Source: Synaphobranchus kaupii (taxonomy: Eukaryota; Chordata; Actinopteri; Anguilliformes; Synaphobranchidae). From it: a stretch of 64,000 bases of DNA. The stretch is from the NCBI GenBank assembly GCA_029718625.1, contig CM056378.1, positions 65,867,027 through 65,931,026 on the forward strand. The letters are read 5' to 3'. The notes below the pieces were generated by a model. That model worked only from the letters and a program-made list of their open reading frames with translations. It made no database searches and was not told the origin of the DNA. Positions 1-64,000 of this stretch are shown in pieces (the stretch's first letter is position 1; every line of letters starts with the position of its first letter). Both the position numbers and the translations under genes were made by a program.

Positions 1-159
1 ATTATAATTTTTTTATCGGCTCGCAACTTTTCCGCACCCCCCTTGCGCTTTTGTTTATCCATTTTGACGCCCTCATCCAACCACAGAGCCATGGAATCTG
101 ACATGAGAAACAGAGAGGACAGAGGGGAAGGGGCCTAGTAAGAGATGTGATTGGTCAGC

Positions 160-335
160 CCAGTGTCAGTATAGAAAACGAACCAATGGGCCGCTGTCCC
201 TGCGTTATGGGCCGGTCGTCGGCCAAAAATGTTTTTTTATTTTTTTTATTAAAAATTATCGGCTCCAAGGTGCGTCGGCCCACCGGGAAAATGCCCGGTA
301 TGCCAGATTACCAGTCCAGCGCTGCTATCGGCCTT
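160..335. mobile_element. possible hAT-like terminal-region fragment
   Basis: A GC-rich stretch containing 'gcccaccgggaaaatgcccg' resembles the subterminal part of fish hAT elements with CCGGG-rich ends. It abuts the broken gag remnant at about 312-335. No terminal inverted repeat pair was found, so the family is a weak guess from composition and phrase similarity. The short ORF across it shows no recognised domain. Confidence 0.25.
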
Positions 336-1078
336 CCGATATCGCCTAAACTTTTGACGGTAAGCTTCTGGTACCAACTCGTACGCCCTCAAGACCGCAG
401 CTTTCAACCACGTCGTAATCGAGACTCTGCTCTATAGACAGCGATGAATAGGCATCCTGGGCCTTACCAACCAGCACGCACTGTAGCAACAGCGGTCAGG
501 CATCCCTGGGCCACTTAAGCGAGATGGCAACCCGTTCAAACATAGAGAAATATTTATCAACATCAGCCTCACGAAAGGGGGGAACCATTTTAGTGTATCT
601 GCTGACATCAAAATCGGGCAATTGCACTCTGGTACTAGCCCGCATAACTTCCACCTCTAACTCCCTTAGGCGCACCTTCGCCTCCAACTCCAACTCCTTC
701 TCTCTCAGGTCTAAATGTCTCATCTCCAGCTCAAACTGCCTAGTCTGAACCGTAGTATCGGGGCTCTGTGTCTTAATGAGGGTTGATTTTCCTGGATCCG
801 CACCCTCAAACAGAATCTGCCTTTCGAGCAACCCCTCTGTTACCTTGGTTTTAATCTGTCGTTTCGTCTCAGAGCGGGGACACATCGATTTTAAAGTATT
901 CCGCTATTAACACAAGGTCAGCATTCCGACAGCTGTCCAGCTGCTCCAGTGTTAGGTCATCAACGAACCGTTCCAAATCGAACTCAACAACATTTAAAGT
1001 TACGCAACAACGCTTAAATGCCGAGTTTAAAAATAAAGAGAATAGCGTTCTACCAATGTTATTAAACCCGCTGCCCAC
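312..1078 (-). pseudogene. Ty3/gypsy (Gmr1-like) gag remnant with SCAN-like domain
   Basis: On the minus strand the reading starts at 1078 with a segment holding 'LEQLDSCRNADLVLIAEYF'. It shifts frame near 870-885 and continues through a charged coiled-coil-like stretch rich in RELELE-type repeats (about 650-760) into 'PPFREADVDKYFSMFERVA'. An in-frame TGA lies near 493-495. The match resumes with 'VLVGKAQDAYSSLS' and, after another shift near 395, 'AVLRAYELVPEAYRQKFR'. This is the order of a SCAN-like retroelement capsid; the SCAN domain of vertebrate zinc-finger proteins is thought to derive from Gmr1-type gypsy gag. The gene is broken by two frameshifts and one stop, and truncated before any zinc knuckle. 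The same family recurs at 61343-62379. Confidence 0.7.
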
Positions 1079-1385
1079 AGCAACGAAAAAACAAAATCAC
1101 TACACTTACTGGCAATTTGCGAGTATGTGGTAAGTGGCAATACAAGCGCAACAAAATGCCAAAGGTAGCGCAACTCAAAGTGACAAAATGACACACAAAG
1201 CTATTACTACAGACGGGACCCAATGTAGTGCTAAGCAACACAGTAACACAGTTACGAACCAAAAAGCTAGTAGTAACCTACTTAGCAACAAAGTAACCGT
1301 GCTACAAATCACAAAGCTGGCGCCACGTAGCCCCCAAGGTAGTGTAGCATCAAAGTCAGAATAAATCTGCACAAATATGTTCACT

Positions 1386-1403
1386 GTCACGGACGAGCCC
1401 CCA
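1386..1403 (-). promoter_or_regulatory. tRNA-Pro type primer-binding site
   Basis: Read on the minus strand, the site begins TGGGGGCTCGTCCG, matching the first 14 positions of the classical proline-tRNA primer-binding site; the last four positions differ. It lies upstream of the gag remnant at 312-1078, as expected for minus-strand priming in an LTR element. I could not delimit an LTR between here and 1516. Confidence 0.6.
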
Positions 1404-1673
1404 AATATAGTATTATGCAATGGGAATATGGTCCCTTGTTGACATAACATTTGGATTAACCTGAAACAGAAACGGGGCGTTTTGAAAACAATATGACGTC
1501 AATGTTATTATAACCAGGGCCCAGTTGTTCAAAAAGTTTAATCTGGATCAGAATGATCCAGATTTGGAAATCTCATGTTTTGCTATCCAGGATCAGATAA
1601 TCCATCTTACTTTTGTGTCGGTTTTTCAAAGCAACATTGGATTGGATCACCTTGATCCAGATACAAACTTTTC

Positions 1674-3061
1674 GGGCCAGTTGTTCAAAAAATTTAATCT
1701 GGATTAAAAGTATCCGGATTTGGAAATCCCATTTTATGCTATCCAGGATCAGGTAATCCGTCTTAGTTTCATGCCGGTTTTTCAAAGCAACATTGGATTG
1801 GATCACCCTGATCCAGATACACAGTTTTCAAGATTACCAAATCCGGATTACTAGTACTCTAAATGGGACAACATATCACAATGTGGACTACCAGCTATGT
1901 AAAGAAGAACAGGTAGAAGAGCCAACATGGTCATTTTAAGTGTTTCTTATTTTGAGACAAAATACAAAAATAACATAAACATCCACTTCCATTTATAATT
2001 TATTTTATGACCCCTGAGCCACAACAAATAAAAAACAAATATTAACAAATACATCGTGGAAATTTTGAAAACGTCTTAAATTTTAACAAAAAGGCTAAAT
2101 GTCCAATAGTTAACAAAATAAAGAATGTTCAGGGTTCTTCTTCATCTGAGGAGGAGAGACCAGCATTTTCAATCCCTGCTTTTAGGAGGCGGATCTGAAG
2201 TTTCGCCTTGGTTTGCAGCAGTTTTGTCAGCTTGATTTGTTCCTTTGCCAGGAGTATCTGTGCTTCTGCTCTTTCAGTTTCTCGTTTAACAAGTGATTCA
2301 TAGGCATCATCATTATTTGGCAAAGGACGCTTCAAGCCTCTTTTCTGAGCTCCTGTGACTGCTGGCTCTACCAGTGAGGATCCAGGATCCCTCTCTGTGA
2401 TAATGTTGATGATGCACCTGAGCCTGATGAAGAACCAGACCAACCTCTGCCGTTCAGTCAGAATGAGGGACTGACTGGACGTGTAGTGAGGGATGCAATT
2501 GTTAGAAATTATTTTTGACAGGTTCATCTCTGATGATTGTTTCTTTGAAATGAATATACAGTGATGATGACAGAAAAATGTAATATATTATTTTTGTTTG
2601 TTATTGGAATCTGTTTGGGGGATCATTTTTATTTTATTTTTACTTTACTATACTGAAAGGCTTAATTGGTATTCTGTCTACTTTATCTACTTTATCACTG
2701 TAACAGTTACACAAGTCAAGTGCAAAATATAAATAAAAGTATATACACTAAATGATACAAATGTTGTATTATTTGACCAATTTTAAAGTTTTACTACATT
2801 TTCTCCCTGAAATCCACCCTGAAATCCTACCCCCTGTTGGGATCAGGATAATCCTGTTTTTTTGGATCAAAGTTATCCAAATCCCACAGGAAAGTTTTGA
2901 ACAACACAAACTGAAGGTTTGATCCAGATTTAAACTAGGATTGGATTACGTGATCTAATCCGATTTCAGAATCCTTCTTTCCCTTTTGAACAACCCATTT
3001 TCAAGATTTGATCCAATCCGATCACCAAAATCCGATCAGATTACCTTTGAACAACTGGCCC
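1674..3061 (-). mobile_element. Harbinger-like element nested in its own family
   Basis: The element starts GGGCCAGTTGTTCAAAA and ends with the inverse, TTTGAACAACTGGCCC. It is flanked by the 3-bp duplication TTC (1671-1673 and 3062-3064). The outer copy reads across the junction as expected: the inner copy shows the same 'cagttttcaagattacc' context uninterrupted near 1824-1840. It carries one ORF (2129-2527, minus strand) and no transposase, so it is non-autonomous or decayed. Confidence 0.8.
2129..2527 (-). CDS. C-terminal part of a Harbinger Myb-like accessory protein (partial)
   Basis: The 132-residue frame ends with an acidic tail (SSSDEEEP) preceded by a heptad-like helical region, 'RAEAQILLAKEQIKLTKLL'. 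This resembles the C-terminal coiled coil of the Myb/SANT-like second protein of PIF/Harbinger elements, which helps bring the transposase to DNA. The DNA-binding domain itself is not visible, and the first ~45 residues look like read-through of non-coding sequence. A decayed paralogue of the helix lies on the plus strand at 4227-4370. Function is inferred from element context. Confidence 0.45.
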   Translation of the reverse strand: MNLSKIISNNCIPHYTSSQSLILTERQRLVWFFIRLRCIINIITERDPGSSLVEPAVTGAQKRGLKRPLPNNDDAYESLVKRETERAEAQILLAKEQIKLTKLLQTKAKLQIRLLKAGIENAGLSSSDEEEP

Positions 3062-3679
3062 TTCAAGATTACCAAATCCGGATTACCAGTGCTCTAAATG
3101 GGACTACATATCACAATGTAGGCTACTAGCTATGTAAAGAACAACAGGTAGAATAGCCAGCGTGGGGTCACTAAGTGTTTTTACTTGAAATAGCACAATA
3201 AAACAATACAAACATCCCCTTCCATTTTCTATTTCTTTTAAACCCCTGATCTGACCCACAACAAATAAATAAAAACAAACAAATATACATTATTCACAAA
3301 TACATTGTGGATATTTTAAACATGTGTTTTAAATCATAAAATGGCTAAATGTCCAATAGTTAACTACTACATGATAGAAATGTTGTATTATTTGACCAAT
3401 TTTAAAGTTTTATTACATTTTGTTCCTGAAATCCACCCTGAATCCACCCTTCTGCTGGGATCAGGATAATCCTGATTTTTTGGATAAAAGGTATCCCAAT
3501 CCTACTAAAAAGTTTTGAACAACACATACTGAAGGTTTGATCCAGATCAAAACCAAGACTGGATTACGTGATCTAATCCAATTTCAGAATCCTTTTTTTC
3601 TTTTGAACAACCCATTTTCAAGATTTGATCCAATCCGATAGCCGAAATCCAATCAGAATACTTCTGAACAACTGGGCCC

Positions 3680-4194
3680 AGAGGATGAGTTTTCTGTTTT
3701 TTGCTCTGTTTTTAACCAATTGCATCATCACATGATGTCATAATTGATAATCATGGGAGGCTATAAGTACGACCATGTTCTGCATGTGAAACAAGCTCTT
3801 GACAAAGGCTGAGGCCGAAACATTGAGCATTTGTGTACTAGCCGGCTCTGTATTGAGAGATAATAAAAATAACATAAGTATTTTTTGGAGTGCATCCATT
3901 CTCTTCTTAATTTGCATAGCCTATAAAAGAAAGCCCTATGGCTTTCTGGGGGTCCTGGCATTTTCGGGGTTCTCCTCCTGCACCTGGCTGCGGTGCTGGG
4001 TGTTCCTGGGTTTTTCTTTGGTTGTTTTGGCTTTGGACATTCACATTTCACTTTTTACGCACACACATCCATACATATTTCTGATAAAAACGCTATATTT
4101 GCACTCCTACAGAATTTTTTTCCCCTTTGTTTAATGAATTATTTAATTGTTTAAACTATACCTTGTTGTTGTCTCCCTTTTGATGCGACTATAC
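3680..4194. other. unassigned stretch between two Harbinger-like elements
   Basis: No gene or element could be delimited. A phrase near 3797-3825 ('gacaaaggctgaggccgaaa') resembles the 3' tail of dispersed repeats common in fish genomes, but no start, tail or duplication can be defined. The ORFs of 96 and 111 residues here overlap on opposite strands and have no recognisable domain. Confidence 0.3.
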
Positions 4195-4226
4195 CGACAA
4201 TCATCTGTGATCAACCTTCAAAAGAG

Positions 4227-4370
4227 ATGCAGATCCCTCTGGCAAAAGAACAAATAGAGCTGACCCTGCTTCAGCAAACTGAAACCACACTTTGGATTCA
4301 GCTCCTCAAAGCAGACCTTGAGCATGCTGCTGCTCTGCAGCTGCCTTTTAATGAAGAGGATCCATTAACT
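4227..4370 (+). pseudogene. decayed Harbinger accessory-protein helix
   Basis: Residues 'LAKEQIELTLLQQTETTLWI' followed by 'QLLKADLEHA' and an acidic 'NEEDP' align with the helix and acidic tail of the minus-strand ORF at 2129-2527. The sequence upstream (4195-4226) also matches the other copy but has lost the N-terminal coding part, so this is a fragment. Confidence 0.5.
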
Positions 4371-4596
4371 TTTTGTTCTTGTTGTTACCCTATTAGATTA
4401 ATTATTCATCATTCAATTCCATTATGATTTTAAGCAAGTGTTATGTACTTGGAAAATATAATTCATCATTATATCCTTAATAAATAGCTCTAAATGGCTA
4501 TACTGTCTGTCTTCCTTATGTTGTTCTTCATATCCAATGAATAGGTGGGGATAGGTAGGATTAAAGCACTGATATTCCTGATCTGGTAATCTTCAA

Positions 4597-6512
4597 GGGC
4601 CCTATCTTACACCCGGCGCAAAGCGGCGCTAACCCAAACGCAAGTGTCTTTGCTATCTTACACCCGGCGGTAGGTTCATAATAACGCCTAACGCTCACGC
4701 CGTTTAACTAGCATGTACTCTTGCGCCGTTTTGGCGTGTTGGTCTTAAGATGAGGAGTGACCAGGATTTTTTTTGACGTATTGCTATCTTGAGCCAGCAG
4801 AAAGTGCTTGCGCTAGAACCACCACTAACCTGGTCTAAAGTCATGTCGCACATGTTATTTTAACGGCGCATATAAGTGCGTCTACAAAGGCGTGTGCACA
4901 ATTCGCGTACCCTCCTGTCTGTTACACACAGGGGCGCGCACAAGCATGATTAAAATATCAAGATTACAATGTGAAATAGTATTATTGTGTAGCCTATATA
5001 AAAAAATACATAATAATAAAAGGGTCCATAGCCTACCTTTCCCTCAGCGAAGGGGAATGCCATGCACATTAAATTGCTTTCAGCCCACTCCATCAACATC
5101 CAGGCGATGTGCGATGGTACGGGACAATGGCTATCCATTAAAAAGCAGCTGATAACACCTATATCAAGGCTAATGCGCGAATTGTCATTTACACCTAATG
5201 CGTGAATTGTCATTCAATGGAAAACTCGCGCACGGCAATAGACGGACATTTAAGTTCTGAAAATGCGCTTCAGATGTCAATACAGCTCTGTTTATCTATG
5301 AATACAGCCTGTAAGTAAATAGAATGGTTTGCGACTGAAAAAAGTTCAAAACCTTGTCCAGTGAATATTGCATTTATTGTTTTTCAAATAGCCTAGGCTA
5401 CAGCGGATTCGCTGTGCATAAGTTGTTTTTCGATAGCCTATGGTTAAAAAACAGAGATGTCACCATGTTAGCTAAATTGTAACCTTAGCTATCCTTCGTC
5501 CTTCATATTTTTTAAATTACAGTGACCAGGTTTCCATACTCTCACCGTTTAAAACCCAGCTGATTTCACCCGTTATTCCATAACTGAACAAAACGATTTT
5601 AAAGAGAACTAAGCGTCTAATTAGAAACTAATACAAATTTGGAGCACGTTACACAATTAATTCACAATGAATTTTAATGCCATTATCTGCACGTGCGCTG
5701 CATGTTCTCTGTTTCCCCTGCTTTAAGTCGCACGTTTCACGGTCTTCCTGGGAAAGTGGATTGTTTTAAAGGATTACGCTACGAGTAAAACAGGTTGGTC
5801 ACATTTCCATAAACAGGACATTATTAAACAAGGGGAAATATGCGTGAACATATGGGTTGACAGCTTTATTGTAGGCTATTTAGTGTCATCATTAAGGCAA
5901 AATAACGGTATGTATGTTATTAATCAATATTAGCCTACTATGCAGGTAGCCTAATGAACTTTGGATGAAGCTTGAACTTCGAGAACTCCATGAGAACAGC
6001 CTCTTGGAATTGATGTTTGACACTTTCATTGCATAATCAAACGAAATTCAATGAACAAGCAGGCTAATTTGGCGTTTTCTAAGGTGAGACTGAAGCCATT
6101 GATAGCTTATTCTCAGCTGTTGCAGGCCCTTTTAACAAAATTTAACCGCATATATTTTGTAAAATAACAGCCCTGTCGGGAATTACCAGGAACTCATAGG
6201 CTAATGGTTAGTCCGAATAATATTGATCATACTCCATTTAGCCTATTCCTTGATCACACTAAACACGCACGAGCATGTCTGTTTCGCCATCAAGCAATCC
6301 GCCAAGGTGGAAAAGCAGGCTTTTAAAGGGAATGGGATATGACATTTTGATTGGTTTATTGCATGTGACGCCCAAGACACACCTATAATTAATGAAGCGA
6401 CTAGGTTCAGCCCAGTTGCACCTTGCGCCGTGCTTAGCGCCAAAAAAACACGCCGGTAAAATAGCAAAAGTGGACTTGGACACGCCCAAAATGGACTTTA
6501 CGCCATGCGCTT
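4597..6512 (+). mobile_element. GGGCCCTATC DNA transposon, copy 1 (right end lost)
   Basis: The left end GGGCCCTATCTTACACCC leads into a 'ggcgcaaagcggcgc' block. The body matches the second copy at 12690-14620 along most of its length, for example 'aacctggtctaaagtcatgt' near 4828 and 12759. Copy 2 ends GATAGAGCCC, the inverse of this left end, but here the last ~30 bp including the right terminal repeat are missing and the Harbinger-like host resumes at 6513. No transposase is visible. Terminal similarity to GGGCTCTATTTT Harbinger elements in this window suggests the same superfamily. Confidence 0.65.
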
Positions 6513-6836
6513 AGAATCTGGATCAGGGTGATCCGATACTGAATTGCTTTGAAATACTGGGACAAAATTTGGTTGAGTTGTCTGATCCTGGATCACAAAA
6601 TATGGGATTTTTAAATCTGATCCGATCAGATAGGGATTGAAAGTTTTGAACTACTGAGCCCAAGTGCTTGTCGGAACCTCCTATTTCCCAGTTACCAAAT
6701 CATACTTATGAGGTCAATGCATTCATGTGCTTCAAGTTGGAATTACCAGCAAACATGGAGGTCTAGAAAGTAAATGTCTCTTTTGCTACTAGACGAATAA
6801 AAAAAACACAAACACACAAAAAGTGTGTGATATATA

Positions 6837-8450
6837 CAGTTGAAGTCGAAAGTGTACATACAGCTTAGCCAAATCCAGTTAAACTCAGTTTTTCACAATT
6901 CCTGACATTTAATACTAATAAACATTCCCCGTCTTAGGTCAGTCATAAGTTTATTTTCAGAATGTGAAATGTCAGAATAATAGTAGAGAGAATGATTTAT
7001 TTCAACTTTTATTTCTTTCATCACATTCCCAGTGGGTCAGAAGTTTACATACACTCTGTTAGTATTTGGTAGCATTGCCTTTAAATTGTTTAACTTGGGT
7101 CAAACGTTTCGCGTAGCCTTCCATAAGCTTCTCACAATAAGTTGCTGGAATTTTAGCCCATTCCTCCTGACAGAACTGGTGTAACTGAGTCAGGTTTGTA
7201 GGCCTCCTTGCTCGCACACACTTTTTCAGTTCTGCCCACAAATGTTTGATTGGATTGAGGTCAGGACTTTGAAGGCCACTCCAATACCTTGACTTTGTTG
7301 TCCTAAAGCCATTTTGTCACAACTTTGGAAGTATGCTTTGGGTCATTGTCCATTTGGAAGAGCCATTTGTGACCAAGCTTTAACTTCCTGGCTGATGTCT
7401 TGAGATGTTGCTTCAATATATCCACATAATTTTCCTATTTTATGAAGTGCACAGTCCCTCCTGCAGCAAAGCACCCCCACAACATGATGCTACCACCACC
7501 GTGCTTCACGGTTGGGATGGTGTTCTTCGGCTTGCAAGCCTCACCCTTTTTCCTGCAAACATAACGATGGTCATTATGGCCAAACAGTTAAATTTTTGTT
7601 TCATCAGACCAGAGGACATTTCTCCAAAAAGTAAGATCTTTGTCCCCATGTGCAGTTGCAAACTGTAGTCTGGCTTTTTTATGCCGGTTTTGGAGTAGTG
7701 GCTTCTTCCTTGCTGAGCAGCCTTTCAGGTTATGTCGATATAGGACTCGTTTTACTGTGGATATAGGTACTTTTGTACCTGTTCCCTCCAGCATCTTCAC
7801 AAGATCCTTTGCTGTTGTTCTGGGATTGATTTGCACTTTTCGCACCAAAGCATGTTCATCTCTAGGAGACAGAATGCGTCTCCTTCCTGAGCGGTATGAT
7901 GACTGCATGGTCCCATGGTGTTTATACTTGCGTACTATTGTTTGTACAGACGAACGTGGTACCTTCAGGCCTTTGGAAATTGCTCCCAAGGATGAACCAG
8001 ACTTGTGGAAGTCCACAATCTTCTTTCTGAGGTCTTGGCTGATTTCTTTTGATTTTCCCATGATGTCAAGCAAAGAGGTACTGAGTTTGAAGGTAGGCCT
8101 TAAAATACATCCACAGGTGCACCTCCAATTGACTCAAATAATGTCAATTAGCCTATCAGAAGTTTCTAAAGCCATGACATCATTTTCTGGAATTTTCCAA
8201 GCTGTTTAAAGGCACAGTCACCTTAGTGTATGTAAACTTCTGACCCACTGGAATTGTGATATAGTGAATTGAAAGTGCAATAATCTGACTGTAAACAATT
8301 GTTGGAAAGATTACTTGTTTCATGCACAAAGTAGATGTCCTAAATGATTGCCAAAACCATAGTTTGCTAACATGAAATCTGTGAAGTGGTTAAAAATGAG
8401 TTTTAATGACTTCAACCTTCAAAGTGTATGTAAACGTCCGATTTCAACTG
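6837..8450 (-). mobile_element. Sleeping-Beauty-like Tc1 transposon, inactive
   Basis: The left terminus CAGTTGAAGTCGAAAGTGTA and the right terminus (inverse of CAGTTGAAATCGGACGTTTA) match the salmonid Tc1 group to which Sleeping Beauty belongs. The length, 1614 bp, is about that of this group. A TA precedes the left end (6835-6836); the right duplicate has mutated to CA. Subterminal direct-repeat copies of 'agtttacatacac' and 'gtatgtaaacttctgac' near 7042 and 8230 fit the IR/DR arrangement. The transposase is on the minus strand and broken. Confidence 0.93.
7059..8061 (-). pseudogene. Sleeping-Beauty-type Tc1 transposase, broken
   Basis: The minus-strand frame from 8061 begins [20 protein letters not shown] and runs through the paired-like helix-turn-helix regions and GRRR AT-hook-like motif to the first catalytic aspartate (LWSDETKI, end 7588). 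The match continues to GSIMLWGCF-like sequence, then a deletion/shift near 7450. 'FQMDNDPKHTSKVV' keeps the second aspartate, followed by a stop at WL* and a one-base deletion before 'PDLNPIKHLWAEL'. The third catalytic residue, normally Glu in NPIEHLW/NPIENLW, is Lys here. The C-terminus (FKGNATKY) is intact. Both the breaks and the E-to-K change rule out activity. Confidence 0.93.
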
Positions 8451-8452
8451 CA

Positions 8453-9606
8453 TATAAAACAACAACAACCAAGGACTGCTTCTCAAAGCGCCATGCCATA
8501 GCCTACACAGCACATTGATAAATCACCTAAGACTGCTAACGTCACCGTGCCACAAGAGTGTGCGACAACACCACAACAACTAACACAGAGCTCACACATC
8601 AACACAAAGCGGACACATCTCAACAATCTATTTACCATATAGCCAGTTAGCTATGCTAGATAGAAATAGAATGTTGTCAATAATAGGTTATATGGGACCC
8701 CGATTATTTTCTACTAAACCAGCTAATTAATAATAGGCAAGTTGTCCAGCTTTTCAACAGAAATAATGTTACACATGCAGATAACAGCATCACAGGCAGC
8801 GTAACGTCAGCTTACTTTGATTCAGTAGAGCTGCCATTGCCTTGATGTTGAACTGAATCTCCTAAGCAGCCTCTCCTTCCATTCATCGCAAAATTTCCAT
8901 GTAAGGTCCTTCTCGAATGCCAGCTGAATCAGTTGGGCTTTCCGTGTATGCAACATACTTCTTCTGTGTTGGCTGAATATTTGGTCAGTGAATACATTGG
9001 TCAGTGTTGAGAATGAGTTCTTGCACATTGCCGTAGATGCTCCGAATGTATTACTAGCTAGTAGCTAGCTAAAATTTGGCGCAAACATTAAAGATGAGCT
9101 ATTTTTTGAACCTATCCGTGGTCCGTAGATAGCGTGCTACCCTACATAGCATTAATGCGAGTTTAGAACTAGCTAATAATGTTTATTTACAGGCCAATTG
9201 AACAACTACATTGAAAATTATCAAACCACTTGTAGATTGCTGGCTACAGAGCGTATAATCGACACGGTTCAGGTGCTAGTAGCTAGCGAGACGAGTCAAG
9301 CAACGGACCCGGAAGTGGGAAAAATGATAAGCTGAGAATAATTGTATGCTACGGTTAGTCAGCGTGCCCGGCGGGCAATATTCAAATAGAGTCAAGACTC
9401 AAATGTCATTGGATATTAAGAGTCCTTCTCAAAGCTAGGCTACAAGATGTTCACACACCCACACACACATTTATTTACCATTTCACACAAAACAAAAACA
9501 AAACAAATATATTTTTTTAAATACTATGTAGATTGTACACCTATGCACCCCCATAGCTCCGAGCCTGTTTCAGGAGAGTAGGGGCTACTATAGATGTTGA
9601 ATGAGC
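8453..9606. other. no recognised element
   Basis: No domain-bearing ORF or paired terminal repeats were seen. A 68-residue minus-strand ORF (8822-9028) has no recognisable similarity. The stretch contains several 'agctagctag' AT-rich runs typical of fish intergenic DNA. Confidence 0.4.
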
Positions 9607-9637
9607 AGGTGTCCATATACTTTTGGCCATGTAGTGT
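9607..9637 (-). mobile_element. solo terminal repeat of a Tc1-like element
   Basis: The sequence 'ggtgtccatatacttttggc' followed by 'catgtagtg' and TA is the inner-to-outer reading of the CACTATATGGCCAAAAGTA-type terminal repeat of a widespread fish Tc1 family. No opposite end or transposase is nearby, so this is a terminal fragment. Confidence 0.55.
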
Positions 9638-9999
9638 ATATTTTGCTAGATGTGTATGCTGTCTATTTATATACTATAGCAATCTGCTGTGCTGCACAGC
9701 CTGGCTGCAGTGACAGACCTAATGACAAAGAATATAGTCTCTTATGGCTGAACGGTAGTATAAGTCATATCATGTATTGTAGCATTAGTATTGATACATA
9801 GCTTAGCCATGCATTAGCCTGTGTTGAGCACACCAGCATCAATTGGCCAAAAAATAACCTATGACATTGTTGCTGGTTATCAACGGTCATGTAGTGTCAC
9901 TGATTGGCATAGATTTGTATGGTGTTTATAAGACTAAAGTAATAACTTAATCTGTGCCTAGGGTGAATTTTATTTCCAGTAGCCATGTAAGATATAGCA

Positions 10000-10022
10000 T
10001 TTTTTTTTTTTTTTTTTTTTTT
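10000..10022 (+). repeat. poly-T tract
   Basis: A run of 23 thymines. It could be the tail of a minus-strand retrocopy, but nothing on its 3' side is recognisable as one. Confidence 0.8.
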
Positions 10023-10525
10023 GGAAAGGCCTACAATTTTTTAAAATTTGGAACAAAGTACATTATGTTGCTTATTTTACTAATTTATTATTTTTCATTC
10101 TTGTATTTCTACTGAATAATTAGGGGTAAGATGCTACCCTAAGGACACAATAAGATGCTTCATATGGACAAACAAACCATCGTATTCATTTTCTGATAGG
10201 GTTGGATAGTTTTTTTGATAGGTTTTTGGACCCTTGTATATCTCAACCCACAATTGTTTTGAAAAAGATGGAAATTCCCACATGTACTGAATGCAAACTT
10301 GTTTTCTGTGATTCAGAACACTATGTTTTGGAAGAAACTGATTATCTCCTGATTTACTGTAATGCACATTTTATCCACTTTGGATTAGAACACCTTGTAT
10401 TCTGAAGTTCAGTTCAGATGGGTTTAAAACAGGAAACTGTTGGAATGTTTCTGACTAAAAACTACAGTCAACATAAAAATGACAGTTAACTAATGACATT
10501 CGTTAGTTAAATTAACTTTGTTTTG

Positions 10526-10660
10526 TTGTGGATGGTTTAGCTAAACATACAGCATGCATGCACGCACAATCGTGCATGTATGCACACATACTCACACACA
10601 CATACACGCATACACACACACACATACAAACATACACACACATACGCATGCACACAGAGC
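10526..10660 (+). repeat. CA-rich repeat block, copy 1
   Basis: The block starts 'ggatggtttagctaaacata', passes through 'gcatgcatgcacgcacaat' and a (CA)n-rich tract, and ends near 'catacgcatgcacacagagc'. The same order occurs at 24545-24655 next to the end of the 42-bp minisatellite, so the two blocks are duplicates rather than independent microsatellites. Confidence 0.75.
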
Positions 10661-10999
10661 ATGGGTCAAATCTCACAAGCATACTAGCTAGTCTAAAAAT
10701 GTATGAATATTAAAATATTGGGGTGGCATGGCTCCCTGCACTTAACTGTGGTCTCAAGATTTGACCCGGTGAATTTTGGGTACCACAACAGCCAATAAGC
10801 AGAGGATCTATAACACGGCTGTTCATTCTCAATAAAATATTCTAATTTGTCGCATCGGACGGAAAACGTTTTGATCTAAACTTAAGGTATCCTTAGAGTT
10901 CTCTTTCTCACTGATGAGATTATTTGAGAAGTTTTCACATATTTTGCACCTGATCTGCTGAACTTGTCGAAATATGGGCAAATGTGTTTTGTCTTGTAG

Positions 11000-11063
11000 G
11001 AGGAGAAAGCTGAGGATCTGAAGACTGATGACCCTGCAGATGAGAGCAGACAGAACAGGACAG
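11000..11063 (+). other. exon-like block with splice-site borders (speculative)
   Basis: A 64-bp segment is bordered by 'gtcttgtag' upstream and 'gtatga' downstream, the sequences expected at an acceptor and a donor. In one frame it reads EEKAEDLKTDDPADESRQNR, open and acidic. No neighbouring exon was found on either side, and the polypyrimidine tract is weak. It may be an exon fragment of a multicopy gene captured in repeat DNA, or chance. Confidence 0.25.
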
Positions 11064-11135
11064 GTATGAAGCTGCTCTGCTGATATGTTACCTGTCGCTG
11101 GTGCTCACCTGTGCACATCACCAGTGACTTACCCC

Positions 11136-11205
11136 TGTGGTTGATTTACACGTTGAGTCCGTTATGTGACTTAATTGTGTGGTTTATTTGCACATTGAAG
11201 GCCAG
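11136..11205 (-). repeat. isolated units of the 42-bp minisatellite
   Basis: About one and a half units of the minisatellite ('ttgatttacacgttgagtcc', 'gttatgtgacttaattgtgt') lie in reverse orientation relative to the array at 16407. A further single reverse unit lies at 12521-12562 ('gagtccgttatatgacttaa'). Confidence 0.7.
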
Positions 11206-12689
11206 ATTCAGAGTTGAGATAATCACGCGCAAAGACAAAGGCTGTGCAGGTAAACGAATGAGAAATTTATGCATGACGTAACATGATGGAGAGATAACAT
11301 GAGGATGAGTTTGTTGTTGTTGATTATTATGCAGGGGTTTATTTTACCTAGGGTGGACATTTGATTTTATATCCCGTTTGCATATACCTGGACTAATTTC
11401 TGGCTAATGGGGCTCTGGTGGAATCCAAGATTCACTGTGCTGCTACATGAGTTTGGAGAGCTTTTTGGGGACCACAGGTAGTCTAGTTAGTTGTGTAATA
11501 TGAAACACACCAAAAACAACATCTAAAAATTTACTTTTATTGCCAATTATCAAATTTTATTGTAAAACTTAAAAAAGAAATCATATTGAGTCTTTTCTGG
11601 AACCTTGCCATTTTGCACAATTTGTGCCAACTTTGGTAACCGAAATGGTTCACCTGAAAAAAATCTCTGTAGAATTTGAAGGGTTTGAGATATTGACACC
11701 ATATTTTTAGCAGAGATAGGCAGCATATTGAGGAATCACAAAGAGGAGTTATTTCCTCCGTAGCTCTTGTAGCACATCAGGTAAAAATCAGAAATTTGAA
11801 TGTAGGTACCCGTTTTTTCACAATTTCTGTACATAAATTGTTGTAGTTAAGTAGCAAAAAGTGTATGTATATTAATTATGACTACCTAGTCATAATAGTG
11901 CAGTTCTGTTTTAATAAAAGCTATGAAACATATTTGTAGCCTTTACAGTTTTTGAGATAAACAGCTTTGTTGATCACTAGTGAAAACAGGCGAAAATTGG
12001 TATATTTTGCCCTTGGTAGGAAGAGGTTAATAATATTGTGTTCAACCACCGTACATGACTTTATTAGGTACATTGTAAAACAATAAAAATAATAATCTTT
12101 TTAATATTTTAAGTAAATCCAACGATTACATTGTTTACTTAATAATATTATGTGCAACTACTATCCAGCGATTCTTTTTTTGATTGTGTGATGGGTATAT
12201 CCCAGTCGTCAATATCTAGGAGTTAACTACGATGCACAAAGGCAGTATTTTACAAAGGCAGTTATTAAAGGCACTGTCACTGGCATGTTGAAAATGCATA
12301 CCCCCACAAACATTTTTTTAGTAGAAAGCTGGCAGCCCAGGGGGCAGGTACAAGATGACAATGATAAGGTCATTAGAATATCAAGCCCTGTGCCACCCAA
12401 ATTTTGAGATAAGAACCCGCAGAACATAAGTTAGAATATGGTGTAGATCACCCCATGTTAAAGCCACGCAGGAGAGGCACTTAAGCGTATGACAAGTTGG
12501 CCATCTCTGAATCCGGTCCTGAGTCCGTTATATGACTTAATTCTGTGCTTGATTTGCATGTTCTGCATTCTCTACAAGTTGTAGATGATTATGGCCTGAA
12601 CCAGTGGAACCACAGAATAAAACATTACAGTACAGTACGTTGTTTAAATACCAAGTGATCTTGCGTCCATAGCAAGTGAACTGGGTGGG
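11206..12689. other. AT-rich stretch without recognised genes
   Basis: No domain-bearing ORF, paired termini or RNA gene was recognised. The only structured item is the single reverse minisatellite unit at 12521-12562. Confidence 0.4.
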
Positions 12690-14620
12690 TTGGTGTGCGG
12701 CCAAGGATAATTTTTGGTGTATTGCTTGTATCTTGAGCCAGCAGAATGTGCACAAACCTGGTCTAAAGTCATGTCACAGTTGTTCACATGTTATTTTAAT
12801 GGTGCATATAAGTGTGTCTACATAGGCATGTGCACAACGCGCGTACACCCTCCTGTCTGTTACATACAGGGGCGCACAAGCATGACTAAAAATATCAATA
12901 TTATAATGTGAAATATTATTATTGTGTAGGCTATATCAAACCTGCATCATAATAAAAGGGTCCATAGTCAAAGACCACATACCTGTCCCTCAGCGAAGGG
13001 GAATGCTACATTAAATTGCTTTCAGCAGACTCCATCAACACCTAGGTGATGTGCGATGGTACGTGTAAGGTTACATGTAGACTATTCACAATTATCCTGG
13101 ATCAAGCTATGACTTAGCCTATATTTGCCAGTAATTCCTGTAATCTTCCGGGGGGACAATCTTCTGTTATGGGACGATGGCTATTCATTAAAAACTTTAC
13201 TGATAACACCTGTATCAAGCCTAATGCGCAAATTGTCATTTACACCAAATGCGTGATTTGTCATTCAATGGAAAACTTGCGCACTGCAATAGACGGACAT
13301 TTGAGTTCTGAAAATGCACTTCAGATGTCATTGCAATATAGGCTGTAGGCCTAGATGAAGAGAACTGTAAGTAAACAGAATGTGGTACAATGAATATTGT
13401 ATTTATTATTTTTCAAATAGCCTAGGCTACAGTCCCGGGATTCGCTGTGCATAAGTTTTTTTTTCGAAAGCCTACGGTTAAAAAACTGAGATTTCACTAT
13501 GTTAACTGAATTTTAACCTTATTCTTCGTGCTTCATATTTTTTTAATTACAGTGATCAGGTTTCCATACTCTCAGCTTATTAAAACCCAGCTGATTTCAC
13601 CTGTCATTCCATAACTGAACAAAACTATTTTAAAGAGAACTAAGAGTCTAACAAATTTGCAGCACATTACACAATTAAATCACTTTCAATTTTAATGCCA
13701 TTCTCTGCATGTGCGCTTTGACTTCATGCAGGAGCAGTTCTGTTTCCCCTGCTGTAAATCACACTTTTCACGGTCTTCCTGGAAAAGTGGACTTATTTTA
13801 AAGCATTAAGCTACCAGTAAAACTGGTTGGTCACATTTCCATTAGCAGTACATCATAAAACAAGGGAAAATACGCGTGAACCTATTGGGTTCCCAACCTG
13901 ACAGCTTTAGTGTATTTAGTGTCATCATTAAGGCAAAGTAACGGTATTTATGTTATTCATCAATATTAGAATGCACGTAATGAACGTCGAGAACTCCCTG
14001 AGAACAGCCTCATGGAATTGATGTTTGACAATGCTTCATTGTATAATCAAATGAAATTCATTAAACTAGCAGGCTAATTTGTTTGTTTTCTAAGGTGAGA
14101 TGGAAGCAATATTCTGGTAGTTTATTCTCAGCTGTTGCAGGTGCTTTTAACAAAATTTAACCGCATATATTTTCTAAAATAACAGCACTGTCGGGAATTA
14201 CCATGGACCCGTGCCAGTGTTAAACCCTAATGTTAAAGATTATTATTGTGTATATCAAAATGCGTCGTAATGGTTAATCCGAATAATATTGATCATACTA
14301 CTGATCCATATAGCCTATTCCTTGCTCGCACAACACACGCACGAGCATGTCTGTTTCACCATCATATAAGCAATCCACCAAGGTGGAAAAGCAGGCTTTT
14401 TAAAGGAATGGGATATGACATTTTGATTGGTTTATTGCATGTTACGCCCAAAACACACCTATAATTAATGAAGAGACTAAGTTCAGCCCACTTGCACCTT
14501 GTGCCTTACTTAGCGCTGAAATAACACACCGTCTAACTATCAAAAGTAGACTGGGACACGCCATAAATGCACTTGCGCCATGCGTTTAGACCAAGCGCTA
14601 AGATCGTCAAGATAGAGCCC
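12690..14620 (+). mobile_element. GGGCCCTATC DNA transposon, copy 2 (left end lost)
   Basis: The body parallels copy 1 (4597-6512), including 'cctcctgtctgttacataca', 'tgacattttgattggtttat' and 'aatgaagagactaagttcag'. Copy 2 keeps the right terminus GTCAAGATAGAGCCC (ends 14620) that copy 1 lacks, while its left terminus is missing and alignment begins near 12690. The two copies together define the family. The body has diverged considerably and contains no recognisable transposase. Confidence 0.65.
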
Positions 14621-14974
14621 AAAGTTTTTGACAACTAAGTTGGCGGAGACAGATAAGCCAGCTAAGTTTAACCCCTTTGGGGTCTACATCACAAACATCC
14701 TACTGTACCAAGTCAGAAAGCGTGGTATCATGGAAACTTGCATATCGGCTTCATCGGTGCTAGTTCGCCTATTATCAGGCAAAATATGAAGTTCCTACTT
14801 GCCACCATTCTTCCATATTTGATAAAAGTATATTGACCACTCTACAGTGTGATCTACATGAGAGCGAATTGGGTTGAATATACTGGACATTTAAATATAC
14901 GCAGGAGTTGGTTACAGTTCTTCTTTCACCACCAAAAAATAGTATACAATCACTGCAACAATAAAAAACACATA

Positions 14975-15949
14975 GGGCTCTATTTTCAAACCAGCGCAAG
15001 GGGACGGTATAGTCAAACGCAAGCTTGTTGACAGCATCAACGTCTTAAAACTGGCGCTATGGCGTTTCTCAGCAACACCGTTAGGATCAACAAATTCTCA
15101 ACATAACATCCTTTCGCTTGCGCTGCAGTGGGATGGGTGGCGCTGTCTGGGGCGTGTTCTAAAATACTTTCGGCTCAGTGACAATTTGAACCAACGAAAA
15201 CCCATTGCGTTATGATCAGCTGGAACCACCTCTTAGCGGCAACGCAATAGACTCTGGCAATTTGGCAACTTATTAGTCATGTAGTTCTATGTAGTGTCTA
15301 TAGGTGATGCCAACATTACACTTCCATTTAATGAACAAATAGCCTATAATTATTATTAATTAATTAATTTTAATTTAAACTACTAGAATAAAACAGGACA
15401 GCTTACAAGAAACTTGCGATCATGTAGGCCAATAGCCTATAATATATAAATTACACATTGACACAGTTGAATCATAAGCCTACCATTTGAATCATAATTA
15501 TGCCTACATCACCTAATGTAGGCTAATTAATGCATTCGCCACCTCCTCCCGTGCCTTCCGAACTTCTGGGAGACGAGGTGGTGTGGATTGTGATCCATAA
15601 ATTACTACAGTCCTAGCCTGTACTTCTGTTGCAAGTATGTCTGATTCCTGTGCGGAAAATCGCTCTTGTCGTTGACGGTCCAGTGCGTTTGGGTTGCTCA
15701 TTATGAAATTGCATGGAGCGATTGCGTTCCAACTGGCTTTTTTTAAAGCATGAGAACAACAATTTGATTGGCTACCATAGAGACACACCTTGGACATTTA
15801 AACCCAGCCTTTTAGCAATACCGCCATCAGATGCGCCAAGATTGCTGTCATGAAATTACCAAATTTCTCGCCGACACGCCCTCAGAGCGATACCGCCAAG
15901 CGCTTACTCTTGTGTTCACCATTGCGTTTGGTTTATTAAAATAGAGCCC
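14975..15949 (-). mobile_element. Harbinger element with Myb/SANT-like exon, copy 1
   Basis: The ends are GGGCTCTATTTTCAAACC (14975) and the inverse of GGGCTCTATTTTAATAAACC (ending 15949), flanked by the 3-bp duplication ATA at 14972-14974 and 15950-15952. Three-base duplications and a Myb/SANT-like ORF are hallmarks of PIF/Harbinger. At 975 bp it has no nuclease gene and must be mobilised in trans. Two more copies sit in the satellite at 51198-53162. Confidence 0.87.
15513..15797 (-). CDS. N-terminal Myb/SANT-like DNA-binding exon
   Basis: The 94-residue frame contains 'RQRQERFSAQESDILATEVQ' then 'RTVVIYGSQSTPPRLPEVRK' and 'REEVANAL', the start of a Myb/SANT-like (trihelix) DNA-binding domain of the Harbinger second protein. 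The stop after LISLH cuts the domain before its last helix, so it is either an exon whose continuation is deleted or a truncated copy. A near-identical frame is at 52726-53010. Coding capacity outside the element is not expected. Confidence 0.6.
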   Translation of the reverse strand: MSKVCLYGSQSNCCSHALKKASWNAIAPCNFIMSNPNALDRQRQERFSAQESDILATEVQARTVVIYGSQSTPPRLPEVRKAREEVANALISLH

Positions 15950-15952
15950 ATA

Positions 15953-16406
15953 AGGTCCTGGATATAGGCTAATGAAACTGTTATTTTGCCTGCTCACTTA
16001 TTAGAGTGAATTTCTGTTGTCATCACATCATTTCCGTCTGCTATGAAAATCTCTCATAAAGTATGAAATATAGTCATAACCTTACCTGCATTAGTAAAGA
16101 GTAAGTGTACCCACCAGCATTGCCAGATGGGAAATATGAAAGAAAATTAGGAATGGGGGAGACAGGGGGGACAAACGAAGCCATAGCTTATCCTTAGTTT
16201 AGAAGATTAAGGTAGTTAGATTAGCTTGTGGACAAACTGGAGGCGTTTAGAACTTGATATGCTGATAATAGTCCAAAAAAGGTTATTTCATTCAAACAGC
16301 AAAACAGGAAATCGTCAGCAAACAGACTCGGAAAGGCAAGAGGGACAGCTGACATTGCTGGCTTGAAACAGCCTGCTCAGCAGTGAGTGTTCTACCACTA
16401 GGATGC
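15953..16406. other. no recognised element
   Basis: Nothing recognisable lies between the Harbinger copy and the start of the minisatellite array. Confidence 0.4.
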
Positions 16407-16752
16407 AAGTCACATTACGAACTCAACGTGAAAATCAACCCACAGAATCAAGTCACATAACAGATTCAATGTGCAATTCAACCCTCAGAATTAAGTCACA
16501 TAACGGTCTCAACATGCAAATCAACTACAGAATTAAAACATATAACGGACTCAATGTGCAAATAAACCACAGGAGTAAGTCACATAGCAGACTCAACATG
16601 CAAACTAACCATAGGAGTAAGTCACATTATGGACTCAATGTGTACATCAACCACAGCATTAAGTCACATAACAGGCTCAACGTGAAAATTAACCTCAGAA
16701 TTAAGTCACATAATGGTCTCAACATGCAAATCAACTACAGAATTGAGACATA
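16407..16752 (+). repeat. 42-bp minisatellite array, forward segment
   Basis: About eight units of 42 bp with the core 'cacataacggtctcaacatg' 'caaatcaactacagaattaa' 'gt'. Because 42 is a multiple of three, the array stays open as 14-residue repeats of the type SHNGLNMQINYRIK. The array is cut at 16752 by the intact Tc1 element and resumes for about 20 bp at 18313. Further segments lie at 23385-23583 (forward) and 23595-24541 (reverse). Confidence 0.85.
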
Positions 16753-18312
16753 CAGTGCATCCGGAAAGTATTCACAGCGCTCATTTTTTCCCTCAAAATT
16801 CTACACACAACACCCCATAATGACAATGTGAAAAAGGTTTGAGATTTTTGCAAATTTATTAAAAATAAAAAAAATAAAAAATCACATACATATCACATGT
16901 ACATAAGTATTCACAGCCTTTGCTCAATACTTTGTTGATGCACCTTTGGCAGCAATTAAAGCCTCAAGTCTGTTTGAATATGATGCCACAAGCTTGGCAC
17001 ACCTATCTTTGGGCAGTTTCGCCCATTCCTCTTTGCAGCACCTCTCAAGCTCCATCAGGTTGGATGGGAAGCGTCGGTGCACAGCCATTTTCAGATCTCT
17101 CCAGAGATGTTCAATCGGATTCAAGTCTGGGCTCTGGCTGGGCCACTCAAGGACATTCACAGAGTTGTCCTGAAGCCACTCCTTTGATATCTTGGCTGTG
17201 TGCTTAGGGTCGTTATCCTGCTGAAAGATGAACCGTCGCCCCACTCTGAGGTCAAGAGCGCTCTGGAGCAGGTTTTCATCCAGGATGTCTCTGTACATTG
17301 CTGCATTCATCCTTCCCTCTATCCTGACTAGTCTCCCAGTTCCTGCCGCTGAAAAACATCCCCACAGCATTATGCTGCCACCACCATGCTTCACTGTAGG
17401 GATGGTATTGGCCAGGTGATGAGCGGTGCCTGGTTTCCTCCAAACATGACGCCTGGCATTCACGCCAAAGAGTTCAATCTTTGTCTCATCAGACCAGAGA
17501 ATTTTGTTTCTCATGGTCTGAGAGTTCTTCAGGTGCCTTTTGGCAAACTCCAGGTGGGCTGCCATGTGCCTTTTACTAAGGAGTGGCTTCCGTCTGGCCA
17601 CTCTACCATACAGGCCTGATTGGTGGATTGCTGCAGAGATGGTTGTCCTTCTGGAAGGTTCTCCTCTCTCCACAGAGGAACGCTGGAGCTCTGACAGAGT
17701 GACCATCGGGTTCTTGGTCACCTCCCTGACTAAGGCCCTTCTCCCCCGATCGCTCAGTTTAGATGGCCGGCCAGCTCTAGGAAGAGTCCTGGTGGTTCCA
17801 AACTTCTTCCATTTACGGATGATGGAGGCCACTGTGCTCATTGGGACCTTCAAAGCAGCAGAAATCTTTCTGTACCCTTCCCCAGATTTGTGCCTCGAGA
17901 CAATCCTGTCTCGGAGGTCTACAGACAATTCCTTTGACTTCATGCTTGGTTTGTGCTCTGACATGCACTGTCAACTGTGGGACCTTATATAGACAGGTGT
18001 GTGCCTTTCCAAATCATGTCCAATCAACTGAATTTACCACAGGTGGACTCCAATTAAGCTGTAGAAACATCTCAAGGATGATCAGTGGAAACAGGATGCA
18101 CCTGAGCTCAATTATGAGCTTCATGGCAAAGGCTGTGAATACTTATGTACATGTGATTCTTTATTTTTTTATTTTTAATAAATTTGCAAAAATCTCAAAA
18201 AAACTTTTTTCACATTGTCATTATGGGGTGTTGTGTGTAATTTTGGAATATGGCTGTAACAGAACAAAATGTGGAAAAAGTGAAGCGCTGTGAATACTTT
18301 CCGGATGCACTG
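16753..18312 (-). mobile_element. Tc1-like transposon with intact transposase
   Basis: The termini CAGTGCATCCGGAAAGTATT are perfect at both ends and flanked by TA (16751-16752, 18313-18314). Similarity between the ends extends about 200 bp inward, including the 'taagtattcacagcctttg' repeats near 16904 and 18130, an IR/DR arrangement. The left end has a short deletion relative to the right, between 'cattttttccc' and 'tcaaaattctacacac'. The element interrupts the 42-bp minisatellite. Both ends and the ORF are preserved, suggesting recent insertion. Confidence 0.95.
16924..17964 (-). CDS. Tc1 transposase, apparently intact
   Basis: A 346-residue uninterrupted frame. Residues ~8-60 form the first helix-turn-helix (SVDLRDRIVSRHKSGEGYRK) and ~61-125 the GRPSK AT-hook-like motif and second helix-turn-helix. 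The catalytic triad is Asp159 (LWSDETKI), Asp250 (FQQDNDPKHT) and Glu285 (DLNPIEHLW), with 34 residues between the last two, i.e. DD34E. The Gly-rich box 'KHGGGSIMLWGCFSAAG' is at ~192-208 and the C-terminus is GASTKY. Met8 (17943) aligns with the usual start of Sleeping-Beauty-type proteins and may be the real initiator. The protein would bind the terminal repeats and excise/integrate at TA in the nucleus. No missing key residue was seen. Confidence 0.93.
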   Translation of the reverse strand: MSEHKPSMKSKELSVDLRDRIVSRHKSGEGYRKISAALKVPMSTVASIIRKWKKFGTTRTLPRAGRPSKLSDRGRRALVREVTKNPMVTLSELQRSSVERGEPSRRTTISAAIHQSGLYGRVARRKPLLSKRHMAAHLEFAKRHLKNSQTMRNKILWSDETKIELFGVNARRHVWRKPGTAHHLANTIPTVKHGGGSIMLWGCFSAAGTGRLVRIEGRMNAAMYRDILDENLLQSALDLRVGRRFIFQQDNDPKHTAKISKEWLQDNSVNVLEWPSQSPDLNPIEHLWRDLKMAVHRRFPSNLMELERCCKEEWAKLPKDRCAKLVASYSNRLEALIAAKGASTKY

Positions 18313-19589
18313 TATAACAGACTCGACGTGCAAATAGGAAAACCTCTAGGAAAAAAACGTCCATAATGAAGAAGCAGGGTCTTCCCTTATTATCTCTACT
18401 TATGTGTGTCCCAGCCTCTGAAATATTGATTGGAGTAAAGAAATACATGTTTTCTGTAGGCTCATTTTACTATAGGTAATTAATGCAAACTATATTCTTT
18501 ACTATCATGGCCTCATTATAGAAAAAGGCATTAACTCTGATAGATGCTATATTCAATGGAGTGGTTAAATTTTATATCCCATATTTAAAAAAGAATAAGA
18601 TACTGAATAAAAAATTCTAATAATTCACTGTGGCTGTATCCCAAACCGCATACTTCCATGCTCCGCCCTACCGTGCTCCCGAGTGCGCACTCAAGGTTTG
18701 GGAGTTCGCACTCTGGAGCATGGAAGTACGGTTGCAGTTTTGCACAGTCGTGGAACGCACTTCGTGGCGACCTATAACCTTTAACCTTTCCCGTAGCTAT
18801 CGGGGAAATGCGGACGAGTAAGTAGGGTAAACCTGAGAGGCATAACGTCGTTCGCTGGCATTGTACTGTATCGGCTGTTATTATATATTTGTGATATAAC
18901 CAGCAATATCCGCAACAGTTGAATTATCCTTTTTGCTAGCGTTCTTATTCCAGAAAAGTCAGTGGAAAGCAACGATGGCTAGGAAGACAGCCTATTCATT
19001 ACATCATTGGATACCTTTCAACCCCATAATAAAATAGTCTTCGCATTGTAAGCAATCGTCTGTGTTTTGATTATTTTCGCGCTGTTTACCAGAGCGTGAA
19101 CAACTGGGTACGCAGTTAGTAGAAATGGAGCCATGTTTGTGGCGGTGGTGTTGCTTCTGGGGTGGTTTTCCATTGAAACGGAGAAAAGACGGGCTGCTGC
19201 CAGAATAAGACGGCGGATCATTATTTAAAACGGCATCCGACGAAAGCAAGCATCCGGAGAGCTGGGGTGAAGAGGAGGGCTTCTCTTCGTAGAACAATTG
19301 CGCTTGTCAGCACCGACGTAGGTTGTCTTATACAGCCGACTAGCTAGCTACACTGGTTAACATTACATATCATTAAACTTAAATGTAGGCTATATGAAAA
19401 AAAATATTATTTTACATCGCATATTGTGCTGTTCATTCACATTGTAGCACTTTATTAATTTACAAACTCCTAATGTAGTTTTCCCCGTTTAAGTTTCCAA
19501 TCTGAACCACTAGGTGTCAATACTACACAAATAGACAGACACACTGAAGTTAGGCAGAGTATATTTATTAACTTGGGAAATTTGTCTCT

Positions 19590-19790
19590 AGGGAGAGAGC
19601 CTTGCAACCTATGGCAGGATCATTGTCAATGTCCCCATCCTTGCCAAATATTTTGATGACGACCAGGATCTCGAGCCAGTCTTCCGCTTATCCCGACGGG
19701 CAATCCGTGCACTCGTTGGGATGCTCCCCAACAAGAGGGACCATGGCTGGGGCTACACACGTAACGTTATGTCCCTAGTGTCACAAATGG
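19590..19790 (+). pseudogene. Harbinger (HARBI1-like) transposase exon
   Basis: The plus-strand frame reads 'ILAKYFDDDQDLEPVFRLSR' then 'RAIRALVGMLPNKRDHGWG', which resembles the N-terminal region of fish Harbinger nucleases (FRLSR...L..LLP...HGWG). A possible first exon upstream at about 19130-19230 reads 'FVAVVLLLGWFSIETEKRRA'. The catalytic DDE part is not present, so the gene is truncated. Family assignment is by motif; the TGT duplication supports it. Confidence 0.6.
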
Positions 19791-20267
19791 AAAACCAGAA
19801 AATATAATGCATCAATACCAAATATTAACATGAGCTAGCATTAAACACAAGTGATGTTAGTGTTATAGCGAAGTTAACTAACGATAACTAGTGTGACGCT
19901 AGCTAGTAAGTGGGTTGATATCCAGCTAGCTAGCAAGTCAGTTATAGCATATGGGAATACATTCGAATACGAATATTAAATAATGCTTCGTGCTTCGGAA
20001 TAGCTATATCTACGACTAACGCCATTATCTGGCTAATATAGATATTACGTTAGTACTGTCATTTAATGTTAGCGAACGTTACCTAGCTAGCTAGCTGTTA
20101 CCGAGCAAATTGCATTGCAATTTACATAACGAAAGTTAGCTAGCTGGAAATAGAAGTTATCTTAATTATTGAGCTAGCTCAGTATTAAAACACTAACAGA
20201 AATAGTGCTGTGCCAGATGTTTTCAAACTTGTGAAAATGTTCATATAAAAATGTTGAAATGACTTAC

Positions 20268-20400
20268 ATTTGTAGAAAGCCTCGGGAGAGGCACCGTCAA
20301 TATTCTCATCCATTACGATAGTAAATTTTTGGTCTTGAGTCTCTTGACCTTTTTCTCGAAAGGAATGATGGGATGTTTTTCTGGTCGGAGCACGCATACT
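20268..20400 (-). other. minus-strand exon-like segment in the Harbinger element
   Basis: Reading leftwards from about 20400, the frame gives 'KFTIVMDENIDGASPEAFYK' and meets a consensus donor (gtaagt) immediately after 20268. It lies opposite to the transposase fragment, the usual position of the second Harbinger gene, but I see no Myb-like domain. An exon is inferred from the open frame and donor only. Confidence 0.35.
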
Positions 20401-21148
20401 TCGAATTTTGACCAAACGGAGCACGCATCCGGGTATTTTATCCGTGGTCCGTGCTCCGGCACTTTTTGGACTCACACTCCAAGATGGATGCGTGCTCGCT
20501 ATGCGTGCTCGGAGCATGGAAGTATGCGGTTTGGGATACAGCCTGTGTGTTTCAACATGTGTATCAGTACAATTTCCATATAGCTTTCTAACATGCACAC
20601 TGTAAAATTACATGTACATGTATAAACACATCCAACCTTTTATGTGGAAACACATTTAGATACCACTTATTCCTCCTTATACCAGAGGTTTTATCAAAAT
20701 ATTTAACTTATTTTCAATATCCAGGACCTTACCGGAGACGCAATTCCCATCTGAAATGCCCTCTATTCCAATGAACATACTGAAAACATGTTTATCCTTT
20801 ATTTCTTACAATTCCTATGACACAGGAATTCAATAATCATGGAGATACTGATATGGACGTTTTTCTGCCATAGGTAAAATATTTCAATTAATTCAAATCT
20901 GTGTCTATTTTTGTATGAAGGAAAAACGGAAGGACATTGGCACAAAATGAATAAAAGATTGTATTTGCAGAAAAAATGATGATTGATATGATATTGGTGC
21001 AAAAATGTGGGTTTGTAGTACCCTCAATATCACTCTCATTTAGGAATTTTGCACTTTTTTCCAAATCTAGGGTCTTATAAAAATAAAATGGCATGTAGTA
21101 CAGGCTTTTAATGGTTTTGACATACAGAAAACATGTTTGTCTTACATT

Positions 21149-23384
21149 GGGGTCATTCTGTGTCAAATCAGATAAGGTTGTTGCAGCACCATCTCTCGAT
21201 TTTGTTCAAACCTTGTCTACATCATGAATGGGTCCCAAAACCAAGGCCTGTAAAATATTTCTGTTCAAATCCTATGTTTTCATATTTTTTCAGCCCTTGA
21301 TATTATTTAATTTTTATAGCCTCAAAAACGCCTTATCTGGGAATCTGTGTTTGGGCATTAATATCTTGACAAGTATTGTTCCTAGCCTCACCAAACTTTG
21401 TAGGATGGAAGACAACATGTTTTCTGTATGCCAAAACCCTTAAAAGCCTGTACTACATGCCATTTTATTTTTATAAGGCCCTAGGAAAAAAGGAAGAAAG
21501 TGCAAAATTCCTAAACGTGAGTGATATTGAGGGTACTACAAACCCATATTTTTGCACGAATATGATATCAATCATACTTTTTTCTGCAAATACAATCTTT
21601 TATTAATTTTGTGCCAATATTTGAGGTCTCTACCACCAATAGACATGAAGATATTATGAATAAAACAAGGCGTGGTAGCATATTTTGGTCATTTTCATAG
21701 GACCAAAATGGTATGTGGGGTAGCTAGCAGGAACATAAAAATGTTCATGGAAATTGCTTGATGTAGTGCCAAAGTCCTTACGTTTTTCCTTCATACAAAA
21801 ATACACACAGATTTGAATGATATTTTACCTATGGCAGAAAAACGTACATTTCAGGATTACATTTTTTTGCCTCAGTATCTCCATGATTATTGAATTCCTG
21901 CATCATAGGAATTGTAAGAAATAAAGGATAAGCATGTTTTCAGTATGTTCATTGGAATTGAGGGCATTTGAGATGGGAATCATGTCTCCGGTAAGGTCCT
22001 GAATATTGAAAATAAGTTAAATATTTTGATAAAACCTCTGGTATAAGGAGGAATAAGTGGTATCCTAAATGGCCCTTTCAAGCTCCAGTGGGAGTATCTA
22101 AATGTGTTTCCACATAAAAGGTTGGATGTGTTTATACATGTACGTAATTTTACAGTGTGCATGTTAGAAAGCTATATATGGAAATTGTACTGATACACAT
22201 GTTGAAACACACAGTGAAATCATCAGTATATGCCCTTATATTCACCAATCAGTAAATAATGGAACATAGGGATTCCACTTATCAAGAAAACACCAAGCAT
22301 GTACCTAATTCAGTCCTGTTGTTCAAGTTATATGGTTAAAGGATAATTGTTTTTATCACATGTAATTTCTAGTACATCATTTGCTACATTGCAATTACAT
22401 TACAATTTTCAATAAAGTTATTTGAATTTTTTATTGAGTATCTTATTCTTTTTAAAATATAGGATATAAAATTTAACCACTCCATTGAATATAGCATCTA
22501 TCAGAGTTAATGCCTTTTTTCTATAATGAGGCCTTGATAGTAAAGAATAGCTTGCATTAATGACCTATAGTAAAATGAGCCTACAGAAAACATGTATTTC
22601 TTTGCTCCAATCAATATTTCAGAGGCTGGGACACACATAAGTAGAGATAATAAGAGAAGACCCTGCTTCTTCATTATGGAAGTTTTTTTCCTAGAAGTAA
22701 AACAATGCCTTTAACTATGTGTATTTATCTATGAAGGGAACATGGAAGGACATTGGCAGTTTGTACACTAAATGACCATACATTAAGCTATTTCCACATA
22801 CATTTTCATGTTCCTACTAGCTACCCCACATACCATTTTGGTCCTATGAAAATGACCAAAAAATGCTACCACACCTTGTTTTATTGTTAATATCTTCATG
22901 TACATTAGTGGTAGAGACCTCAAATATTGGCACAAAATTAATTAAAGATTGTATTTGAAGAAAAAATAATGATTGATACCATATGGGTGCAAAAAAATTG
23001 GTTTATAATACCCTCAATATCACTCTCGTTTAGGAATTTTTCACTTTTTTCCAAATCTAGGGCCTTATAAAAAATAAAATGGCATGCAGTACAGGCTTTT
23101 AATGGTTCAATCATACTGAGAATATGTTTGTCTTCCATGGTGAGGCTAGGAATAATACTTTTCAAGATATTAATGCCCAAAAATGGCTTCCCAGGCGTTT
23201 TTGAGAGTGTAAAAATAAAAAAATATCAAGGGCCAAAAAAATATAAAAACATTGGAATCGAACAAAAATATTTACAGGCCTTAGTTTTGGGACCCAAACA
23301 TTATATAGACACATTTTGAACAAAATCTGAGACGGTGCTGCATCCACTTTCCTGGATTCTATCTGATTTGACACGGAATGACCC
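21149..23384 (+). mobile_element. foldback-type DNA element with ~660-bp inverted arms
   Basis: The left end GGGTCATTCTGTGTCAAATC and the inverse of GGGTCATTCCGTGTCAAATC at the right end (23384) start inverted arms that stay alignable to about 21805 and 22715. Shared landmarks include 'gtgatattgagggta', 'gtatgtggggtagctag' and 'ccttgatatt'. The interior (~21806-22714) has no domain-bearing ORF. ATT at 21146-21148 and 23385-23387 is a candidate target duplication, and the right flank is the 42-bp minisatellite. Superfamily unresolved. Confidence 0.75.
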
Positions 23385-23583
23385 ATTATGGACTCAATGT
23401 GTAAATCAACCACAGCATTAAGTCACATAACAGGCTCAACATGCAAATCAACCACAGAATTAAGACATATAACGGACTCAATGTGCAAATCAACCATAGG
23501 AGTAAGTCACCTAACAGACTCAACGTGCAAATCAACCCACAGAATTAAGTCACAGAACAGACCCAATGTGCAAAACCAATTGC
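23385..23583 (+). repeat. 42-bp minisatellite, forward segment 2
   Basis: Roughly five units in the same orientation as 16407-16752 resume directly at the right border of the foldback element. The orientation flips between 23583 and 23595. Confidence 0.82.
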
Positions 23584-23594
23584 ACTTCCAATTC

Positions 23595-24541
23595 TGCAGT
23601 TGATGTGCACATTCAGTCCGTTATGTGACTTAATTTTGTGGTTGATTTAAATGATGAGTCCATAATGTGACTTACTTCTATGGTTGATTTGCACGTTGAG
23701 ACCGTTATGTGACTTAATCCTGTAGTTTATTTGCATGTTGAGTCTGTTAGGTGACTTACTCCTGTGGTTGATTTGCACATTGAGTCCATTATGTGACTTA
23801 AAGGGGAACGCCAGGTTATTTCTTAAACTTCTATATCGATTTTATATGTTTAATGTGATTCTAGAAGCTTACCGCACTAGAACTGTGCGTCCCGGTTCCC
23901 TTGGTTTCCAGCTTGTTTCCAGATGCGCTGCATTGTGCTGATCTACATCAGTGGTGGTTAATTTCAGCTGCAAGTCTACTGTATACTGGAAGGTTCAAAA
24001 TTGATCAGATTCGCTGATGGATAAAAGTCTTCAAGAGGGTCTTCAAAAGGCTTCAAGAATCACATTAAACATATAAAATCAATATAGAAGTTTAATAAAT
24101 AACCCGGCGTTGCCCTTTAATGCTGTGGTTGATTTACATGTTGAGTCCAAAATGTGACTTACTCCCATGGTTTATTTGCATGTTAAGTCCATTATCTTAA
24201 TTCTGTGGTTGATTTTCACGTTGAGTCCATCATGTGACTTCCTCCCGTGGTTTATTTGCACGTTAAGTCCATTATATGCCTTAATTCTGTGGTTTATTTG
24301 CATGTTGAGACTGTTATGTGACTTAATTCTGTGGTTAATTTTCACATTGAGTCTGTTATGGGACTTACTCCGGTGGGTTGATTTGCATGTTGAATCCATA
24401 ATGTGACTTGCTCCTGTGGTTGATTTGCACATTGTGACTCAATTCTGTGGGTTGATTTGCACATTGAGTCCATAATGTGACTTATTTCTGTGGTTGATTT
24501 TCACGTTCAGTCCATCATGTAACTTACTCCTGTGGTTGATT
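23595..24541 (-). repeat. 42-bp minisatellite, reverse segment
   Basis: Units of the form 'ttgatttgcacattgagtcc' 'attatgtgacttactcctgt' run in reverse orientation, about five before and ten after a Kolobok-like MITE at 23802-24116. Together with the forward units they make a head-to-head array. The minus-strand frame is open for 86 residues (24172-24432) as 14-residue repeats. Confidence 0.82.
23802..24116 (+). mobile_element. Kolobok-like MITE
   Basis: A 315-bp element with ends AGGGGAACGCCAGGTTATTT and the inverse of AGGGCAACGCCGGGTTATTT. The inverted similarity extends about 65 bp ('cttctatatcgattttatat' / 'atataaaatcaatatagaag'). It is flanked by TTAA at 23798-23801 and 24117-24120, and the minisatellite unit reads continuously when it is removed. 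TTAA plus AGGG termini fit Kolobok; no coding capacity. Confidence 0.85.
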
Positions 24542-24544
24542 TGT

Positions 24545-24655
24545 TATGGATGGTTTAGCTGAACATACAGCATGCATGCATGCACAATCGCACATGCGTG
24601 CACACACTCACATATACAAACATACAAACTCATACGCATGCACACAGAGCAAGCC
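24545..24655 (+). repeat. CA-rich repeat block, copy 2
   Basis: It repeats the order of 10526-10660: 'ggatggtttagctgaacata', a GCATGCATGCATGC run, short CA tracts, and 'catacgcatgcacacagagc'. It directly follows the reverse minisatellite, marking this as the other border of the same ancestral locus. No gene was recognised from 24656 to 24912. Confidence 0.72.
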
Positions 24656-24912
24656 ATGGGCGCCTGGATGGCTATCAGGGATCGCTAAAACAATGAACAC
24701 TGCTATCCCGCTGACTGAATCCCTCCCATATATCCCTTGGGTGATGCAAAGCCAACTGTGTGCCGGCCCTGCAGGGCTTCTGGCACGGGTCGGATTCAAT
24801 CCAAGACTGTGGTGCTCCCTTATGTGCTGCAAGCAGCACTTTTACAGAGTTAGCTTTCCTAGCAGCCCTGACTGAGCAAATTTTGAACATTTGTCAATAC
24901 ACAGTAAGTATA

Positions 24913-25170
24913 GTGCAGTCCATAAATATTTGGACAATGACATTTTTGTTGTTTTGGCTCTGTACTCCAGCAAATATTATTTGAAATGAAACAATGAACA
25001 TTAAGTTAAAATACAGAACGTCAGCTTTAATTTGAGGTTATTTGCATTAATTTGTAGGAATTTCAGCCCTTTTTTATACATTGTTCCCCCATTCTAGGGA
25101 AGCAAAAGTAACTGGTTAAATTAACATAATCTTGAATAATGTCGTAATATTTCAATTTTTTCTTTATTGC
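24913..25170 (+). mobile_element. 5' end of a Tc1-like element (truncated)
   Basis: The sequence 'gtgcagtccataaatatttg' 'gacaatgacatttttgttgt' 'tttggctctgtactccagca' is the terminal and subterminal region of a common fish Tc1 family. It begins after TA (24911-24912). There is no transposase and no opposite end, so the element is truncated. Confidence 0.65.
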
Positions 25171-25473
25171 TTGCACACTAAAATTGGTGCTATTAACCCA
25201 ATTAATAAAACTTTAAGATGTGCAAAAAGAAAGACAATTTCTTCAAAACTATAAGCACATTTCACTTCTTTTCACACAAATTCCCATCTCTTTAACACTT
25301 TTCCAAAAAACTTCACGCTATTCTCATGAGGCACATAAATCTCTTGTGTTCATATGGAAAACACTAGCATCCAAAAGGCTAAACTTCAATGATCAACTTA
25401 AATACTCAATCAGCCATCAGAGCTTCAGCACAAATTAAAGGGCTACAGATGAGCTCTGCTGTGTTGGAAAACA

Positions 25474-25737
25474 ATGGCTGACCACATTGCAGCACGAGGC
25501 AGAGGGAGAGGAAGGGTGAGAGGAGGAGGAAGAGGAGGTGGAGCAGCAGCAGGAGGAGCAGCAGGAGCAACAAGAGCAAGGCGAGCAAATATCTCCAACG
25601 AGATCCGGGCGACTTTGGTTGACCATGTAGTCAACCATGGTTTGACCCTGAGGGAGGCCGGGCAGAGGGTTCAGCCAAATCTGAGCCGCTTCACTGTTGC
25701 CTCTATAATCCGAGCATTCAGAAATGAGAATAGGTAA
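25474..25737 (+). CDS. IS630/mariner-like transposase N-terminal exon
   Basis: The frame opens MADHIAARGRGRGRVRGGGR, an Arg-Gly-rich leader of about 35 residues. It then has 'ISNEIRATLVDHVVNHGLTL' and 'REAGQRVQPNLSRFTVASII', a helix-turn-helix typical of IS630-like (Tc1/mariner-related) proteins of fish. The apparent stop lies inside a consensus donor (AG|GTAAGT at ~25734), so it is best read as exon 1 whose 3' exons are missing. No catalytic domain was found downstream in the next 4 kb. The RGG leader could bind nucleic acid; this is inference. Confidence 0.6.
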   Translation: MADHIAARGRGRGRVRGGGRGGGAAAGGAAGATRARRANISNEIRATLVDHVVNHGLTLREAGQRVQPNLSRFTVASIIRAFRNENR

Positions 25738-25828
25738 GTAAAGATAATGGGAGTAATATACTCTCTACTCTTGTTATTTACTGCAACATATCAACACATT
25801 ACCCAGTGGCTACTGCAGAATATCTGAA

Positions 25829-26085
25829 CAAAAAACATTTTACTCACGCATAGCCTACAAAGTTATTCATTAAAACTTGCAAAAAACTAGGCCAGACATT
25901 AAAAGTATTGATATGGAAATGAGGTCGTTACAACAAACAATATTGCCTATTGTAGCTCACACTAATTAAACTAGCTCTATTCCAAAGGAATGCTACGCAA
26001 TCTTTCCTAAATGATTTCATGTAACTTGGCCCTGTGTTTTTTCATCTTACCATCTGAAGAGGATGTGGTCATTGAAACTTTGTGC
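25829..26085 (+). repeat. left arm of a long inverted repeat
   Basis: It is homologous in reverse orientation to 27415-27747, with shared landmarks 'gtgagctacgataggcaac' versus 'attgcctattgtagctcac' and 'cttaccatctgaa'. The arms are diverged and the right arm is longer by small insertions. The 1.33-kb loop holds a solo LTR. Confidence 0.7.
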
Positions 26086-26329
26086 CACATCAAAATGTCA
26101 GGTGTCAATCGTGAGTACACTATAGGCTATGTTTGAATAATTGTCTGCATCCTGTGCTTCGGGTCTATGACAAACACAACATGAATGAAATGCATAATGA
26201 TGATAATAATAATAATTCTAATATTTGTATTTGAATAGAAACCTGTGTGGTCCTATAGAGCCTAGACATTATTTTGTTCAAAAAAACATTTGTTATTATT
26301 TTGCATGTTAAAACAATTAGTACTATTTT

Positions 26330-27031
26330 TGTAAGGGGGAAGTGTAAGGTTCGGAGAACCAAGTGCCACAACCAAGGGATCTAAAAGTGTATATCGTGAG
26401 AAATACACCACTAAGTGGACAGCTCCGCAGTAGAAGGGGAAATGAAAATAAACAATGGGAATCAAAACCTACTGGCGTAAGCCAACACAAAAACAACCTC
26501 AAAAGAGGGCAAACTCGGCGATCACGAGTAATAAAACAACTAAAGAACCTCACGCTCTCACACAGGAAGCGTATAACTGGAGGTCACAGAAAAACAAAGG
26601 AAAGCCCGTGTAACAAGGGAGAAATAAATGAAAATAGAAATAGAACCTGCTACCTACAGCTCTAGGTGTGAAGGAGCTGAACAAAAGGTAACAGGTAGAG
26701 CAGTATAAAAGGATAACGAGAGAAAAAGAAACAAAAAGACTAAATAAATCTCTACCCTAACTCTTAACCGGACTACCTACGTTTCTTATTTGTAACAACC
26801 AGAAACGTAGAGACCGCAATCCTATACCTTACCGACTTCGATGTCAAATAGCAAAGACAATATCAAAGCGTCAGAAATGCGGAAGTCCTGGGCTATTTAT
26901 AACCGGCAGGAAATCCAAAATAGGTGAAAGGAATAATTGCCGGGCGAGATTCAAACACGACAGATTGCCCCGACGTCGCCAAAAGAAAGAACGACCGCAG
27001 AAACAACCGGAGGCTGCCAGAAACCATGACA
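26330..27031 (+). mobile_element. solo LTR with 5-bp target duplication
   Basis: The 702-bp segment begins TGTAAGGGGG and ends CCATGACA, and is flanked by ATTTT at 26325-26329 and 27032-27036. The terminal CATGACA matches the U5 end of the LTR at 63208-63578 (read on its own strand), which suggests plus orientation and a related gypsy group. Several AATAAA motifs and a TATAAAAGG box lie inside. The short ORFs in it are not meaningful. Confidence 0.82.
26704..26712 (+). promoter_or_regulatory. TATA box of the solo LTR
   Basis: TATAAAAGG lies about 375 bp into the LTR, a plausible U3 promoter position for plus orientation. A minus-strand TATAAATA also occurs near 26900, so orientation rests more on the CATGACA terminus. 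Confidence 0.4.
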
Positions 27032-27414
27032 ATTTTAGTGATTTGGCTTCATCTGACCCACAAACATGCAGGAGGCTACATTAATGGGGCAAACATACTG
27101 TATGTCTGGATAGGTTTATAAAATTCAATATTTAGGGTATTTACTAGGTGTAAATATTTCTCATTTTTAACTGTACAAATATTAATTCATCCCCCCTTTC
27201 TCTATTGTAAATGATGTTTCTTGGTATAAATGTCTGTTTGTAAATTCAAATGTTATATGCTGCTAGAAAGATTTCTTTAAAAACCTGTAATTTTCTAAAA
27301 TTAACTTGACAATCAAGTATAAACATTTTTTCTGGTGTGTCATTTTTCCTCAACTGTTTAAAACATTAATTGAAATGAGGAAAAAAAATTTCCATGAGGA
27401 ATTTTTTTAATTTG

Positions 27415-27747
27415 ACATCTAAAGTTTGAGTGACCACATTCATTCTGTTCAGATGGTAAGATAATAAAACACATGGCGAAGTTACATGAAATAATTTAGG
27501 AATGATTGGGTAGCATTGCTTTGGAATAGAGCTAGTTTAATTAGTGTGAGCTACGATAGGCAACACTGTTTATTGTAACTTGGCCTCCTTTTGATGTCAA
27601 TACTAGTTTTCATTATTAATTACTAGTTTTAATGTAGTTATTAATTTAATAAAGTTTTAATTACTGACTTACAGACAGTGCTTTGTAGGCTCTACATGAG
27701 TAACTTGGCATTTTTGTATGTTGAAAACGTTTTTTGTTCAGATATCA
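27415..27747 (-). repeat. right arm of the long inverted repeat
   Basis: Reverse-complement partner of 25829-26085. Similarity stops at 'gttcagatat' (about 27745), matching the outer limit of the left arm at 25829. Confidence 0.7.
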
Positions 27748-27749
27748 TT

Positions 27750-29700
27750 TCTTTTTGCACTGTTATGAGTAGCTATATAAATGTATAAATCATAAGACAA
27801 TTAAATGTAGAGAGACATGCACACACAGTGCATGGAAACACACATGCATTATAGCTGAAAGAAAGACATAGGCGTGGATTCTGTCTTTTACCATGAACTA
27901 CAAATAAATGAAAGTGCAATATTATGTCATGTTAGCGAATAGTGAAGTCACCGTGTGTAGCCTATGCAAGACAAGGGGTTTTACATGTAACAGCATTATA
28001 GTGATTTATTAGAGTTAAATGAGGCAACAACTTCATTTTATGAGAAAAGGCAATGTATTTCATTTAAATGTCGGTGAGAAATGTTACAGGCCCAGGGGCA
28101 GAATCAAAATGACAGAAGGGCATTTGAGATTGTAAACATTTTAGTATTAAAAAATCTAACATTACCCTATTACTAATAAGTTCAGCTGGCTACATAACGA
28201 TACATCAATATTATAGTATCATAATGCAGAAAATTATGTATAAGATTCCTTTTTGGTTGGGATTAATTTCTTCATAGTAAGTTAAGTATGTAATAAAAAC
28301 CTTTACATGGCTACTCAGTAATTTCATCCATCGATTCCAGCGGCCTGTGCTATGATGACCATGTTTTTGTTAGAAGTTTGTCTTATTTTGACCTGCCCTT
28401 CTCTTTGCCAAAAACAAAGTAAAAGCACAGAAAGTATGCATTGTTTGGAGCGGCGGCTCGGAATGTAGCCTACTAATCTATGTAGGCCTACAATATGCGT
28501 ATGTTATTAACGTACAGATTTCCTGACTCACTGGGCTAGGAGTTCGCTAGCTGGCTAGTTGGGCAGCAAGTATTGCTACAGGCAAAAACTGCACAAAGTC
28601 TAATAAGCATCTTGCAAAAAATCCCCATGTTACCGCCTTGACACTTTTGCTCTCCTCAAACACTCAAAAGCTAATTTACAGAGGGCAATGTGCAGTCAAT
28701 ATCTATCCGTAGCTAACTTGCAACACAAAGACGACGAAAAACGCATTAACTTAATCCCCAAGATTGCTATAATGTGGGAATCATAAAAATGTAATGTCGC
28801 TACATCCCATTTATTATCTGTAGTAAGCAGTTTTCAAAATCAAAAAGATTATTTAGTAACCCACCCTCACCCAACTGGAGCTTGAAAAATACCTGGTGCT
28901 TTCACTTTAAAAAACAGCGCATCTTCACTACGGTTATCCACTACGATAATTTTTTTGTGCGGCTTTGCTCACACAAATCAAAAACACAATTTTTGATATG
29001 CACAGCAATGCTGGTCAGGCGACCCATGAGAAACTCTACACCAGTTCCTTTGAATATAAAAGGCATTTTGACTGCTCACTCATTTGAAGGACATCCAATG
29101 AGCATTGCATTGCACAAAATAATCTCCAAATTCAGTTCCCGAGCTAGCCAGTCCATTCAGTCTCTCCTACCCTATAGGCTACAGCTTTTTTGGCGACAGA
29201 AAAAAGTCATCCAACTTCGGCAACTTAGCTATCTTTTCTGTTGGTCCGTTTTCTCTACCGACTTAAAAGGCATTTTGGTTCTCTTTGTCGTAGCTTGTAC
29301 TCTTTGCTATCTTCCTGACTAGCTAAGTAGCTGGCTGACATTCAAATTTCATGAGTAAAACAGTAGTTAAATTTCACCACCAAAACTTTAGCCTATATCA
29401 TTCTGCATTCATGACATGGTAAAAAATAGACACATGACATTGGAAAAAAAACATAGGCCCCACATGCATGTTTCCCAGCAATCTTTGCATATCAGAAAAT
29501 AAGACAATACTACAGTCAAAGAAAGTAGCCTACCACAGATTATTATTACAATTAATAGTGTTTGCAATACTTTGTCTGCAGAAGTATAACATGTTCATAA
29601 GCTAATGTAAATTTTTTAAAGTGAGTAACCATGAAACGGACATGTTTGTTGTTAATAAAATTCCATAGTGGCTCATATTAGCGTAAATTCTTAATTTTTC
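27750..29700. other. no recognised gene or element
   Basis: AT-rich sequence. The 146-residue ORF at 28882-29322 has no domain I recognise and no splice or repeat context. No paired termini were seen. Confidence 0.4.
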
Positions 29701-29716
29701 CAGTTTCCCAGGTCCC

Positions 29717-30508
29717 GTGTGCTTCAATGGGGGATCCCAGCTGGCGGCCCATCCAGGCGTCCATCAGACTAGAGACTTCCTGTCTCGGCGCTTTTGGTGG
29801 CCCAGCATGGAGAGAGTTGTGTGGGAGTTTGTCTCGGCCTGTTCGGACTGTGCCCGCAACAAGGGCTCACAACTCCCACCCTCGGGTCTTTTACGCCCGT
29901 TACCCGTTCCCAGCCATCCTTGGAGCCACATTGCTTTAGATTTTATCACCGGTTTGCCTGTGCCCACTGTGTTATTTTGGACAGGTTCTCCAAGGCAGCA
30001 CACTTCATCGCTCTCCCTAAACTACCCTCTGCCCCCGAGACCGCTCAGCTGGTGGTAGACTACATTATTAGGGTGCATGGCCTACCGCACGCAGGACATG
30101 GTGCCGGATCGGGGTCCACAATTCGCCGCTTGGTTTTGGCGCTCCTTTTGCACCCAGCAAGGGACGACCATTAGTTTATCCTCTGGTTTTCATCCAGAGA
30201 CTAATGCCCAGACAGAGTGTACCAACCAGACGTTGGAGAACACTCTCCGATGTCTGGCTGCCTCCAAGCCTACCTCTTGGAGTCGCCACCTCGCCTGGGC
30301 GGAGTATGCGCACAACACCTCCTTTGTTCCCAAAGCTAGATGGCTAAATGTAGAGGTCCCATCCGCAGGCTCTTTCGTTCGGAGGTGCAGTGCGGTTTGG
30401 AAGCATGTTCCTGCGTCGCTTTTGCACGCTACAGGGAGACAAAAGGTTTCGTCCGACAAACACCGTCGTTCGGCTCCTTCCTACCGGGTTAGTCGTGGAT
30501 CCCATTAA
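29717..30508 (+). pseudogene. Ty3/gypsy integrase remnant
   Basis: The plus-strand pieces read the integrase zinc site [20 protein letters not shown] then [12 protein letters not shown] (HHCC), followed by '[12 protein letters not shown]' with the first catalytic Asp. A frameshift near 29970 leads to '[20 protein letters not shown]' and another near 30080 to '[13 protein letters not shown]' (second Asp) and 'GFHPETNAQTECTNQTLE' (catalytic Glu). It ends near a degenerate 'HRRSAPSYR'. No reverse transcriptase, gag or LTR is adjacent, so this is an isolated fragment. Confidence 0.9.
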
Positions 30509-30560
30509 GATCACGCACAGAATGAACCCGGTTCTGTGCCTGTGCCCACTGTGTTATTTT

Positions 30561-30608
30561 TGAAAGGGATTCAGAAAGGTTCGTGGATAACTTTCTGAAT
30601 CCCTTTCA
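30561..30608 (+). repeat. perfect 18-bp inverted repeat (hairpin)
   Basis: Arms TGAAAGGGATTCAGAAAG (30561-30578) and its exact reverse complement (30591-30608) enclose a 12-base loop. It lies just after 'tgcccactgtgttatttt' (about 30543), a repeat of the sequence at about 29966-29986 in the integrase remnant. Confidence 0.85.
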
Positions 30609-30644
30609 GTCCCGTCTGGTCCTCTGTCCCGACCCCCCTGACTA

Positions 30645-31690
30645 AGGTTGTCACAATACCAGAATTTTAAACTTCGATACGATACTAGTATAAAAAACGA
30701 TACTCAATACCTCTTTCAATACCACGGCACACAAAAAAAAAAAAGTCCTACGCACACAAAATAGGATACATTTAAAAATATATATTATTAACAACCTGCA
30801 CACAGTGCTGGTACAGAAAAAATCACTGAACACAGAACAAGATTAACATTATTATTACTATTCTTAAATGTTTTCCCTACCTTGTAGGCCTACACATTAT
30901 TTATGTAGTTATTATTGCTTTTAGTATTATTTCTTTTTTTTCTCTAATGTTGCTTCACTTGTAAACACAGTACAGTCTCAGTGGGTTTCCCCTGTAAACA
31001 AAGGATAAATAAAATAAAACAAGAACAGTCCAATTGCAAGGGTCTGGATGTCCTTTGCAGCTTCTCTCTGGTGCTATATGAGAGAAAATCCATAATTTGA
31101 TGGTATAATTATATATAACTTAAATTCCATGTATTTTTATACTAATAAAACTTTCTGTCAGGTCCAACATCACTGGCAGTAATCAATGCGCAAGATCAGC
31201 CTGCTATTTTACGTTAGCTAACGTTGGGTGAAACAAATTTTGGATAAATGTGTAACGTTATCTCGTCAGCTCAGCTGTCAGTGCAACCCCGTTACCTTAC
31301 TTCGGCTAATGTAGTTAGCTAGTTCCTCTTGTTGGCACCATTTTGAAGCACCTTTTGCAAATCGGCTTTTGCAAATCTTTCGCCTTTCCTTCTGCATCCG
31401 CCTCATAGGCAAAATATTGCCAAACAGCACTCCTACTATTTTCTTTTTCAACTTACGTTAGTTCTGGAGCTGGACTTGCCATGGCTAACTCTAGCTAGCT
31501 TCTTGAATAACAGTGACGGGTCGCTGGCTGTTCTGAGTGACAGTCACTGGCGTGTTTTGTCTCGTTGTTTTGCACTGAGTACCTGTAGTGCTTGTGCCTC
31601 TGCCATTGTCACTCACTCACTCAGTCAGTCACGTGGTGGGTTCGTTGCTGGAGAGAATGCCGTAATGAAGCCAGAGGCACTTGTGGAATA
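30645..31690 (-). mobile_element. hAT element remnant with BED finger
   Basis: The left border 'ggttgtcacaatacc' resembles the TAGGGNTGTCACGATACC type of hAT terminus. A BED zinc-finger fragment on the minus strand (31321-31440) lies where the transposase N-terminus should be. The opposite terminus was not found; 31690 is approximate. Confidence 0.55.
31321..31440 (-). pseudogene. BED zinc-finger exon of a hAT transposase
   Basis: Minus-strand reading 'SAVWQYFAYEADAEGKAKDL' then 'QKPICKRCFKMVPTRGT' has the aromatic start (VWQYF) and the CxxC pair of a BED finger, but ends before the His pair. A short upstream piece near 31480 (MASPAPEL) is followed by a donor-like gtaagt. Confidence 0.6.
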
Positions 31691-31921
31691 AAATTCAGGT
31701 ATGAAAACTAATCATCCAGAATGTGTCTAAATATTATTGGTATAAAGAGTAATTACATAATCCTGGTAGGCATTGTGCAGGGTGTAAGGGCAGGGAGATT
31801 GAGGGAGTGCCCCTCATCTTCCACCCAGGTATTCTTACAGATAAATGCATGAGAGGGAATGATGAGGCCTAAAAACAATATATGACCACTATAGTTGATT
31901 ATACACAATGTACTGTATATT

Positions 31922-31923
<2 letters not shown>

Positions 31924-31959
<36 letters not shown>
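31924..31959 (+). repeat. (TA)n microsatellite, left of a Tc1-like element
   Basis: An uninterrupted TA tract that continues on the other side of the Tc1-like element at about 33556-33588, so the element landed inside one microsatellite. Confidence 0.9.
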
Positions 31960-31961
<2 letters not shown>

Positions 31962-31966
31962 ATATA

Positions 31967-33548
31967 CAGTACTGTGCAAAAGTTTTAGGCAGGTGTGAAA
32001 AAATGCTGTAAAATAAGAATGCTTTCAAAAATAGAAATGTTAATAGTTTATTTTTATCAATTAACAAAATGCATGAACAGAAGTGAATGAACACAATAAA
32101 AATCTAAATCAAATCAATATTTGGTGTGACCACCCTTGCCTTCAAAACAGCATCAATTCTTCTAGGTATACTTGCACAGTTTTTGAAGGAACTCGGCAGG
32201 TAGGTTGTTCCAAACATCTTGGAGAACTAGCCACAGTTCTTCTGTGGATTTAGGCAGCCTCAAATGCTTCTGTCTCTTCATGTAATCCCAGACAGACTCA
32301 ATGATGTTGAGATCAGGGCTCTGTGGGGGGCCATACCATCACTTCCAGGACTCCTTGTTCTTCTTTACGCTGAAGATAGTTCTTAATGACATTGGCTGTA
32401 TGTTTGGGGTAGTTGTCCTGCTGCAGAATAAATTTGGGGCCAATCAGATGCCTCCCTGATGGTATTGCATGATGGATAAGTATCTGCCTGTACTTCTCAG
32501 CATTGAGGAGACCATTAATTCTGACCAAATCCCCAACTCCATTGGCAGAAATGCAGCCCCAAACTTGCAAGGAACCTCCACCATGCTTCACGGTTGCCTG
32601 CAGACACTCATTCTTGTACCGCTCTCCAGCCCTTCGGCGAACAAACTGCCTTCTGCTAAAGCCAAATATTTCAAATTTTGACTCATCATTCCAGAGAACC
32701 TGCTGCCATTTTTCTGCACCCCAGTTCCTGTGTTTTCATGCATAGTTGAGTCGCTTGGCCTTGTTTCCACGTCGGAGGTATGGCTTTTTGGCCGCAATTC
32801 TTCCATGAAGACCACTTCTGACCAGACTTCTCCGCACAGTAGATGGGTGTACCTGGTTCCCACTGGTTTCTGCCAATTCTGAGCTGATGGCACTGCTGGA
32901 CATCTTCCGATTGCGAAGGGAAGTAAGCATGATGTGGCTTTCATCTGCTGCACTAAGTTTCCTTAGCCGACCACTGCGTCTACGGTCCTCAACGTTGCCC
33001 GTTTCTTTGTGCTTCTTCAACAGAGCTTGGACAGCACATCTGGAAACCCCTGTCTGCCTTGAAATCTCTGCCTGGGAGAGACCTTGCTGATGCAGTATAA
33101 CTACCTTGTGTCTTGTTGCTGTGCTCAGCCTTGCCATGGTGTATGACTTCTGACATTAAACTGTCTTCAGCAACCTCACCTTGGAAGCAGAGTTTGGCTG
33201 TTCCTCACCCAGTTTTAACCCTCCTACACAGATGTTTCTGTTTCAGTTAATGATTGTGTTTCAACCTACATATTAAATTGATGATCAGCTCCTGTTTGGT
33301 ATAATTGGTTAATCACACAACTGACTATATGCCTACAAATCCCTGACTTTGTGCAAGTGTACCTAGAAGAATTGATGCTGGTTTGAAGGCAAAGGGTGGT
33401 CACACCAAATATTAATTTGATTTAGATTTTTCTTCTGTTCACTCACTTTGCATTTTGTTAATTGATAAAAATAAACTATTAACATTTCTATTTTTGAAAG
33501 CATTCTTACGTTACAGCATTTTTTCACACCTGCCTAAAACTTTTGCAC

Positions 33549-33555
<7 letters not shown>
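31967..33555 (-). mobile_element. Tc1-like transposon with DD38E spacing (Intruder-like)
   Basis: The termini CAGTACTGTGCAAAAGTTTT are inverted at both ends (the last base of the right end is changed) and flanked by TA. The inner inverted similarity includes 'aggcaggtgtgaaaaaatgc'. The 1589-bp length is normal for the superfamily. The transposase is minus-strand with one stop and one one-base shift. It sits inside a (TA)n microsatellite. Confidence 0.9.
32104..33137 (-). pseudogene. Tc1-like transposase, near-intact, DD38E
   Basis: The frame starts MARLSTATRHKVVILHQQGL with helix-turn-helix sequence (SQAEISRQTGVSRCAVQALL) and a GRLRKL box. An in-frame TGA follows RLNYA near 32737. The same frame continues with 'WNDESKFEIFGF' (first Asp), 'KHGGGSLQVWGCISANG' and 'FILQQDNYPKHT' (second Asp). 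A single extra base in a C run near 32325 shifts the frame into 'SPDLNIIESVWDY' (Glu). Thirty-eight residues separate the second Asp and Glu, as in the Intruder family; ordinary Tc1 has 34. A C-terminal 'RRIDAVLKARVVTPNIDLI' ends at a stop at 32104. Confidence 0.88.
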
Positions 33556-33588
<33 letters not shown>

Positions 33589-33591
<3 letters not shown>

Positions 33592-34440
33592 GGGTGTCAC
33601 GATTCTCCAAATCTGCGATTCGATTTGACTTTCGATTTTAAGGTCACGATTCGATTCGATTTTCGATTTTATTTCAGCACAATTTCTATTCCAGCACTAT
33701 AGTCTAACTAATGGCTATGCCATTGTTAGACTACCGAGTCTTGATTTCTAAAGAAAAATACTTGTTTCTCAATAAGTAATTTTACTTGAATAATAACAAT
33801 TATAAATAATAACAAAAATATGAGAATATTTAAACACACCTAAACAGTTAAGAGCTTTATCAAAACTAGACTCTAGAATAAACAGTTGAACATTTACCAC
33901 GCTATTAACAATTTACACATTGGTTTTATGCCCTGACAACGGTCATTTACATTTTCAAATTCTTCTTTAAAAAGATGAGCGTGTTCACATTCTTTGAACA
34001 GTTGAGAGCTTTAACAAACTAATATCTGAAATAATAAACAGTTGAACATGTACCACGCTATTAACTATTTACACGTTTTTTTTCATGCCCTGACTGTCAT
34101 TTGGGTTGTCATTTGAGTTGCCTGTGTCAATGTTTTTTTCCCAGTCAAATCTATTTCTTTGTGATGCCTGCGAATGTGTCCTGCCATATTTGACGTGTTG
34201 CCTGAGGTGGCGTATGGTACTCGCATGTAGCATAGCCGACAAACTGTCGTTATTTTGTCAATGACGCGTTCGTTGTTTATATAACTCACGGGGAAGGCAA
34301 ACTGTTGCTACACCGGTGACTTGAGGGAAGCAGGAGGATTTTCCAGTTCTGTTTCTCCATCTCCGACTCCGGCAGTGGCCATGGTGTGTCGAAAAGTAAT
34401 GCAGGCCACCGGTAAGCTAACGTTAACTAGCAGCTGTGTC
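33589..34440 (-). mobile_element. hAT element remnant (TAGGGGTGTCACGATT end)
   Basis: The terminus TAGGGGTGTCACGATTCTCC and the following 'gattcgatt' repeats are typical of a fish hAT group. The N-terminal transposase exon lies on the minus strand (34083-34289). The catalytic region and second terminus are missing; 34440 is approximate. Confidence 0.6.
34083..34289 (-). pseudogene. BED zinc-finger fragment of hAT transposase
   Basis: The 68-residue frame contains 'TVCRLCYMRVPYATSGNTSN' then 'MAGHIRRHHKE', giving the Cys-x2-Cys and His pair of a BED finger. It ends soon after (TTQMTVRA), with no RNase-H-like or dimerisation region, so it is truncated. Confidence 0.75.
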
Positions 34441-34453
34441 TTCTTTGAAATAT

Positions 34454-34794
34454 CAGTGTTTCCCCTACCATTATCTTGGCCGGGCGCTCACCTGCCGCCC
34501 GGCTTGGACAAGAGGGAAAATAAATAATTTTAATGAAAAAAAAAAAATATTTATATTATTCTTTTTTTTTTTTTATATATAATCTTTTTTTTTATGTAGC
34601 TGCAATATTTCCCTTACCGCAGAATGCGGGAATGATCAAAATAGCATCTGGAAAAACCCAAAACAGCTTCGGTTTCCCGTTAGGCCTAATTAAAATTTTC
34701 AATGGCAGCGCTGATATTATGAGGGTGTAATTATAGTTTCCGCCTCTACGCAAAATGGCGCACTTTCACCGCCCGGCCTGAAAAAAAAACTAGG
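34454..34794 (+). mobile_element. hAT-like MITE (CAGTGTTTCCCC end)
   Basis: The left terminus CAGTGTTTCCCCTACCATTA is followed by a GC-rich 'gccgggcgctcacctgccgc'. The right part has the inverse composition ('caccgcccggcctgaaaaaa' then 'actagg') but stops before the complementary 'ggaaacactg', so the right terminus is truncated. Confidence 0.55.
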
Positions 34795-35459
34795 AGAAGA
34801 CTCTCAGCCTTCCAGAAAGTTCCTAGCTTATCAAGCTGAAGTGTCAAAAACAAGATATATATTACAAAAGGCCTTCAGTTACCTAGCTTTGGCCCCTCCT
34901 AATCTAGATGGTGTCAAAATGAGATATAGTCACAAGTATGCGCTCATCTTCGTACAAAGGACCATTCAGATGCATTTATAGGTATTTTTCTGCTTTAAAA
35001 TAGAGGGACATGAACACGCACATAGGAAAAATGAACACACACACTTCTTTAAGTCTAATGCTCCTGGCTGTAGACCTCACGAAGGGGAAAAGTTTTAAAA
35101 TGAGTGTATGTGAACATTCAAGGATTATATTAGAGAAAATGTTGGCTTATATTTCTTAACACATTCACATGTACACAGTGGTCTGTGGAAATAAAACTTA
35201 GTTTGTCTTGAGTTTGTCAGATTGAGGGGAGCAATAAGTATTAATTTATATCTGTGAGGACAACAGAGCTTATTCAGTGTGTCCTCACAGTAGTCGACGG
35301 CCTGATGTTCTTTTCACAAACTGATCACTGATCGCCACCATAGGCTGTATGTAAATACAGTAACTACAACATAACACAAGTACTATATATCATGTCTTGT
35401 GAACACTGTTAGATCAATATAAACAGGCAAAGGTTTGCATAACAAGTAACGTAGACTAA
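34795..35459. other. no recognised element
   Basis: No domain-bearing ORF, RNA gene or paired termini were recognised in this stretch. Confidence 0.4.
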
Positions 35460-36248
35460 CCATGTTCCGTACAGTAACGATGTTCTGTACAGTTGACCTT
35501 CTCCCGCCATTCATTGAATAAATACTTCCCAGTTATGAATCACATTTATATCTGTGTCATCATCATTTCGTCCTCTTTCATCACTGACCAAGAGATAGTG
35601 CACCCCGCCACCCGGTCCAGTGAGATACCCGTAAGTATGCTAGCTGCACCCGCTCATGCTAACTCGATGTTCGAGGGGGAAGCTAACGTCCCGACTGCAG
35701 CACGGGTGGGGAGACGATTAGAGCAGCGAAAATGTACATTTCGATTTAATTTATGCTTCCCACAGTAACGTTACTAACGTTACAGTCTGCATGAAATCAT
35801 TATTATGTTATCACAAGTTGAATAAATGCTTTGAAATGGGCATTTTTTTTACCGTCAATTCAGCACAATGACCGCTTGGCCCCAGTCTCACATCAAGGCA
35901 GCAACTCTGTCAACAGACGCTGTTTGCACATCATCGGTCACATGACAAAATGATTGTTTATAATGATTTTATTTATATTCACACACATTTATTCACACAC
36001 ACTAACGTTATATAACTTTAACAACTTGATTCAAATAAAAAATAATTCACATAACATTAACATTAACTAATTAACATAACATTACTGATTAAACGGAACA
36101 CTAACATTACACTGAACACACCACTGAACTGAACTTAACATTAACATAATTAACAATTACTAATCTAACGTAAATCAAATATAAGTTATTTTTTTTAAAG
36201 GAAAGTAAAGGAAAGTAAAGAAAAGCCAGGGAAAGAAAAGAAAGAAAG

Positions 36249-38201
36249 ATGCCAAGAAAGAACAAGCAATATACAAAGGAAGTGTTAGGAGTAGCAGTAG
36301 AGGAGGTGAAGGCAGGAGCTAGTCTGAGGAAAACTGCACAAAAATACGGTATCCCTCACACCACCCTGGCAGACTACAGGAAAAATATATATTCCCACAA
36401 CCCCCACCCCAATTCAGCCCTGACCCCTGCAGAGGAGGAAGCCCTCCTGTCCTTCATCTTCTGGATGGCGGACCACGGTTTCCCGATTACCAGATCCCTG
36501 GTGAAGGTCCTGGCCATCGGGATAATCCGGGAGAGTGGGAGAAGCAACACCACCAGGGTCAACCTTGAAAAGGGGCCTAGTGACATGTGGTGGTCATGGT
36601 TTAAGGCCCGCCATCCAGCACTCACCATGAGGACGGCAGATTCCCTGGACAGGGCCAGGGTCCACGGCGCTACCCCCGAAGCCATTGAGGGCTTCTTCTC
36701 CATCTACGAAGCCCTCTACATCCAGCACGATTTAAAGAACAAACCCCACCTGATCTTTAATTGTGATGAGACTGGCTTCGGGGACAAGCCGGGGTCCCGC
36801 GAGAAGGTCTTGTGCCAGACCGGGAGAAAGCACATTTATCAGCAGCAGCAGACCACACGGCAACACATCACGGTCCACTGCTGCGTGAGTGCAGCTGGTG
36901 AAAGCATGCCCCCTTTCATAATCTTCCCTGGCTGCCTCCCAAGCACAGCATACAGGCTGGATGGTCCCCCCAATGCCCTCTATGGCATCCAGCAGAAGGA
37001 CTATATGGATGGGGAGCTGTTCTTAAAATGGCTCCACCACTTCATTAGGTATGCACCTGAGGAGAGACCCATCATCCTCATTATGGATCAGTGATTGATT
37101 GTCTTATGCAGGGACAACAAGATAGAAATTCTCTGCCTACCTGCCCACACAACTCACGTCCTCCAGCCCCTTGACGTCGCTGTGTTCAATCCACTGAAGA
37201 CCGCCTTCTCAAAGATGGCATCCAGGATGGGTCTGGTGCGGGGTGACATAGTAGTGGGGAAAAAGCAGTTTTCCCCCCTCCTGAAACACTGCTGTCACCG
37301 CCGAGAACGTGAAGGCTGGGTTCCGCAAGGCAGGGATCTTCCCTCTGTCGAGGGAGGCTGTGGACACAACCCAGGTAACGTTAATACAATAATTCTTCCT
37401 CTAAGTTACTTGCATTTCTTTTAAAAGTGTGCTAATGAGTTTTAAATATGCTTTACTTACTAGGTGGTGAGAATTCTCCCATCAGCAGAGGGAACTGATG
37501 CCACTCCAGCCACTTCCTCACCCACGCCATCCAGCACTCCCACCACTCCTCCCGCCATCGCCACGCCATCCAGCACTCCCACCACTGCCTCAGCCATGCC
37601 ATCCAGTGCTTCCACCACCAGCGCCTCAGCTAGTGCTCCACTTACTGGGACAAATATATCTGCCACTCCCTCCGCCACTCCAGCACCTTGCCCCACCTGC
37701 AAGTGGGTGACTCCGAAAAACTACCTGGTGGCAGCTGGGATAATTCCGGAGTCACTCGCCAACGTCCTCATGAGCCCTGCCTTGGAGAAGCAGGACAAGG
37801 TGAGGCGTCGCCTTCCTCTGCCAGCCCGTGTAATAACGAGCGACGAATATTTCAACCTGGTGGCACAGAAGGAAGCGGAGGAGAAAGAGAATGAAGACAA
37901 GATGAAGAAACGGAAGGAGGACATGGCAAAAAAGAAGGAGGAAAGAAGACAAGCCCAGGAGGAAAGAAGACAAGTCCAGCAGGCAAAAAGGCAGAGAAAG
38001 CAGGCCCCACCTCCGGCTGAACAAGATGGAGAACACTGCGCCATCTGTAGGTGTCTTGTCCCACCTGGCTCTGCAGATGACACCGTAGATGAATGGGTGC
38101 AGTGTGAGATATGCCAGTTGTGGTTCCACCTGCAGTGTGCAGAGGTGATGGAAGTGCCTGACACCGAGTGGCTCTGCACGAAATGTTGTCTGCATCCATA
38201 A
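36249..38201 (+). pseudogene. pogo-type transposase with C-terminal PHD finger
   Basis: Exon 1 opens MPRKNKQYTKEVLGVAVEEV with a Psq-type helix-turn-helix (~residues 10-45, 'SLRKTAQKYGIPHTTLADYR') and a CENP-B-like region. The DDE_1 domain follows: Asp173 (FNCDETGF), Asp280 (ILIMDQ), then a stop at 37092-37094 where a short piece seems missing. The same frame resumes with 'LCLPAHTTHVLQPLDVAVF' (third Asp), shifts near 37285 and ends 'AGIFPLSREAVDTTQ' at a donor (37374|GTAACG). An 89-bp intron ends at 37463. Exon 2 is in phase: Ser/Thr/Pro-rich linker, 'TPKNYLVAAGIIPESLA', a Lys/Glu coiled coil, and a Cys4-His-Cys3 PHD finger (CAIC, CEIC, HLQC, CTKC). PHD fingers commonly read histone tails; a targeting role is inference. 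Confidence 0.85.
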
Positions 38202-38401
38202 ACACATATTACACACGTGTGTATTTTTGTTAGTTGTTTTTTATCTTAATCTTGAAAATTGAATGGATTCATTAACATGATTTGATATGTTTTAACCAAA
38301 ATAAAAATGTAATACTACCTTTCTTCTGCTTCTTCGTTCATAAGGTTGTCTTCAATCTTCAATTGTGAGCCATTTATTAATGGCAAAATGGATGCTAATA
38401 A

Positions 38402-38730
38402 AATAATAATTTGATTATCCACCGACGGTTGGTTTTTAAAAATCAATGATTTCAACGGCGAAAATCGACGTTAATAATAGTCATATTGATCAGTTGAACG
38501 TTAAATAATAATCATATTGATTAGTTGGATGTTAATTATAATCATAATGATTATTTTTTAACGTTCAACTGATCAATATGACTATTATTAACGTCGATTT
38601 TCGTCGTTGAAATCATTGATTTTTAAAAACCAACCGTCGGTGGATAATCAAATTATTATTTAAATAATAATCAAACGTTAAATAATAATCATTATGATTA
38701 TAATTAACATCCAACTAATCAATATGATCA
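38402..38730. repeat. interleaved inverted repeats (A-B-A'-B')
   Basis: Segment A (about 38402-38510) is the near-perfect inverse of A' (about 38552-38661), sharing 'gattatccaccgacggttgg' and 'gatcagttgaacgtt'. Segment B (about 38505-38556) is the inverse of B' (about 38672-38728), sharing 'gttaattataatcataatga'. Because B lies between A and A', the two pairs cross like a pseudoknot. No coding sequence. It lies 3' of the pogo pseudogene. Confidence 0.8.
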
Positions 38731-38992
38731 ATATTAATGTCCATTTTCGCCACTAAAACAGAACAGAACTCTGTACGGAACATCGTTGGTATACTGTACA
38801 GAACATCGTTAAGCCCTATGATATTCCGTACACAGGCGGAGGGGGGCTTTTTCCCACTTTTATCAAATACTATTGGTCCAAGACACCAATAGTTGGAAAA
38901 AATGCAAGTTCCTCCAACTTACGCGTGAATCGCGACGTTGCGATCGCGACATCACAAAATCCTGGAGGGACTGAATAATAGTGGCAATACTA

Positions 38993-39158
38993 GAGCTACT
39001 ATACGACACTGAAGTTGGCTCCCGATTCGCAGCTCCCGGTTCGGAATTGCCGGTCCACCTTAAATCGGTCGCGGAAAGCGATTGTACGCTTTCACGGTCA
39101 TTCTTCCGCTTTTTTTCTCCGCTAAATCTAATTGGCTCAACATTCTGATAGCCTAGTA

Positions 39159-39190
<32 letters not shown>

Positions 39191-39280
39191 CCAGGTACTG
39201 TTATACATCTGAAATTATTTGGATACTGCACCGTTTTGAAATAATCACACTCCAAATGTTATGAAACAATACAATAATAT
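38993..39280 (+). repeat. left end repeat of the satellite block
   Basis: About 290 bp from 'gagctactatacgacactga' to 'caatattgg-like' sequence, where the first satellite unit begins. It includes an (AT)n tract at about 39159-39184. The inverse copy at 55600-56472 carries a Tc1 fragment at the corresponding AT tract; this copy is uninterrupted. Confidence 0.82.
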
Positions 39281-42200
39281 TGGCATATGAGAGAAGAGGT
39301 CCTCCACTATATGTGAACTGAGTTGGGTGAAATATTACTGTAGCATTTTCAAATAATCCCTCTTCAAACTTCCTATGTCCACCAATGTAAATCTACTGAA
39401 AAAAGGTGATTATTTAAATAGGATTTTCTTGCCAATTTTAGAACGTCTCAAACTTTTGACACTTGGGTATGAGAGAAGAGGTCCTCCACCACCTCTGACT
39501 CGAGTTGGGTGAACTATTACTGTGGCATTTTCAAATAATCCCTCTTCAAACCTTCTATGTAATCCAATGTAAATTTACTGAAAAAGGTGAAACTTTAAAT
39601 AGGATTTTCTTGCCAATTTTAGAACGTGTCAAACTTTTGACATGTGGGTATGAGAGAAGAGGTGCTCCTCTACATCTGACCCGAGTTGGGTGGAATATTA
39701 CTGTAGCATTTTCAAATAATCCCTCTTCAAACTTCCTATGTCCACCAATGTGAATCTACTGAAAAAGGTGATTATTTAAATAGGATTTTCTTGCCAATTT
39801 TAGAACATCTCAAACGTTTGACATGTTGGTATGAGAGAAGAGGTCCTCCACTATATCTGACCTGAGTTGGGTGAAATATTACTGTGGCATTTTCAAATAA
39901 TCCCTCTTCAAACTTTCTATGTAATCCAATGTAAATCTACTGAAAAAGGTGAAACTTTAAATAGGATTTTCTTGCCAATTTTAGAACGTCTCAAAGTTTT
40001 GACACTTGGGTATGAGAGAAGAGGTCCTCCACTATATCTGACCTGAGTTGGGTGAAATATTACTGTGGCATTTTCAAATAATCCCTCTTCAAACTTTCTA
40101 TGTAATCCAATGTAAATCTACTGAAAAAGGTGAAACTTTAAATAGGATTTTCTTGCCAAGTTTAGAACGTCTCAAAGTTTTGACACTTGGGTATGAGAGA
40201 AGAGGCCCTCCCCTATATCTGACCTGAATTGGGTGAAATATTACTGTAGCATTTTCAAATAATCCCTCTTCAAACTTTCTATGTGATCCAATGCAAATCT
40301 ACTGAAAAAGGTGAAGTTTTAAATAGGATTTTCTTGCCAATTTTAGAAACGTCTCAAACTTCTGACACTTGGCTATGAGAGAAGAGGTCCTCCACCACCT
40401 CTGACTCGAGTTGGGTGAACTATTACTGCGGCATTTTCAAATAATCCCTCTTCAAACCTTCTATGTAATCCAATGTAAATTTACTGAAAAAGGTGAAACT
40501 TTAAATAGGATTTTCTTGCCAATTTTAGAACGTGTCAAACTTTTGACATGTGGGTATGAGAGAAGAGGTGCTCCTCTACATCTGACCCGAGTTGGGTTGA
40601 ATATTACTGTAGCATTTTCAAATAATCCCTCTTCAAACTTCCTATGTCCACCAATGTAAATCTACTGAAAAAGGTGATTATTTAAATAGGATTTTCTTGC
40701 CAATTTTAGAACATCTCAAACGTTTGACATGTTGGAATGAGAGAAGAGGTCCTCCACTATATCTGACCTGAGTTGAGTGAAATATTACTGTGGCATTTTC
40801 AAATAATCCCTCTTCAAACTTTCTATGTAATCCAATGTAAATCTACTGAAAAAGGTGATTATTTAAATAGGAATTTCTTGCCAATTGTAGAACGTCTCAA
40901 ACTTTTGACATGTGGGTATGAGAGAAGAGATCCTCCACTATATCTCACCTGAGTTGGGTGAAATATTACTGTAGCATTTTCAAATAATCCCACTCCAAAC
41001 TTTCTATGTAATCCAATGTAAATTTACTGAAAAAGGTGAAATTTGAAATAGGATTTTCTTGCCAATTTTAGAACGTCTCAAACCTTTGACATGTGGGTAT
41101 GAGACAAGAGGTCCTCCACTATATCTGACCTGAGTTGGGTGAAATATTACTGTAGCATTTTCAAATAATCCCTCTTCAAACTTCCTATGTCCACCAATGT
41201 AAATCTACTGAAAAAGGTGATTATTTAAATAGGACTTTCTTGCCAATTTTAGAATGTCTCAAAGATTTAACATGTTTGTATGAGAGAAGAGCTCCTCCAA
41301 TATATCTGATCTGAGTTGGGTGAAATATTACTGTGGCATTTTCAAGTAATCCCTCTTCAAACTTTCTATGTAATCCAATGTAAATCTACTGAAAAAGGTG
41401 ATTATTTGAATAGGATTTTCTTGCCAATTTTAGAACGTCTCAAACTTTGACATGTGTGTATGAGAGAAGAGGTCCTCCACTATATCTGACCTGAGTTGGG
41501 TGAAATATTACTGTAACATTTTCAAATAATCCCTCTTCAAACGTCCTATGTCCACCAATGTAAATCTACTGAAAAAGGTGAAATTTTAAATAGGATTTTC
41601 TTGCCAATTTAAGAACGTCTCAAACTTTTGACATGTGGGTATGAGAGAAGAGGTCCTCCACTATATCTGACCTGAGTTGGGTGAAAGATTACTGTAGCAT
41701 TTTCAAATAATCCATCTTCAAACTTCCTATGTCCACCAATGTAAATCTACTGAAAAAGGTGATTATTTAAATAGGAATTTCTTGCCAATTTTAGAACGTC
41801 TCAAAGATTTGTCATGTGTGTTTGAGAGAAGATGTCCTCACCTATATCTGACCTGAGTTGGGTGAAAGATTACTGTAGCATTTTCAAATAATCCCTCTTC
41901 AAACTTCCTATGTCCACCAATGTAAATCTACTGAAAAAGGTGATAATTTAAATAGGATTTTCTTGCCAATTTTAGAACGTCTCAAACTTTGACAAGTGTG
42001 TATGAGAGAAGAGGTCCTCCACTATATCTGAATCGAGTTGGGTGAAATATTACTGTGGCATTTTCAAATAATCCCTCTTCAAACTTTCTATGTAATCCAA
42101 TGTAAATTTACTGAAAAAGTTGAAATTTTAAATAGGATTTTCTTGCCAATTTTAAAACGTCTCAAACTTTTGACATGTGGGTATGAGAGAAGAGGTCCTC

Positions 42201-45200
42201 CATTATATCTGACCTGAGTTGGGTGAAGGATTACTGTAGCATTTTCAAATAATCCCTCTTCAAACTTCCTATGTCCACCAATGTAAATCTACTGAAAAAG
42301 GTGATAATTTAAATAGGATTTTCTTGCCAATTTTAGAACGTCTCAAACTTTGACAAATGTGTATGAGAGAAGAGGTCCTCCACTATATCTGACCTGAGTT
42401 GGGTGAAATATTACTGTAATATTTTCAAATAATCCCTCTTCAAACTTCCTATGTCCACCAATGTAAATCTACTGAAAAAGGTGAAATTTTAAATAGGATT
42501 TTCTTGCCAATTTTAGAACGTCTCAAACTTTTGACAAGTTGGTATGAGAGAAGAGGTCCTCCTCTACATCTCACCTGAGGTGGGTGAAATATTACCGTAG
42601 CATTTTCAAATAATCCCACTCCAAACTTTCTATGTAAACCAATGTAAATACTGAAAAAGGTGATTATTTAACCCTTTCCAGCCTAAGCGAATATTGGGTC
42701 AACATTCTATTCCATTTTATTTCTTAATGTGCGTTGCAAAAATGTTTGTAGTGTGATCATATGACATCAGATACCTAAACTTGATATACCATTGTAAACA
42801 GGATAACTGGGGCTTTCAATTGATATAAAAAATTATAGGATTACTTGATGGCAATATCATCAATTATGGAAATACATTTACCAACTAAATTCATAAAACA
42901 TTCTAAATGGCTATTTTCTAATGAGAAACCTACTATTTTACCCATTTCATGTTCAAGATAGGGGAAAACTTAGAGTGTATGATATCTTCACCATTGTGGG
43001 AGTCATATAGAATAGGAATCAGAATAGATTTATCTTCTACTGCTCAAAAGTTATAACCACTTCAGTGATGGGTAAGAAAAGGCTCAAATAAACGCTTTAG
43101 AATGTTAGGTTCATTGAAAATATGACATGTGTATGCAAAACTGTTTGTGGTGTGATCATATTATGTTACACCCCTAAAGATAATATACCATTTTAAACAG
43201 GATAACTGGAGCTTTCCATTTATATACAATAATATGCTTACTTTAACACAATATCATCAATTATATCAATTATTAAAACAAATCACAAAATAAATAATAA
43301 TAAAAAAAACTTTCTAAATGGCTATTCTCCATGAGAAACCTAGGTTTTTAAACATTTCATGTTCAAGATCGAGGGAGACAAACTGTGTGGTATCTTCACT
43401 ATTTTGTAAGTGATATAGAGTAGAAATCAGAACAGATTTATCATTTACTGCTCAAAAGTTATAACATCTTAGTGATGTATGGGAAAAGGCAAAAAAAAAA
43501 TTTTATTAGAATGTTAGGTTCATTGACATTTCACATTACCACTTATCCATACTCCTAATGGGTCACTGTTGAGAATCTGTTGATATAATGCAAAATTGAA
43601 AGACACATACACTGAAATATACAATTTATGTGTTCAATGAAACACACACTTTATTTAAAAAAAGATGTATAACATAGTGAATGGATGAACTAAGTAAATG
43701 CATAACATTGCAAAACAAATAAAAACAAGATACAACCCATGGCAAATATCAGTTTAGATACCTGTAAAATTAATGCATTGGATTTATTTACAGGAAAATC
43801 ATTAATGTATTAGTACAGATACAGCAGACAAATCTATGGTCAAGCATAAATACCTTCAATATATTCAAAAATCAAGAAGATAACAGTAAGTGCATGCATG
43901 CCCTGATGGTCCTCCGTGTCGTGATCTGCAATGACCCTCGGCACCTCCTTCTCTTCAGGGACTGTATCAGATGGCTAAATGTCCATCCTTTGCTGCAATA
44001 CATAAATATGTAATCATTTACCATTTCATTAATCCATAACATATCATATAAAACCATTTCTGAGTAATTAAAGGGCTGTACACTTGCAATAACATCATCT
44101 TACAGCAAACGCTTTATGCTTATGTCAGGAATAGCTAAAATAGCTATTCTGGACACAAGCATAATGTCCATCCATCGCTGTAATAGATAAATATATTATC
44201 AGTTGCCATTTCATTAATCCATAACATATAAAACCATTTCTGAGTCATTAAAGGGGTGTATAGCGAGAATTACATTTTACAGAAAACACTATGCTCCAGA
44301 ATAACGTTAGCCTAGATAAAAAGCACAACAATAACACAATGTTAGACTACTTAGCATAATGTCCATTCATATAAGATATTGTTTTGAATGAACAGACCAA
44401 AATCATCAGTGACATTGGCTCAACTGAATGATGTCTTCTTGTCATATTTGTCTAAACAGGCTAATCTTGCTCCAACAAAAACGTGAGTCAGAAAATAAAA
44501 CGTGAAGCTGACGTTACGTTAGGAAATGTTTGCTGTTTAGTTCTCTAATTTACTCCATTCATTTTCGACAGGACTGATCAACCACAACCTTCAAATTTAT
44601 ACATAACGTTATGTTAAAAAACTAGCTAGTTAGTACTTGCTATTGATAAGACTAATAGTTGAGTATAACATTTATAAAGCTAGCAAGACAGACAGCAGAG
44701 CTAACGTTTCAAATTAGGAAAACAAAAACGCAGAAAAGAAAATGGCTTTTCGCGCGGTTTAGGATGATAGCTCACTGTTAGACTAACGTTATTTGTTTTA
44801 GCTTTAGTTCACTACTATTTAGTTATCAAAGTCTACACTAAGATACGGAAAATATTCACATCTAACGTTATCACTTCACTTATTCATTGTATGACAGACT
44901 TTTTCACAATTTCATCTCAAAACGAGCTGGGGTAACAACAACACAGTGGCATCATTTGAAGCTGGAGCCGAACGTTAGCTACCTTAGCGAATTTCAAGTG
45001 AAAATATGAGAAAGTCTGCGGTACAAAAACAGGATTTTATTCAAAATAAAATCGTTTCTGAAGTAATATCTATGGTTAATTATTATCTTAAATATTTCTT
45101 ACCTCAGGGGGTTTACTGGCTTTCCCTCAGTCGCAGTAAAGTCTTCAGACGATAGTGTTCAGTCCGAGGTGGTCCGCTCCGCCCGCGGTGAAGCAAATGG

Positions 45201-48200
45201 AGATTTACGAGGTTGACGTGCGGTTTTATTTAGCGGTCTACAAATAAATCCCCGCCCACTAAGCTCATGAACCAATTATATGCAATTGTAGCTTATTTTG
45301 TCATCTGTAACTAGCAGTTTTCAAAAAGAAAATCAGTGATTGGACGGCAGAGCTATTATACGTCAAACCATCAGCACAATTGTGCTGAAATTAGAACGGT
45401 CCGGCTTTAAAGGGTTAAATAGGATTTTCTTGCCAATTTTAGAACGACTCAAACTTTTGACAAGTGGGTATGAGAGAAGAGGGTCCTCCATTATATCTGA
45501 CCTGAGTTGGGTGAAATATTACTATAGCATTTTCAAATAATCCCTCTTCAAACGTTCTATGTAATCCAATGTAAATCTACTGAAAAAAGGTGAAATTTTG
45601 AATAGGATTTTCTTGCCAATTTTAGAACGTGTCAAACTTTTGACACTTTGGTATGAGAGAAGAGGTCCTCCATTATATCTGACCTGAGTTGGGTGAAATA
45701 TTACTATAGCATTTTCAAATAATCCCTCTTCAAACGTTCTATGTAATCCAATGTAAATCTACTGAAAAAGGTGAAATTTTGAATAGGATTTTCTTGCCAA
45801 TTTTAGAACGTCTCAAACTTTTGACACTTTGGTATGAGAGAAGAGGTCCTCCATTATATCTGACCTGAGTTGGGTGAAATATTACTATAGCATTTTCAAA
45901 TAATCCCTCTTCAAACGTTCTATGTAATCCAATGTAAATCTACTGAAAAAGGTGAAATTTTGAATAGGATTTTCTTGCCAATTTTAGAACGTCTCAAACT
46001 TTTGACACTTTGGTATGAGAGAAGAGGTCCTCCACCACCTCTAAATCGAGTTGGGTGAAATATTACTGTGGCATTTTCAAATAATCCCTCTTCAAACTTT
46101 CTATGTAATCCAATGTAAATTTACTGAAAAAGTTGAAATTTTAAATAGGATTTTCTTGCCAATTTTAAAATGTCTCAAACTTTTGACATGTGGCTATGAG
46201 AGAAGAGGTCCTCCATTATATCTGACCTGAGTTGGGTGAAATATTACTGTAGCATTTTCAAATAAACCCTCTTCAAACTTTCTATGTAATCCAATGTAAA
46301 TTTACTGAAAAAAGTGACATTTGAAATAGGATTTTCTTGCCAATTTTAGAACGTGTCAAACTTTTGACATGTTGGTATGAGAGAAGAGGTCCTCCACTAT
46401 ATCTCACCTGAGTTGGGTGAAATATTACTGTAGCATTTTCAAATAATCCCACTCCAAACTTTCTATGTAATCCAATGTAAATTTACTGAAAAAGGTGATT
46501 ATTTAAATAAGATTTTCTTGCCAATTTTAGAACGTCTCAAACTTTTGACAGTTTCGTATGAGAGAAGAGGTCCTCCACCACCTATGAGTCGAGTTGGGTG
46601 AAATATTACTGTAGCATTTTCAAATAATCCCACTCCAAACTTTCTATGTAATCCAATGTAAATCTACTGAAAAAGGTGATTATTTAAATAGGAATTTCTT
46701 GCCAACTTTAGAACGACTCAAACTTTTGACAAGTGGGTATGAGAGAAGAGGTCCTCCATTATATCTGACCTGAGTTGGGTGAAATATTACTGTAGCATTT
46801 TCAAATAATCCCTCTTCAAACGTTCTATGTAATCCAATGTAAATCTACTGAAAAAGGTGAAATTTTGAATAGGATTTTCTTGCCAATTTTAGAACGTCTC
46901 AAACTTTTGACACTTTGGTATGAGAGAAGAGGTCCTCCACCACCTCTGAATCGAGTTGGGTGAAATATTACTGTGGCATTTTCAAATAATCCCTCTTCAA
47001 ACTTTCTATGTAATCCAATGTAAATTTACTGAAAAAATTGACATTTTGAATAGGATTTTCTTGCCAATTTTAGAACGTCTCAAACTTTTGACACTTTGCT
47101 ATGAGATAAGAGGTACTCCTCTACATCTGACCCGAGTTGGGGTGAAATATTACTGTAGCATTTTCAAATAATCCCTCTTCAAACTTTCTATGCAATCCAA
47201 TGTAAATCTACTGAAAAAGGTGACATTTTAAATAGGATTTTCTTGCCAATTTTTAGAACGTCTCAAACTTTTGTCAAGTTGGTATGGGAGAAGAGGTCTT
47301 CCACTATATCTGACCTGGGTTGGGTGAAATATTACTGTAGCATTTTCAAATAATCCCACTCCAAACTTTCTATGTAATCCAATGTAAATCTACTGAAAAA
47401 GGTGATTATTTAAATAGGAATTTCTTGCCAATTTTAGAAAGTCTCAAACTTTTGACAAGTGGGTATGAGAGAAGAGGTCCTCCATTATATCTGACCTGAG
47501 ATGGGTGAAATATTACTGTAGCATTTCCAAATAATCCCTCTTCAAACGTTCTATGTAATCCAATGTAAATCTACTGAAAAAGGTGATATTTTGAATAGGA
47601 TTTTCTTGCCAATTTTAGAACGTCTCAAACTTTTGACACTTTGCTATGAGATAAGAGGTACTCCTCTACATCTGACCCGAGTTGGGTGAAATATTACTGT
47701 AGCATTTTCAAATAATCCCTCTTCAAACTTTCTATGCAATCCAATGTAAATCTACTGAAAAAAGGTGATTATTTAAATAGGATTTTCTTGCCAATTTTAG
47801 AACGTCTCAAACTTTTGTCAAGTTGGTATGAGAGAAGAGTTCTTCCACTATATCTGACCTGGGTTGGGTGAAATATTAGTGTAGCATTTTCAAATAATCC
47901 CACTCCAAACTTTCTATGTAAACCAATGTAAATCTACTGAAAAAGGTGATTATTTAAATAGGATTTTCTTGCCAATTTTAGAACATCTCAAACTTTTGAC
48001 AAGTGGGTATAAGAGAAGACGTCCTCCATTATATCTCACCTCAGTTGGGTGAAATATTACTGTAGCATTTCCAAATAATCCCTCTTCAAACTTTCTATGC
48101 AATCCAATGTAAATCTACTGAAAAAGGTGACATTTTAAATAGGATTTTCTTGCCAATTTTAGAACGTCTCAAACTTTTGACACTTTGCTATGAGAGAAGA

Positions 48201-49578
48201 GGTCCTGCTCTACATCTGACCCGAGTTGGGTGAAATATTACTGTAGCATTTTCAAATAATCCCTCTTCAAACTTTCTATGCAATCCAATGTAAATCTACT
48301 GAAAAAAGGTGATTATTTAAATAGGATTTTCTTGCCAATTTTAGAACTTCTCAAACTTTTGACAAGTGGGTATAAGAGAAGAGGTCCTCCATTATATCTC
48401 ACCTCAGTTGGGTGAAATATTACTGTAGCATTTCCAAATAATCCCTCTTCAAACTTTCTATGCAATCCAATGTAAATCTACTGAAAAAGGTGACATTTTA
48501 AATAGGATTTTCTTGCCAATTTTAGAACGTCTCAAACTTTTGACACTTTGCTATGAGATAAGAGGTCCTCCTCTACATCTGACCCGAGTTGGGTGAAATA
48601 TTACTGTAGCATTTTCAAATAATCCCTCTTCAAACTTTCTATGCAATCCAATGTAAATCTACTGAAAAAGGTGACATTTTAAATAGGATTTTCTTGCCAA
48701 TTTAAAAACTTCTCAAACTTTTGACAAGTGATTATGAGAGAAGAGGTACTCCTCTACATCTGACCCGAGTTGGGTGAAATATTACTCTAGCATTTTCAAA
48801 TAATCCCACTCCAAATTTTCTATGTAATCCAATGTAAATCTACTGAAAAAGGTGATTATTTAAATAGGAATTTCTTACCAATTTTAGAACGTGTCAAACT
48901 TTTGACATGTGTGTATGAGAGAAGAGTCCCTCCTCTACATCTGACCTGAGTTGGGTGAAATATTACTGTAGAATTTTCAAATAATCCCTCTTCAAACTTT
49001 CTATGCAATCCGATGTAAATCTACTGAAAAAGGTGAAATTTTAAATAGGATTTTCTTGCGAATTTTAGAATGTCTCAAATTTTTGACACTTGGCTATCAG
49101 ACAAGAGGTCCTCCAACACCTCTGACTCGAGGTGGGTGAAATATTACTGTAGCATTTTCAAATAATCCCACTCTAAAACCTTCTATGTAATCCAATGTAA
49201 ATCTACTGAAAAAAGTGAAATTTTAAATAGGATTTTCTTGCCAATTTAAGAACGTTTGAAAATTTTGATGTGTGGGTATGAGAGGAGTTCCTCCTCTACA
49301 TCTGACCCGAGTTGGGTGAAATATTACTGTAGCATTTTAAAATAATCCGTCTTCAAACTTTCTATGCAATCCAATGTAAATCTACTGAAAAAGGTGACAT
49401 TTTAAATAGGATTTTCTTACCAATTTTGGAACGTCTAAAACTTTTGACAGTTGGTTATGAGAGCAGAGGTCCTCCACCACCTCTGACTCGAGGTGGGTGA
49501 AATATTACTGTAGCATTTTCAAATAATCCCACTCCAAACTTTCTATGTAATCCAATGTAAATCTACTGAAAAAGGTGA
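39281..49578 (+). repeat. 181-bp satellite array, forward arm
   Basis: Units of about 181 bp recur, each with 'gagttgggtgaaatattact', 'gcattttcaaataatccc', 'ctactgaaaaaggtga', 'aggattttcttgccaatttt' and 'tatgagagaagaggtcctcc'. Start points at 39321, 39503, 39684 and 39865 give the period. After subtracting the 2743-bp insertion (42672-45414), about 42 units remain. Blocks repeat at higher order: 39505-39753 is almost identical to 40411-40659, 906 bp apart (five units). Open frames across units change phase because 181 is not a multiple of three, so they are not genes. Confidence 0.95.
42672..45414. mobile_element. piggyBac-like non-autonomous element
   Basis: The ends are CCCTTTCCAGCC and the inverse of CCCTTTAAAGCC, flanked by TTAA at 42668-42671 and 45415-45418; removing it rejoins a satellite unit ('gattatttaaatagg'). 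The 2743-bp body has two internal direct duplications: about 42740-43090 versus 43130-43500 ('aaacaggataactgg') and about 43975-44060 versus 44160-44255 ('catttcattaatccataaca'). No transposase-like ORF. CCCT termini with TTAA favour piggyBac over Kolobok. Confidence 0.82.
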
Positions 49579-49784
49579 CATTTCCCACAGGCATGGTAGC
49601 TCACTCCACTCGGGGCGTAGCTACCTCCTGGGCCTTACTACGTGGCGCCACAATTGCTGACATTTGCGCAGCAGCGGGCTGGGCCTTATCGCTCACTTTC
49701 ACCAGGTTTTATCACCTGGACGTAGCGTCATCGGCATCAGTTGCCTCCTCTGTCCTCAGGGCAGCGGAGCAACCTTGTATGTAA
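49579..49784 (+). pseudogene. C-terminal fragment of a DIRS-type tyrosine recombinase
   Basis: The frame reads 'VAHSTRGVATSWALLRGATI' 'ADICAAAGWALSLTFTRFYH' LDV, which matches the C-terminal end of tyrosine recombinases of DIRS-like retrotransposons. The HxxR pair (HSTR) and the nucleophile Tyr (RFYHLDV) are visible. The N-terminal half with the first catalytic Arg is absent, as the satellite begins immediately upstream (49578). It ends at a stop after AEQPCM. DIRS elements use this enzyme to integrate circular DNA; here it can only be a remnant. It sits exactly between the two satellite arms. Confidence 0.82.
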
Positions 49785-50169
49785 TTTTGTGATGATTTAG
49801 GGTTTCTATCACTCGGTGGTTATTTTCCACGTTTCCCAATTGAGCTTGCTCTTCTGGTAAGAACAGCAGCCAATAGTGCATTTTGTTTTTTACAGGATTT
49901 GCACTAATGCAATGACCTGCGGTCCTGGTACCCCACTACATACCGCGCCCAATGTTATTTGGTATTCTGTGACCAATACCGTGGTCAGCCGGGGAACCTT
50001 GCACCCTCAGGATGGCAAGTGTCCTCAAGTCGGCAAAAGAGGCCGGGCGGCGTACAAGCGCCATATTTATAGCGTGACGTGGTTCCGCCCGTAGTGGTGG
50101 TTCATTTGCTATTCAGTTCCCCAGCAGCTCTTCCTCTCGGCGAGGATGCCCCATACTGTGGCGTGTTGA
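49785..50169 (+). other. rest of the axis: probable DIRS-like 3' region
   Basis: Unique, moderately GC-rich sequence between the recombinase stop and the first reverse satellite unit. 'cggcgaggatgccccatact' and 'gtggcgtgttgat' near 50138-50170 resemble the conserved 3' region of fish DIRS elements. The 72-residue ORF (49876-50094) has no recognised domain. Confidence 0.45.
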
Positions 50170-51512
50170 TCGATATGAAATAGAACCTCCTTCGTCTCTC
50201 ATATCCAAGTGTCAAAAGTTTGAGACCTTCTAAAATTGGAAAGAAATTCCTATTCAAAATTTCACCTCTTTCAGTAGATTTACAAAGGATTACATAGAAA
50301 GTTTAGAGTGGGATTATTTGAAAATGCTACAGTAATAATTCACCCAACTCAGGTCAGATATAGTGGAGGACCGCTTCTCTCATACCCACATGTCAAAAGT
50401 TTGAGAAGTTCTAAAATTGGCACGAAATTCCTATTTAAATAATCACCTTTTTCAGTAGATTGGATTACATAGAAAGTTTGAAGAGGGATTATTTGAAAAT
50501 GCTACAGTAATATTTCACCCAACTCGGGTCAGATGTAGAGGAGGACCTCTTCGCTCATACCCACATGTCAAAAGTTTGAGATGTTCTAAAATTGGCAAGG
50601 AAATCCTATCTAAAATGTCACCTTTTTCAATAGATTTACATTGGATTACAAAGAAAGTTTGAAGAGGGATTATTTGAAAATGCTAGAGTAATATTTCACC
50701 CAACTCTAGTCACATATAGGGAAGGACCTCTTCTCTCATAACCATGTGTCAAACGTTTGAGACGTTCTAAAATTGGCACAAAATTCCTATTTAAATAATC
50801 ACCTTTTTCAGTAGATTTACATTGGTGGACATAGGACGTTTGAAGAGGGATTATTTTAAAATGCTACAGTAATATTTCACCCAACTCGAGTCAGAGGTGG
50901 TGGAGGACCTCTTCTCTCATACCCATGTGTCAAAAGTTTGAGACGTTCTAAAATTGGCAAGAAAATTCTATTTAAAATGTCACCTTTTTCAGTAGATTTA
51001 CATTGGATTACATAGAAAGTTTGAAGAGGGATTATTTGAAAATGCTACAGTAATATTTCACCTAATTTAGGTCAGATATAATGGAGGACCTCTTCTCTCA
51101 TACCCATATGTCAAAGGTTTGAGACATTCTAAAATTGGCACAAAATTCCTATTTAAATAATCACCTTTTTCAGTAGATTTACATTGGTGGACATAGGGGG
51201 CTCTATTTTCAAACCGGCGCAAACCAGCGCAAGGGGACGGTATAGTCAAACACAAGCTTGTTGACAGCATCAACGTCTTAAAACTGGCGCTATGGCGTTT
51301 CTCAGCAATACCGCTAGGATCAACAAATTCTCAACATAACATCCTTTCGCTTGCGCTGCAGTGGGATGGGTGGCGCTGTCTGGGGCGTGTTCTAAAATAC
51401 TTTCGGCTCAGTGACAATTTGAACCAACGAAAACCCATTGCGTTATGATCAGCTGGAACCACCTCTTAGCGGCAACGCAATAGACTGGCAATTTGGCAAC
51501 TTATTAGTCATG

Positions 51513-52495
51513 GGGCTCTATTTTAATAAACCAAACGCAATGGTGAACACAAGAGTAAGCGCTTGGCGGTATCGCTCTGAGGGTGTGTCGGCGAGAAATT
51601 TGGTAATTTCATGACGGCAATCTTGTCGCATCTGATGGCGGTATTGCTAAAAGGCTGGGTTTAAATGTCCAAGGTGTGTCTCTATGGTAGCCAATCAAAT
51701 TGTTGTTCTCATGCTTTAAAAAAAGCCAGTTGGAACGCAATCGCTCCATGCAATTTCATAATGAGCAACCCAAACGCACTGGACCGTCAACGACAAGAGC
51801 GATTTTCCGCACAGAAATCAGACATACTTGCAACAGAAGTACAGGCTAGGACTAGTAATTTATGGATCACAATCCACACCACCTCGTCTCCCAGAAGTTC
51901 GGAAGGCACGGGAGGAGGTGGCGAATGCATTAATTAGCCTACATTAGGTGATGTAGGCATAATTATGATTCAAATGGTAGGCTTATGATTCAACTGTGTC
52001 AATGTGTAATTTATATATTATAGGCTATTGGCCTACATGATCGCAAGTTTCTTGTAAGCTGTCCTGTTTTATTCTAGTAGTTTAAATTAAAATTAATTAA
52101 TTAATAATAATTATAGGCTATTTGTTCATTAAATGGAAGTGTAATGTTGGCATCGCCTATAGACACTACATAGAACTACATGACTAATAAGTTGCCAAAT
52201 TGCCAGAGTCTATTGCGTTGCCGCTAAGAGGTGGTTCCAGCTGATCATAATGCAATGGGTTTTCGTTGGTTCAAATTGTCACTGAGCCGAAAGTATTTTA
52301 GAACACGCCCCAGACAGCGCCACCCATCCCACTGCAGCGCAAGCGAAATGATGTTATGTTGAGAATTTGTTGATCCTAGCGGTATTGCTGAGAAACGCCA
52401 TAACGCCAGTTTTAAGACGTTGATGCTGTCAACAAGCTTGCATTTGACTATACCGTCCCCTTGCGCTGGTTTGCGCCGGTTTGAAAATAGAGCCC
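51513..52495 (+). mobile_element. Harbinger element copy 3, inside copy 2
   Basis: A 983-bp copy in inverted orientation. It starts GGGCTCTATTTTAATAAACC and ends with the inverse of GGGCTCTATTTTCAAACC, flanked by ATG at 51510-51512 and 52496-52498. Its Myb-like frame (51665-51937) matches the other copies up to 'EVQART' and then shifts frame by a small indel. Confidence 0.92.
51665..51937 (+). pseudogene. Myb/SANT-like exon, frameshifted
   Basis: Identical in type to 15513-15797 through 'RFSAQKSDILATEVQART', with E-to-K in SAQES. A small indel then replaces the 'VVIYGSQSTPPRLPE' region by an unrelated frame (SNLWITIHTTSS). It cannot encode the domain. Confidence 0.65.
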
Positions 52496-52725
52496 ATGTA
52501 GTTCTATGTAGTGTCTATAGGTGATGCCAACATTACACTTCCATTTAATTAACAAATAGCCTATAATTATTATTAATTAATTTTAATTTAAACTACTAGA
52601 ATAAAACAGGACAGCTTACAAGAAACTTGCGATCATGTAGGCCAATATCCTATAATAGATAAATTACACATTGACACAGTTGAATCATAAGCCTACCATT
52701 TGAATCATAATTATGCCTACATCAC

Positions 52726-53010
52726 CTAATGTAGGCTAATTAATGCATTCGCCACCTCCTCCCGTGCCTTCCGAACTTCTGGGAGACGAGGTGGTGTGGA
52801 TTGTGATCCATAAATTACTACAGTCCTAGCCTGTACTTCTGTTGCAAGTATGTCTGATTCCTGTGCGGAAAATCGCTCTTGTCGTTGACGGTCCAGTGCG
52901 TTTGGGTTGCTCATTATGAAATAGCATGGAGCGATTGCATTCCAACTGGCTTTTTTTAAAGCATGAGAACAACAATTTGATTGGCTACCATAGAGACACA
53001 CCTTGGACAT
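52726..53010 (-). CDS. Myb/SANT-like exon, open copy
   Basis: A 94-residue frame nearly identical to 15513-15797, with one visible change, APCNF to APCYF. It keeps 'RTVVIYGSQSTPPRLPEVRK' and 'REEVANALISLH'. It is part of the DNA-binding second protein of Harbinger elements, ending before the domain is complete. It belongs to the outer element copy 2. Confidence 0.6.
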   Translation of the reverse strand: MSKVCLYGSQSNCCSHALKKASWNAIAPCYFIMSNPNALDRQRQERFSAQESDILATEVQARTVVIYGSQSTPPRLPEVRKAREEVANALISLH

Positions 53011-55753
53011 TTAAACCCAGCCTTTTAGCAATACCGCCATCAGATGCGCCAAGATTGCCGTCATGAAATTACCAAATTTCTCGCTGACACGCCCTCAGAG
53101 CGATACCGCCAAGCGCTTACTCTTGTGTTCACCATTGCGTTTGGTTTATTAAAATAGAGCCCAGGAAGTTTGAAGAGGGATTATTTGAAAATGCTACCGT
53201 AATATTTCACCCAACTCAGGTCAGATATAGTGGAGGACCTCTTCACTCATAGCCACATGTCAAAAGTTTGAGACGGTCTAAAATTGGCAAGAAAATCCTA
53301 TTTTAAATTTCACCTTTTTCAGTAAATTTACATTGGATTACATAGAAAGTTTGGAGTGGGATTATTTGAAAATGCTACAGTAATATTTCACCCCACTCGA
53401 GTCAGAGGTGGTGGAGGACCTCTTCTCTCATACCCATGTGTCAAAAGTTTGAGACGTTCTAAAATTGGCAAGAAAATTCAATTTAAAATTTCACCTTTTT
53501 CAGTAGATTTACATTGGATTACATAGAAAGTTTGAAGAGGGATTATTTGAAAATGCTACAGTAATATTTCACCCAACTCGGGTCAGATGTAGAGGAGGAC
53601 CTCTTCGCTCATACCCACATGTCAAAAGTTTGAGACGTTCTACAATTGGCAAGAAAATCCTATTTAAAATGTCACCTTTTTCAGTAGATTTACATTGGTG
53701 GACATAGAAAGTTTGAAGAGGGATTATTTGAAAATGCTACAGTAATATTTCACCCAACTCAGGTCAGATATAGTGGAGGACCTCTTCTCTCATATCCACA
53801 TGTCAAAAGTCTGAGACGTTCTAAAATTGGCAAGAAAATCCTATTTAAAATTTCACCTTTTTCAGTAAATTTAAATTGGATTACATAGAAAGTTTGAAGA
53901 GGGATTATTTCAAAATGCTACAGTAATGTTTCACCCAACTCGAGTCAGAGGTGGTGGAGGACCTCTTCTCTCATACCCATGTGTCAAAGGTTTGAAACGT
54001 TCTAAAATTGGCAAGAAAATCCTATTTAAAATGTCACCTTTTTCAGTAGATGTACATTGGATTACAAAGAAAGTTTGAAGAGGGATTATTTGAAAATGCT
54101 ACCGTAATATTTCACCCAACTCTAGTCACATATAGGGAAGGACCTCTTCTCTCATAACCAAGTATCAAACGTTTGAGACGTTCTAAAATTGGCACAAAAT
54201 TCCTATTTAAATAATCACCTTTTTCAGTAGATTTACATTGGTGGACATAGGAAGTTTGAAGAGGGATTATTTGAAAATGCTACAGTAATATTTCACCCAA
54301 CTCAGGTCAGATATAGTGGAGGACCTCTTCTCTCATATCCACATGTCAAAAATTTGAGACGTTCTAAAATTGGCAAGAAAATCCTATTTAAAATTTCACC
54401 TTTTTCAGTAAATTTAAATTGGATTACATAGAAAGTTTGAAGAGGGATTATTTCAAAATGCTACAGTAATGTTTCACCCAACTCGAGTCAGAGGTGGTGG
54501 AGGACCTCTTCTCTCATACCCATGTGTCAAAGGTTTGAAACGTTCTAAAATTGGCAAGAAGATCCTATTTAAAATGTCACCTTTTTCAGTAGATGTACAT
54601 TGGATTACAAAGAAAGTTTGAAGAGGGATTATTTGAAAATGCTACCGTAATATTTCACCCAACTCTAGTCACATATAGGGAAGGACCTCTTCTCTCATAA
54701 CCAAGTATCAAACGTTTGAGACGTTCTAAAATTGGCACAAAATTCCTATTTAAATAATCACCTTTTTCAGTAGATTTACATTGGTGGACATAGGAAGTTT
54801 GAAGAGGGATTATTTGAAAATGCTACAGTAATATTTCACCCAACTCAGGTGAGATATAGTGGAGGACCTCTTCTCTCATAGCCACATGTCAAAAGTTTGA
54901 GACATTCTAAAATTGGCAAGAAAATCCTATTTAAAATTTAACCTTTTTCAGTAAATTTAAATTGGATTACATAGAAAGTTTGGAGAGGGATTATTTGAAA
55001 ATGCCACAGTAATATTTCACCCAACTCGAATCAGATATAGTGGAGGACCTCTTCTCTCATACCCAAGTGTCAAAAGTTTGACATGTTCTAAAATTGGCAA
55101 GAAAATCCTATTTAAAATGTCACCTTTTTCAGTAGATTTACATTGGATTACATAGAAAGTTTGAAGAGGGATTATTTGAAAATGCCACAGTAATATTTCA
55201 CCCAACTCGAATCAGATATAGTGGAGGACCTCTTCTCTCATACCCAAGTGTCAAAAGTTTGACATGTTCTAAAATTGGCAAGAAAATCCTATTTAAAATG
55301 TCACCTTTTTCAGTAGATTTACATTGGATTACATAGAAAGTTTGAAGAGGGATTATTTGAAAATGCCACAGTAATATTTCACCCAACTCGAATCAGATAT
55401 AGTGGAGGACCTCTTCTCTCATACCCAAGTGTCAAAAGTTTGACATGTTCTAAAATTGGCAAGAAAATCCTATTTAAAATGTCACCTTTTTCAGTAGATT
55501 TACATTGGATTACATAGAAAGTTTGAAGAGGGATTATTTGAAAATTCTACAGTAATATTTCACCCAACTTAGGTCAGAGGTACTGTCATACCCTAGTGTC
55601 AAAGGTTTCATACATTGTAATTTTGGATATTATCATTTTTTGTAATATGCCAATATTATTGTATTGTTTCATAACGTTTGGAGTGCGATTATTTCAAAAC
55701 GGTGCAGTATCTAAATAATTTCAGATGTATAACAGTACCTGGTATTTTATATA

Positions 55754-56286
55754 CACTGCCTGGCCAAAAAAAAAGTCGCCGTTGCACCCGTGATGCATAG
55801 TGCCCACTGTACAAACCTCTGGAGGTAGTGTTAAGATCTGGGGTTGCTTCAGTTGGTCAGGTCTAGGCTCAGCAAAGTTATGCAGCAATAAAATGAAGTC
55901 AGCTGAGTACCTGAATGTACTGAATGACCAGGTTATCCCATCAATGGGCATATTCCAGGAAGACAATGCCAAGATTCATCAGGCTCAAATTGTGAAAGAG
56001 CGGTTCAGGGAGCATGAGGAATCATTTTCACACATGAATTAGCCACCAGAGTCCTGACCTTAACCCCATTGGGGTGTGCTGGAGAAGACGTTACGGAGTG
56101 GTTCGACTCTCCCGTCATCAATACAAGATCTCGGCCAAAAATTAATGCAACTCTGGATGGAAATAAATGTTGTGACGTTGCATAAGGTTGTCGAAACAAT
56201 GCCACGACGAATGCGCGCCATAATGAAGGCTATAGGCGGTCCAACGAAATATTAGCGTGTGTGACTTTTTTTTTGGCCAGGCAGTG
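55754..56286 (+). mobile_element. internally deleted Tc1-like element
   Basis: The ends are CACTGCCTGGCCAAAAAAAA and its inverse, with TA at 55752-55753 and 56287-56288. At 533 bp it retains both termini but only the C-terminal half of the transposase. It lies in the AT tract of the right end repeat; the left end repeat has no insertion there. Confidence 0.88.
55800..56255 (+). pseudogene. Tc1-like transposase C-terminal half, dead
   Basis: The frame starts in the Gly-rich region '[16 protein letters not shown]' and passes '[20 protein letters not shown]' with the second catalytic Asp. It meets a stop after SHMN, then reads 'PPESPDLNPIGVCW', where the third catalytic Glu is Gly. A frameshift follows, and the C-terminus 'MPRRMRAIMKAIGGPTKY' ends at 56255. 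The DNA-binding half is deleted. Confidence 0.8.
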
Positions 56287-56472
56287 TATATATATACAGT
56301 ATATATATATAACTAGGCTATCAGAATGTTCAGCCAATAGATTTAGCGGAGAAAAAAGCGGAAGGATGACACTGAAAGCATACAATCGCTTTTCGCGACC
56401 GATTTAAGGTGGACCGGCAATTCCGAATCGGGAGCTGCGAATCGGGAGCCAACTTCAGCGTCGTAGCTACTA

Positions 56473-57105
56473 TGAAGTATGAATGCCCCAAACCAGAGTC
56501 AAAACTGACAAACACCACAACAGTTTGCAACAGATGCAAACATTTGTGTAGTAGAGGGCCTTCCAACAGTCTTGTTTTTATCATGGTTCAAGCCAATAAT
56601 CTTAATTTCTAATAATTTCTATCATTAAGCTCTCCACACCATCTATTGGGAGGGAATATAATATTAATAGTTCCCACTTCCAAGTGTGTTAGGGAGGTAT
56701 ATGTGTGTAGAAAGATAGTGAACAACCTGTCCATCAGAAAGAGGATGAGTAAAGATAACCAGAATTTACGTTTAGCTGTGCTAGTTTGCTAATATTAATG
56801 CATTCACGTTATCTGCCATGTGGTGAAAAACAACCTCTTTCTGCATAATCGCTTTTTAGATGCAATTTAAATTGTTGGCCTATTTTTTCATTACCTTTTC
56901 TTTATCTCTGAAAAAAGCCAAGAAGACTCATTTGTTATTTACTTTATGGAATATTATTGCACCCCCAATAACAATTGAAAAGTACAACTAAAGTTCCGCT
57001 AAAGTACATTAAAATCAGCTCCTGGGCAGAGCAACACAAACCTTTTACGGACCAAAAATATTTGGGGCTATGCTCAAAACATTCGGGGCTCGAGCCCTGA
57101 ATGAT
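56473..57105. other. no recognised gene
   Basis: AT-rich sequence between the satellite block and a hAT-like end. No domain-bearing ORF or paired termini were recognised. Confidence 0.4.
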
Positions 57106-57124
57106 CGGCCTAACGACGCCCCTG
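57106..57124 (-). mobile_element. hAT-like terminus (fragment)
   Basis: Reading inward on the minus strand, CAGGGGCGTCGTTAGGCCG resembles the terminal repeat of a dispersed fish DNA element of hAT type. The partner end was not found. It abuts the LINE at about 57125-57130. Confidence 0.4.
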
Positions 57125-57214
57125 GTAACAATAAACTCTGGTTCACAAAAGAAATTCAAAACTTAAGGAAAGAAAAAAAATTCTGCCTACATAAGTGGAA
57201 ATAAGGAGCAGTAC

Positions 57215-58810
57215 ATGACTGTTAAATACAAACTAAGGTCTGCAATAAGGAAAGCAAAAACCAATTATGCCACACAACTGGAACATCAAATTACAACCAA
57301 TGACACAAGAACAATTTGGAATAAACTCAAGCATATTACCAATTACAAAAAAAGTCCCACCCCCATACCTGACAATGACAAACAACTCCCAGACAAACTC
57401 AACATCTTCTGCGAGAGGTTTGAACAGTCCCTAGTCCCGCCACTCTCACCCCCCACTCCCCCTCCAAACCCCCCTCCCCCCTTTTCACATCCAGGAGGAA
57501 GAGGTGAGGGTCACATTCAGGAGGCTGAATAAAAGGAAGGCAGCAGATCCAGCTGAGCTGCTGAACTAGCCCCTGTGTTTTCCACCATACTCAACACCTC
57601 CCTCCAACAATGCTCAGTACCCCACTGCCTTAAAGAATCCATCATCATCCCCATACCAAAGTCCACAAAGATCTCCTGCCTCAATGACTACAGACCTATT
57701 GCCCTAACATCCGTCATCATTAAGTCATTTGAGCGCATCATTCTCACATACCTGAAAACCGTTACCACTCCCCTCATGGATCCACATCAGTTTGCATACA
57801 GAGCCAACAGGTCTGTTGAGGATGCAGTCAATCTTGCCCTTCATCACACACTACAGCACCTGGAGACACCCAACACCTACGCCCGCATCTTGTTTTTGGA
57901 TTTCAGCTCCGCTTTTAATACCATAAACCCGGTCAATCTCTTCAAAAAACTACTGGACATGAACATTGACCTCTGCATCTGTCACTGTATCCGCAACTTC
58001 CTCTGGAACAGGCAACAGAAGGTAAAGGTAAACAACATAACATCCCGCCATACGACCCTCAGCACTGGTGCCCCCCAGGGCTGCGTCCTCTCACCCTGGC
58101 TATTCTCTCTGTACACAAACCATTTCACATCCCACCCCAGCTCTGTCAACATTTACAAATATGCAGATGACACAACCATTATAGGACTCATATCCTACAA
58201 CAACGAAATGCACTACCGTGAACAGATAAATCAAGCAATCACCTGGTGCACACACAATAATCTACTGCTCAACACATCGAAAACACAAGAAATCATCATC
58301 GACTTCAGACACAAACCACACCCCAAAACCCCATACTCATCTCTGGCAAGCCCATAACCACCACTGACTCACACAAATTTCTTGGAACTCACATAAGCAA
58401 TACACTTAAATGGAAAACTAACACAGACCACATCATCAAAAAAGCACAGCAAAGATTATTTTTCCTACGGCAGCTCAAAAGTCAGACAACACCTTCTTCT
58501 CCCCTTCTACACAACTATCATTAAAAGCACATCCCTAACAGTCTGGTAAAACAGCTTGGACAGTCACACTCAGAAAAAAATCCAGCGCATCGTTAATAAA
58601 TCATCCAAGATCATCGGCACCCCCCTCCCAACAATTGCATCACTTCACCTCAAACGAACAAAAAATCATTGCTGAACCCACTCACCCAGCTCACCACCTC
58701 TTCCAGCTGCTGCCCTCTGGAAGGCGCTATAGATCACTGCCCACCAAAACAACCCGTTTCAAAAACAGCTTCTTCCCCACTGCAATACGGACTCTGAATT
58801 CTTCCCAGTA
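57215..58810 (+). pseudogene. L2-type reverse transcriptase (ORF2) remnant
   Basis: It begins in the linker between endonuclease and RT ('SAIRKAKTNYATQLEHQI', 'NDTRTIWNKLKHIT', 'LPDKLNIFCERFE') and shifts frame to 'EVRVTFRRLNKRKAADP'. The RT core at 57575-58357 has '[20 protein letters not shown]', '[17 protein letters not shown]', the catalytic block '[13 protein letters not shown]', '[19 protein letters not shown]' and '[12 protein letters not shown]'. Further frameshifts follow ('HKFLGTHISNTLKW', 'LPSGRRYRSLPTKTTRFKN', 'NSFFPTAIRTLN'). All catalytic aspartates (F-D, YADD) are visible, but the gene is broken in at least three places and lacks the endonuclease. Confidence 0.9.
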
Positions 58811-58863
58811 ACCCCCCATCTGCACCCAACATACTGCTCCCTGCCTGCATGTCTCCCATTTAA

Positions 58864-60579
58864 AGAGATACTGCAGAGGCTTTTCTAAGGCCCTTTTTTC
58901 CGCTTCAATTTGAACTGAAACTCGTGAGTAGGTGTGGTCATATGACGATCATGCCACGTAGTCATATTATGAATATTCATACGGTCAAGGAGTGAAAGGG
59001 TGTGTCTTGGTGAACTGACTCAGCCCCCTTCCAGCTCTCTCCTCACAACTAAATAAAATGGCTGTATTAGTTGAGCAACGTCTTTGCGAGGAGAGGACCC
59101 GGGATGTAACCGAATGGTAAAGCTAACGTTACCTAGCTAAGTTAGCTTGTTTGTCTGCCTAAAGTAACGTTACTATTGAATACATTCAAATACACAGCAA
59201 AACCCAGTCACACAGTAACGTTAGTATATTGAACATGGCTGGTTGTAGCGCCCTCATAACTTCACTTGGTCCGGAGAGAATTATCATTTATTAGCTAACA
59301 TTATTCATAAATGATATAGCTAATATAACTAGCTATCTAAGTTACCAGTTCTCTCTGGACCAAACGGGGCTAATAGACTGCCTTGCATTACCTAACTTAT
59401 CGATACATTCCATCCGAGTTACTGACCAACTGGTTACTGGTTTTGCTAGGGCTACATCAAATGTATTATTGCTATCGTTTATTAGCTAACGTTACGTATT
59501 CATAAAAGATAGCTCACACAATAGGTTGCCTTCAACCCCACATTAGCTATTACCTATCAGTAATGTCAACCGTTTGCAAAAGCATTTTTGTTGTAGTTTG
59601 TACAGATAACTTGCATGTAAACAGAAACAAACTAATGTCCCAACAGGTGTGCTTGTGGCCACTGCTCTAACCTGTCCCCTCCAGAAAACCTATGTTGCCG
59701 TGAGGTTACTGAGGTAACGTTATGTCAGCGTAGTTATGAAGCTATTCTTGATTTGTCTAATACTGCTGTGCCGTAGTCGGGCATGCTTGGCCCAACTGTA
59801 TAATAGTGGCCAATACATGTGCAATTACACAATGTCACAAATACAATGTAATAGGTATATTGTACTTAGCTGTTTTACTTAGCTGATTTAATGATTACAA
59901 AATTACATCCATCACTGTTGGGATGGCATCTGGCTTCAGCGACAGAGTTTTATAGAAGCCCATCTCAAAGCCAGTTAAATTGTGGTAGCAGTCCGGTGTG
60001 AAGTGCGCGTTGCACACTAGGGCTTTCTTCGGCAAGTCCGCGTGCTCTACACCGATAGCTTGAAGCCACTGGCTAAGTAGCGCTGGGTCTCTCGGCAGAT
60101 TATGAAAGCTAGCGAGGAACGATACATCTCTGACTCCTTGGCATAATGCAGGCAAGTTAGCTAAAGATACCAAGTAGTAACACGTCGTATATGAATAACT
60201 GTAGCTCGATACAAGTCGTAATATTAACGTTAGCAATAATACAAAGCAATTCGCATTTGAACTTGAACTAGCTAATTAGCAGTACAAGGGTCTCAGTCTC
60301 AGAAGGAAAAAAAAAATCGTCGTTCTCTGCATTTATACCACGTGCCCAGCCAAGACCCACCCCTAGGACCACCTCAAGTCCACCCATTTTTATGTTAAGG
60401 ATCTCGTGACGTCACGAATCCCCGGAAGCCAGCATATTGGTAAGTCTACACAAAAACTCAGATAAAACCATTTTGACTAAACATTAAATTTTCGGACATA
60501 AACAGTTGTGTATGATCATAATCTAACTCAAAACATAGGTTTTCAACGGGAAAAGTCGGGTTTTGACTGCAGTATCACT
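58864..60579 (-). mobile_element. Kolobok element carrying a THAP domain
   Basis: The ends are AGAGATACTGCAGAGG and the inverse of AGTGATACTGCAGTC, flanked by TTAA at 58860-58863 and 60580-60583. TTAA duplications with a THAP-encoding ORF define Kolobok. The LINE 3' region reads across the site when the 1716-bp element is removed. No full transposase is present. Confidence 0.85.
59895..60236 (-). pseudogene. THAP zinc-finger fragment (Kolobok)
   Basis: Residues 'SFHNLPRDPALLSQWLQAIG' and 'LVCNAHFTPDCYHNLTGFEM' then 'LKPDAIPTV' match a THAP domain. Visible are the central Trp, the Cys-x2-His pair (CNAH), F.PDCY and the PxAxPT end. The N-terminal Cys pair is degenerate; the region before SFHNLP is not convincing and may be intronic. 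It would bind the element's ends; the catalytic region is absent. Confidence 0.75.
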
Positions 60580-60815
60580 TTAATATGCTGTGTGAATATG
60601 TGAATATGTAATTATGTTGCGTGACTGTGATGTCCAGTATTTATTATTGTGTTGTACTGTCTCATGAGTGTTAATATCATCATTGTGGTTAATGTATGTA
60701 TTGTGCTATATGTTTGAGATTTAATGTATGCTGGAACTAAGCTGTAATATGCTGTACCGATAGCAAATTCCACCAGCCTGGCTTTGTGGTCATTAAACTA
60801 TCTGAATCTAAATTA

Positions 60816-61342
60816 AACTACCACTTTATATAGGTCTGATTGCATTGTAATGTAGCCTACACATTTGTGTACAGGAGAGCCAAGTTTGGATCACATATCA
60901 GTTTGTGCACCGCTGCTTCAGAGCTCTGTGTAGCCTGTTTGAGATGCAATGCATGCTTTTGACGTTTGGACTGTGGTTTCGCTATACAAACCATAGACTA
61001 GAAAATAGCTACAAACCGATCTATACTACAAACCAGGCGGCAACTTTTCCTGACAGTCCAGTGTATAAGATTCCCCTGTGTCGTATGTCATCACTTTGCG
61101 CAAAGAATGATGGGATATCCAAGTTTGTAAACTTGTTTGGCGAGTTTGCATCCGATGTATCCTCGACATTTGGGGAGGATCAAGTACATTTCCTGGATCT
61201 TTGAGCGTCCTCGCTTCTTTGCGTTCTTGGCTTTGGAACAGAACTTGGCCCGTTATCTGATGTCACCCTATTCACAAGAACATGTGAACCTGTGTCACAA
61301 GTCCACAAGTCCGTACTTCTGCGGACTTGGTATTGAGAAACA
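60816..61342. other. unassigned stretch next to truncated gag
   Basis: Two overlapping ORFs of about 100 residues have no recognisable domain. The minus-strand gag stops matching at about 61343, so this is the flank beyond the truncation point. Confidence 0.35.
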
Positions 61343-62379
61343 CCCTTCTTCAACGTCCTTTCTCACAACAGTAATTACAGACATTATGCAACTCATTTTG
61401 AAAGCCATGATCAAACTTAGAAGTTGGGGTAAACCCAACACCTGAAAAACTACTTTTATGAGTCAAAACATATTCGTCTGCTAGAATAGCGGCCTTGGAA
61501 GCAGTACACACTTTATGCTCATTAACATACGTAGCTATATGATCAGTGACAGAATCTTTAAATTGTTCGAGCACAACTAGAGTATGGACATCAGAAGCAG
61601 TACACCAATGATTAAAATGCATTAATAGCTCTCTCGCATATTCAACATGAGTCTGCTTATCTCCCTTTTTGAACATTCTAAATCATTGTCAGTATGCTTA
61701 CAGAACTATTTCATAAGCTTTTAACACAGCAGTCTTAACCAAAGTATACTTTTTACTGTCAACTGAACTTAAGGCAGAATATGCCTCCTGAGCTTTGCCA
61801 GTTAAAACGCATTGTTGCAACAACATACGATCAGCATCAGGCCAATTTCGGGAGTCTGCCACATGCTCAAACAACAAGAAAAATGTATCAGGGTCTTTTT
61901 CATTAAATTTAGGTAACAACTTCAAATTAGTTACAACGTCAAAGCGACTAGTAGAACGAAAATCAGAAGAAAATGGTGACTTATCCGAGAGCTGGGATGC
62001 CTCAAACTTTCCTACCTCAATCAGGTGCAATCGTCGTAATTCAACATCATGTTTTAATTCAGCTAATCCGCGTTCATGTTCATGTTGTTTCACGTTGTCT
62101 TTCACATTCCCTTTCACATTCGCATTGTCTTTCACATTCGCTTTCATGGTCATCACGTTGTAACCATAGCAGCTCCTTTTGTTGTTCAAAAGTAAGACTG
62201 GAAACCGCAAGGGAAGGGATCAGAACAGATGGATTAAGAGGGGGTTCACCTTCACGAACAGTGAGAACTCCCATTTCAACTAAACTGGCTGTAAGAATGC
62301 TCTTGACATTTTCTTCATATCGTTTGTCGCCAATGTCATAATGCTTGCCAATTTTCAATAACTGGTCTGCACAAATCAA
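61343..62379 (-). pseudogene. Ty3/gypsy (Gmr1-like) gag with SCAN-like domain, truncated
   Basis: From 62379 the minus strand reads an N-terminal acidic segment (MICADQLLKIGKHYDIGDKR, LVEMGVLTVREGEPPLNPS). It shifts frame near 62130-62200 after a Glu/Cys/Arg simple run. 'VVTNLKLLPKFNEKDPDTFF' 'LLFEHVADSRNWPDADRMLL' then 'QCVLTGKAQEAYSALSSVDS' follow, the core of a SCAN-like capsid. After a stop at 61698 it continues at 61676 with 'YARELLMHFNHWCTASDVHT' and 'EQFKDSVTDHIATYVNEHKV'. It ends in the first half of a zinc knuckle (CNYCCEKGR) at about 61343, with no protease or polymerase beyond. It is paralogous to 312-1078. Confidence 0.75.
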
Positions 62380-62399
62380 GGTATTCTTTGGAAGGGGCG

Positions 62400-63186
62400 T
62401 TTACAAAATCACTCACAATGGTAGCCATAACCAATCATAAAATGTTACTACAGCCAGCTGATTTAAATCTGCAACACGGACTACGCTCTACTCCCTATTG
62501 GTCCAATGAAAGTGAAGAAACAAGCACCGATCACATGATGCACAACAGGAGAGATAGCCTAACAGGGATGGAGCTTCCCAGAAAAAACAACCTATCCAGT
62601 CCCTAATCTTTGCTGACTTTTTGGGCTATGAGAACACTCAGTCCCCCATAATCACCAGCAAAAACAAAAAAGGAAAAATAACAAAGTAACAAACCACCCA
62701 GGACTCGCCCGACAACTTCCTTATCAATATCTCTCACTGCCATACACTGGTCAACTAACACCTACCGCACCCGATCCAATGTCCCAACAGCGAGCAGAAC
62801 AAAGTGTTTCCAACCAGGGCCAAAACCAGAAAATAAATGCTCCCCTCTTCACCACAGCACACAAATGCACAAGCCAGTAAACACAAGCCAATCAAGCAAT
62901 GTCTGTACGATTCAAAATGGGTTCAGTACGCCGGATAAGGTGGCGTATGACCAAACAAAACAAAGCAACAAACAGGTACTAGGAAAGTGCCTTCCAAACA
63001 CAGATTTCCCTGTGTATCTCCCAACAGCGCTAACGATTTACCAATTAGCTACATAAAAAAATAGCACCACTAGTACTCAACTTCACAAAGACGTCTTCCG
63101 TCCAAACAAAGCGCCAAAAGGAATGTTATACAACAAACATACCTACAAATCCATCCAGGTTTCAGAAAGCTACAAAACTAAACCAA
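62400..63186 (-). other. gag leader between primer-binding site and gag
   Basis: About 800 bp separate the PBS from the first gag codon. No domain-bearing ORF lies in it. A leader of this length is plausible for this group. Confidence 0.45.
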
Positions 63187-63204
63187 ATCCCAGACGAGCC
63201 CCCA
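63187..63204 (-). promoter_or_regulatory. tRNA-Pro primer-binding site
   Basis: On the minus strand TGGGGGCTCGTCTGGGAT matches the proline-tRNA primer-binding site used by many retroelements (one change at the thirteenth position). It lies three bases inside the LTR end (63205-63207), the usual spacing. Confidence 0.85.
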
Positions 63205-63207
63205 TTT

Positions 63208-63578
63208 TGTCATGACCTGGCTCGTAGAGCCATGACAAAACAGGGAGACCACACAGGGAAATTACTGAGCAGATATAATTTTATTTAATTTAACCAAAAA
63301 CACATACAAAATAAAGTAAACATGAGGCATGGAAGTCTGTAGGTTATCAGTTGTGTATGCATATGCTCGAATGAGGGAAAGGTATCATAGTGAGTGTTTT
63401 AAGATGCAAAAAAACCCAAACAAACACGTCCGTGGAGAGGACCAGAGAGACCGTAGAATAGGAGACAACGAGTGAAATAGGGCAAAAAGACTTAATACAG
63501 GTGTGTCTCATAATTAGTTGGCTCTTCAACTCCACCCACCAGCCTACTAACGGCCAGCGGAGCAAGAGAGCCGTAACA
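63208..63578 (-). mobile_element. 5' LTR of the Ty3/gypsy remnant
   Basis: On the minus strand it starts TGTTACGGCTCTCTTGC and ends CATGACA, 371 bp, with TG...CA borders and the PBS three bases beyond. An AATAAA-type signal lies on the minus strand near 63280. Close to the end, 'gtcatgacctggctcgtaga' and 'gccatgac' can pair as a hairpin. Only one LTR is in the window because the internal part is truncated at 61343. Confidence 0.75.
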
Positions 63579-64000
63579 GAACCAACATTCTCATTTTCAG
63601 ATTAGATGCTGTTTTACAATGGGGAGAATTATTCTTTCAGGGCATGGATCATTTTTGATGACAGATTTGACAGGAAAAATGCGAAATAACCCAAGCTTGG
63701 GGCTTTATTGCGTGGATGGTTGATGTTGTACCTGAAATCAGTGTGGTTACATGAGGTCAGAATGTATGGAAGTTAATGTTTTTAAGTGTCTGTGGTCATT
63801 GTGGATATTTCTGTAGGAAACCATGAAAAGTGGCAAATTCTCAGTGCTGTATAGGAATGGGACATGCCCCGCCAAGCCGTATCTTAGCGGATAGCATAAC
63901 TGCCATCCCAATGTGCACTACTGCAAGTGGACCACAGTACCAATGTTTCATGTGTGGTGTTGGAAATTACAAGCTATGTTTATGTTGTCAATACTGTATT
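63579..64000. other. no recognised element
   Basis: Sequence beyond the LTR start contains no domain-bearing ORF or repeat that I could identify up to the window end. Confidence 0.4.

What the first reader, a model, noticed from the sequence alone, without database searches (positions are those of the whole stretch)
38993..56472. Giant inverted satellite block resembling a foldback transposon
About 42 forward and 19 reverse 181-bp units meet at a unique axis and are bounded by matching inverted end repeats of ~290 bp. In foldback elements (Drosophila FB, Galileo) tandem-repeat arms lie between the termini in this way. At 17.5 kb this would be very large and, as far as I know, not a standard description for a fish genome. 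It could mean satellite DNA is being spread as transposon arms.
Basis: partly seen in the sequence, partly recalled or inferred. Interest (0 to 1): 0.9.

Follow-up and report, generated by a model that had tools for sequence, protein, structure and literature searches.

The report
Transposon family with satellite-DNA arms
The window holds one old copy of a dispersed jumping-gene family whose two arms are long runs of a 181-base satellite repeat, so here satellite DNA is being carried to new places in a genome as part of a transposon.

Summary
In detail: 42 forward and 19 reverse 181-bp units between inverted ends. The element is 39003-56464, flanked by a perfect 9-bp duplication (AGCTACTAT), and carries three later nested insertions. 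In the host genome a 20-mer of the end occurs 408 times. Of the 100 ends listed, 35 neighbouring pairs face inward 3.4-17.5 kb apart and none face outward. Of 15 insertions with both ends in hand, 10 have perfect 9-bp duplications of differing sequence. One paralogous empty site was found. Of 37 loci examined, 34 contain the satellite units. The 'unique axis' is a remnant of a 3.4-kb core shared by the family, apparently a dead DIRS-type retrotransposon fragment. Two duplicates of one insertion have about 10+4 and 2+1 units, so arm length changes in place. Best reading: a non-autonomous foldback transposon, probably moved by a Mutator-like transposase. That transposase was not found, and 'fish' was not tested. 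It works like Tetris and Rehavkus; it is a new variant of that kind.

The parts
38994..39002 (+). left target site duplication AGCTACTAT
   Evidence: 9-bp length settled by other copies
39003..39155 (+). left terminal inverted repeat, outer part
39156..39185 (+). AT run between outer and inner end, variable in length between copies
39186..39285 (+). left terminal inverted repeat, inner part; contains a diverged piece of the 181-bp unit
39286..42671 (+). forward arm, first part (181-bp units)
42672..45414 (.). nested insertion with piggyBac-like ends (CCCTTT...AAAGGG), TTAA duplicated
45415..49582 (+). forward arm, second part
49583..50204 (+). remnant of the family core (core positions 2803-3420), with the C-terminal end of a tyrosine-recombinase-like frame
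50205..51197 (-). reverse arm, first part
51198..53162 (.). nested inverted-repeat element (GGGCTCTATTTT ends), AGG duplicated
53163..55587 (-). reverse arm, second part
55588..55753 (-). right terminal inverted repeat, inner part and boundary unit
55754..56286 (.). nested Tc1-like element, TA duplicated
56287..56464 (-). right terminal inverted repeat, AT run and outer part
56465..56473 (+). right target site duplication AGCTACTAT

Best explanation
The block is one old, damaged copy of a family of roughly 200 foldback DNA transposons. A standard copy reads: 9-bp target duplication; terminal inverted repeat (outer 153 bp, AT run, inner part of about 100 bp); an arm of 181-bp tandem units; a core of about 3.4 kb; the same arm inverted; the inverted terminal repeat. 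Shown: the whole block inserts as a unit; unit and inner end share ancestry; arm length changes in place by gain or loss of blocks of units. Inferred: the family is non-autonomous and is cut and pasted by a transposase encoded elsewhere, most likely of the Mutator group (about 0.55 for that step alone); the units serve as extra transposase binding sites and multiply by unequal exchange or replication slippage; the core is a passenger, a dead DIRS-type retrotransposon fragment acquired before the family spread.
For: Inverted ends with 9-bp direct repeats: 10 of 15 insertions perfect, 1 agreeing in the 6 bases available, 1 with 8 of 9 and 1 with 7 of 9. 393 and 408 matches to two patterns from the end, reversed controls 0. 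35 inward pairs and 0 outward among 100 listed ends. Paralogous empty site of L015 inside L021. Arms plus the same core in dispersed loci. Outer ends identical over 150 bp in 7 of 11 copies. Unit and inner end related. Same insertion with different arm lengths, L057 and L058. Block-wise repeats of units.
Against: No copy read encodes a transposase that fits; the only transposase frames seen inside copies are nested Tc1 types. Two of 15 insertions (L019, L056) have no target duplication. MULE-type frames in the genome show no shared ends in the parts read. 174 of 397 units have their nearest relative in another element, so homogenisation within an element is partial, and in L016_017 and L024 units are no more alike within than between elements.
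Confidence: 0.85

Rival explanations
1. An ordinary satellite array that was locally inverted or mis-assembled, with coincidental inverted flanks.
For: From the window alone, inverted satellite blocks could arise this way; the window copy is old and its arms are not collinear.
Against: Hundreds of dispersed ends, inward pairing, different 9-bp duplications and an empty site.
Confidence: 0.02
2. A transposon captured a pre-existing free satellite and amplified it inside its arms, rather than the satellite arising from the transposon's own end. Free arrays may remain elsewhere.
For: The similarity of unit and inner end is limited (51 bp at about 76%). The 9444 matches of a unit 38-mer are more than about 200 copies with the sampled mean of 22 near-full units (397 in 18 loci) would give, so long arms or free arrays exist that were not read.
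Against: At the right end the diverged unit runs in register from the end repeat into the array. The 13 unit clusters among the first 100 exact matches, all on contig 1, each lie beside a terminal repeat.
Confidence: 0.25
3. The transposase belongs to another superfamily than Mutator (for example P/Galileo-like or an undescribed DDE group).
For: No transposase was found; tandem-repeat arms occur in more than one superfamily (Galileo is a P element; PMC3573991, passages).
Against: The 9-bp length is unambiguous in the other copies, Galileo makes 7 bp, and 8-11 bp is the MULE range (PMC6446971, passages).
Confidence: 0.4
4. The DIRS-like core is not a passenger but the element's own coding part, the ends and arms having grown around a tyrosine-recombinase element.
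For: Nearly every full copy carries the core at the same place, and it has its own inverted ends of about 90% identity over 87 bp.
Against: Frames are broken in the seven cores translated (longest 269 aa), and tyrosine recombinases are not known to make 9-bp target duplications (recalled).
Confidence: 0.07

Closest known systems
Tetris / TIR-220 of Drosophila virilis (PMC4079207; passages incl. most of the abstract)
   Same: Foldback element, apparently non-autonomous; terminal repeat with outer part, arm of tandem units (about 220 bp) and inner domain; unit shares 37 bp at about 80% with the outer end; 8-10 bp target duplications; units also in kb-size arrays.
   Different: Other host and sequence; three structurally complete copies in that assembly; no retrotransposon-derived core is mentioned in the passages seen.
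Rehavkus, e.g. Rehavkus-1_TC with TCsat23 (PMC6446971 passages; PMC10218199 passages)
   Same: 9-bp target duplications, terminal repeats of 26-400 bp, a satellite of similar unit size (164 bp) as short arrays in both inverted ends of a 9.5-kb element.
   Different: Rehavkus encodes its own transposase with a PHD finger and is reported from arthropods and an annelid; [quoted passage not shown]
Tm1 of root-knot nematodes (PMC3169594; passages)
   Same: Composite inverted ends with a variable, unequal number of tandem repeats; mostly 9-bp target duplications; coding and non-coding members.
   Different: 14-bp repeats, asymmetric terminal motifs, nematode host, transposase members known.
Galileo (PMC3573991 passages; PMC3688188 abstract and outline)
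   Same: Long ends with internal tandem repeats that expand and contract independently; in Galileo these contain transposase binding sites.
   Different: P superfamily, 7-bp duplications, ends of at most about 1.26 kb with two or three repeats.
miDNA4 and Xstir MITEs of Xenopus (review PMC12628747; passages)
   Same: Vertebrate transposons that carry a tandem array of variable length linked to a satellite.
   Different: Small MITEs with an internal array, not two inverted arms; miDNA4 is Tc1/mariner.
Drosophila FB elements (recalled)
   Different: Not tested here; sequence and repeat sizes differ as far as recalled.

Membership tests
Foldback transposons (structural class) | Long inverted ends that contain tandem repeats of variable number | tested here: met
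   copy-to-copy and arm-to-arm variation
Foldback transposons (structural class) | Insertion as a unit with target site duplication | tested here: met
   10 of 15 insertions perfect 9 bp, 2 of 15 none; empty site
Mutator (MULE) | 8-11 bp target duplications and long terminal repeats | tested here: met
   range from PMC6446971 passages
Mutator (MULE) | MULE transposase in the element or in a partner with the same ends | tested here: not met
   no such frame of 150 aa or more in the parts read of 18 copies; the genome has 18 PF10551 matches, but no shared ends in the parts read. Only part of the copies was read, so it is not filed as a MULE.
Rehavkus | 9-bp duplication, end repeats of 26-400 bp, satellite next to the ends | tested here: met
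   features
Rehavkus | Transposase with PHD finger | tested here: not met
   not present in the copies read; no Rehavkus sequence was available to search with
P superfamily / Galileo | 7-bp target duplication | tested here: not met
   9 bp
P superfamily / Galileo | THAP-domain P transposase | not tested
   no family search made for it
DIRS retrotransposons (core only) | Tyrosine recombinase with H..R and catalytic Y | tested here: met
   motif conserved in query and five relatives; Pfam shows no recombinase match; the name DIRS is recalled
DIRS retrotransposons (core only) | Reverse transcriptase | tested here: inconclusive
   RVT_1 at E=0.0031, below Pfam's cut-off
DIRS retrotransposons (core only) | Whole element ends like a DIRS element, without target duplication | tested here: not met
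   the whole element has 9-bp duplications; the DIRS feature is recalled

The most novel reading that the evidence does not exclude
In this genome the 181-bp satellite exists essentially only as the arms of a foldback transposon. It arose from the transposon's own end, is delivered to new sites by transposition, and grows and shrinks after landing, giving elements from under 2 kb to ends 20 kb apart.
Probability: 0.35. Interest if true: 0.82.

Novelty: new variant of a known kind. Interest (0 to 1): 0.72.

Why it matters
How satellite DNA gets dispersed is an open question, and foldback elements as the vehicle have been argued mainly from Drosophila (Tetris) and a beetle (Rehavkus). Here one assembled genome offers hundreds of ends, target duplications, an empty site and a pair of duplicates of one insertion that differ in arm length. 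That makes the cycle 'jump, then expand the array' directly testable. Long inverted repeats of this size are also likely places for chromosome rearrangement (inference). Nine literature searches (open-licence PMC only; listings with titles and openings of abstracts) listed no paper that by its title or abstract opening describes a foldback element with satellite arms in a fish.

Tried and rejected
Mirror-image descent of the window's two arms was tested and not supported: runs of 2 to 8 units in one arm do not match runs in the other in order better than shuffles do (p 0.12 to 0.71). A 7-bp target duplication, possible from the window alone, was dropped after reading other copies. Ends that first seemed to lack satellite (L045, L052) were ends split by other DNA; units follow further in. 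Two unit clusters without a listed end (C1:57760761, C1:71261903) were read and do hold the terminal repeat from about its position 30 on. MULE-type frames were considered as the source of the transposase; no convincing similarity to these ends was found (best: 17 bp, E=0.008). Viral contigs has no match to a 27-mer of the end. Rfam and tRNA scans of the window gave nothing. Never answered: the axis as a DNA query, a 130-mer unit search meant to sample other contigs, and a RAG1 family search meant to test whether the host is a jawed vertebrate. L005, fetched, was not examined for arms and is not in the count of 37; L001-L004 and L006-L008 are ends of copies that were examined.

Full report
What is there. 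The window contains 42 forward and 19 reverse copies of a 181-bp unit between inverted ends. The inverted homology ends sharply at 39003 and 56464, and AGCTACTAT stands on both sides. Three later insertions lie inside: one with piggyBac-like ends at 42672-45414, a palindromic element at 51198-53162 with a relative at 14987-15949, and a Tc1-like element at 55754-56286. Without them the element is about 12.2 kb.

A family, not a singleton. The host assembly is held: 1.503 Gb in 94 contigs, with the window at C3:65867027-65931026. A 27-mer of the end (up to 2 mismatches) matches 393 places and a 20-mer of the extreme end 408; the reversed controls match none. Of the 100 places listed, 35 neighbouring pairs within 30 kb point inward (span 3.4-17.5 kb, median 8.5 kb), none outward, and one pair the same way; the window copy is the longest of these 35. 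Ends 20.5 kb apart occur at C1:110132152 and C1:110152661, but the interior there was not read.

Transposition signature. Both ends were in hand for 16 loci, which are 15 insertions because L057 and L058 share one. Ten have perfect 9-bp direct repeats of differing sequence; L026 agrees in the 6 bases available; L025 has 8 of 9; L024 7 of 9; L019 and L056 have none. The flanks of L015, joined with one copy of its duplication, align to L021:7668-8088 (389 of 421 columns, with a 4-bp gap beside the duplication), a paralogous empty site. The outer 150 bp of the two ends are identical in 7 of 11 copies; the window copy (140 of 152) is the most diverged.

Anatomy of a standard copy. Outer end of 153 bp; an AT-rich run of variable length; an inner end of about 100 bp; an arm; a core of about 3.4 kb; and the same in reverse. 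Tc1-type transposase frames lie between outer end and arm in L018 and L023, and a Tc1-like element sits at the AT run in the window. The inner end is a diverged unit: 51 bp align at both ends, and 0 of 1000 shuffles reach the score; at the right end a further stretch continues in register (1 of 1000 shuffles). The outer 153 bp show no such similarity. Of 37 loci examined (window and 17 loci, 17), 34 contain units. The exceptions are L044, a palindromic mini-copy; L043, no unit in 5.7 kb; and L050, read for 0.7 kb only.

The arms. Units are somewhat more alike within an element than between elements (mean difference 0.050 in the same arm, 0.055 in the other arm of the same element, 0.064 between elements; 397 near-full units in 18 loci). 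223 of 397 have their nearest relative in the same element, so 174 do not, and L016_017 and L024 do not follow the trend. Identical units recur within arms (86 pairs in L011_012) and, in L013_014, between arms (28 pairs). Units repeat with a period of 5 in one arm of L026 and of 3 in the window's reverse arm, as expected from local block duplication. L057 and L058, 15 kb apart, share 20 bp of flank on each side, the 9-bp duplication and a similarly deleted core, but have about 10+4 and 2+1 units. Their shared parts are 94-96% identical, so the change is not necessarily recent, and only 20 bp of flank were read. The window's arms show no collinear correspondence.

Satellite and transposon. A 38-mer of the unit (up to 2 mismatches) has 9444 matches, control 0. 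The 100 exact matches listed, all on contig 1, form 13 clusters; 11 lie within 3.4 kb of a listed end, while 1.1% of random points lie within 20 kb of one. The other two were read and hold the terminal repeat. This samples one contig. The total exceeds what about 200 copies of the sampled size would hold, so longer arms or free arrays elsewhere are not excluded.

The core. The window's axis is core 2803-3420 at 94.9% identity. Cores of nine copies are 97.9-99.5% identical to one another, and a 1-kb piece is 100% identical on two contigs (40 of 549 candidates scored). The longest frame in seven cores is 269 aa. A 135-aa piece has 11 relatives; the five aligned with it share HSTRG and a downstream tyrosine, the pattern of DIRS-type tyrosine recombinases (the family name is recalled). 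Pfam gives no recombinase match and only a sub-threshold reverse transcriptase match. The window and, among others, L009, L010, L024 and L026 have deleted or rearranged cores. I read the core as a passenger, although its inverted ends (about 90% over 87 bp) could also be an inner domain of the element's own ends.

Mechanism. Shown: block insertion with 9-bp duplication, different arm lengths at one insertion, and a satellite sharing ancestry with the end. Inferred: cut-and-paste by a transposase supplied in trans. The Mutator group is the best guess, because 8-11 bp duplications and long ends are its marks (PMC6446971, passages), and Tetris was placed there on such grounds (PMC4079207, passages). 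The genome contains 18 matches to the MULE domain PF10551, four of them in frames of 777-779 aa, but the parts read do not carry these ends, so membership is not claimed. In Galileo tandem units contain transposase binding sites (PMC3688188, abstract), which would explain why arms persist; that is untested here.

Comparison and verdict. It works like Tetris, Rehavkus, Tm1 and Galileo. It differs in number of copies, in arms of up to about 50 units (L011_012) and in the retrotransposon-derived core. I rate it a new variant of a known kind.

Noticed in passing
L034-L037 (G000 C6:12522365, C7:33580863, C4:36162341, C5:36452730): MULE-domain proteins in open frames of 777-779 aa; the C4 and C5 places are 99.97% identical over at least 9.3 kb. 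PMC6446971 (passages) doubted that vertebrates have MULEs, so this matters if the host is a vertebrate.
   Followed up: partly
L029-L032: A second, decayed MULE-like family whose ends contain short tandem repeats in inverted orientation, that is, foldback-like ends beside a MULE domain.
   Followed up: partly
16407-16744 and 23390-24543: 42-bp tandem repeats in both orientations (forward at 16407-16744 and 23390-23574, reverse at 23599-23801 and 24123-24543), perhaps another, smaller element with tandem-repeat arms; no clear ends were seen.
   Followed up: partly
36219-38201: Just left of the element: frames with HTH_psq and DDE_1 domains (291 aa) and with a PHD finger (245 aa), perhaps one pogo-type transposon gene with a PHD finger.
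   Followed up: partly
16924-17970: A 348-aa open Tc1-type transposase frame (HTH_SB, HTH_Tnp_Tc3_2, DDE_3).
   Followed up: partly
14987-15949 and 51198-53162: Two places with the same inverted-repeat element family at about 97-99% identity; the copy inside the array looks like two elements nested or joined head to head.
   Followed up: no
C1:58364712-58383628: Unit matches spread over about 11 kb of forward arm plus a reverse arm beside an end at C1:58383609, suggesting a copy with very long arms; only its last 0.7 kb was read.
   Followed up: no
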